From Orenia marismortui DSM 5156 (GTDB lineage: Bacteria; Bacillota; Halanaerobiia; Halobacteroidales; Halobacteroidaceae), in assembly GCF_000379025.1 (NCBI RefSeq), contig NZ_KB900623.1, forward strand, positions 1 through 35,355: a DNA stretch of 35,355 nt, written 5' to 3'. A program made the position numbers and the translations under genes. The notes under the pieces were generated by a model. It was given only the letters and a program-made list of their open reading frames with translations. It had not been told where the DNA came from and did no database searches. Positions 1-35,355 of the stretch are shown in pieces (positions within the stretch are counted from its first letter, which is position 1; the number at the start of each line of letters is the position of its first letter).

Positions 1-91
1 CACCTGTTCCCATTTCGAACACAGCAGTTAAGTCCTCCAGCGCCGATGGTACTGCAGGGGCAGCCCTGTGGGAGCGTAGGTCACTGCCAGA
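1..91 (+). rRNA. rrf: 5S ribosomal RNA, 3' part
   Basis: The window opens inside a 5S rRNA. Conserved segments seen are CACCTGTTCCCATTTCGAAC near the start, the loop around GCGCCGATGGTACTGC, and the closing GGGAGCGTAGGTCACTGCCAG. The 5' part lies outside the window. It heads a 5S-tRNA cluster typical of the end of a Firmicutes ribosomal RNA operon. Confidence 0.95.
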
Positions 92-96
92 ATGTT

Positions 97-181
97 TTAG
101 CTACTAGCCTCTTGCTATTGCTGTTAGCTTAAAATCTTTTAAGATCTTAACCAGCACTAGAAGCGAGTAGCCAATAGCTAA
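97..181. repeat. Imperfect palindromic spacer repeat, copy 1
   Basis: An 85-bp imperfect inverted repeat fills the space between 5S and tRNA-Gln. It begins TTAGCTACTAGCC, ends with the approximate complement GGCTAC..TAGCTAA reading inward, and has AAAATCTTTTAAGATCTTAA at its centre. A relative with the same ends and centre lies at 643-726. It could fold as one long hairpin in the precursor RNA, or be a small non-autonomous repeat. No open reading frame fits. Confidence 0.7.
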
Positions 182-184
182 CGA

Positions 185-259
185 TGGGATGTCGCCAAGC
201 GGTAAGGCACAGGACTTTGACTCCTGCATTCGCTGGTTCGAATCCAGCCATCCCAGCCA
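185..259 (+). tRNA. tRNA-Gln (TTG)
   Basis: Cloverleaf read by eye: acceptor TGGGATG/CATCCCA, anticodon loop CTTTGAC giving TTG, T arm with GGTTCGAATCC, and encoded CCA at 257-259. Confidence 0.95.
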
Positions 260-262
260 TTT

Positions 263-338
263 GCCCCCATCGTCTAGTGGCCTAGGATAACGGGTTTTCA
301 TCCCGTCGACAGGGGTTCGAATCCCCTTGGGGGTACCA
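263..338 (+). tRNA. tRNA-Glu (TTC)
   Basis: Acceptor GCCCCCA/TGGGGGT, anticodon loop TTTTCAT giving TTC, T arm GGTTCGAATCC, encoded CCA at 336-338. Its 3' end is partly duplicated about 56 bp downstream (386-410). Confidence 0.95.
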
Positions 339-410
339 ACATACTTTAAGATTTCACGAAGGGTTTTTGTTTTGAAAAACCCGAAGGGGTACCAAAATGC
401 TTTATAATTC
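330..410 (+). repeat. Duplicated 3' tail of tRNA-Glu with a stem-loop between
   Basis: The end of tRNA-Glu plus flank (330-354, GGGGTACCAA then AT.CTTTA) recurs imperfectly at 386-410, about 20 of 25 positions matching. Between them lies a perfect hairpin, GGGTTTTT (361-368) with AAAAACCC (375-382). It has no U-run, so it is not an obvious terminator. The remaining bases to 497 hold nothing I recognise. Confidence 0.5.
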
Positions 411-497
411 CAGTTAGTGTTTTAGATTTGTAAAGCACGGAGGGTAGTGGTAAAATTATAATTCTATTAATATTAGATGATAAAATGGATTTATTAC

Positions 498-526
498 TTG
501 ACAATTAAGGTTGAAAGGTATAAAAT
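498..526 (+). promoter_or_regulatory. Sigma-A promoter upstream of the tRNA-Val cluster
   Basis: TTGACA at 498-503 and TAAAAT at 521-526 with a 17-nt spacer, 35 nt before tRNA-Val. It would give the seven downstream tRNAs transcription independent of the rRNA operon. Confidence 0.7.
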
Positions 527-561
527 ATTAATTGTATGTTGTAAAAAACCATTAAAAACAA

Positions 562-637
562 GGGCGAATAGCTCAGTTGGGAGAGCACCTGCCTTACAAG
601 CAGGGGGTCACAGGTTCAAGTCCTGTTTCGCCCACCA
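562..637 (+). tRNA. tRNA-Val (TAC)
   Basis: Acceptor GGGCGAA/TTCGCCC, anticodon loop CTTACAA giving TAC, encoded CCA at 635-637. Confidence 0.95.
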
Positions 638-642
638 TTTAT

Positions 643-726
643 TTAGCCATTAGCTACTGGCTATTAGCTTTTAGCAAAATCTTAAAAGATTTAGCCAGAG
701 GCCAACAGCTAGAAGCCAAAAGCTAA
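643..726. repeat. Imperfect palindromic spacer repeat, copy 2
   Basis: An 84-bp imperfect inverted repeat between tRNA-Val and tRNA-Asp, beginning TTAGCCATTAGC and ending AAAAGCTAA, with the centre AAAATCTTAAAAGATTTAG. It resembles the element at 97-181 in length, ends and centre. Its position in a transcribed spacer suggests a structure in the tRNA precursor or a dispersed palindromic repeat. Confidence 0.7.
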
Positions 727-732
727 CAATAC

Positions 733-810
733 GGGGATGTGGTGGAGTTGGTTTACCACGCCGGCCTGTCACGCCGGAGGTCGCGAGTTCGAGTCTCGTC
801 ATCCTCGCCA
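733..810 (+). tRNA. tRNA-Asp (GTC)
   Basis: Acceptor GGGGATG/CATCCTC, anticodon loop CTGTCAC giving GTC, encoded CCA at 808-810. Confidence 0.95.
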
Positions 811-817
811 TTTACGA

Positions 818-893
818 GCTAACTTAGCTCAGCTGGTAGAGCAGCTGACTTGTAATCAGCAGGTCGTCGGTTCGACTCCGACAGTTAGCTCCA
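818..893 (+). tRNA. tRNA-Thr (TGT)
   Basis: Acceptor GCTAACT/AGTTAGC, anticodon loop CTTGTAA giving TGT, encoded CCA at 891-893. Confidence 0.95.
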
Positions 894-902
894 TTTAATT
901 AA

Positions 903-978
903 GGGCCATTAGCTCAGTTGGTAGAGCATCTGACTTTTAATCAGGGTGTCGGAGGTTCAAATCCTCCATGGCTCACCA
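903..978 (+). tRNA. tRNA-Lys (TTT)
   Basis: Acceptor GGGCCAT/ATGGCTC, anticodon loop CTTTTAA giving TTT, encoded CCA at 976-978. Confidence 0.95.
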
Positions 979-1001
979 TTTTAAATTAAATAATTTAATG
1001 T

Positions 1002-1077
<76 letters not shown>

Positions 1078-1179
1078 AAATGATTTTTATAATGGGAATG
1101 TTCTAGGTTTAACTGAATATATTTTATTGGAAGTAACCTAGTTTAAATTAATTCCTACTAATTAAAAATTAAATATTAA

Positions 1180-1256
1180 GCGGGAGTAGCTCAGTTGGCT
1201 AGAGCACCAGCCTTCCAAGCTGGGTGTCGCCGGTTCGAGTCCGGTTTCCCGCTCCA
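1180..1256 (+). tRNA. tRNA-Gly (TCC)
   Basis: Acceptor GCGGGAG/TTCCCGC, anticodon loop CTTCCAA giving TCC, encoded CCA at 1254-1256. Confidence 0.95.
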
Positions 1257-1263
1257 AAATTAT

Positions 1264-1340
1264 CGGAGCATGGCGCAGTTTGGTAGCGCACCTGGTTTGG
1301 GACCAGGGGGTCGCAGGTTCAAATCCTGCTGCTCCGACCA
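1264..1340 (+). tRNA. tRNA-Pro (TGG)
   Basis: Acceptor CGGAGCA pairs with TGCTCCG, anticodon loop TTTGGGA giving TGG, encoded CCA at 1338-1340. It is the last tRNA of the cluster. Confidence 0.95.
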
Positions 1341-1354
1341 TTTTATTTTTTGTA

Positions 1355-1382
1355 GTCTCTACTTATTGTAGAGGCTTTTTTT
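1355..1382 (+). terminator. Intrinsic terminator of the tRNA cluster
   Basis: Stem GTCTCTAC (1355-1362) with GTAGAGGC (1368-1375), loop TTATT, then seven Ts. It directly follows tRNA-Pro. Confidence 0.9.
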
Positions 1383-1566
1383 ATTTTAATGTAAATTTAG
1401 TTTTACATTTAGGGCAAGATTAAATTCAGTTTAAAAAATATGAAGGTAATACAATATTAGTTAGAGAATTATATTATATTCCTATTATTGGAATTATTAT
1501 AAACTTATAATATAGTCATAGTTTGAATATATATGAGAGAGAATAGTTTATTTGGGAGGTGACAGA

Positions 1567-1818
1567 ATGGATTACTATATTTATGCAACCGATCATGCGA
1601 TTGAGAGATATCAACAACGCCAAAAAGCAATTAGTCGCCAGAAAGCGATTCATAATATAGTAGAAGGAGTAAAAAGAAGTAGACTAATTGGCTTTGCCAA
1701 GGGAAAGAGAGAAATTAGAGAACATCGTGGAGTTATATTTGTTTGTGAATTAGAAGGTGAAACTATGAATGTAATTACTATTTTAAATAGCAAGGCTGAG
1801 TTAAGATTTATTGGCTAA
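1567..1818 (+). CDS. Small hypothetical protein, 83 aa
   Basis: The ATG at 1567 is preceded by GGGAGGTG at 1554-1561; the frame is open a little further upstream but that start would overlap the ribosome site. The N-terminus reads MDYYIYATDHAIERYQQRQK. The DHAIERYQQR stretch is reminiscent of the HAxxRxxxR motif of DUF4258/BrnT-like small proteins, but I cannot assign the family by eye. The gene stands alone between the tRNA cluster and the tryptophan transporter. No signal peptide or membrane segment is visible. Function unknown. Confidence 0.7.
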   Translation: MDYYIYATDHAIERYQQRQKAISRQKAIHNIVEGVKRSRLIGFAKGKREIREHRGVIFVCELEGETMNVITILNSKAELRFIG

Positions 1819-1948
1819 AGTAAGTATTTTAATTAAATAATGATAAAAAATATATAATTAGTAGTAAGTATAATTAATAATTATACATAATATAGATATT
1901 TTGAATTATTGATATTTCTAATATAAATTTATTAAAGGAGATATGATT

Positions 1949-1993
1949 ATGATAATAAAAGATAATTCTTTTAAAAATATTTTGAAAATTTAA
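1949..1993 (+). CDS. Possible 14-aa leader peptide upstream of trpP
   Basis: A tiny frame MIIKDNSFKNILKI, with AAAGGAG at 1934-1940 and ATG at 1949 (another in-frame ATG at 1943 is too close to the ribosome site). Its stop codon lies inside the 5' arm of the hairpin at 1984-2020, so a ribosome ending here would cover that arm. There is no Trp codon, which argues against classical tryptophan attenuation. It may be a fortuitous ORF. Confidence 0.35.
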   Translation: MIIKDNSFKNILKI

Positions 1994-2020
1994 ATTATTG
2001 ATGTGTTAATTTAAATTTTC
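1984..2020 (+). promoter_or_regulatory. Perfect AT-rich hairpin in the trpP leader
   Basis: A 14-bp perfect stem, GAAAATTTAAATTA with TAATTTAAATTTTC, loop TTGATGTGT. It is not followed by a clean T-run, so it could be an attenuator-like structure or a weak terminator. The rest of the 1819-2092 interval is AT-rich; no T-box or TRAP-type GAG/UAG repeat series is evident. Confidence 0.45.
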
Positions 2021-2092
2021 TTGATTTAAATATTGGAATTTAGTATAATATTAATAATTAATTAAAAAGAGCAAATAGAGGAGATGAGAAGA

Positions 2093-2632
2093 GTGAAGTT
2101 GAGAAGAGTGATTGAGGCAAGTTTATTATTAGCAGGTGGTTTTGTTTTACATCAAATAATGCCACCATTAATAGCAGGAATGAAACCGGATATGAGTTTA
2201 TTGATGTTATTTGTAGTAGTATTACTATATCCAGAGAAGAAACTAACATTATTATCAGGCTTGGTTACTGGGGTTATATCAGCATTAACAACTACTTTTC
2301 CAGGTGGGCAAGTAGCAAATATGATTGATAAACCTATTACTGCATTTTCTGTTTTATTTATGATTTTATTAGCAGAGCATTTAAAGCTTCCAATGAAATT
2401 TAAATTGAGTGTGATAGGAGTGTTAGGTACTATTATAAGTGGAAGTGTTTTCTTAGGAGCAGCATCAATGATGGTTTCATTACCACAGTCTTTTGTAGTT
2501 TTATTTATGTCTGTTGTTTTACCAGCAGCATTACTTAACACAGGTTTCCTATATGCTATATATCCTATAGTAATACAGGTAAAAAAATTACTTCCTGAAT
2601 ATGATATGGGATCTGAGAAAGAAGCAGCTTAA
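2093..2632 (+). CDS. trpP: Tryptophan transporter, TrpP family
   Basis: A protein of about 180 aa with five or six hydrophobic helices. The N-terminal segment GGFVLHQIMPPLIAGMKPDM matches the conserved start of TrpP (YhaG of Bacillus, about 172 aa), a membrane protein that imports tryptophan. The frame opens with ATG at 2084, but GAGGAG at 2078-2083 touches that codon; the in-frame GTG at 2093 has a normal 9-nt spacing and gives the family's usual short N-terminus. A leader ORF and hairpin lie upstream and a terminator overlaps the end. It is monocistronic. The family call is from memory of the motif. Confidence 0.75.
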   Translation: MKLRRVIEASLLLAGGFVLHQIMPPLIAGMKPDMSLLMLFVVVLLYPEKKLTLLSGLVTGVISALTTTFPGGQVANMIDKPITAFSVLFMILLAEHLKLPMKFKLSVIGVLGTIISGSVFLGAASMMVSLPQSFVVLFMSVVLPAALLNTGFLYAIYPIVIQVKKLLPEYDMGSEKEAA

Positions 2633-2646
2633 AAGCTGCTTCTTTT
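2620..2646 (+). terminator. Intrinsic terminator of trpP
   Basis: Stem AGAAGCAGCTT (2620-2630) and AAGCTGCTTCT (2633-2643) with a 2-base loop, followed by Ts. The stem contains the last codons and stop of trpP. Confidence 0.85.
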
Positions 2647-2776
2647 GTATTATAATTATATTTTTAATTTAAAAGATCAATTATATAAATTATTAAAAAA
2701 GTAGAATAAAACTTATATATTTGTAAAAAATAATTATGGCAATCCTATCTAATAAATCCTTCAGGAGGTTTGATAG

Positions 2777-3250
2777 ATGATAAAATATCCGAAAGTTAAG
2801 GAATCTGTCCAAAGAATTATTACAATTTTGGGGAAATTATATAATTTAAGTGTAGTAGATTTAGATTATTCAGAATCAATTAAATTATATTGCGAGATTA
2901 TACCTCAAGATAAAAAACATTTAAAGATAAAGGTATGGTTAACAGAAGAAAATCAACTATCTATCTATGAAGATATTAATGGAGGTTTAGAACATAAAGA
3001 ATATGTTAGTGATATGGGCAGGTATTTAGAAATAGTTGGTAAGCTAGATCTTGGAGAAATTAGAATTGAGAAATGGGATCATAAAGCTAAGAAATATAAA
3101 ATAGATAAGGAAATATTAAAAAATAATTGTTTTGCCTGTTACTATCGTACTCGACGGGGTTTTTGTGATTTATTACAAAATTGGCATCCTAGAAAAGAAA
3201 GTAACTCTGCTTGTGCTTATTGGACTAAAAGAGAAGAATTAGTTATTTAA
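2777..3250 (+). CDS. Hypothetical protein with C-terminal four-Cys motif, 157 aa
   Basis: Start ATG at 2777, with AGGAGG eight bases upstream. It is a soluble-looking protein: the first ~115 residues are mixed alpha/beta. The C-terminus carries a cysteine cluster, CFAC, then GFC about 10 residues on, then SAC about 15 residues later, which could bind zinc or an iron-sulphur cluster. It stands alone, followed by its own terminator and then the helicase gene. I do not recognise a family; function unknown. Confidence 0.75.
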   Translation: MIKYPKVKESVQRIITILGKLYNLSVVDLDYSESIKLYCEIIPQDKKHLKIKVWLTEENQLSIYEDINGGLEHKEYVSDMGRYLEIVGKLDLGEIRIEKWDHKAKKYKIDKEILKNNCFACYYRTRRGFCDLLQNWHPRKESNSACAYWTKREELVI

Positions 3251-3358
3251 TACTCTAACATTAATCCTAAACTATTCTTTTCTAATTGATTTATAATAAA
3301 CTCTATTATATAATAATAAAGCATTTCAAATTTTAATTTCATATAATTATAACTTATT

Positions 3359-3390
3359 GTGAGTTCTTTATAAGGCTCACTTTTTCTTTT
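3359..3390 (+). terminator. Intrinsic terminator
   Basis: Stem GTGAG/CTCAC (3359-3380), with inner pairs CTT/AAG, then TTTTTCTTTT. It ends the unit of the 2777-3250 gene just before pcrA. Confidence 0.75.
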
Positions 3391-3417
3391 GAAATATAAT
3401 AAAAAGGAGAGTTAATA

Positions 3418-5421
3418 ATGGATTTATCTGTAGACTTAAATGATAAGCAACTAAAAGCAGTAAAAACCACAGAAGGACCGGTATTAGTGTTGGCGGGAGC
3501 TGGAAGTGGTAAAACTAGGGCATTGACTTATAGAATTGCTTATTTACTGAATCAAGGAGTTGATCCTTATAATATTTTAACTTTAACATTTACTAATAAG
3601 GCAGCTAGTGATATGAAAAGGAAAGTTAAAGAACTGATAGGTAAGATTTCAACTAAGATGTGGATGGGAACTTTTCATAGTGTTTGTGTAAGAATAATAG
3701 GACAAAATTTAGAAGAGTTAGGTTATGAAAAAGGATTTGTTATTTATGATCAAGATGAGAGTAAGGCTTTAATCTCAGATATTATTCTAACTTTTAATTT
3801 AGATACCGATAAATATGATCCAAAAATAGTTTTGAATATAATTAATAAAGCTAAAATGAATATGTGGAATAAAAGAGATTTAGTTAATAATTTTTTGAAA
3901 AATGAAGAAGGTAGTCAAGAATATTATAAAAATATTGCTGATATATATATAAAATATAACGAAGTTTTGAAAGAAAATAATGCATTTGATTTTAATGATT
4001 TAATAGCTAAGACCATAGAATTATTTGATAACAATAAAGAGATACTAGAAAAATATCAAAGTAGATTCAAATATATTTTAATTGATGAGTACCAAGATAC
4101 CTCACCATTTCAATATAAATTAGCTAGTATGTTAGCTAAAAAACATGGAAATATATTCGTAGTTGGGGATGATTATCAGAGTATATATAAGTTTCGTGGA
4201 GCTGATATGAGTAATATACTTAATTTTAACCAAGATTATCCTAATTGTACAACTATAAAGCTTGAACAGAACTATCGATCTAAAGCTAATATAATTGAGG
4301 CTTCTAATGTTTTGATTGCTCACAATTATCAACAATTTGATAAAAAAGCATGGACTAATAAGGATTCAGGAGAACCTTTAATTATATGTGAGGCTATTAA
4401 TGAATACAGTGAAGCTGATTATGTAGCAGAGGAGATTGATAATCTAGTTAGATTTAGTGGATACAATTATAATGATATTGCCATTCTTTATCGTTCTAAT
4501 CATCAGTCAAGAGTATTAGAAGAAGCTTTTATTAGAAGAAGAATACCTTATCATATTGTAGGTGGTCTAGGATTTTATGACCGTAAAGAGATTAAAGATA
4601 TTATTAGCTATTTAAAGGTAGCTGTCAATCCCCAGGATACTATTGCTATGAAAAGGATTGTTAATGCTCCCAAAAGAGGAATTGGAGCTAAGACTTTGGA
4701 TAAGTTGATTACTCATGCTCAAGAATATGTACCAGAATTTAATCTTTTAAGCTTTGCTCAAGAAGATAATAATTTAGGGTTATTTGATATAATGAAGGAT
4801 CCAAGTGGTGTATCAGGTATTGGAAAAGCTACTGCTAACAAGATTAAAAAGTTTAGAAGGGATTTAGAAGATATAATAACAGTCAAAGAATCTAGACTTT
4901 CTTTACCAGAGCAAGTGGATAAAATTTTAAAGGTTAGTGGTTATCAAGCTATGTTAGAATTAGATGGATCTGAAACTGCCCTGAATAGGCTAGAGAATTT
5001 AGGTGAATTTTTATCATTGACAGAGAATTATTATAATAAAAATCAAAATAGAAATTTAGAGGATTTTGTAAGAGATATAAAGTTGTTATCAGACCAAGAT
5101 GATATTAATAGTTCAAATCAAGTTAAAATGATGACTGTACATTCATCTAAAGGCTTAGAATATCCAATTGTATTTATAGTAGGTTTAGAAGAAGATAATT
5201 TTCCTCATTATCGTAGTGTTAAAACAGGCTTATTAGATGAAATAGAGGAAGAACGCAGGCTATGCTATGTAGCAATGACTCGAGCAGCTGACAGGCTATT
5301 TATGAGCTATGCAAGAGAAAGACAGCGTTATGGAGAGACCAGAAGTATGGCTCCATCAAGATTTCTAGATGAGATTCCAGTAGAATATACTTTAGAAAAA
5401 GTTCATCATAGAGGTTTATAA
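3418..5421 (+). CDS. pcrA: ATP-dependent 3'-5' DNA helicase, PcrA/UvrD family
   Basis: A superfamily 1A helicase of 667 aa that unwinds duplex DNA during repair and plasmid or phage replication and strips RecA. Motifs seen: Q motif near LNDKQLKAV (7-15), Walker A AGAGSGKT (26-33), motif Ia TFTNKAA, Walker B IDEYQD (D223), motif III VVGDDYQSIYKFRGA, motif IV RSNHQSRVLE, motif V TVHSSKGLEYPIVF, and motif VI EERRLCYVAMTRA. Length is slightly below the ~720-740 aa of typical PcrA; the C-terminal RNA-polymerase-interaction tail is short or absent. Start ATG follows AAAAAGGAG. It probably acts as the cell's PcrA, although a second UvrD paralogue elsewhere cannot be excluded. Confidence 0.9.
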   Translation: MDLSVDLNDKQLKAVKTTEGPVLVLAGAGSGKTRALTYRIAYLLNQGVDPYNILTLTFTNKAASDMKRKVKELIGKISTKMWMGTFHSVCVRIIGQNLEELGYEKGFVIYDQDESKALISDIILTFNLDTDKYDPKIVLNIINKAKMNMWNKRDLVNNFLKNEEGSQEYYKNIADIYIKYNEVLKENNAFDFNDLIAKTIELFDNNKEILEKYQSRFKYILIDEYQDTSPFQYKLASMLAKKHGNIFVVGDDYQSIYKFRGADMSNILNFNQDYPNCTTIKLEQNYRSKANIIEASNVLIAHNYQQFDKKAWTNKDSGEPLIICEAINEYSEADYVAEEIDNLVRFSGYNYNDIAILYRSNHQSRVLEEAFIRRRIPYHIVGGLGFYDRKEIKDIISYLKVAVNPQDTIAMKRIVNAPKRGIGAKTLDKLITHAQEYVPEFNLLSFAQEDNNLGLFDIMKDPSGVSGIGKATANKIKKFRRDLEDIITVKESRLSLPEQVDKILKVSGYQAMLELDGSETALNRLENLGEFLSLTENYYNKNQNRNLEDFVRDIKLLSDQDDINSSNQVKMMTVHSSKGLEYPIVFIVGLEEDNFPHYRSVKTGLLDEIEEERRLCYVAMTRAADRLFMSYARERQRYGETRSMAPSRFLDEIPVEYTLEKVHHRGL

Positions 5422-5457
5422 AGTAGATTAATATTCTAATTTAGGGAGTAAATATTC

Positions 5458-5487
5458 TTGAATTTGGGAACATAAGTATAATATAAT
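5458..5487 (+). promoter_or_regulatory. Probable promoter of ndk
   Basis: TTGAAT (5458-5463), 18-nt spacer, TATAAT (5482-5487), 41 nt ahead of the ndk start. The upstream pcrA-ndk gap shows no terminator, so ndk may also receive read-through. Confidence 0.5.
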
Positions 5488-5528
5488 ATTAATAACAACC
5501 ATAATTCTCTAAGAATAGGAGGATATTA

Positions 5529-5951
5529 ATGGAACAGACTTTAGTATTAATTAAACCAGATGGAGTACTTAAGAAGGTAGCTGGAAGAATTATTAGCCGT
5601 TTTGAGGATAAAGGTTTAAAAATTGAGGCTTTAAAAATGGTTTGGATAGATGAGGAATTAGCCAAATCACATTATGAAGAACATATTGGAAAGAGCTTTT
5701 TTCAGAGGTTATTATCATATATTACCCAAGCACCATTAATTGCAATCGTAATTTCTGGTCCAGAAGCCATTAAAGTAGTCAGGAATTTAGTAGGAAAGAC
5801 TAATCCAGTGAAAGCAGAACCGGGCACAATTAGAGGTGATTTAGCTTTAGATTTAGAATCTGGAAATATAGTTCATGCTTCTGATTCTCAAGAAAGTGCT
5901 GCTAAGGAAATAGATTTATTTTTTAGCGCTGAAGAAATTTATAGTTATTAG
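5529..5951 (+). CDS. ndk: Nucleoside diphosphate kinase
   Basis: 140 aa, the usual length. It transfers the gamma phosphate of ATP to NDPs and dNDPs through a phospho-histidine. Visible landmarks: the N-terminal TLVLIKPDGV, GRIISRFEDKG, the substrate-binding RNLVGKTNP, GTIRGDLA, and the catalytic motif NIVHASDS with His116. An AGGAGG precedes the ATG. A 42-nt perfect palindrome terminates the unit. Nothing unusual in the active site. Confidence 0.97.
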   Translation: MEQTLVLIKPDGVLKKVAGRIISRFEDKGLKIEALKMVWIDEELAKSHYEEHIGKSFFQRLLSYITQAPLIAIVISGPEAIKVVRNLVGKTNPVKAEPGTIRGDLALDLESGNIVHASDSQESAAKEIDLFFSAEEIYSY

Positions 5952-5975
5952 CTAATTATTTTTATATTTCAATTC

Positions 5976-6017
5976 AAGTAAAAAAGATTATGGATATATC
6001 CATAATCTTTTTTACTT
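5976..6017. terminator. Perfect 42-nt palindromic terminator
   Basis: AAGTAAAAAAGATTATGGAT reads as its own complement from 6017 backwards, with six Ts on the right arm on each strand. It ends ndk. The rest of the gap to malic enzyme (6018-6225) is AT-rich with nothing else I can name. Confidence 0.85.
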
Positions 6018-6225
6018 TCTCTTTATAATCATAATTAAATCTATTAAAAAGAAATATTATATATAAATAAGATTATAAAATAAGATTAAAGGAATACAAT
6101 TTATAATAATAGACTAAAATTATGGTTTTAATTTATGCTAAGATAACTTATTTACTAATAAATAAAGGAAAACTTCAATTAGTCTAGAATTTAGAGGAAG
6201 AGTAGAATAGAAGGAGGATTTTAAG

Positions 6226-7437
6226 ATGTCATTAAAAGACGAAGCATTATCATTACATAAGAAAAATCAGGGAAAGATTGCTGTAAATAGTAAAGTAGAG
6301 GTGAAGAGTAAAGAAGATTTAACTTTAGCTTATAGTCCAGGGGTAGCAGAGCCATGTTTAGAAATTGTAGAGGACAACGCTAAAGTATATAACTATACAG
6401 CAAAGGGTAATTTAGTAGCAGTTGTTTCAGATGGAACTGCTGTATTGGGTTTAGGGGATATTGGACCTGAAGCTGCTATGCCTGTTATGGAAGGGAAAGC
6501 AGTTTTGTTTAAAGAGTTTGCTGGTGTTGATGCATTCCCTATTTGCCTAGCTACTAAAGATGTTGATGAAATTGTAGAGACGGTTAAGAGGTTAGAACCT
6601 ACTTTTGGGGGGATAAATTTAGAGGATATTTCAGCTCCAAGGTGTTTGGAAATTGAGGAGAGATTAAAAGAAGAGCTTAATATACCTGTTTTTCATGATG
6701 ATCAACATGGTACCGCTATAGTTGTTTTAGCAGGATTAATTAATGCTACTAAATTTGTTGACAAGAAATTATCAGATTTGAAAATAGTAGTTAATGGTGC
6801 TGGTGCTGCAGGTTTAGCAATTACTAAATTATTATTAAAAGTAGGAGTAGAGGATATAATATTAGTAGATAAATTTGGTGCTTTGGCTCCAGGAGTTGAA
6901 GAGATGAATTCTGCTCAGTCTGATTTAGCTGAAGTAACTAATAAAGAAGAAAAAAGAGGAGACTTAAGTCAAGTTATTAGTGATAGAGATGTCTTTATAG
7001 GGGTTTCAGCTCCTAATATATTAACTGAGGATATGGTAAAAAGTATGGCAGAGAATCCTATTATTTTTGCAATGGCTAATCCTACTCCAGAGATTAATCC
7101 CCCAGTGGCTAAAAAAGCAGGTGCTAAAGTAGTTGGAACTGGTCGTTCTGACTATCCTAATCAAGTTAATAATCTATTAGCTTTTCCAGGGATATTTAAA
7201 GGTGCACTAAAAGTGCAAGCATCTGAAATTACTGATGAGATGAAGATCGCTGCAGCTTATGGAATAGCTGATTTAATTAAAGAAGAAGAGTTAGAATCAG
7301 AATATATTATTCCTGATCCATTTAATAGAGAAGTTGTAAATAGAGTTGCTTTAGAGGTAGCTAAAAAGGCTGTTGAAGATGGTTTGGCTAATATTGATTT
7401 GAATTTAGATGAGTTAGAAGATATATTCAGTAGTTAA
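6226..7437 (+). CDS. Malic enzyme (oxaloacetate-decarboxylating malate dehydrogenase)
   Basis: 403 aa, the short bacterial form without the C-terminal phosphotransacetylase-like domain of the ~760-aa type. It oxidatively decarboxylates malate to pyruvate, yielding NAD(P)H. Seen: N-terminal DLTLAYSPGVAEPC and TAKGNLVAVVSDGTAVLGLG, the metal-binding FGGINLEDIS and IPVFHDDQHGTAIV, then a Rossmann domain VVNGAGAAGLAITKLL, and FAMANPTPEI near the end. The cofactor (NAD or NADP) cannot be told by eye. Monocistronic, with AGGAGG before the ATG and a terminator shared with rpmB. Confidence 0.93.
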   Translation: MSLKDEALSLHKKNQGKIAVNSKVEVKSKEDLTLAYSPGVAEPCLEIVEDNAKVYNYTAKGNLVAVVSDGTAVLGLGDIGPEAAMPVMEGKAVLFKEFAGVDAFPICLATKDVDEIVETVKRLEPTFGGINLEDISAPRCLEIEERLKEELNIPVFHDDQHGTAIVVLAGLINATKFVDKKLSDLKIVVNGAGAAGLAITKLLLKVGVEDIILVDKFGALAPGVEEMNSAQSDLAEVTNKEEKRGDLSQVISDRDVFIGVSAPNILTEDMVKSMAENPIIFAMANPTPEINPPVAKKAGAKVVGTGRSDYPNQVNNLLAFPGIFKGALKVQASEITDEMKIAAAYGIADLIKEEELESEYIIPDPFNREVVNRVALEVAKKAVEDGLANIDLNLDELEDIFSS

Positions 7438-7442
7438 AAATA

Positions 7443-7478
7443 AAAAAGTAAGGACTTATGAATAAGTCCTTACTTTTT
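7443..7478. terminator. Bidirectional terminator between malic enzyme and rpmB
   Basis: A 16-bp stem AAAAAGTAAGGACTTA/TAAGTCCTTACTTTTT with loop TGAA serves the convergent genes on both strands. Confidence 0.9.
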
Positions 7479-7484
7479 ACTTGA

Positions 7485-7715
7485 TTAGTATGCTCTTTCT
7501 ACTTTTCCTGCTTTTAAACAAGAAGTACATACTTTGATTCTTTTAGGAGAACCATCAACAATTGCTTTAACTTTTTGTAGATTAGGTCTTTGTTTTCTGT
7601 TTGCAATACCAGTTACATTACGACCAACTCCACCTTCTTTTTTAGCCTTACCTCTACGAGTTACTCTGTTAGCATTATTAGATCCTTTACCACAGATTTC
7701 ACATATTCTTGCCAT
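7485..7715 (-). CDS. rpmB: Ribosomal protein bL28
   Basis: 76 aa. It has the bL28 N-terminus MARICEICGKGSNNANRVT, the central NLQKVKA and the C-terminal RIKVCTSCLKAGKV. Four cysteines in two CxxC pairs mark the zinc-binding (C+) form. It lies opposite the neighbouring genes, as rpmB does next to asp23/yloV in other Firmicutes. AAAGGAGG lies upstream of the ATG. Confidence 0.97.
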   Translation of the reverse strand: MARICEICGKGSNNANRVTRRGKAKKEGGVGRNVTGIANRKQRPNLQKVKAIVDGSPKRIKVCTSCLKAGKVERAY

Positions 7716-7889
7716 CTATAATTGCACCTCCTTTAATCTATATCAAACTTATTATTTTAGCATTAGATCAACCACTTAAACATTTTAACACAAAAGGTGG
7801 TCAAGTAGCAAGGATAATTTTTCATTTTATATTAATAAAGAAGGATTTTATTAGCTTGTATTGAATAATAATCAGGTAGGAGGATAGAT

Positions 7890-8090
7890 ATGAAGGTTAA
7901 TAAAGAAATGCCTATATTGGAAATTTTACAAAAGTATCCGGAAGCTAATGAAGTTTTTATATCTCATGGTCTAGGTTGTGCTAAATGTTTAGCTGCTAAT
8001 TATGAGAATTTAGAGACAGTAGCTAGAGTTAATGAAGTAGATATAGAATTATTACTACAAGAATTGGATAATTTAATTAAAAATAATTGA
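7890..8090 (+). CDS. DUF1858 small redox-type protein
   Basis: 66 aa with the pattern of DUF1858 (ScdA/RIC N-terminal-like; hybrid-cluster-associated disulfide domain): N-terminal MPILEILQKYPEANEVFISHG, then GLGCAKCLAAN with a CxxC pair at 30-33, then a short helical tail ending LLLQELDNLI. It is probably cytoplasmic and involved in redox or Fe-S chemistry; partner unknown. It opens a same-strand run with asp23, fakA and degV. Confidence 0.85.
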   Translation: MKVNKEMPILEILQKYPEANEVFISHGLGCAKCLAANYENLETVARVNEVDIELLLQELDNLIKNN

Positions 8091-8122
8091 TTTAATACTG
8101 ATTCGATAAGGAGGAATAAAAG

Positions 8123-8491
8123 ATGAAAACTGGGCAAGAGTTGACAAATGAATTAGGAATGGTTAAAATATCTGAGGATGTTATTTCAATTATTGCTGGT
8201 TTAGCTGCTATGGAGTGTTATGGTTTAGTAGGGATGGCCAGCAAAAGTTTTCAAGAAGGTTTAGCAAAATTATTAGGTACAGAACACTTAAGTAATGGTG
8301 TTGAAGTTGAAATTAATGAAGAGGGAGTTAAAGTTGATCTATACATTATTGTAGAATATGGAACAAAGATATCAGAAGTAGCACATAATGTAATTGATCG
8401 GGTAAAATATACTCTAGAAGAGATGACAGGAGTTAGTGTATTAGAGGTTAATATTAATGTACAAGGAGTGAGAGTGAATAATGCTACCTGA
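8123..8491 (+). CDS. Asp23/Gls24 family protein (YloU)
   Basis: 122 aa, one Asp23 domain: KISEDVISIIAGLAAMECYG at the start, then the LYIIVEYGTKISEVA strand and VSVLEVNINVQGV at the end. The family is linked to envelope stress and fatty acid metabolism; yloU-yloV adjacency is conserved in Firmicutes. It overlaps fakA by 11 bp, so the two are translationally coupled. Confidence 0.93.
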   Translation: MKTGQELTNELGMVKISEDVISIIAGLAAMECYGLVGMASKSFQEGLAKLLGTEHLSNGVEVEINEEGVKVDLYIIVEYGTKISEVAHNVIDRVKYTLEEMTGVSVLEVNINVQGVRVNNAT

Positions 8492-10127
8492 GTCATTAAA
8501 AAGGGAAGTTAAAGAAATCAATGCAGAAAAATTTAAACAAATGTTATTAGTAGCTACAAATGTTTTAAAAGAAGTAGAAAATGAAATTAATGATTTAAAT
8601 ATATTTCCTGTTCCAGATGGAGATACAGGAACTAATATGTATTTGACATTATCAAATGCAGTAGAAGAAGTAGAGAATACTACAGAAGATTCAGTAGGGA
8701 TTATAGCTAATAATTTGGCAATGGGAGCTTTAATGGGTGCCAGAGGAAACTCAGGGGTAATTTTATCTCAACTTTTACGAGGGTTATCTGATGGAATTGG
8801 CGATGCGAAAGTATTAACTGCTGAAGTCTTGGCCGATGGATTGGAAAAAGCTGCTAATAAAGCTTATCAAGCAGTTATGAAGCCAGTTGAAGGAACAATA
8901 TTAACTGTAGCTAAAGATGTAGGAAGAAGAGCACAAGATTTAGCTCATGAATTAACTGTAGCAGAGTTACTAATAGAAGCAGTAAAAGAAGCAGAGAAAT
9001 CGGTGCTAAAAACTCCTGAATTATTAGATAAATTAAAAGAAGCTGGAGTAGTAGATGCTGGTGGTAAAGGGTATCAAATGTTTTTAACTGGATTATTACA
9101 AGGATTAACATCTGATGGTGCAGTTATTACTACTAAAGGATTGACTGGAAAGAAGATACCTGATAGAAAAGAAGGAAGAACAGAATCTGAATTTGGTTAT
9201 TGTACAGAGTTTATTATAAAGGGTGCTAGAATTGAAGATGATGAATTTAAAGAAATATTGAATAAATATGGTGATTCTATTATTGCTGTTAAATCAAATG
9301 ACATTTTAAAAGTTCATGTTCATGCTAAAAATCCAGGATTAGTATTAGAAGAAGGATTAAAATATGGACAATTGACCAGAATTAAGATTGAAAATATGTC
9401 TGAGCAGCATGAAGAGAGATTAAAAAAAGAGATTGAGAGTGAAGTAGAAGATAAGCAATTACAAAATCTTGATGGAATAGGAGTATTAGCTGTAGCAGCT
9501 GGTGAAGGTTTGGAAACTATATTTAAAAAATTAGGTGTGAGCTATGTTTTATTAGGCGGTCAGTCCATGAATCCAAGTATTCAAGATTTATTAGATGGTG
9601 TAAATAGGGTTAATACTGATAAAGTTATTATTTTACCTAATAATAAAAATGTTATTTCAACAGCTGAACAGATAAAAGAATTAACAAATAAAGAGGTTGA
9701 AGTCATTCCAACTAGAACTATTCCTCAAGGAGTAACAGCAATGATGTTATTTAATCCTGAAGGAGACCTAGGTGAAGTAAGTTCAGATATGAAAGAAGAG
9801 GTCGAATTCGTAAAGACTGGTGAAATTACATATGCTGTTAGAGATACTAAGATTAAAGAGATAGAGATTAATAAAGATGATATATTAGGTCTTAATGAAG
9901 GAAATATAGAAGTAGTATGTAATGATTATAATCAAGCTACTTTAGATTTATTAGAGGAAATGGTAGAAGAGGATGATTCTTTGATTACTATTTATGTTGG
10001 TGAAGAAGTATCAGATAATGATAAAAATGAATTAATTGATAGCTTAGAAAAAACTTATGATGAATTTGATATTGAGATCTATGATGGGGGTCAACCCATT
10101 TATTATTATATTATTTCTGTAGAGTAG
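8481..10127 (+). CDS. fakA: Fatty acid kinase subunit FakA (DAK/YloV)
   Basis: 548 aa, the usual size. FakA phosphorylates fatty acids held by FakB (DegV) proteins, feeding exogenous acids into phospholipid synthesis. Seen: the DhaL-type kinase domain (~15-210) with PVPDGDTGTNM, whose aspartates (D46, D48) bind Mg-ATP, LMGARGNSGVILSQLLRG, and GVVDAGGKGYQMF; a central domain with SEFGYCTEFIIKG and DILKVHVHAKNPG, which holds the family's conserved Cys and His; and a C-terminal DegV-like domain. It is followed three bases after its stop by the degV reading frame, a ready-made FakA-FakB pair. Confidence 0.93.
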   Translation: MLPESLKREVKEINAEKFKQMLLVATNVLKEVENEINDLNIFPVPDGDTGTNMYLTLSNAVEEVENTTEDSVGIIANNLAMGALMGARGNSGVILSQLLRGLSDGIGDAKVLTAEVLADGLEKAANKAYQAVMKPVEGTILTVAKDVGRRAQDLAHELTVAELLIEAVKEAEKSVLKTPELLDKLKEAGVVDAGGKGYQMFLTGLLQGLTSDGAVITTKGLTGKKIPDRKEGRTESEFGYCTEFIIKGARIEDDEFKEILNKYGDSIIAVKSNDILKVHVHAKNPGLVLEEGLKYGQLTRIKIENMSEQHEERLKKEIESEVEDKQLQNLDGIGVLAVAAGEGLETIFKKLGVSYVLLGGQSMNPSIQDLLDGVNRVNTDKVIILPNNKNVISTAEQIKELTNKEVEVIPTRTIPQGVTAMMLFNPEGDLGEVSSDMKEEVEFVKTGEITYAVRDTKIKEIEINKDDILGLNEGNIEVVCNDYNQATLDLLEEMVEEDDSLITIYVGEEVSDNDKNELIDSLEKTYDEFDIEIYDGGQPIYYYIISVE

Positions 10128-10138
10128 GAGTGTTATTG

Positions 10139-10981
10139 ATGGGAAAAATAGCAGTTGTAACTGATAGTACAGCCGATTTATCACCAGAATTAATAGCTAG
10201 ATATAATATAAATGTAATTCCTTTAAAAGTAAGGTTAGGGGAGCATGAATATGAGGATGGCATTGATATAGCTAGGGAAGATTTTTTAACTGAGCTAGAA
10301 GAAAGTGATATAATGCCTTCAACATCACAGCCACCTATTGGAAGTTTTCTTGATCTATATAAAAAATTAGCAGAGGAGCATGAGCAAATTTTATCTATAC
10401 ATTTTTCAGAAAAACTGAGTGGAACTATAAAGACTGCTCGTTTAGCTGCTAATATGTTAGAGGATATTGATATTAAAGTTGTTGATTCTAAAACTGTAAC
10501 AGGGGCTTTAGGACTAATAGTAATTGAAGCTGCTAAGGCTATATCTAATGGTAGTTCCTTAGATGAAACTATTAATTTGATATCTCAATTAAAAGAAAAT
10601 ATTAATACCTATTTTACTATAGATGATTTAAGTTACCTAGAACGTGGTGGTAGAATAGGAAAAGCTACTGCCTTTGTAGGTAATTTGTTTAATGTTAAGC
10701 CTATACTTACAATAGATAATGGAGAAATTACTCCTTATAAAAAGATAAGAGGAGAAAGAAAATTATACAAAACATTAACAAAATTAGTTAGAAAAGAGCT
10801 TGATGATAATAAAGGACATAAATTAGTCATATTATATGGAAAGTATTTAGATAATGCAAATAAATTAAGGGATATTTTAACAGATGAGTTTGAATGGGAA
10901 GAAGTTAGTATGTTACAGTTGGGTTCAATAGTTTCTGCTCATGTTGGCCCAACACCTTATGGAATGGTTATTTATAAATAG
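10139..10981 (+). CDS. DegV/FakB fatty-acid-binding protein
   Basis: 280 aa, DegV fold, which holds one fatty acid for phosphorylation by FakA. Motifs: KIAVVTDSTADLSPELI at the N-terminus, PSTSQPPIGSFLDLY, the lipid-head-group region SIHFSEKLSGT, ERGGRIGKATA, and the closing HVGPTPYGMVIY. The ATG at 10139 lies eight bases from AGGAG, better than the upstream GTG at 10130. It is immediately downstream of fakA, supporting a functional pair. Confidence 0.93.
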   Translation: MGKIAVVTDSTADLSPELIARYNINVIPLKVRLGEHEYEDGIDIAREDFLTELEESDIMPSTSQPPIGSFLDLYKKLAEEHEQILSIHFSEKLSGTIKTARLAANMLEDIDIKVVDSKTVTGALGLIVIEAAKAISNGSSLDETINLISQLKENINTYFTIDDLSYLERGGRIGKATAFVGNLFNVKPILTIDNGEITPYKKIRGERKLYKTLTKLVRKELDDNKGHKLVILYGKYLDNANKLRDILTDEFEWEEVSMLQLGSIVSAHVGPTPYGMVIYK

Positions 10982-11066
10982 ATAAATAATAACTAATTAT
11001 AATTAAGCTATCATATAAGTTATTAACTTATTGACTTATTTTTTAGAAGAATGCATTATTAGAGAT

Positions 11067-11095
11067 TCCTAATACTATAGTATTAGGATTTTTTT
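11067..11095 (+). terminator. Intrinsic terminator of the asp23-fakA-degV unit
   Basis: A perfect palindrome, TCCTAATACTATAGTATTAG plus GA (11067-11088), followed by a run of seven Ts. The rest of 10982-11157 is AT-rich leader for recG. Confidence 0.85.
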
Positions 11096-11157
11096 CTACT
11101 ATATAATTATATTATATAGTTTATTTTCTCCAGAAATTGTATTAGGAGCTGAGAAAG

Positions 11158-13689
11158 ATGGATGATGTAAAAAATATATTGAAAAAGATAATTAAACCAA
11201 TACCAATAGAAATCAAATTACAAGGTTTAAATACATCTGTTTTTGGTGGGTTTGATAATTATATTCTAGGCTGGAGTAAAAAATTAATAGAGAGTACTGA
11301 GGATGATATGGTTAAAGAATATGCTCAGAACTTACATAATTTATTTATTGATTATAGTAATATAAATTTAAAGGAAAGACATAATAGGTTAAAAGAGTCT
11401 TTAGATATTATAAATAAATTAAGCCAAAAAATAAATGGAAATCAGATTCTTGATTTAAATGATAACAAGCTGCAAATACTCAATAACAGAGTTGATAAGA
11501 AGAAAATCATAAGAAAAGATAATGATTCTCAACAGATATCTTTAGATTTAAGAAAAAAGACAAAATTAAAAGACAATAGTAAAGTGAAAAAACAAGTAAA
11601 GAAAAAAGAATCTGATAAGCAAGATACAGTATGGAAGCAACCGATTCAATATATCAAAGGAATAGGTGAGTATTGGGCTAAACGTCTAAAAAAATTAGGC
11701 ATTGAAGAGGTAAAGGATTTACTCTATTATTTTCCAAGAGATTATAATGATTGGAGTAAATTTAAAAAAATATCACAGCTAAACAGTGGAGAGCATATTA
11801 CTGTTCAAGGGAAAATTGTTAGCATCAATGAAATTAAACCTAGATCAGGATTGAAGATTATTAAAATAGGTATTAGTGATGGAACAGGAGTTTTATATGG
11901 TGTTTGGTTTAATCAAGCTTATATTAAAAAGGTATTTAAAAAAGGTGATCTCTTTTTATTTAGTGGTGAAGTTAAGTATAGCTATGGAAATTTTGAAATA
12001 AATAATCCCCATTATGAACAGGTAGATTTTCAAGATAATTTAAATACAGCTAGAATAGTACCGATTTATCCAACAACAAAGGGTATTACTCAGAAAAAGT
12101 TAAGAAGGGTTATTAAGAATACTCTAGAGAAATATTTAATAGAGGTTGATGATTTTTTACCTGACATGATTATAGATAAGTATGAATTTATAGCTTTGAA
12201 TGAAGCTATTTCTACAATTCATTTTCCAGAGTCTAAAAAGAAATTAAAAAATGCTAGAAAACGTTTTGTTTATGAAGAATTGTTTATTTTACAGTTGATT
12301 TTAGCTTTAAGAAAATCTGAAGCTCAAAGTGAAAAATTAGGAATTAAGCACTTAAAAGAAGATCATTTAGTTGAAAAATTCTTATCCAACTTACCCTTTA
12401 ATTTAACCGATGCTCAAGCTAGAGTTTGGCAAGAAATTAAGTCAGATATGGAATCTAATAAGAATATGAATAGATTATTGCAAGGGGATGTAGGAGCAGG
12501 GAAAACTGTTATAGCTACCTTAGCATTATTAAAGACTGTAGAGTCTGGATTTCAAGGTGCATTGATGGCTCCAACTGAAATTTTGGCAGAGCAACACTAT
12601 TTGGGATTAAAAGAAGAATTAGAGTTTCTAGATATAGAAGTTGGTTTGCTTGTTGGAAGTCTAAAAACTAAAGAAAAAAGAGAGTTATTAGAAAAGATTA
12701 AAAATCATGAAATAGATATTGTAATTGGGACTCATGCCTTAATTCAAGAGGGAATCAACTTTTCTAATTTGGGATTAGCAATTATTGATGAACAACATCG
12801 TTTTGGTGTTAAACAAAGAGCTACTTTGCAGGAAAAAGGTAATAATCCTGATGTATTAGTTATGACTGCTACCCCAATACCTAGAACTCTTGCTTTAACT
12901 GTATATGGTGACCTTGATGTATCTGTGATTGATGAATTACCTCCAGGTAGAAAGCCTGTTATTACAGAATGGAGGACTCAACAGGCTAGAGATAAGATCT
13001 ATTCTTTTGTAAGAGAAGAGGTTGAAAAAGGAAGACAAGCTTATGTAGTATGCCCTCTAGTAGAAGAATCAGAAAAGTTAGATATTGAATCTGCTACAGA
13101 ATTATCTATTAGATTGCAAGAAGAATATTTTCCTGATTTAAAGGTTGGTTTACTTCATGGAAAGATGAAAGCTAGTGAAAAAGAAGAGATTATGGAAGAG
13201 TTTAGAGTAGGTAATATTAATATTTTAGTGTCTACTACTGTTATTGAAGTAGGTGTTAATGTTCCTAATTCTTCAATTATGATTATTGAAGATGCTCAAC
13301 GTTTTGGATTAGCACAGTTACATCAATTAAGAGGGCGAGTTGGAAGGGGTAAATATCAATCCTATTGTATATTGGTATCAGATCCTTCTACAGAAGAAGG
13401 AGTAGAGCGTATGAAGATTATGACAAAGTCTACTGATGGTTTTGTTATTGCAGAGGAAGATTTGCATTTGCGAGGTCCTGGTGAATTTTTTGGTACTCGT
13501 CAACATGGTATGCCAGATTTAAAGATAGCTGATATTTTGCGAGATTATAAAATATTAGAAATAGCTAGAAAAGATGCTTTTGCTTTGATACAGGATGATC
13601 CTAAATTAAAGAAACCAGAAAATAAAAGATTAAAGAAGATATTAACTGATAACTTTAATTATGATTTTGATTTAATTGATATAAGCTGA
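11158..13689 (+). CDS. recG: ATP-dependent DNA helicase RecG with N-terminal extension
   Basis: A branch-migrating helicase that regresses stalled forks and processes recombination intermediates. Seen: the wedge/OB domain beginning near PIQYIKGIGEYWAKRLKKLG (~160), Walker A LLQGDVGAGKTVIA, DEQH box IIDEQHRFGV, MTATPIPRTLALT, and the C-terminal motif GRVGRGKYQSYC. The protein has 843 aa against ~680 for B. subtilis RecG. The surplus is an ~150-residue N-terminal domain, helical at first (VFGGFDNYILGWSKKLIES), then a Lys-rich linker (~120-155). Some deep-branching bacteria such as Thermotoga have a comparable extension. The start follows AGGAGCTGAGAAAG; monocistronic or with rsmD. Confidence 0.93.
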   Translation: MDDVKNILKKIIKPIPIEIKLQGLNTSVFGGFDNYILGWSKKLIESTEDDMVKEYAQNLHNLFIDYSNINLKERHNRLKESLDIINKLSQKINGNQILDLNDNKLQILNNRVDKKKIIRKDNDSQQISLDLRKKTKLKDNSKVKKQVKKKESDKQDTVWKQPIQYIKGIGEYWAKRLKKLGIEEVKDLLYYFPRDYNDWSKFKKISQLNSGEHITVQGKIVSINEIKPRSGLKIIKIGISDGTGVLYGVWFNQAYIKKVFKKGDLFLFSGEVKYSYGNFEINNPHYEQVDFQDNLNTARIVPIYPTTKGITQKKLRRVIKNTLEKYLIEVDDFLPDMIIDKYEFIALNEAISTIHFPESKKKLKNARKRFVYEELFILQLILALRKSEAQSEKLGIKHLKEDHLVEKFLSNLPFNLTDAQARVWQEIKSDMESNKNMNRLLQGDVGAGKTVIATLALLKTVESGFQGALMAPTEILAEQHYLGLKEELEFLDIEVGLLVGSLKTKEKRELLEKIKNHEIDIVIGTHALIQEGINFSNLGLAIIDEQHRFGVKQRATLQEKGNNPDVLVMTATPIPRTLALTVYGDLDVSVIDELPPGRKPVITEWRTQQARDKIYSFVREEVEKGRQAYVVCPLVEESEKLDIESATELSIRLQEEYFPDLKVGLLHGKMKASEKEEIMEEFRVGNINILVSTTVIEVGVNVPNSSIMIIEDAQRFGLAQLHQLRGRVGRGKYQSYCILVSDPSTEEGVERMKIMTKSTDGFVIAEEDLHLRGPGEFFGTRQHGMPDLKIADILRDYKILEIARKDAFALIQDDPKLKKPENKRLKKILTDNFNYDFDLIDIS

Positions 13690-13782
13690 AAATAATTTAT
13701 AATTGATAGTTAACAATTTATAATCAAGTTTATTATTAGCTATATGATATAAGTTGTTAGTTAGCTTTTCGGAGGTGCTAGA

Positions 13783-14340
13783 ATGAGAATTATTGCTGGA
13801 AAAGATAAAGGAAGAAGGTTAAAATCTTTAAAGAGAAGAGATGTGCGACCTACTACTGATAGAACTAAGGAGTCTATATTTAATATTTTAGGGCCTAATA
13901 TAGCAGGTACTAGATTTTTAGATTTATATTCTGGTTTTGGTGGTATAGGTATAGAAGCTTTAAGTCGTGGGGCTAAAGAGGTTGTTTTTGTTGAGAAGGA
14001 TCGAAGGAATATCAAGGTTATTAAAGATAATTTGAATTTAGTAGATTATGAAAAAAATAGCCAAATAATAAATAATGATGTTTTGAGAGCGTTGCCAATA
14101 TTAAGTGGTGAATTTGATCTGATATTTATGGATCCACCTTATGAAGAAACTGAACTATATACTAATACTTTAAATAAAATAAAATCTTATAATTTATTAT
14201 CTGATAATGGAATTATAATTATTGAATATGATGCTAAAGATAAAATAGAAATTCCTGAGGGATATAGTATAATTAAACAAAAAAGATATGGAAAAGCAGG
14301 TATTATATTAGTTAAAGAGATAAAAGGAAAGGATGAATAG
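13783..14340 (+). CDS. rsmD: 16S rRNA (guanine966-N2)-methyltransferase
   Basis: 185 aa. The N-terminus [20 protein letters not shown] and [15 protein letters not shown] are diagnostic; the SAM site [20 protein letters not shown] and catalytic DPPY (117-120) follow. It methylates G966 of 16S rRNA in the assembled small subunit. GGAGGTG precedes the ATG. The rsmD-coaD-ylbJ order matches ylbH-coaD-ylbJ of Bacillus. Confidence 0.96.
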
Positions 14341-14342
14341 TA

Positions 14343-14840
14343 TTGAGTAATATAGCTGTTTATGCAGGAAGCTTCGATCCTGTAACTAATGGTCATTTAG
14401 ATATTATTAAACGGGCCAGTAGAATTTTTGATAAAGTAATTGTTGCAGTTTTTCATAACCCAAATAAAAATCCTCTTTTTACGATGGAAGAGAGGATGGA
14501 AATCTTAGAAGAGGCTATTACAGATTACGAAGGGGTAGAAGTAGATGGTTTTGAGGGATTATTAATAGATTATATCAGAAAGCATAAAGCAAAAGTTATT
14601 ATTAGGGGTTTGCGTGCAGTTTCTGATTTTGAATCAGAATTTCAAATGGCTTCTATGAATAAGAAGTTGGCACCTGAAATAGAAACTTTATTTATGATGA
14701 CTAGTACAGAAAATGCATATTTGAGTTCAAGCTCTATTAAGGAAGTAGCTAGTTTTGGTGGTTGTATAGAGGGGTTAGTACCTGATCCTGTTATCCCAAA
14801 ACTTATTAATAGGCTAAGAGAAGAAGATAAGATGATATAA
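14343..14840 (+). CDS. coaD: Pantetheine-phosphate adenylyltransferase
   Basis: 165 aa, the usual length. It adenylates 4'-phosphopantetheine to dephospho-CoA. Seen: [17 protein letters not shown] with the nucleotidyltransferase TxGH motif (H18), [31 protein letters not shown], and the ISSS-like [10 protein letters not shown]. Start is TTG two bases after the rsmD stop, behind AAAGGA. Co-transcribed with rsmD. Confidence 0.95.
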
Positions 14841-14858
14841 ATTAATTTTTACTAAACT

Positions 14859-14904
14859 AAAAAATGATAAGCCCAAGTTTTAAAACTTGAGCTTATCATT
14901 TTTT
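14859..14904. terminator. Bidirectional terminator between coaD and the minus-strand TPR gene
   Basis: Long near-perfect hairpin: AAAAAATGATAAGC pairs with GCTTATCATTTTTT, and the inner arms AAGTTTT/AAAACTT also pair. It includes the last codons of the minus-strand gene that ends at 14880. Confidence 0.85.
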
Positions 14905-16067
14905 AATTCTTTTCTTAATTTTTTAGTAATTCTTTTAACTCCTACTCTTTTACTGATCTGTAGAGCTTTTTCAAAATTTTCTAAAGCTTCTTTCTTTTTA
15001 TCTAATTCTAGTAGGATTTCACCGATATATCGATAGGTTCTAGCATGTTTATACTTAACCTCTGTTATATCTTCATAATTTAGTAATTTTTTTAATTTTT
15101 TCAAATTGCTTAAAGATTCTTCTTTCGATAATTTCTTTAATCTTGTTTTATTTTCTTCTTCAAGTTCTTCAAATAACTCAGAAGGATCTATATTAGACCA
15201 GTCAATATCATTATCTTTTTCTATGAATTCTAATTGATTATTAGATTTACTATTTTCTGATAATTCTTCTTCCCATTGCTCTTGATCTAGAAAATCACCA
15301 CTAAAATTATAAGAATATTCTTTGTGATCTTTATATATTAGAGTTATTATTTTATTTTCTGTGTCAAAAATATAAGATTCTGCTGGGCCAGGAATAGGAG
15401 TAGTTTTCCAAAGCAGTTTATTCTCAATTAAGTCAAAGAATAATAGTTTGTTTGAATCTGCTTCATACTTACTTTTGCAAGTTTGACAAATAGCATATCT
15501 ACCATCATGGGATATTCCACTATTATAAATATTGGCCTTCAATTCTTCTTTTATGATTTTTACTCCTTGTTTATTGAAAACAGTAAATATTGCACGTAAA
15601 TTACTAGAAACTCCCCAATTATTTATTATGAAATTACCATTATTAGCTACTAAAGCATGACTAGGTCTTTCAATATTACCATGAATTAAAATTTCTTCTT
15701 TTTTTATAAGAACATATTTATTTTTCGGATATTCAGAATAAGCTAGTATGTAAATATTATTGGGGGATTTATTAAATTTCCCGAAAAAATCTAGTTCATC
15801 TATATCAATATACTCTCCATGAAATGTTATGTTTTTACGATAAGGTAAATTTCTTCTTTTTATATTACTATTTTGGTTAATTTTATTATTATTTTCGGGG
15901 TTTGATATTGATTTATTTTTTTCTTTGAAATCTTCTGTTCCTGTAATTTTTTTAACAGGGTTTTTAACTTTTTTCTTAATGTCTTTTTTATTATTTTTTT
16001 TATTGATAAAAAATAGAACTAACACTATTAATAATATTATTAACAGTATTCCTATTAGTAATAGCAT
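14880..16067 (-). CDS. Membrane-anchored protein with beta-rich domain and C-terminal TPR
   Basis: 395 aa. One N-terminal hydrophobic helix (residues 1-22, LLIGILLIILLIVLVLFFIN) is followed by a Lys/Asn-rich stretch, suggesting a single-pass anchor with most of the protein on one side. The middle (~80-260) is beta-rich with propeller-like phrases (SHALVANNGNFIINNWGVSS, SHDGRYAICQTC). The C-terminus (~320-390) contains a TPR-like repeat, YRYIGEILLELDKKKEALEN. A ribosome site GGAGG lies 11 bases before the ATG. No family recognised; it may be a lineage-specific membrane protein. Confidence 0.75.
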   Translation of the reverse strand: MLLLIGILLIILLIVLVLFFINKKNNKKDIKKKVKNPVKKITGTEDFKEKNKSISNPENNNKINQNSNIKRRNLPYRKNITFHGEYIDIDELDFFGKFNKSPNNIYILAYSEYPKNKYVLIKKEEILIHGNIERPSHALVANNGNFIINNWGVSSNLRAIFTVFNKQGVKIIKEELKANIYNSGISHDGRYAICQTCKSKYEADSNKLLFFDLIENKLLWKTTPIPGPAESYIFDTENKIITLIYKDHKEYSYNFSGDFLDQEQWEEELSENSKSNNQLEFIEKDNDIDWSNIDPSELFEELEEENKTRLKKLSKEESLSNLKKLKKLLNYEDITEVKYKHARTYRYIGEILLELDKKKEALENFEKALQISKRVGVKRITKKLRKELKNDKLKF

Positions 16068-16102
16068 CTCTAAGATAACCTCCTATAGAAATAAATTATC
16101 CA

Positions 16103-16130
16103 AAAGAAAAAATCCTTATTAAAGGATTTT
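16103..16130 (-). terminator. Intrinsic terminator of the 63-aa gene
   Basis: On the minus strand, AAAATCCTT (16130-16122) pairs with AAGGATTTT (16117-16109), loop TAAT, followed by TTCTTTT. Confidence 0.7.
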
Positions 16131-16171
16131 ACAGTATAGAAAATATTTTTATTATTTGTGTAAGCCAATAT

Positions 16172-16363
16172 TTAATTTTTATTTTCGGTAGAATTTTTTA
16201 TGTCATTATTTGTTTGATTCTTCAAAGAGTTAATAAAGTTTTCAAATTCATCACTTTGATAAGTTCTATTAAAATTATCTTTCTTACTAATTATATTTTT
16301 GTTTATTAGATAGAAAAAAAGCAATATACCAATAATAACTATAAGCAAAACAGATGGACTCAT
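16172..16363 (-). CDS. Small single-pass membrane protein, 63 aa
   Basis: An N-terminal helix, SVLLIVIIGILLFFYLI, is followed by a charged, Asn-rich tail. GGAAGTG sits eight bases before the ATG. Like the larger gene downstream of it, it has an N-terminal anchor and polar tail, but it is separated from that gene by a terminator. Function unknown. Confidence 0.6.
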   Translation of the reverse strand: MSPSVLLIVIIGILLFFYLINKNIISKKDNFNRTYQSDEFENFINSLKNQTNNDIKNSTENKN

Positions 16364-16543
16364 ATTTAATCACTTCCTTAGAATTATTTTGAGGATAGGA
16401 AGCTTGTACCATTTAATGATAAGATTGTAAATTGATTAATTGTTATGATTATTATTTGGACTAAAAGAAAATAAAAGTTTGCAACCTCCTCTCTTATTTA
16501 TATATATAATTAACTTTATTATTTTATATTCCTCCTAATATAT

Positions 16544-16572
16544 ATAGTATAAAACTTTCCAACATTTTTCAA
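16544..16572 (-). promoter_or_regulatory. Possible promoter for the 63-aa membrane protein
   Basis: Reading the minus strand: TTGAAA (16572-16567), 17-nt spacer, TACTAT (16549-16544). It leaves a leader of about 180 nt before the gene at 16363. The leader holds two AGGAGG-like motifs with no obvious start codon at the right distance. Nothing else is recognisable in 16364-16645. Confidence 0.35.
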
Positions 16573-16645
16573 CTATTATTGTCAAAAAAGAAATTTAGGT
16601 ATATGTTAATAATATAACAGTTAAATTTTGATTATTATAGTCTAG

Positions 16646-16697
16646 ATTCTAAATAAAAGCTTAGGATAAATATTTATCCTAAGCTTTTATTTAGAAT
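16646..16697. terminator. Perfect 52-nt palindromic terminator at the end of ylbJ
   Basis: ATTCTAAATAAAAGCTTAGG begins a 26-bp arm that is exactly mirrored by its complement ending at 16697, with no loop. It contains the last codons and stop of ylbJ (16687) and T-rich arms in both directions. Confidence 0.8.
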
Positions 16698-17544
16698 GAT
16701 GAAAAATTACAATTTGTATTTTTCTAATAAAATAAATAGTTAAAGAAGTAAATATTAAAAATCCTATAGCTAAGAAAAGACCAATTGACATCTTTGTGAA
16801 ATGTGATAGATACCCAATACTATAGTTAAATTGTTCAATATTAGATGTAACAGGTATAATTAGATTTGATGAGATAGCTTCTAAGGGATCAAATAAAAAG
16901 AAAGTTATTATACTGGCTGTTATTCCGTGTAGTATTCTAGCCCAAATATAAGGTTTCATTCTTAAATCTGTACCATTAATCATAGTAGCTACTTGAGCAT
17001 GAACAGAAAGGCCACTCCATGCTATAATACCACTTGTAATAATTAATTTCTGGCTTAAAGGAGCTACAGCTTGGCTAGCAAGGTGAGATCCATTAGTAAT
17101 TTCAAATAATCCGCTAATAAGTGGTAATACTAGAGATTGTTCAAATCCAAAAGGCTTTAAAATAAATACAATTCCACTAGTGATGATTTTAGTAAAGCCT
17201 ACTAAAGCTAAAACTCTGGTTAAAACAGAAAATAAAATAATATATCCACCAACTAATAATAAGGTATTAATCGATTCTTTAATTGAATCTCCAATTAATT
17301 GTCCTAAGCTTCGGCCATCTTTCTTTCTAGCTTGATATAGTTCACTAAAGGCACGATAAAATATATTTTTATCTTGGTTGCTGCTACTAACTACATCCTT
17401 ATTATCATTCTTAGGATTATAAAACCTCAATACTACGCCTACAATTAGACAAGAGATGTAATGGGCTAAGGCTAAGGTAGTTCCTAATACAGCATTCCCA
17501 AACATCCCTACTGCTACAGCAATGGTAACATGGTTATAAAAAAA
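16687..17544 (-). pseudogene. ylbJ: ylbJ, sporulation integral membrane protein, 3' part interrupted by prophage
   Basis: Only the C-terminal part (272 codons from the first ATG at 17505, about 285 open codons in all) of a multi-helix membrane protein remains. Landmarks of YlbJ: AVAVGMFGNAVLGTTLALAH, LGQLIGDSIKESINTLLLVG, the gate-like GFEQSLVLPLISGLFEITNG, and WSGLSVHAQVATMI. Bacillus YlbJ is about 408 aa and is made in the mother cell under SigE control. The expected preceding segment (a TSNPLFMFGA-like motif) is absent; instead the frame runs into the integrase stop codon. It lies downstream of rsmD-coaD as in Bacillus. The 5' part should sit beyond the right end of the prophage, outside this window. 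Identity is from motif and context. Confidence 0.8.
17506..17544. other. Probable attL junction of the prophage in ylbJ
   Basis: YlbJ-like sequence (GCTGTAGCAGTAGGGATG on the minus strand) gives way to unrelated codons (FFYNHVTI) immediately before the integrase stop. The crossover should lie in these ~40 bases; the exact core cannot be fixed without attR. Confidence 0.6.
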
Positions 17545-19047
17545 TTAAGTCTTAAATATGATTTTCATTAAATCTTGTCTCTTAGATAGCTGTATCTCGC
17601 TAATGGCTTGGATTAAGATGTTCTTTTTTTTATTAAGAGAGATATCATCATTTTCTAGAGTGTGAATTAATCTGTTTATTTGCTGCTTAAAGCCTTCGTG
17701 ATCAGTAGAAGTGCTATTAATTGCATCTTCTAATTCGGCTATTCTATCCTCAATTTCTTCTTTTTCTTCCTTCAATCTCTCTTTATATCCTTGCAGCTGT
17801 TCTAAATCAATTACTCCAGCTTCAAAGGCTTGCATTTGTTTATCGAAGCGATTATCAAAGTTTTCATATTTCTGTTCTAATTGATTAAGTTCTTTGATCA
17901 AATCATTATTATTAGTTTTTGTAATTTGAAGGGTGGATATATCAACTTTATCCCTAATAATTTCTTTTAGATAACTTACAAGTCCTTGCTCAACTTCTTC
18001 CATACTCCAATAATTAGGGTAGCAATCCTTAAATCGAACATGTCGAGTACACCTCAGTTTCCTTGTTATTTGCTCCTTATCTGCTCCTACAGGCTTATAT
18101 CTTTGAGTTAGTTGTGATAGGTTACCTTCGCACTCCATGCATGTCACAAGTCCTTTTAAGAGGTAATCCTTGCTCGCGTTCTTCTTTGATTTTTTGTTTC
18201 TTTTTAGTAGTTCCTGGACTAATTCAAATTGATCTTTATCAATAATAGCCGGGTGGTTATTTTCTATCTGAGTATCATTCCAAATATAATTACCTATATA
18301 AACTTCATTAGATAAAGTATTACGGATAGTTTTAGGAGCCCAGCTAATCTTTTGGTCATTATGTTTTCCTTTATTATCGATAGCTTTAGACACTTTAAGA
18401 AGGGCAGAGTCGCCAAATAAATTCACTCCATTTGCTCTTAAGTCTACTCCGATCTCTCTTAAACTATTACCTTTAATATATTGTTTGAAGATATATCTTA
18501 CCACTTTAGCCTCAGGCTCATATATTTTGTATTTGCCGGTCTCTCTATCAATAGAGTACCCATAGGGTGGCTCTCCTAAAGCAACTCCTTTCTTGGCTTG
18601 CTGATTCATTCCTTTCATAACTTCCTCTGATAGGTTAGCAGAGAAGTATTCAGCAACGGCATCCATCATTCTTTCAGCAAACATACCATGAGGAGTATTG
18701 GTATCTATATCTTGAGTAACACAGATTAAATCTATATTTCTATCTTCACGAAGTAATTTCTTATAGACTACAGCATCATACATATTTCTGAACATTCTAT
18801 CGCCTTTATGGTAGAGGATAACATCAAAAGGCTTAGGATCTTTCTTAGCTTCGGCTATCATTTTTAAGAATTCATCTCGTTTATCTGCTGTTTTCGCAGA
18901 GATTCCATCATCTATGTATTTCTTAACTATCATTAAATTATTCTTACTAGCATACTCATGTAGTTTTTCTAATTGAGCAGGGATAGAAATATCTTTATTT
19001 GCTTGCTCATTGGAGGATACACGAGCATATATTGCAGCTTCTCTCAT
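17545..19047 (-). CDS. int: Large serine recombinase (phage integrase)
   Basis: 500 aa. It catalyses site-specific integration and, with a directionality factor, excision. Seen: resolvase catalytic domain (1-150) with YARVSSNEQ holding the nucleophile S11 and the arginine-rich DRMFRNMYDAV; a recombinase domain (~165-280) with GEPPYGY; a zinc ribbon (~300-345) with CMECEGNLSQ and two later Cys (C332-type LRCTRH, FKDC); and a C-terminal coiled coil (~385-465), as in phiC31/Bxb1-type integrases. The ATG at 19047 is behind AAAGGAG. The stop abuts the ylbJ remnant in the same reading frame. I see no small excisionase-like (RDF) gene that I could name. Confidence 0.95.
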   Translation of the reverse strand: MREAAIYARVSSNEQANKDISIPAQLEKLHEYASKNNLMIVKKYIDDGISAKTADKRDEFLKMIAEAKKDPKPFDVILYHKGDRMFRNMYDAVVYKKLLREDRNIDLICVTQDIDTNTPHGMFAERMMDAVAEYFSANLSEEVMKGMNQQAKKGVALGEPPYGYSIDRETGKYKIYEPEAKVVRYIFKQYIKGNSLREIGVDLRANGVNLFGDSALLKVSKAIDNKGKHNDQKISWAPKTIRNTLSNEVYIGNYIWNDTQIENNHPAIIDKDQFELVQELLKRNKKSKKNASKDYLLKGLVTCMECEGNLSQLTQRYKPVGADKEQITRKLRCTRHVRFKDCYPNYWSMEEVEQGLVSYLKEIIRDKVDISTLQITKTNNNDLIKELNQLEQKYENFDNRFDKQMQAFEAGVIDLEQLQGYKERLKEEKEEIEDRIAELEDAINSTSTDHEGFKQQINRLIHTLENDDISLNKKKNILIQAISEIQLSKRQDLMKIIFKT

Positions 19048-19087
19048 TGGAATCACTCCTTTATCATGATTATAAAACAATAAATAT

Positions 19088-19114
19088 AAAAAGAAAACCC
19101 CTAAAATGGGGGTT
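19088..19114 (-). terminator. Terminator of the RexAB-like operon
   Basis: On the minus strand AACCCC/GGGGTT with loop CATTTTA, followed by TTCTTTTT. It separates the operon from the integrase. Confidence 0.75.
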
Positions 19115-19125
19115 AAAATGTTTAT

Positions 19126-19578
19126 TTAACTTTCTTTGACTTTTTTTATTAGTTTTATCAAATTAAATATAGACTTTATAAAAAATACTATTCCAAAGAT
19201 AAGGGATATTCTTTCTATCAAAATCAAATTATTATTTGAAACCATTAGCAATAGTAGGACTGATGCAATTATTGAAATAAAATGAAATAGCATGCTTAAA
19301 TATATTGCGTTATAGTATTTATCTAGATATCCATTTTCATTTAATCTTGCAATTCTAGGTTTATCTGAAACACTTATCATTATACTAAGTCCTGTAAATA
19401 AGAAACCGGCAAATATCGAATTAATTGTCAGGAGGTTAAAGTGATAACTACTTTTATTTATTGTGCAATTTAAGTCTATGATATTCTTTTTTATTGCAAA
19501 AATAAAGAATAAAGCAGTAATTATCAGGTAAAAGATGTTACCTTTATTTTTCCTTATTGAAGTTTTTAAATCTTGCAA
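19126..19578 (-). CDS. RexB-like four-helix membrane protein
   Basis: 150 aa from a TTG start at 19578 (AAGGAGG eight bases before). Four hydrophobic segments: NIFYLIITALFFIFAI, TINSIFAGFLFTGLSIMIS, AIYLSMLFHFISIIASVLLL and ISLIFGIVFFIKSIFNLIKL, with a charged loop SDKPRIARLNENGYLDKYY between the second and third. Size, four-helix topology and position 19 bp after a RexA-like gene match RexB of lambda (144 aa, four helices), an inner-membrane effector of superinfection exclusion. KwaA of the Kiwa system is another four-helix partner of a cytoplasmic protein and is the main alternative. Homology to RexB itself cannot be shown by eye. Confidence 0.5.
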   Translation of the reverse strand: MQDLKTSIRKNKGNIFYLIITALFFIFAIKKNIIDLNCTINKSSYHFNLLTINSIFAGFLFTGLSIMISVSDKPRIARLNENGYLDKYYNAIYLSMLFHFISIIASVLLLLMVSNNNLILIERISLIFGIVFFIKSIFNLIKLIKKVKES

Positions 19579-19597
19579 GACATACACCTCCTTAAAG

Positions 19598-20527
19598 TTA
19601 GTCTGCAATGTTTGGTCTTGTATATTTTAGAAGTTCATCTTCTTTTGATATATATATTTCTTTTAACTTGTTTAAGATTCCTTCATTATTATCATATTTA
19701 AAAGTAGCTTTTTTTGTTATTTTATTTCGTAGTATATCATATTCGTCTAATTTTTCACCATGATCTTTTGCTTTTATTTTACACTTACTTATATGTCCTC
19801 TACTAGTATTAAATACACTTGAAATAAATTCTTTTATTTTCTGAGCTGGTAAATTTTCAAATATACTTCGGTTTCTATTAGAAATTAATTTAACAGAAAC
19901 TTCTTGTTTTTTTAAATTTCCCGTGTGAATTTTATCAAATTCTTTTTCATTTAAACCAATCTCTTTGTAGCCTAAAACTTCATCTGATGGAAGAGCTACA
20001 GAAAATTGTATATTACTAATAACACCTTTTCCCTTTATAATATCTACAACATCTTTGGTTAATATAGGAAGTATTTCTGTTCCTATATTTTTCTGTGATA
20101 CAAATTGTGTTATCAAGTCATTTAGGACTGTTATACTAGGAGCAGATAAGGTGTTTATAAAAGTTACTATTCCGGTTTTAAAGTTTAATAAAAAGTATGT
20201 ATAAATTTCTATATCCTGATTGTCTTCTTTTTCTATTTCAGCCGGTTTAAGGTCTATTCTATCTCTTAGATGAACAGCAGTATCGTTTTTAGTTTTTCCT
20301 AATCTAGCAAATAAATACTCATCATTAAAATCAATGACTTCTAATGTCTGTTGCCTAGGAGTTCTTTTGATTACCAAACAAGAATTGGTTAAATTCTTTT
20401 CATCAAGTATAAGGTTATATATATCCTTGATTCTTTTTCTATCTAGATATTTTTGTTTGCCTTCTTCATTTTGAGCAATATTTTTGAAAATTTCCATTTG
20501 GTAAAAATAAACTGTTCTTTGAGCCAT
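19598..20527 (-). CDS. RexA-like cytoplasmic protein, putative phage-exclusion sensor
   Basis: 309 aa, no membrane segment. By eye its middle and end follow the order of lambda RexA (279 aa): YFLLNFKTGIVTFINTLSAP then ITVLNDLITQ against RexA's FLFVEGDTIGFARTVFGPTT then SDLTDFLIGK; TEILPILTKDVVDIIKGKG, then QFSVALP against VQIEPLMRGTTKDDV, then VEAKLP; and a late ISKCKIKAKDHGEKLDEYDI against ISLRAKDEAGDILTEHYL. It is encoded on the repressor strand and would be expressed in the lysogen, directly ahead of a four-helix membrane protein, as rexA-rexB are. The similarity is remote and needs a profile search; a KwaB-type (DUF4868) or DUF6731-type protein is the alternative. AGGAG precedes the ATG. 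Confidence 0.5.
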   Translation of the reverse strand: MAQRTVYFYQMEIFKNIAQNEEGKQKYLDRKRIKDIYNLILDEKNLTNSCLVIKRTPRQQTLEVIDFNDEYLFARLGKTKNDTAVHLRDRIDLKPAEIEKEDNQDIEIYTYFLLNFKTGIVTFINTLSAPSITVLNDLITQFVSQKNIGTEILPILTKDVVDIIKGKGVISNIQFSVALPSDEVLGYKEIGLNEKEFDKIHTGNLKKQEVSVKLISNRNRSIFENLPAQKIKEFISSVFNTSRGHISKCKIKAKDHGEKLDEYDILRNKITKKATFKYDNNEGILNKLKEIYISKEDELLKYTRPNIAD

Positions 20528-20569
20528 AATTAATAATCTCTCCTTTAGTTTTAATAGTAAAATATAAAT

Positions 20570-20983
20570 CTAATTATCTTTATCTACTATTTCTTTGAGT
20601 AGCTCATTAGTAACTTCAGTTTGCTTATTTAGAATAACAGTTTGTTCATGTAAACTAAAAAACAAAATTGAATATTCATAGCTTATTCTAGCGACTATAT
20701 TACCTACAAGTATTATAAGTATTTTCCCTAATACACCTTCGTAATTTAAACCTATTAAAGTAATTGCAATAACTAAAATCCAATAAATCAATTCATGAAA
20801 AGCATAAGTTATAAATGTTTTATCTTTTACTAAATTTGGGGCTTCAATATTAGATTGTTCTTCAGATACATCTTCTAGATCATGAAGGTTTTTTAATTTT
20901 TCATGGCAATACGGACATTCTTTTTTCTCCAAGACTGCCTCAGTAAGTCTAATTATATTGTTACAATAAGGACATTTTTTCAA
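20570..20983 (-). CDS. Zinc-ribbon membrane protein, first gene of the Rex-like operon
   Basis: 137 aa from a TTG start at 20983 (AGGAG eight bases upstream); the frame is open further upstream but a promoter there fits the shorter form. The N-terminal zinc ribbon has two CPYC knuckles (KKCPYCNNII and KECPYCHEKL). Two hydrophobic helices follow, LIYWILVIAITLIGLN and VLGKILIILVGNIVARISY, then a polar helical tail. The stop is 42 bp before the RexA-like gene on the same strand, so it is probably co-expressed. Function unknown; its place in a three-gene operon suggests a partner of the exclusion pair. Confidence 0.65.
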   Translation of the reverse strand: MKKCPYCNNIIRLTEAVLEKKECPYCHEKLKNLHDLEDVSEEQSNIEAPNLVKDKTFITYAFHELIYWILVIAITLIGLNYEGVLGKILIILVGNIVARISYEYSILFFSLHEQTVILNKQTEVTNELLKEIVDKDN

Positions 20984-21044
20984 ATTGTTTTCTCCTTTCT
21001 TTTTTAAAAGACAAATAGTAGACATAAATCCCAGTTGACTTCCT

Positions 21045-21073
21045 AATATAGACAAAATTTGCGCATGAAGCAA
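21045..21073 (-). promoter_or_regulatory. Probable promoter of the zinc-ribbon/RexA-like/RexB-like operon
   Basis: Minus strand TTGCTT (21073-21068), 17-nt spacer, TATATT (21050-21045), about 60 nt ahead of the TTG start. With the terminator at 19088 it makes the operon an independent lysogenic unit. Confidence 0.4.
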
Positions 21074-21169
21074 AAAATAAAAAGATTTAAGCTTAAGTGT
21101 GGTGATGTAGAAGCTACCTGGAAGGGTAGTTTTATCTATTGTTTGTCTAATAGATCCCTTACTATTGAT

Positions 21170-21403
21170 TTAAATCTTTTTAAAAACTTGTCCACAATTT
21201 TTACAAACTTTTCTTCCCTTTAAAAATATCGAGGTTAAAGATAATATAATACCAAAGCTTATTCCAATTAAACTGAAGGGTATATATATTAAAAATTTAA
21301 AGCTAATTCCAATCAAAAGAACACCAATAGCAAAAAAATAAAAAGAACCTCTTGATTTGTAGTTGTCACTTCCACAGTTAGGACACTCATTTGCTATCTC
21401 CAT
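21170..21403 (-). CDS. Small zinc-ribbon membrane protein, 77 aa
   Basis: The ATG at 21403 is behind AAGGAG. Paired knuckles at the two ends, ECPNCGSDNY and KVCKNCGQVF, flank two hydrophobic helices (FYFFAIGVLLIGISFKFL and IPFSLIGISFGIILSLTSIF). This hairpin membrane topology would bring both knuckles together on one side to form one zinc site. A TATAAT-like -10 lies at 21439-21434 on the minus strand. Function unknown; expressed from the lysogenic strand. Confidence 0.65.
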   Translation of the reverse strand: MEIANECPNCGSDNYKSRGSFYFFAIGVLLIGISFKFLIYIPFSLIGISFGIILSLTSIFLKGRKVCKNCGQVFKKI

Positions 21404-21556
21404 TAACAACACTCCTTTTTTAATTTTTTCATCATTATACACCAAAATTGCTAAATATATCTGACGTATCTATAAATAAAAACCTAGCATTAAGCTAAGT
21501 TTAACTGTTGTAAAAAGTTAAAGACTTCGTTACATTTCTTAAAGAAATCCTTATCT

Positions 21557-21646
21557 AGACCGTACGGTCTTCTTATGGTTTGCCTACACTGACCAATTAG
21601 AATTAGAAGTAGAAAGAGAATAAGAATAAGAATAAGAATAAGAATA
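21557..21646 (+). other. Decayed copy of the phage replication-origin segment
   Basis: The perfect 14-bp palindrome AGACCGTACGGTCT (21557-21570) matches the GACCGTACGGT inside the replication gene (32660-32670), and both are followed by GA/AAGAGAATAAGAA-type tracts. Read in the same frame it gives DRTVFLWFAYTDQ then LELEVERE and a stop, resembling the linker of a DnaD-like phage replication protein. A short AGAATA tandem repeat (21617-21646) follows. The rest of the 21404-21721 gap contains no gene. Confidence 0.5.
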
Positions 21647-21721
21647 TAAAAGACATAGTTCGGACTCTGTCACGAACTTCCTCTTAACATTAACCATTAT
21701 AGTTAAATATTTCCCAAACTA

Positions 21722-21751
21722 ATAAAAAATAAAAAGGGTAATTAACCCTTT
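21722..21751 (-). terminator. Terminator of the repressor/coiled-coil unit
   Basis: Minus strand AAAGGGT/ACCCTTT with loop TAATT, followed by TTTATTTTTTATT. It ends the repressor operon before the next lysogenic gene. Confidence 0.75.
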
Positions 21752-21755
21752 GTAA

Positions 21756-22055
21756 TTATTTCTTTTTCCAATTTCTCATAACTTCACTGCCGAGCTCCAA
21801 CCAATCTTGAACGTTATCTTTTTTTAAAATTTGATTATTTTCATTAACTTGTAGGGCGATAGCTTCATTTTGAGCTTCAATATTGGCGGTCTTTCTTTTT
21901 AATTCTTTAATATCATTTGCCATATTATCAAGTCTGCTATCCATACCATCAAGCCTATTACCCATTCCATCAAGTCTATCGTCTATACCGCCAAGTCTAT
22001 TATTAATTTTACCAACTTCGCTAACCAGCAACTCCAACATTTCTTTTTCAGTCAT
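21756..22055 (-). CDS. Coiled-coil protein downstream of the repressor, 99 aa
   Basis: The central part is a run of heptad-like repeats built on NRLxGxDxRLDxM (from about residue 16 to 45), followed by KELKRKTANIEAQNEAIALQ, giving a long amphipathic helix; the tail is DWLELGSEVMRNWKKK. GAGGTG precedes the ATG. It follows the repressor by 16 bp and shares its terminator, so it is made in the lysogen. Similar repeat proteins often sit beside phage repressors, but their role is not established to my knowledge. Confidence 0.75.
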   Translation of the reverse strand: MTEKEMLELLVSEVGKINNRLGGIDDRLDGMGNRLDGMDSRLDNMANDIKELKRKTANIEAQNEAIALQVNENNQILKKDNVQDWLELGSEVMRNWKKK

Positions 22056-22071
22056 ATTTATTCACCTCGAT

Positions 22072-22701
22072 TTATAGTTTAGTCTTAACTTCAACCGCCT
22101 TGCCAATTATTTTAACTTCATTGGCAGAGTAGATCATAGGGTCATATTTATCATTGTCAGCATGCAATATAATAAATTCCCCTTTTTTGTGTACTCGTTT
22201 AAGAGTAGCTTCATCTCCATTAACCATCACTACAGCAATTTCTTTATTCTCAACGTCCTCCTGTTTGCGTATAAGGACTAAACTGCCTTCTCTGATGTTA
22301 GAGTTCACCATGCTATCACCAGTGGCTTTAAGATAGAAATACGTGCCTCCATTGATATCCTGCTTTCTTACATATTCATAGCCAATAATATTTTGTTCAG
22401 CTAATACAGGAGTACCACAAGGGATTGTCCCGATAACAGGTATCTCAATCATATCTTTTTCAAAATCTACTGGGATAGCTCCGGGAGGCAGGGGAGTTCT
22501 CATATCTGTTCGACCTAAAAGATAGTCGACTGATACATCGAAGAAGTCTGCTAGTTTAGCTAGCATTTCATTATCAGGACTTCTTTTTCCTTGTTCATAA
22601 TGACCTATAGCTCCTCTTGTGATACCTAATTTATCAGCCAGCTCTTTTTGTGTTAAATTCATTTCCATTCTTAATTTTTTTAGTACCTTTCCAGCATCCA
22701 T
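22072..22701 (-). CDS. Phage repressor, HTH plus LexA/S24 peptidase domain (CI-like)
   Basis: 209 aa. An N-terminal Xre helix-turn-helix (5-60, LTQKELADKLGITRGAIGHY) is joined to an S24 self-cleavage domain with the scissile-type pair C95-G96 (TIPCGTP), nucleophile S130 in TGDSM, and general base K168 in DEATLKRV. RecA-triggered autocleavage would induce the prophage. The ATG at 22701 lies seven bases after AGGAGG; the TTG two codons earlier is less likely. It faces the cro-like gene across four operator-like sites. Confidence 0.95.
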   Translation of the reverse strand: MDAGKVLKKLRMEMNLTQKELADKLGITRGAIGHYEQGKRSPDNEMLAKLADFFDVSVDYLLGRTDMRTPLPPGAIPVDFEKDMIEIPVIGTIPCGTPVLAEQNIIGYEYVRKQDINGGTYFYLKATGDSMVNSNIREGSLVLIRKQEDVENKEIAVVMVNGDEATLKRVHKKGEFIILHADNDKYDPMIYSANEVKIIGKAVEVKTKL

Positions 22702-22734
22702 TGGCAAACCTCCTATGTTATTATTTTAATTATA

Positions 22735-22852
22735 CTACAAATAGTATCGCCAATAAACAAACGATACGAAATGGTTCAAAAATTTCAAAAAAGTCTTGAC
22801 AGGTACGTTTTGTATCGCGTATAATAAGAATAACAAAGATACAATTCGTCTC
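22735..22852. promoter_or_regulatory. Switch region: four operator-like sites
   Basis: Sites sharing GATAC-N5-GTA-like symmetry: O1 CTACAAATAGTATC (22735-22748, touching the TATAAT of the repressor promoter at 22734-22729 on the minus strand), O2 GATACGAAATGGTTC (22763-22777), O3 GTACGTTTTGTATC (22803-22816, inside the early promoter), and O4 GATACAATTCGTCTC (22838-22852). O1 and O3 are the best matches, with the form TAC-N5-GTA. The layout lets repressor and Cro control both promoters. Confidence 0.65.
22796..22825 (+). promoter_or_regulatory. Early lytic promoter (PR-like)
   Basis: TTGACA (22796-22801), 18-nt spacer, TATAAT (22820-22825), 47 nt ahead of the cro-like gene. Operator O3 occupies the spacer. 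Confidence 0.8.
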
Positions 22853-22872
22853 TTAAAAAGGGGGTGTTTTAA

Positions 22873-23103
22873 ATGAGGGAAGAATTAATTAAATTGCGTA
22901 AAAAAGAGGACTTAACTCAAAAAGAAGTGGCAGAATTGCTTGATATAACTAGAGGTTACTATGGACACATAGAAACAGGCAGGAGAAATCCTCCTTTGAA
23001 ATTAGCTTTAAAAATAGCTAATTTGTTTGAGAAGAAAGTGGAGGATATTTTTTTAATCATTAACGAGACGAATTGTAGCGACAAAACTCGAAAAGCCAGT
23101 TAA
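22873..23103 (+). CDS. Cro-like Xre helix-turn-helix regulator
   Basis: 76 aa, almost entirely one Xre domain: LRKKEDLTQKEVAELLDITR then GYYGHIETGRRNPPLKLALKIA. Divergent from the repressor, it is first under the early promoter, so it probably plays Cro's part. GGGGGTG precedes the ATG. The C-terminal tail ends TRKAS and its DNA (AAAAGCCAGTTAAT) recurs in the leaders at 23619 and 24689, as if the gene's 3' end had been copied into the array downstream. Confidence 0.85.
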   Translation: MREELIKLRKKEDLTQKEVAELLDITRGYYGHIETGRRNPPLKLALKIANLFEKKVEDIFLIINETNCSDKTRKAS

Positions 23104-23129
23104 TATTATGACCGAAAGGAGTGATGAAA

Positions 23130-23333
23130 GTGGGGATGTTAAGTGTTAGAGGGCTGTCTATGAAAGAGCAAGGCGAAAAACTTAAGAAAGCAAGAGAAGT
23201 TGAGGGGCACATTATAGAGAGATTAAAAGAAACCAATTTTACTGTTAGAGACTGCATAGTTATTTTAGATGAGGCTAAAGCAACTATACAGTCAGCTTCA
23301 AAAGAACAAACTATTGAATCATTGAATTTTTAA
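23130..23333 (+). CDS. Small hypothetical protein, array pair 1, plus member
   Basis: 67 aa, helical and charged (LSMKEQGEKLKKAREVEGHI). Candidate starts are ATG 23124 and GTG 23130; the GTG lies eight bases after AAAGGAG, matching its array neighbours. Its stop codon overlaps that of the minus-strand gene ending at 23330 by two bases. Function unknown. Confidence 0.6.
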   Translation: MGMLSVRGLSMKEQGEKLKKAREVEGHIIERLKETNFTVRDCIVILDEAKATIQSASKEQTIESLNF

Positions 23334-23557
23334 AATTTCCTTTGTTCTTTCATTTCATTGATTCGGTCTTGGTGTTGCTTTAATTTTCTGTCTCCATTTT
23401 TATATAAATCTTCATAATTCCAATGATAGATTATATATAAAATTTGGTGGTCTTCAAACCCGCTAAATATCGGGGGATATTCTGTGGCTTTAAATTCTTC
23501 AAGTTCAAATTTAGCCGATAGCAAAGCTATTTCGTGACATATTTTTTCTTTGTCCAA
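23330..23557 (-). CDS. Small hypothetical protein, array pair 1, minus member
   Basis: 75 aa from a TTG start eight bases after GGAGG (an in-frame GTG upstream overlaps the ribosome site). Sequence DKEKICHEIALLSAKFELEE then a Tyr/Trp-rich part YIIYHWNYEDLYKNGDRKL. It is transcribed from the promoter in the leader to its right. Function unknown. Confidence 0.6.
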   Translation of the reverse strand: MDKEKICHEIALLSAKFELEEFKATEYPPIFSGFEDHQILYIIYHWNYEDLYKNGDRKLKQHQDRINEMKEQRKF

Positions 23558-23562
23558 ATACG

Positions 23563-23675
23563 ACACCTCCTTCCGATTACCAATATTCTACAGAAGGAGA
23601 GCGAAGACCTGCAACCCAAAAAGCCAGTTAATAGTATCCCCAAGATTGCTAGTTGGTATGTTAGGAGGTGAGAGT
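23563..23675. repeat. 113-bp divergent leader repeat, copy R1
   Basis: Identical to 24633-24745 except at two positions (23574 C against 24644 T; 23589 T against 24659 G). It carries the ribosome site for the minus gene at its left end (CACCTCC), that for the plus gene at its right end (AGGAGGTGAGAGT), the minus promoter, and GATACTATT on the minus strand, which matches nine bases of operator O1. Confidence 0.95.
23585..23614 (-). promoter_or_regulatory. Array minus-strand promoter in R1
   Basis: Minus strand TTGCAG (23614-23609), 18-nt spacer, TAGAAT (23590-23585), then a ~20-nt leader to GGAGG. The same -35 with the extension GT recurs in all four leaders. Confidence 0.6.
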
Positions 23676-23676
23676 T

Positions 23677-23856
23677 GTGGAGATATCAGAAATATTAGAG
23701 AAACAATTGAAAGGGCTGTGTGAGATACAATCGAAAGCAATTGAGAATTTAAAAGACAATAAAGCAAGTCAAATGGATGTAGAAATTTTAGAATTTTCAA
23801 ATAAGTTAATAGGTGAGAAAATGGATCAGATACAGAATGCAAAACACATGTATTGA
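23677..23856 (+). CDS. Small hypothetical protein, array pair 2, plus member
   Basis: 59 aa from GTG at 23677, eight bases after AGGAGG supplied by repeat R1. Helical: EISEILEKQLKGLCEIQSKA, then VEILEFSNKLIGEKMDQIQN. The latter is faintly like the helix of Spo0E-type phosphatases but lacks their SQxLD motif. Ends 17 bp from the converging gene. Function unknown. Confidence 0.55.
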   Translation: MEISEILEKQLKGLCEIQSKAIENLKDNKASQMDVEILEFSNKLIGEKMDQIQNAKHMY

Positions 23857-23873
23857 GAGGGAGAGGTTTAAGA

Positions 23874-24077
23874 TTATTTAGAAGAGCCTATGTGTATATC
23901 TTTTATTGGTGTATTATTTGTTTCGGCGACAGACTTGTAAATTGTTTTATAAAATTTAGCTACTTCATTAGCTAAATTCTTATTAGCCTCTGAATCGTGA
24001 TTTAATAAAGAACTTGTATTTTCATTACGATCTAGAACTTTTAGAGTTAATTGCAAAGCAATTTCTTCTGGTTTCAT
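23874..24077 (-). CDS. Small hypothetical protein, array pair 2, minus member
   Basis: 67 aa, MKPEEIALQLTLKVLDRNEN then a helical LANEVAKFYKTIYKSVAET. GAGGTGG precedes the ATG. Promoter at 24151-24123. It resembles short phage proteins with a conserved DRNE...AKFYKTIY-like layout, but I cannot name the family. Confidence 0.6.
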   Translation of the reverse strand: MKPEEIALQLTLKVLDRNENTSSLLNHDSEANKNLANEVAKFYKTIYKSVAETNNTPIKDIHIGSSK

Positions 24078-24122
24078 TTTACCACCTCATGTTTAGTTTT
24101 AACCTCTCCCTCATGATTGGTT

Positions 24123-24151
24123 ATTCTAGATAAAATAGGAAAAACCTGCAA
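24123..24151 (-). promoter_or_regulatory. Array minus-strand promoter in leader R2
   Basis: Minus strand TTGCAG (24151-24146), 17-nt spacer, TAGAAT (24128-24123). This leader is otherwise diverged from R1/R3 but keeps the -35, the -10 and AAAAAGCCAG. Confidence 0.6.
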
Positions 24152-24180
24152 CATAAAAAGCCAGCTAGGGGGTGAGAGTT

Positions 24181-24351
24181 GTGAGTGATGATATTTCTAA
24201 AGAAAAGCTAGAATGGATGGAAGAAGTGGGAATGAAAAGATTTGATGAGCCAATGGAATATCATTTGTTTGGTCATATATTTTCTGAAGGTTATTTAAAA
24301 CGTACCCCTCTAGAAGTTTTAAAAGAGAGGCACGGAGATAAAGATTGTTAA
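24181..24351 (+). CDS. Small hypothetical protein, array pair 3, plus member
   Basis: 56 aa from GTG at 24181, after GGGGGTGAGAGTT. Sequence SDDISKEKLEWMEEVGMKRF then EYHLFGHIFSEGYLKRTPLE. Acidic N-terminus, aromatic centre. Ends six bases before the converging gene. Function unknown. Confidence 0.55.
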   Translation: MSDDISKEKLEWMEEVGMKRFDEPMEYHLFGHIFSEGYLKRTPLEVLKERHGDKDC

Positions 24352-24357
24352 GAATTT

Positions 24358-24627
24358 TTATAGATTATTTTTAGCATAATCTATCCCAATATCAGAAATT
24401 TGGACATTGTAAGCTATATTATCAGCATAAAAAACATCAAGAAAGTTGTTTTCATCTAATTCTCTGCAAAGTTCATCAACAACTTCAAAAGAATATTGTG
24501 AGGCAATAGACTTTTGAATATCTTTAGAGCTACCAAACATTTTGGCTTTTGGTTCAGAAATACCATTTTTAAGTTTTTGGCAATATTCATTATAAAGCAA
24601 CTGAAGTAAATTATTTGATTTAGACAC
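24358..24627 (-). CDS. Small hypothetical protein, array pair 3, minus member
   Basis: 89 aa from a GTG start eight bases after GGAGG supplied by R3. Reads SKSNNLLQLLYNEYCQKLKN, then a compact alpha/beta part ASQYSFEVVDELCRELDENN and NIAYNVQISDIGIDYAKN; the end resembles a winged-helix wing, as in small phage DNA-binding proteins. Function unknown. Confidence 0.6.
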   Translation of the reverse strand: MSKSNNLLQLLYNEYCQKLKNGISEPKAKMFGSSKDIQKSIASQYSFEVVDELCRELDENNFLDVFYADNIAYNVQISDIGIDYAKNNL

Positions 24628-24632
24628 AAGTT

Positions 24633-24745
24633 ACACCTCCTTCTGATTACCAATATTCGACAGAAGGAGAGCGAAGACCTGCAACCCAAAAAGCCAGTTA
24701 ATAGTATCCCCAAGATTGCTAGTTGGTATGTTAGGAGGTGAGAGT
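24633..24745. repeat. 113-bp divergent leader repeat, copy R3
   Basis: The second copy of the R1 sequence, 1070 bp away, with two mismatches. It feeds a different pair of genes on its two sides than R1 does, so only the leader, not the flanking genes, is duplicated. Confidence 0.95.
24655..24684 (-). promoter_or_regulatory. Array minus-strand promoter in R3
   Basis: Minus strand TTGCAG (24684-24679), 18-nt spacer, TCGAAT (24660-24655). The -10 is weaker than in R1 by one base. Confidence 0.5.
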
Positions 24746-24746
24746 G

Positions 24747-24902
24747 ATGAGTGAATTAGAGAAGAAGATCTCAGATTTAGAAAAGAGAGTGGCTGAACTG
24801 GAAGGGCGAGTTCCAGAACAGCTAAATGATACAACCAAAATAGCAAAAGAGAGTAAAAAAACTATTAAAGAAATGTATCAAAGAGAAAAGTTAAACTCCT
24901 AA
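24747..24902 (+). CDS. Small coiled-coil protein, array pair 4, plus member
   Basis: 51 aa, ATG at 24747 behind AGGAGGTGAGAGTG. A near-perfect leucine-zipper start (MSELEKKISDLEKRVAELEG) followed by a polar tail. It overlaps the converging gene by 12 bp. Probably an oligomerising small protein; role unknown. Confidence 0.6.
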   Translation: MSELEKKISDLEKRVAELEGRVPEQLNDTTKIAKESKKTIKEMYQREKLNS

Positions 24903-25166
24903 TAAATCTTTTTTGATTAATTTACTAATTTGCTCCTTTTCTTCATCAGATAATTCAGTTAAATCAATATCTGAATTAATTAAAAGAGCCAGTTTGATGG
25001 ATAGATTAGAATTAAGCATTGCAAAACGAGAAGTTATTGTTGCTTGAGGATTGTCAGGATTATCTTTTTTAAATTTTTCTATAGCTTCGATAAAACAATC
25101 CTTAATTAAAGGTAAAAGAACTTTTTCATACTCTTTGATTTGATTTTCTAATTTTTCTAGATCCAA
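24891..25166 (-). CDS. Small hypothetical protein, array pair 4, minus member
   Basis: 91 aa from TTG at 25166, behind GGAGG supplied by leader R4. Helical: DLEKLENQIKEYEKVLLPLI, then ATITSRFAMLNSNLSIKLAL and an acidic LTELSDEEKEQISKLIKKD. Function unknown. Confidence 0.6.
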   Translation of the reverse strand: MDLEKLENQIKEYEKVLLPLIKDCFIEAIEKFKKDNPDNPQATITSRFAMLNSNLSIKLALLINSDIDLTELSDEEKEQISKLIKKDLLGV

Positions 25167-25172
25167 TATAAT

Positions 25173-25223
25173 TACCTCCTTCCTATTACCAATATTCGAC
25201 AGGAAGAGAGTAGTGACCTGCAA
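25173..25223 (-). promoter_or_regulatory. Leader R4: partial repeat with minus promoter
   Basis: Shares CCTCCTTC.TATTACCAATA and TTCGACAG with R1/R3. Minus promoter TTGCAG (25223-25218), 18-nt spacer, TCGAAT (25199-25194). Its right half is replaced by AAAGGAG for the antirepressor gene. Confidence 0.6.
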
Positions 25224-25242
25224 ATAGAAAGGAGACAAGACA

Positions 25243-26055
25243 ATGAGTGATTTACAAATTTTCAATAATGATGAATTTGGCAAGATCAGAGTAGTTACGA
25301 TTGATAATGAACCTAGTTTTGTAGCAAAAGACGTTTGTAATATTTTAGATTTAGGTAATACGAGCGAAGCAATGAGAAGAATTAAAAATAGGTGGGTCAG
25401 AAAAGTTGAGGTACCTCATCCTCAAAGTAAAACTAAGACTATGAAAGTCAATTCAGTTACAGAAGCTGGTCTTTATAAGTTGGTTATGAGGAGCAATAAG
25501 CCAGAAGCAGAAGATTTTACAGACTGGATAGCAGAAGAAGTATTACCGAGTATCAGAAAACATGGAATGTATGCTAAGGATGAAATTTTAGACAATCCTG
25601 ACTTACTTATAGAAGTTGCAACTAAGCTTAAGAATGAAAGAGAAGAGAGAAAGAGATTAGAAGTTCAAATCAGGAAGAAAGATCAATTAATAGGTGAGCT
25701 TAAACCTAAGGCAGACTATACAGATACTATCCTTAAGAACAAAAGCTTAGTGACTATTACCCAAATAGCTAAAGATTATGGGATGAGTGGCAGAGCTATG
25801 AATAGTTTATTACATGAATTGGACGTACAGTATAAGCAAAGTGACCAATGGTTGTTATATGCAAAATATTCAGGCAAAGGTTATACTCATTCATCAACTT
25901 TTAACTACAATAGATCAGAAGGAGCTACAGGTGTAAGCGTGACCACTAAGTGGACTCAAAAAGGTAGATTGTTCTTGTATAATCTGTTAAAAGAGAATGG
26001 TATTGTTCCAACAATTGAGCGAGACCAAGAGCTAAGATTAGTTAGTTCAAGTTAG
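25243..26055 (+). CDS. Phage antirepressor, BRO-N plus KilAC (Ant) domains
   Basis: 270 aa. An N-terminal BRO-N domain (1-105: GKIRVVTIDNEPSFVAKDVC, VNSVTEAGLYKLVMRSNKPE, WIAEEVLPSIRKHGMY) is followed by a coiled linker (~125-150) and a C-terminal KilAC/phage_pRha-like domain (TITQIAKDYGMSGRAMNSLL, TTKWTQKGRLFLYNLL). Such proteins counteract repressors or bind DNA during lytic growth. AAAGGAG precedes the ATG. First long gene after the array. Confidence 0.92.
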   Translation: MSDLQIFNNDEFGKIRVVTIDNEPSFVAKDVCNILDLGNTSEAMRRIKNRWVRKVEVPHPQSKTKTMKVNSVTEAGLYKLVMRSNKPEAEDFTDWIAEEVLPSIRKHGMYAKDEILDNPDLLIEVATKLKNEREERKRLEVQIRKKDQLIGELKPKADYTDTILKNKSLVTITQIAKDYGMSGRAMNSLLHELDVQYKQSDQWLLYAKYSGKGYTHSSTFNYNRSEGATGVSVTTKWTQKGRLFLYNLLKENGIVPTIERDQELRLVSSS

Positions 26056-26127
26056 GTTAACAATTATATCCAAGCATAGGACAAACATTTTAAGTAATAC
26101 CTTTTATTAGAGGGGGGGGCGGTACTT

Positions 26128-26265
26128 ATGAAAGTTATAGGCTGTTATAGAGATGAAAAGGGAGAAATCAAGGAGCTGGATGAGGAAAGAATGAAGAAGA
26201 TAGCGAAAAAGCTCCTTGAAATTCAAGCAAAAGCAATTGGCTATGAGATAGCCTGGACTGGATAA
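26128..26265 (+). CDS. Small hypothetical protein, 45 aa
   Basis: ATG at 26128. Reads MKVIGCYRDEKGEIKELDEE then KIAKKLLEIQAKAIGYEIA. A short beta start and one helix. Its ribosome site lies in AGGGGGGGGCGG, a run of eight Gs, which is remarkable in this AT-rich DNA. Confidence 0.55.
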   Translation: MKVIGCYRDEKGEIKELDEERMKKIAKKLLEIQAKAIGYEIAWTG

Positions 26266-26441
26266 AAGAGGAGAGAGGATCTCCTCGAACAGATAATTTG
26301 GACAATCATGACAAGCAAGTTAGCGAGGAACTAACCAGAAAGGTTTATCAACTATCTTACTTATATTATAATGTTCAACCTACTGGAATATCTAGAATTA
26401 TATTCCAGTGTTAATGGAAATATTGGGAGGAGATGAGAAGA
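26266..26441 (+). other. Non-coding or decayed stretch
   Basis: One frame is open from 26248 to 26413 (…DNLDNHDKQVSEELTRKVYQ…) but lacks an ATG or GTG start with a ribosome site; TTG at 26293 is the only candidate. I treat it as a gene remnant or leader. Confidence 0.3.
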
Positions 26442-26588
26442 GTGCATCCGAGATATAAAGAAAAGTGGTTAGAGAGAAAGAAAAAATTATCGCTTAAGCT
26501 TAAGAAAGCAGAAGAGCAAGGCAATGAGGATAGAGTAGAATATTTAGAGAGATTAATCAGAGTAGCAGATAGAAAATTAATCAGCTAA
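26442..26588 (+). CDS. Small basic helical protein, 48 aa
   Basis: GTG at 26442, nine bases after GGGAGGAG (the in-frame ATG at 26433 abuts the ribosome site). Very Lys/Arg/Glu-rich: HPRYKEKWLERKKKLSLKLK then EYLERLIRVADRKLIS, a likely helical hairpin. Function unknown. Confidence 0.5.
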   Translation: MHPRYKEKWLERKKKLSLKLKKAEEQGNEDRVEYLERLIRVADRKLIS

Positions 26589-26612
26589 TAAAAAATGAGG
26601 AGGTTGCTAATT

Positions 26613-27185
26613 ATGTGTGTAGCTAGCGAGCTTAAGAATGTTAGAGAGTCATTAGGAATGAGCCAAGGAGAGTTTGGTGCAATAGTTGGATTTGGAAGAA
26701 CTTCAATCTCAAACATGGAGAAGAAGGAGAAAGATATTCCTGATTTCGTAGTAGAACAGGTAGTTAAGAAAACTAAATCTTGGAAATTAGCAGTAGAGAA
26801 GTGCCAAGAGTGCCGAACCAATATATTTTGTGCTCCATACTTAGATAGTGCTAATGATAATCCATTTTCAGTATTGGTTAAACTCAAAGAGGAATTATCA
26901 GAGGCTATGGATGCAGTAGACGAGCTGATGACTATGGGCATTATCAACAAGAGGGGACGAGAGGATTTAAGTGATAGAGAGTTTCAAAAAACGGGAGATT
27001 TACTAGAGCAAGTTTATGATGTTGGTCCTGCAAGTCAATTTACTATATTGAGATTTGCTGAGGAATATGATCTAGATCCAGTAAGAATTAGATCTAGAAA
27101 TAAGATGAAGTTAGAGAAAAATGGTGCTATAAAAAGAAAGAACTCACCTGCGCCAACAGATGAGTATAATCATTCGCTTATTTAA
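26613..27185 (+). CDS. Xre-family regulator with Cys cluster, 190 aa
   Basis: ATG at 26613 is nine bases after AGGAGG. An N-terminal helix-turn-helix (ELKNVRESLGMSQGEFGAIV, FGRTSISNMEKK) is followed by a Cys-rich segment KCQECRTNIFCAPYL (three Cys, near residue 65-76), an acidic helix and a C-terminal basic tail. It is a possible early regulator that binds zinc or senses redox; the function is inferred from the domain only. Confidence 0.75.
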   Translation: MCVASELKNVRESLGMSQGEFGAIVGFGRTSISNMEKKEKDIPDFVVEQVVKKTKSWKLAVEKCQECRTNIFCAPYLDSANDNPFSVLVKLKEELSEAMDAVDELMTMGIINKRGREDLSDREFQKTGDLLEQVYDVGPASQFTILRFAEEYDLDPVRIRSRNKMKLEKNGAIKRKNSPAPTDEYNHSLI

Positions 27186-27226
27186 TTAACTTTATTTTAT
27201 TATATCAGATACTGGAGGGATAATCA

Positions 27227-27688
27227 ATGACAAGTTACTTATGTGCTACAGCCAAGAGAATCAACAGGAACCTTAATCTTATCAACAAGGATTTTAATGT
27301 TAATGAAGTTACATTGGGGCTTAAAAAATCCCAGATACCTTCTGAATATTATATTCTAGATGAAGATAATAATGTGATCACAACTGTTAAACATGGTATA
27401 GAGAAAGAAATTTTAGCTCAAGAGTTAAAGAGGATTAAAGAAGAAGAACTTTACGTTATAAAGCAGGTAAAAGATAGTGGAGAAACGATTGATATTGGCT
27501 TTGATGAAGGTTGTTTATTGGATTTGATTATTTGTGTAGAGATTGGAGATTTAGTTTTTCACAAAAGAGAAAGATATCCAAATGGAAAGCATCATCATGT
27601 ACTAGAATTTGAATTTGAGAACGGATCGAAAGCAAGATGGGATATATATGAGCAAGAAACTCCTGTATCGATTAAGGAGTTGATATAA
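27227..27688 (+). CDS. Hypothetical phage protein, 153 aa
   Basis: TGGAGGG precedes the ATG. An N-terminal helical part with LGLKKSQIPSEYYILDEDNN is followed by a beta-rich half containing VFHKRERYPNGKHHHVLEFE. No domain recognised. It is joined end to end (TAAGTG) to the next small gene. Confidence 0.7.
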   Translation: MTSYLCATAKRINRNLNLINKDFNVNEVTLGLKKSQIPSEYYILDEDNNVITTVKHGIEKEILAQELKRIKEEELYVIKQVKDSGETIDIGFDEGCLLDLIICVEIGDLVFHKRERYPNGKHHHVLEFEFENGSKARWDIYEQETPVSIKELI

Positions 27689-27838
27689 GTGAAGGTCCAG
27701 GTATTATTCAGATATGGTGAAATAGAGGTTAGCATGAGTGATACTGTACTCGTAGAGCAACTAGAAGATTCATTGAACAGAAACCAGGGCTACGATAGAA
27801 AATATCCCTGGAGATATCGTAGAAGGAGGACGAATTAA
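27689..27838 (+). CDS. Small basic protein, 49 aa
   Basis: GTG immediately after the previous stop. A beta start (KVQVLFRYGEIEVSMSDTVL) and an Arg-rich end (KYPWRYRRRRTN) suggest nucleic-acid contact. It overlaps the next gene by one base (TAATG), so translation is coupled. Confidence 0.5.
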   Translation: MKVQVLFRYGEIEVSMSDTVLVEQLEDSLNRNQGYDRKYPWRYRRRRTN

Positions 27839-28011
27839 TGGGAAGTGAGGCTTGTGTTGAATGGATTGCGCAAAATAGCTTTGTAAGAGTCGGTTGGGAT
27901 TGGGTAGTTGATTCAGAAGAAGATTTAAGTTGTACGATATATTATTGCCCTTTTTGTGGCAGTGAATTAAATGGATACGGATGCACTAAATATAAGGAGG
28001 CTGAAAAATGA
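27838..28011 (+). CDS. Small Cys-rich zinc-ribbon protein, 57 aa
   Basis: Too short for most gene finders, but set in a TAATG/ATGA coupled chain. Cysteines at ACVEW, SCTIYYCPFCGSEL and YGC; the CPFCG knuckle and the upstream Cys could form one zinc site. It overlaps the ATPase gene by 4 bp (ATGA). Function unknown. Confidence 0.6.
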   Translation: MGSEACVEWIAQNSFVRVGWDWVVDSEEDLSCTIYYCPFCGSELNGYGCTKYKEAEK

Positions 28012-29999
28012 AAGAAGTTAGATTGATTAGCCTAAAATTGAAGAATTTCAAAGGGATTAAAGACTTTGAGATTTTAGATTTTTCAAAGAATACTAAAATA
28101 TTAGGTGATAATGGTACAGGTAAGACTAGTTTGTTTGATGCTTTCAGCTGGTTGCTATTTGATAAGGATAGCCAAGGGAATTCAACTCAGTCATTTGATA
28201 TTAAGACTTTAGATGAAGATGGACAGGTTATACATGGCTTAGAGCATGAAGTTGAAGGCATATTAGACGTTAATGGTAAGATCCTAACTCTTAAAAAAGT
28301 CTATTATGAGAAATGGACTAAGAAACGCGGATCAGCAGAAAAGAATTTTACAGGGCATACTACAGATTATTTTCTCAATGAAGTTCCAGTTAAGAAGTCT
28401 GAGTATGATGCTCGAATTAGCGAGATAGTAGATGAGGATATATTTAAATTGCTTACTAATCCAGCTTACTTCAATGAAGAACTCCACTGGAAAGAGAGAA
28501 GAAAAATTCTTATGGAAGTTTGCGGTGACATTTCTCCTGAAGAAGTAATTGCAGCTGGTGAAGGGTTAGATGATTTGAAGAAGATATTAGGAGATAGATC
28601 AGTTGAAGATCATAAGAAGATTATACATTCTAAGAGGAAGAAAATTAACAAAGAGTTAGAGAAAATTCCAGTTAGGATTGATGAGGTTCAAAATAATCTT
28701 CCTGATGTAAGTGAGTTTAATAAAAAAGAAATTGAAGATGAAATTTCCGGTTTGAAAATGAGAAAGTCTGCTAAAGAGAAGAAGATCAGCAATATTGAAA
28801 ATGGAGGTGAGATTGCTAAGAAGAAAAAGGAACTTGCAGAGCTTCAATGTGAACTTATGGAGATTAAGAATAATCATAAAAGTAGTTTTGATGATGAAAT
28901 CGAAGAGAACAGAGATAAGCTGGAAGATTTAAGAGACAAATATAGAGCAGTTAATTCTGATATTAAAGCTAAAGAACAAGAGATTAAGACTGGCAAACAG
29001 AGAATAGACCAGCTAGATAAAGAAATGTCTAATCTTCGTACTAAATGGCATCAGATAAATAAAAGAGAGCTAGAATTTGAGCAAGAAGATGTTTGTCCTA
29101 CATGTGGGCAAGATGTTCCTCAAGAGCAATTGGAAGAGGCTAGAGAGAAAGCAATTAAGGAATTCAATCTAGATAAGTCTAATCAACTAGCAGAAATAAA
29201 TTCAGATGGCAAGAGCAAGGCTGAATATAAAGAGAATGTAGCAGAAAAGAACGAAGAACTTAATGCTGAAATTGATGAATTAGAATCTAAAGCTGAAAAG
29301 TACCAGGAAGAAGCAGAGAAGATTCAAGCTAAACTTATCGATTTAAAATCAAAAGCTAAAGCAGTAACTGAATCAGAAGACTATCAATCTAAGCTAGAAG
29401 AAAAAGAGAAGCTTGAAGAGGAAATCAAACAGCTCCAGGAAGATAAATCACATTCTATAGATGAAGTTAAAGAGCAGATCTATCTATTAGAAAAAGAGAT
29501 AGAGGCTAATGAGAGAAAGCTGTCTCAACTAGAACAGCATGAGAAAGGCCAAGCAAGGATTCAAGAGTTAACAGATCAGGAGAAAGAGTTAGCAAAAGAA
29601 TATAGCAGACTCGAGAGGGAGTTATATCTTGCTGAAGAGTTTATTAAGACTAAAGTTGAACTGATGGAGGATAAAGTCGAAGGCGAATTTGATCATGCTC
29701 AATTTAAACTCTTTGAAGAACAGATAAATGGAGGGTTAAAAGAGTGTTGCGAAACCCTTTACCAAGGAGTTCCATATGGGTCTTCACTTAACAATGCTGC
29801 AAGAGTCAATGTTGGGTTAGATATTATCAATACTTTGTCAGCTTATTATGGATTTAGAGCTCCAATCTTCGTGGATAATGCTGAGAGTGTAACCAAACTG
29901 ATTGATGTTAATAGTCAAATGATTCAATTGATTGTAAGTAAGCCAGATAAAGAGTTGAGGGTAGAGTTAGAGCAAAAGGAAATGAAGGAGGCGGTTTAG
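28008..29999 (+). CDS. SbcC/Rad50-like ATPase of the phage recombination module
   Basis: 663 aa. Walker A LGDNGTGKTSLFDAFSW at ~34-50, two long coiled coils (~215-365 and ~390-560), and a zinc-hook-like motif CPTCGQDVP between them; then a C-terminal lobe with PIFVDNAES as the Walker B-like strand. This is the AAA_23/SMC-like architecture of phage ATPases found next to RecT. It is smaller than SbcC (~1000 aa), and I see no SbcD nuclease beside it. It probably prepares or holds DNA ends for RecT. Confidence 0.88.
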   Translation: MKEVRLISLKLKNFKGIKDFEILDFSKNTKILGDNGTGKTSLFDAFSWLLFDKDSQGNSTQSFDIKTLDEDGQVIHGLEHEVEGILDVNGKILTLKKVYYEKWTKKRGSAEKNFTGHTTDYFLNEVPVKKSEYDARISEIVDEDIFKLLTNPAYFNEELHWKERRKILMEVCGDISPEEVIAAGEGLDDLKKILGDRSVEDHKKIIHSKRKKINKELEKIPVRIDEVQNNLPDVSEFNKKEIEDEISGLKMRKSAKEKKISNIENGGEIAKKKKELAELQCELMEIKNNHKSSFDDEIEENRDKLEDLRDKYRAVNSDIKAKEQEIKTGKQRIDQLDKEMSNLRTKWHQINKRELEFEQEDVCPTCGQDVPQEQLEEAREKAIKEFNLDKSNQLAEINSDGKSKAEYKENVAEKNEELNAEIDELESKAEKYQEEAEKIQAKLIDLKSKAKAVTESEDYQSKLEEKEKLEEEIKQLQEDKSHSIDEVKEQIYLLEKEIEANERKLSQLEQHEKGQARIQELTDQEKELAKEYSRLERELYLAEEFIKTKVELMEDKVEGEFDHAQFKLFEEQINGGLKECCETLYQGVPYGSSLNNAARVNVGLDIINTLSAYYGFRAPIFVDNAESVTKLIDVNSQMIQLIVSKPDKELRVELEQKEMKEAV

Positions 30000-30000
30000 A

Positions 30001-30186
30001 TTGAGTAAATTTAAGATTGAAATTGAAATTCCAGATAGTAACTTGCCTAATGATAAAATTGACAAACTTTTTCATACTGATAATTGTATCAAGATAGCAT
30101 TACATGAATTTCAAGAAGACCATGGAGATTTAGAAGGAATTAGAGTTCATGACACTATAATAATTGATTCTTTTGAATCTGAATAA
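30001..30186 (+). CDS. Small hypothetical protein, 61 aa
   Basis: TTG start, nine bases after AAGGAGG and one base after the ATPase stop. Reads SKFKIEIEIPDSNLPNDKID then an acidic LHEFQEDHGDLEGIRVHDTI. Lies between the ATPase and recT, suggesting a link to recombination. No family recognised. Confidence 0.6.
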   Translation: MSKFKIEIEIPDSNLPNDKIDKLFHTDNCIKIALHEFQEDHGDLEGIRVHDTIIIDSFESE

Positions 30187-30213
30187 TAAATAAACTTAAG
30201 GAGGAATTAGATA

Positions 30214-31146
30214 ATGAGTAATAATGAATTAGCAGTAGTAGGTCAAAAGATTGTGGATAAGGTTTCTAGTAGGGTGCAGGACTTGCAACAAAAAGGAGAT
30301 TTAGTATTACCTAAAGATTATTCAGCAGCTAATGCACTGAGGTCAGCGTGGTTGGAATTGCAGGATACAAAAACCAAAAACAAAAAACCAGTTTTGAGTG
30401 CATGTAGTCAAAATAGCATAATGAACACTTTGTTAGAAATGGTTACAAAAGGACTTAATCCGAGCAAAAAGCAATGCAGTTTTGTAGCGTATGGTAATAA
30501 ATTAACTTGTCAAGTAGAGTACCCAGGTAATATAAGAATGGTTAAATCCATGGCAGGGGCTGATGATGTTAATGCTACAGTTGTTTATAAGGGTGACGAA
30601 TTAGATTACGAAAAGATAAAAGGGAGAACGGTTATTCATAGCCACAAAACTTCTCTTGAAAACAAAATAAATGGTGAAATAATAGCAGCTTATGCGACTA
30701 TTGAGTTTCCTGGAGAGAAGCCAGATTATAGTGAAATTATGACCTTACAGCAGATGAAACAGGCTTGGAAGCAAGGAAATATGTACAAAAATGAAAACAG
30801 CGACAGTTTTCATAATAAATTTTCTGAGGAAGCTTGTAAAAAGACAGTAACCAACAGAACTTGTAAGACTTATATTCGTAGTAGTGATGATGTTAACTTG
30901 CTCATTGCCAAAGCTAATGAAGCTGGGATTAAAATGTCAGAAGATATTCAAGCAGAGCAGGAAGTGCAAGAAGAGATTGAGGAGAATGCTAATAGTCAAG
31001 TGATTGATATTGAACTTGAAGAACAGGATCAAGAGGAAAAATCAACTTTAGTTTCTGGTCCTATGAAAAATTTAGATGAAGCAAAGAAAATAAAAGAGAA
31101 AGCGGATGAAGAAGTTAAAAATATGCCAGAGGAGCCAGATTTTTAA
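30214..31146 (+). CDS. recT: RecT single-strand annealing recombinase
   Basis: 310 aa, RecT family. Features: MNTLLEMVTKGLNPSKKQCS, FVAYGNKLTCQVEYPGNI, IAAYATIEFPGEKPDYSEIM, KFSEEACKKTVTNRTCKTY; an acidic C-terminal tail (~240-310) that may bind partners. It anneals complementary strands and promotes invasion during phage replication and circularisation. AAGGAGG precedes the ATG; the stop overlaps the start of the metallo-hydrolase (TAATG). Confidence 0.93.
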   Translation: MSNNELAVVGQKIVDKVSSRVQDLQQKGDLVLPKDYSAANALRSAWLELQDTKTKNKKPVLSACSQNSIMNTLLEMVTKGLNPSKKQCSFVAYGNKLTCQVEYPGNIRMVKSMAGADDVNATVVYKGDELDYEKIKGRTVIHSHKTSLENKINGEIIAAYATIEFPGEKPDYSEIMTLQQMKQAWKQGNMYKNENSDSFHNKFSEEACKKTVTNRTCKTYIRSSDDVNLLIAKANEAGIKMSEDIQAEQEVQEEIEENANSQVIDIELEEQDQEEKSTLVSGPMKNLDEAKKIKEKADEEVKNMPEEPDF

Positions 31147-31874
31147 TGATTGATATAACTACACTAGCCTCTGGAAGTAAGGGGAATTGCTACTATATAA
31201 CTGATGGTAGCACTCCCTTGCTCCTGGAGTGTGGAATATCAATAAAAGAGATAAGAAAGGGTACAGAGTTCAGGCTTGGAGAGGTTGAAGGGTGCTTGAT
31301 TACTCACGAGCATGGCGATCATATTAAAGCAGCTGTTGATGTCGCTAGAGCTGGAATAGATTGTTATATGTCAAAGGGTACATTTGACAGTTATGGGTTT
31401 GGTTCTCATAGGTTTAACATTGTTGAATTACAACATGTTAGTGGTAAACAAAAGATTTATAAGCCTTTTAAGATAAAAACATGGACTGTAAAGCCTTTTG
31501 AAGCACAACATGATGCTTTACAACCTTTAGGGTATTTATTAGTTAATCAAGCAGGAGATAAACTTTTATTTGCTACTGACACTTACTATTTAAAATACAA
31601 GTTCCAAGGACTTACTCACATTATGATTGAGTGCAACTATAGCTTAGATATCTTAAATGAGAATATTAGGTCTGGAAGAGTTCCAGCAGTGCAAAAGAAG
31701 AGATTATTGAAGAGTCATTTCAGTCTTGAAAATGTCAAGGAGTTTTTAAAAGCTAATGATTTAAGTCGAGTTAAAGAGATTCATTTATTGCATTTGAGTG
31801 ACAGGAATAGTGATGAAGAGAGGTTTAAGAGGGAGATCCAAGAATTGACGGGCAAAATTGTTTATATAGCTTAG
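31146..31874 (+). CDS. Metallo-beta-lactamase-fold hydrolase, probable nuclease
   Basis: 242 aa. The metal-binding ITHEHGDH motif (HxHxDH) is at about 52-59; further ligands are likely in FEAQHDA, LFATDTYYL and LLHLSDRN. It belongs to the YycJ/WalJ-like, phosphodiesterase side of the superfamily rather than the antibiotic-degrading side. Its one-base overlap with recT suggests it works with RecT, perhaps as the end-resecting nuclease otherwise supplied by RecE or YqaJ-type exonucleases; that is inference. Confidence 0.85.
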   Translation: MIDITTLASGSKGNCYYITDGSTPLLLECGISIKEIRKGTEFRLGEVEGCLITHEHGDHIKAAVDVARAGIDCYMSKGTFDSYGFGSHRFNIVELQHVSGKQKIYKPFKIKTWTVKPFEAQHDALQPLGYLLVNQAGDKLLFATDTYYLKYKFQGLTHIMIECNYSLDILNENIRSGRVPAVQKKRLLKSHFSLENVKEFLKANDLSRVKEIHLLHLSDRNSDEERFKREIQELTGKIVYIA

Positions 31875-31883
31875 GAGGGATTA

Positions 31884-32099
31884 ATGGTGATAGAAGTTAT
31901 TAATAAAAATTTACATTCAACACACGTATATGATAATGATGATATTTCGATATCTTACAATAGCAAGGGAGAGCTAGCAATTAAAATAACCTATGATGAA
32001 GGCGGCAAAGTGTCAATAGTTTGTGATGAAGGTGCATCAAAAGAGATTATTAAGTTTTGCAAAGATAAGATTGCAGACTTTCTTGAAGTTCCATTTTAA
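31884..32099 (+). CDS. Small hypothetical protein, 71 aa
   Basis: ATG 31884 or GTG 31887 after GGAGGG. Reads NLHSTHVYDNDDISISYNSK, VSIVCDEGASKEIIKFCKDK, ending ADFLEVPF; a small beta sheet plus a helix. It sits in the replication operon. No family recognised. Confidence 0.6.
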   Translation: MVIEVINKNLHSTHVYDNDDISISYNSKGELAIKITYDEGGKVSIVCDEGASKEIIKFCKDKIADFLEVPF

Positions 32100-32122
32100 T
32101 TGTCTCAGAAAGGAGGAAGAAT

Positions 32123-33160
32123 ATGCAACTCAAAAACAGATTGGTTAAAGCTGATTTTTGGACTGACACAGGATTAATAAGAAAATTACCAGCAATGGGC
32201 AGAATGATGTACCAGGGTCTTTGGCAATTAGCAGAAGATTCAGGAGTAATCGAAGCAGATCCTCTAGCTTATAAAATGCTCTTATTCCCTTTAGATAATA
32301 TTTCAATAGAAGATATAGAAAAATGGGTGAATGTTTTAGTGGAGGAAGAAAAAATACTTCCTTATGGCGATGGCCAATATTATTACATTAAAAACTTTCA
32401 TAAGCATCAGTCACTTAGAAGTCCAGCTAAACCAAACCTAACGTTACCTAAGTGGATAACATATGTTCCTAACAATAAGAAGAGACAATCTGGAGGATAT
32501 ATTATAGATTACAAAGCTATGCCAAACAGTTCCGAACATAACCAAATAGAAACTATGGGGAGTGTTAGCGATACTGTATTAAAAGATTATATTGATAGTA
32601 AGGAAAGCGAAGGGAATAGCCTAGATAATAGTAAGGAAGAGGTGGAAAATCCAAAGGGAGACCGTACGGTTTCTAACGGTCAAACTACGGACACCAATAA
32701 GAACTTGAACTTGAAAGAGAATAAGAACTTGAATAAGAAAGAGAAAAAGAAAAGAAAAGAAGATGATGTGTCGGATTATAAAAAAGTTAGAGACTATGCG
32801 CTTAAGAAAATAATTGCCATTGATATTACAAAGACTTATTTAATCAAAGAGGATCTCGAGAATCACTCGGTAGATGTATTGAAAAAAGCAGTAGATCTAG
32901 CAGTAGCTCAAAAAGAGGAGAATGGAGACTGGAAAGGTGGCACTAAAAAAGCTGGAGTTAATATAAGCAGTTATAAATACATTAGGTGCTTTATACCAGA
33001 GGCTAAAGAATTATTAGAGGGGGTTAGTACAAATGGGAGTAGAGGAATTTCAAGAGATAGCCAGGAGAATGATGAAGAAGGCGAAAGTTGGTCAGATAGA
33101 ACAGAGAGAGAAGCACTTGAAATTTTCGAGCAAGCAGAGCAAGGAAAAGGAGTGCCATAA
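32123..33160 (+). CDS. DnaD-like phage replication initiation protein
   Basis: 345 aa. The N-terminal winged-helix domain (1-115) has NRLVKADFWTDTGLIRKLPA, then GRMMYQGLWQLAEDSGVIEAD and FHKHQSLRSP, the pattern of phage replisome organisers. A low-complexity linker (~170-215, GDRTVSNGQTTDT then Lys/Asn runs) is encoded by the origin-like DNA at 32660. A C-terminal helical domain follows. It binds the origin and recruits the helicase loader encoded next. AAAGGAGG precedes the ATG. Confidence 0.88.
   Translation: MQLKNRLVKADFWTDTGLIRKLPAMGRMMYQGLWQLAEDSGVIEADPLAYKMLLFPLDNISIEDIEKWVNVLVEEEKILPYGDGQYYYIKNFHKHQSLRSPAKPNLTLPKWITYVPNNKKRQSGGYIIDYKAMPNSSEHNQIETMGSVSDTVLKDYIDSKESEGNSLDNSKEEVENPKGDRTVSNGQTTDTNKNLNLKENKNLNKKEKKKRKEDDVSDYKKVRDYALKKIIAIDITKTYLIKEDLENHSVDVLKKAVDLAVAQKEENGDWKGGTKKAGVNISSYKYIRCFIPEAKELLEGVSTNGSRGISRDSQENDEEGESWSDRTEREALEIFEQAEQGKGVP
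32660..32760 (+). other. Probable phage replication origin within the initiator gene
   Basis: GACCGTACGGT (palindromic core ACCGTACGGT), then AACGGTC and ACGGAC half-sites within 35 bp, followed by an A-rich AAGAACTTGAA/AAGAGAATAAG tract that could melt. Origins inside the initiator gene are common in Firmicutes phages. The core recurs at 21557. Confidence 0.5.
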
Positions 33161-33890
33161 GTGCGGAGGAACTGGGTTTGTTACATTTGAAGAAGAAGGC
33201 AGAATAGTAGCGAAAGAATGTGAGTGCTTAGAGCAACAAATAATTGATAGCAAATTAGACTTTGCAACAATAAAGAAAAAGTTTAAAAATACAATTATCG
33301 AAGATTACAAAGACAATTCTAGTCATTATCAAAGCCCTAAGTCTATAAAATCAGCTAAAATGTGTAAAAAAGCAGCTGAACAGTATGTAAAAAGATTTAA
33401 AGAATTAAAAATTAAGGGTCAAGGATTATATTTCTATTCTAAAGTTGCTGGCAGTGGGAAAACAATGCTTATATCAGCTATTGGCAATGAGCTTATTAAA
33501 AAATATAAGGCTAGAGTTAAATTTGCTACTGCTGGAGATCTATTAGATGCAATAAGAAAAACTTATAATCCTAATTCAGAAATAAAAACTCACGAATTAA
33601 TAGATGCAGCAAAAGAAGTTGAAGTTTTAATTTTAGACGATATGGGCCAACAGTCAGTAAAAAAAGATACTAATGACCAGTTATTTAAAATCCTTAACTC
33701 TAGAATGGATAAGCCAGTAGTGACTATATTCTCTAGTAATTGCAAAATTGAAGATTTGCCTTATGATTATCGAATTAATAGCAGAATTAAAGACATGGCC
33801 GTTCCTATTCATGCACCAGAAGAGTCTGTTAGAGAAAATTTAACTGATAAGAAAAACAAAAAGATTTTAACTGAGTTACTAACAGGTTAG
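33033..33890 (+). CDS. DnaC/DnaI-like helicase loader ATPase
   Basis: 285 aa. A zinc motif CHKCGGTGF with CEC (~41-66) precedes an AAA+ domain: Walker A VAGSGKTML (~140), Walker B VLILDDMGQ (~205), sensor IFSSNCKIEDLPYDYRINSR. It loads the replicative helicase at the origin bound by the DnaD-like protein. ATG 33033 makes a 128-bp overlap with the upstream gene; ATG 33069 or 33072, close to AGGAG, are alternatives, and the zinc motif is kept in all. Confidence 0.88.
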   Translation: MGVEEFQEIARRMMKKAKVGQIEQREKHLKFSSKQSKEKECHKCGGTGFVTFEEEGRIVAKECECLEQQIIDSKLDFATIKKKFKNTIIEDYKDNSSHYQSPKSIKSAKMCKKAAEQYVKRFKELKIKGQGLYFYSKVAGSGKTMLISAIGNELIKKYKARVKFATAGDLLDAIRKTYNPNSEIKTHELIDAAKEVEVLILDDMGQQSVKKDTNDQLFKILNSRMDKPVVTIFSSNCKIEDLPYDYRINSRIKDMAVPIHAPEESVRENLTDKKNKKILTELLTG

Positions 33891-33902
33891 AGGTGATATG
33901 TG

Positions 33903-34217
33903 ATGCCTGATTTTTATCCAATAAAAACCAAAGAAGGATATGAGACTTATGTTATTTGCCCGATCAATAAGCAAAAAATTAAGTATTTCAACAATTCATA
34001 TAGATATAATTTCGACTTCCAAACTAAAGATTTCATAGGCAAAAGTTGCCGAGGGTCTTCTGATCCAAGAAGTGACAGAAATTGCCCTTACTTAGTGTGG
34101 GGTGCAGGCAAGAACGATAAGGATCAAGACTGCATTAAGTGTAGCATTCCATCCGAAAAATTGAATAGGATTACTTTAGTAGATGATGGTACAGGTCAGT
34201 TTAAGATGGCGTTGTGA
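33903..34217 (+). CDS. Hypothetical Cys-containing phage protein, 105 aa
   Basis: ATG 33903 after GAGGTGA. Cysteines at VICPINK, KSCRGSSDPRSDRNCPYLVW and DCIKCSIP: six in all, likely a zinc fold. GTG 33900 is an alternative start. It follows the helicase loader in the operon. Function unknown. Confidence 0.65.
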   Translation: MPDFYPIKTKEGYETYVICPINKQKIKYFNNSYRYNFDFQTKDFIGKSCRGSSDPRSDRNCPYLVWGAGKNDKDQDCIKCSIPSEKLNRITLVDDGTGQFKMAL

Positions 34218-34359
34218 AAGTGGCTACCCATATCCTTTTACGTCTTTCAGGACTGGGTGGCTCGAAGGACAGTATAGTTTCAGAGCATGGAATAACAGGT
34301 TTGCACAGTGAGTGGCTAGTGTGGTGGCTAGCTGCTCAACTCAAAAGGAGAGTGAGAAC
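34218..34359 (+). other. GC-richer interval, possible structured RNA or small ORF
   Basis: 142 bp with several GTGGCT repeats and a hairpin ACCCA.TCC/GGA.TGGGT at about 34225-34260. One frame is open from GTG 34220 to 34366 (48 codons, Trp-rich end EWLVWWLAAQLKRR), but its codon use is unlike its neighbours and no ribosome site stands before it. Confidence 0.35.
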
Positions 34360-34509
34360 ATGTTAATTAAGATAATTGCAGCGTGGTTGTTGTTGAATAT
34401 ATTGTTTGTACTGATAATGCGGAAGAGAAGCAAGAGAAGACAAAGATATGGTTATGTAGATGTTGGCAAGATTATGAGAGAAAGAGGCGAAGAAATTGGA
34501 GAAAAATGA
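34360..34509 (+). CDS. Small membrane protein, 49 aa
   Basis: ATG 34360 is nine bases after AAAGGAG. One N-terminal helix, LIKIIAAWLLLNILFVLIM, is followed by a strongly basic tail RKRSKRRQRYG, so the C-terminus is probably cytoplasmic. Overlaps the MazG-like gene. Function unknown. Confidence 0.6.
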   Translation: MLIKIIAAWLLLNILFVLIMRKRSKRRQRYGYVDVGKIMRERGEEIGEK

Positions 34510-34768
34510 TTTATACCAAAAAGCAATTGATAAATGGGGAATAGAGTCTCAATTATTACAAGTAGTAGAAGAGTGTTCAGAACTAAATAAGGCTATCATT
34601 AAACATGTTAATCGAGATGGTGATTTCTTAAAAAATATAATAGAAGAGGCGGCAGATGTTGAAATTATGCTAGAACAGTTAAGGGTAATGACTAATGATG
34701 GTATTCCTATAGATAAAGTCAAAAAGAAGAAGTTAGATAGATTAGAAAAATTATTGAGGGGTGATTAA
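34496..34768 (+). CDS. MazG-like nucleotide pyrophosphohydrolase
   Basis: 90 aa from a TTG start overlapping the previous gene by 14 bp. The all-alpha NTP-PPase pattern is present: VVEECSELNKAI (ExxE) and IIEEAADVEIMLEQL (ExxD), the Mg-binding residues. Phage MazG-like enzymes hydrolyse NTPs or alarmones, or clear non-canonical nucleotides. Substrate cannot be told. Confidence 0.8.
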   Translation: MEKNDLYQKAIDKWGIESQLLQVVEECSELNKAIIKHVNRDGDFLKNIIEEAADVEIMLEQLRVMTNDGIPIDKVKKKKLDRLEKLLRGD

Positions 34769-34769
34769 A

Positions 34770-35324
34770 GTGGCCGATTATATGAAGGATGATGGAAAAG
34801 TTAGAGAAGTAGCAGAGAGAGTTATAAAAAATAATATGCCTAATCTGGCCAACATCGAAATAGGTTATCAATTCTTAGACAAGGCTAGAAATAGCAAGGG
34901 CAGAACTATATACGCGGAAATAAACAAAGTACCGGGTAAGCTAGAAAACTTCATAGATTACGATCTAATACTTACAGTAGCAGAAGATAAATGGGCTGCA
35001 GCTAAAGAAATCAAGACAAGAGAAGCGATAATTGATGATGTACTAAGGACTGTTCACTTAGAAGAGAAAGAAGGAACTGCAGGGTTTCCAAGAAGATTGG
35101 CAGATGATTGGTATTTGTTATCAGATGGAAAGAAAATCAAAGGCCAAAAGGCAGCAGAAGAAGCCCAACAGAATATATCTGACTATGATATTAAGATTTA
35201 TGGTTATGAGGTCCAAGCTAATCCAGGTAACTTCAAAAAGTATGGAGCATGGAGAAAAGATTTGGAGAAGATGAAGACAACAGTGTTACAACCAAATTTG
35301 CCACTTAAGGCAGTAGGTGAATAG
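34770..35324 (+). CDS. Phage metallopeptidase-like protein with degenerate active site
   Basis: 184 aa from GTG 34770, nine bases after GAGGGG (GTG 34761 is also in frame). The first half resembles phage putative metallopeptidases: ADYMKDDGKVREVAERVIKN, then IDYDLILTVAEDKWAAAK where the helix bearing HExxH should follow. Here it reads IIDDVLRTVHL, so the first His and Glu are replaced and only the last His remains. A C-terminal DYDIKIYGYEVQANPGNFKK matches the family's PHDVEEF-like end only loosely. It may have lost catalysis. Family call from memory of the pattern. Confidence 0.5.
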   Translation: MADYMKDDGKVREVAERVIKNNMPNLANIEIGYQFLDKARNSKGRTIYAEINKVPGKLENFIDYDLILTVAEDKWAAAKEIKTREAIIDDVLRTVHLEEKEGTAGFPRRLADDWYLLSDGKKIKGQKAAEEAQQNISDYDIKIYGYEVQANPGNFKKYGAWRKDLEKMKTTVLQPNLPLKAVGE

Positions 35325-35325
35325 T

Positions 35326-35355
35326 ATGGCTATTAATTATGGAGGGAGAGGCCAA
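35326..35355 (+). CDS. Start of the next phage gene (truncated by window end)
   Basis: ATG one base after the previous stop, ten codons visible: MAINYGGRGQ. Too little to identify. Confidence 0.5.
   Translation, partial: MAINYGGRGQ

Follow-up and report, generated by a model that had tools for sequence, protein, structure and literature searches.

The interrupted ylbJ locus

The window, by which we mean the whole stretch of DNA that was analysed, comprises the first 35,355 bases of the 500-kb contig C7, one of nine contigs of a 3.46-Mb genome (G000). Its host portion carries rsmD (13783..14340, plus strand) and coaD (14343..14840, plus strand), which stand in the same order in G002 and G003, and a TPR-protein gene (14880-16067) that lies between coaD and ylbJ, as it does in G003. 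Beyond these, on the minus strand, are the 3’ two thirds of ylbJ, also known as spoVV (16687..17517). A profile search with TIGR02871 (spore_ylbJ) matched C7:16870-17520(-) at model positions 129-330 (E 8.9e-53), and alignment with intact orthologues showed that the fragment covers codons ~138-414 (about 278 of the 414) and has neither a start codon nor a promoter, the frame running from the crossover point at 17516-17517 to a stop at 16687. The order recG-rsmD-coaD-ylbJ, seen in both G002 and G003, is the ancestral one. An earlier note on this DNA had placed the 3’ two thirds of ylbJ in their conserved position near rsmD-coaD, with a large serine integrase gene directly abutting them; the profile match and the synteny with G002 and G003 bear out the former, and the latter holds as well, the 28 bp in between being a phage attachment arm.

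The integrase (17545..19047, minus strand, 500 aa) has a catalytic N-terminal domain containing the motif YARVSS, a recombinase domain and a zinc ribbon (PF00239 Resolvase, PF07508 Recombinase and PF13408 Zn_ribbon_recom, all over cut-offs) and matches PHROG 95, ‘integrase’, with an E value of 1e-105. No close relatives of it were found in IMG/VR or GTDB contigs, and a tree of the integrases resolved only the pair formed by the sigK integrases of G000 and G007, which are discussed below. The left part of a prophage fills the rest of the window (17518..35355) and goes on in C7 past its end. It includes a CI/LexA-like lysogeny repressor (22072..22707, minus strand; PHROG 4, E 2e-45) and, divergent from it, a small Cro-like regulator whose helix-turn-helix was recognised by reading the ORF sequence (22873..23103, plus strand). 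Further along lie an SbcC-like ATPase of a phage recombination module (28008..29999, plus strand; PHROG 77, E 2e-87) and a RecT-like annealing protein (30214..31146, plus strand; PHROG 148, E 5e-58), a near-identical stretch of which is present in a second prophage, in sigK. Terminase, portal, major head protein, endolysin and repressor genes were all found with PHROG, and the terminase is 53% identical to that of Clostridioides phage AR1074-1. This is the gene set of a tailed temperate phage.

The missing end of ylbJ was found on another contig. The ylbJ 5’ third with its promoter occupies C6:~173,076-173,493 (plus strand; TIGR02871 match at C6:173109-173498(+), model positions 3-132, E 6.6e-49) and is followed by the other phage end. 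It opens at a TTG codon with a ribosome site and is preceded by a promoter-like block, AAAGTAATATT...AAATATTAATAAATA, which recurs in conserved form ahead of ylbJ in G006 and G007; past its phage arm, the fragment leads into small lysis-end genes and an endolysin. A second ylbJ was not found in the genome with TIGR02871, the third match being weak (E 2e-7) and partial.

Comparison of the two junctions allowed the attachment sites to be placed to the base pair. Intact relatives read ATGATTGGTGCTGTAGCTGTAGGGATG at this site, encoding M-I-G-A-V-A-V-G-M, while the C6 junction reads GGGGCTGTAGC-TCTAGTTACATGATTATAAAAG and the C7 junction TTTTTATAACCATGTTACCATT-GCTGTAGCAGTAGGGATG. A crossover at the GT within GCTGTAGC (codons G-A-V-A-V), which cuts the gene after about codon 138, rebuilds attB exactly. 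The site attL, consisting of this core and the adjoining phage arm, thus lies at 17513..17541 (minus strand; central GT at 17516-17517), and its partner attR at C6:173487-173515. A join at a common GTTAC also stays in frame but is seven residues longer, and was dropped after comparison with the intact relatives. The attP rebuilt from attL and attR, TTTTATAACCATGTTACCATTGCT-GT-AGCTCTAGTTACATGATTATAAAA (24+2+24 bp), is near-palindromic; its length of ~50 bp, its inverted-repeat arms and the central dinucleotide that it has in common with attB give it the form expected of a serine integrase site. The corresponding product in G007, a genome of the same genus in which ylbJ is also interrupted, is TTTTTATATCATATTGTTCATAGTGCT-GT-GGCAAAGGTAACAATATGATATAAAAA, with 18-bp perfect arms at the same codon. 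That two independent reconstructions centre on the same GT is strong evidence for site-specific insertion.

In silico, the attL x attR join yields a 414-codon ylbJ frame with no stop, the same as in relatives, so that recombination between the two sites would be predicted to restore the frame exactly. In G007, compared with the intact gene of G006, the dN/dS of ylbJ is 0.016 for the 5’ and 0.036 for the 3’ part. The coding frame kept in both halves and the low dN/dS in G007 are suggestive of ylbJ upkeep, and suggestive only, since a recent insertion would likewise leave both halves intact. The earlier note had proposed a prophage inserted in ylbJ, a reading which the precise att junctions, the adjacent integrase and the tailed-phage gene set confirm. 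It would have been contradicted by an intact ylbJ elsewhere or by the lack of a ylbJ 5’ fragment; the genome has no such intact gene, and the 5’ fragment is present with attR. The joined gene also agrees in length with intact ylbJ of relatives. The 5’ part and attR had been expected at the right end of the prophage, and here the note was right about their existence but not about their place: they lie on C6 instead.

A sister prophage in sigK and the exchanged contig ends

A single prophage with both ylbJ halves on one contig had to be rejected, as the C7 element, followed from the ylbJ 3’ part, ends at ~61.1 kb at the 3’ half of sigK (C7:61,100-61,624). The C6 element, followed from the ylbJ 5’ part, ends at ~209.7 kb at a second serine integrase (486 aa, 40% identical to the ylbJ-side one) and the sigK 5’ half, this sigK-side end spanning C6:208,262-210,010. 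The presence of this second, closely related prophage had escaped the earlier note. Both sigK halves were confirmed with TIGR02846 (positions 2-72 and 70-227). A candidate for a second, intact sigK at C1:546246 was taken to be sigE instead, by reading rather than by a family model: it has a SpoIIGA-like neighbour, and each of the eight family genomes has a related sigma factor. The complete genome G002 has the host flanks in the pairs opuA-sigK-udk and recG/coaD-ylbJ, and in G006 the flank on C6 (cca, ylbJ 5’) and that on C7 (ylbJ 3’) both correspond to one and the same locus; from this flank pairing and the single G006 locus it follows that one prophage belongs in ylbJ and the other in sigK. 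As assembled, then, the ends of the two prophages are exchanged between contigs.

The two prophages have mosaic similarity and a perfectly identical block of 7,472 bp (C7 46689-54161), just before which, 355 bp from its edge, C7 contains a 100-N gap. Mis-phased assembly across this block is the simplest account and the more likely one, since a perfect repeat of this length cannot be phased with short reads and the gap lies so close to it. Re-phasing would give lengths of about 38 kb for the ylbJ phage and about 41 kb for its counterpart in sigK. It is also possible, although we think it unlikely, that the exchange is real, and that recombination between inverted prophages inverted the chromosome from ylbJ to sigK, in which case C6 and C7 are correct as they stand. 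Both loci in the complete G002 are oriented exactly so that an inversion would yield the observed contigs, and C6 is continuous, without a long gap; against this stand, again, the perfect repeat beyond short-read phasing and the gap at its edge in C7. An inversion would be compatible with developmental excision of the phages; integrase action would then begin by turning the chromosome back to its former orientation, not by releasing a phage. That there is no ylbJ prophage at all, and that a phage contig, for example, was misjoined to ylbJ, seems very improbable to us: the ylbJ halves do lie on different contigs, but what meets at the two junctions are complementary halves of a single inverted-repeat attP and a single attB core, which a random misjoin would not produce, and in G007, where the integrase is 53% identical to ours, the identical cut is found within a single contig.

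Insertions in ylbJ and sigK of other genomes

We looked for split ylbJ genes in a phylum sample of 398 genomes, 338 of which had a ylbJ match, and in a further 61 genomes of the class of G355. Both halves on a single contig were found only in G007 and G355. In G007, ylbJ is split by a 39-kb element (C32:3,360-42,460) that carries a type I CRISPR-Cas set (Cas1, Cas4/Csa1, Cas3, a Csc2-like Cas7 and a Cas6-like protein) and among whose genes none for phage structural proteins was seen. In the complete chromosome of G355, 74 kb separate the halves, an integrase of 30% identity stands next to the 3’ part, and the cut falls at A-D-P, about seven codons earlier than the GT site. In G419 ylbJ is cut at the same GT and its 3’ part abuts an integrase that is 25% identical, and in G430 ylbJ is cut at A-D-P with no integrase seen beside either half. 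With these four genomes, split within about seven codons and mostly by unrelated integrases that converge on one conserved stretch, ylbJ is a recurrent target. Partial ylbJ genes at contig edges (G037, G124, G282, G312, G376, G421 and G431) were not counted, and that of G043, considered as a split case, looks like a frameshift. By reading of its ORFs, the 74-kb element of G355 seems to hold a CRISPR-Cas region too.

A different outcome is seen in G004 and G005, where ylbJ is intact and orphan copies of its promoter (~120 bp) and 5’ half occur elsewhere (G005 C5:63785-64219 and 79210-79644; G004 C54:1218-1652 and C62:33377-33811), each ending in an att arm, CTCCGGGAACATCATGATATAAAAA, and each with diverging sequence upstream. 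These look like an accretion of elements that arrive with a substitute for the ylbJ 5’ end, although no responsible integrase was found in the stretches read. Mobile elements carrying a replacement end of their target gene are known, as in integration into tRNA genes; here, by contrast, the target is a protein-coding spore gene. Beside one of the orphan copies we noted defence-like genes, including a 1499-aa SbcC-like ATPase with partners.

The sigK gene is hit in G000, G004, G007 and G011. In G007, too, a sigK 5’ half ends in an integrase. The sigK element of G011 (G011:C35, L134:1250-3933) is only ~2 kb long and holds little beyond a serine integrase, and the join of its flanks restores the frame; it is possibly a fully domesticated, minimal skin element. 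In G006 an intact sigK stands beside a left-over sigK 3’ half (C8:29114-29839 and 34683-35147) with possible phage remnants between them, and G005 (C15/C4) likewise has an intact sigK besides a left-over 3’ half, a pattern that would fit a sigK insertion later repaired by a route other than clean excision.

Probable excision during sporulation

The earlier note treated ylbJ as a mother-cell gene, in agreement with published work: ylbJ is spoVV, a gene under sigma-E control whose product acts in dipicolinic acid transport across the outer forespore membrane, and B. subtilis nulls show a more than 1e6-fold drop in heat-resistant spores (PMC5629000). Elements in sigK, spsM, gerE and other genes leave in the mother cell (PMC5025042, PMC4191935, PMC5595907), and in C. 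difficile skin and in SPbeta the directionality factor is under a sporulation sigma factor (PMC5025042, PMC4191935). By its position within the coding sequence of a mother-cell gene, with its own large serine recombinase beside the att site, the ylbJ phage would belong with these intervening elements of sporulation genes. A temperate tailed phage entered ylbJ at the GT in GCTGTAGC by means of its own large serine integrase. We propose that, when the lysogen sporulates, the integrase and a putative directionality factor would recombine attL with attR in the mother cell and circularise the phage. Excision would restore ylbJ in time for dipicolinic acid transport, while the forespore would keep the prophage, and the sister prophage, with its own integrase, would do likewise in sigK. 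By analogy with skin and SPbeta, we regard such developmental excision as the best explanation, and probably the right one.

Plain lysogeny, in which the phage would leave only on ordinary prophage induction, with no developmental timing, and lysogens would make no proper spores, is the rather unlikely alternative. It would fit with the full tailed phage that we see, complete with repressor and structural genes and not reduced in the manner of skin, and with the search for a sporulation promoter: with patterns derived from the ylbJ and sigK upstream regions, a weak test given how few promoters these provide, neither phage yielded a sigma-E-like promoter, whether ahead of the integrase or at any other position, and matches near the integrases did not exceed chance. 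A candidate directionality factor was likewise not found, either by promoter pattern or among small ORFs shared by the ylbJ elements of G000 and G007, which have only the integrase in common. On the other hand, the same ylbJ segment is repeatedly hit (G007, G355, G419, G430), as is sigK in the four genomes named above, and the ~2-kb sigK element of G011, with little beyond its integrase, suggests that excision was kept. Moreover, SPbeta is a full phage too, yet it is excised in sporulation (PMC4191935).

Of the known systems, SPbeta in spsM of B. subtilis (PMC4191935) shares with the ylbJ phage a complete temperate phage genome, a large serine recombinase, a split sporulation gene and a frame-restoring join; its target is a sigma-K gene for spore polysaccharide rather than a sigma-E gene for dipicolinic acid transport. 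The skin elements in sigK of B. subtilis and C. difficile (PMC5025042) are also serine recombinase elements in a mother-cell gene, and the sister prophage of G000 splits sigK itself. Skin, however, interrupts the gene of a regulator and the ylbJ element that of a transporter; the latter is a full phage, and while the skin directionality factor is under sigma-E and SpoIIID (PMC5025042), none was found in the ylbJ phage. The same arrangement is seen in other sporulation genes with vfbin in spoVFB, vrin in spoVR, gin in gerE and yin in yabG (PMC4191935, PMC5595907, PMC10747680). Among these, vfbin interrupts dipicolinic acid synthase, in the same pathway as ylbJ, and gin is a non-phage element, as is the ylbJ element of G007. 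Some of the four are reduced or non-phage, and excision has been studied experimentally in these systems. In the literature available to us, mostly outside subscription journals, we found no report of an insertion in ylbJ or spoVV and no paper that mentions spoVV along with a prophage; those that mention ylbJ along with one deal, by title and abstract, with a strain genome and the sigma cascade. This is in line with the suggestion of the earlier note that this target had not been described. Intervening elements of sporulation genes are well known, and ylbJ is, as far as could be checked, a new target for them.

If excision is developmental, ylbJ would join the few spore genes gated by mobile elements, and the gate would act on the import of dipicolinic acid, which heat-resistant spores require. 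A more tentative idea, which we find possible but on balance doubtful, is that ylbJ/spoVV serves generally as a developmental switch that is invaded again and again: in distant spore-formers, unrelated serine-integrase elements (phages, a CRISPR-bearing element and a 74-kb island) would enter one ~25-bp stretch and leave it in the mother cell. Were this so, dipicolinic acid loading would wait for excision, and in G000 two sister prophages would both have to leave, one for sigma-K and one for spore filling. The recurrence of insertions at one conserved stretch of ylbJ and their two outcomes, namely probable excision to repair the gene and, apparently, the carrying of a spare 5’ end that repairs it on entry, offer a comparison set for elements that spare host sporulation, and the att sites are defined candidate substrates for serine integrases. 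For annotators, a strain whose ylbJ or sigK looks broken is not necessarily a non-sporulating one.

The motif CATATAGATATAA, a -10-like block of the sigK promoters of the family, occurs once in each phage element (C7:33997 and C6:209318; about 0.1 expected), at places that do not match, and these occurrences are probably due to chance. The 13-mer CATGATTATAAAA from the right arm of attP recurs without a mismatch at 19065..19077, in the space that separates the start of the integrase from the next gene upstream, where it could be an integrase binding site or a relic. After this repeat comes CAATAAATATA, an arrangement also seen close to the phage end on C6, and the repeat may represent an integrase operator or a trace of the acquisition of the integrase gene.
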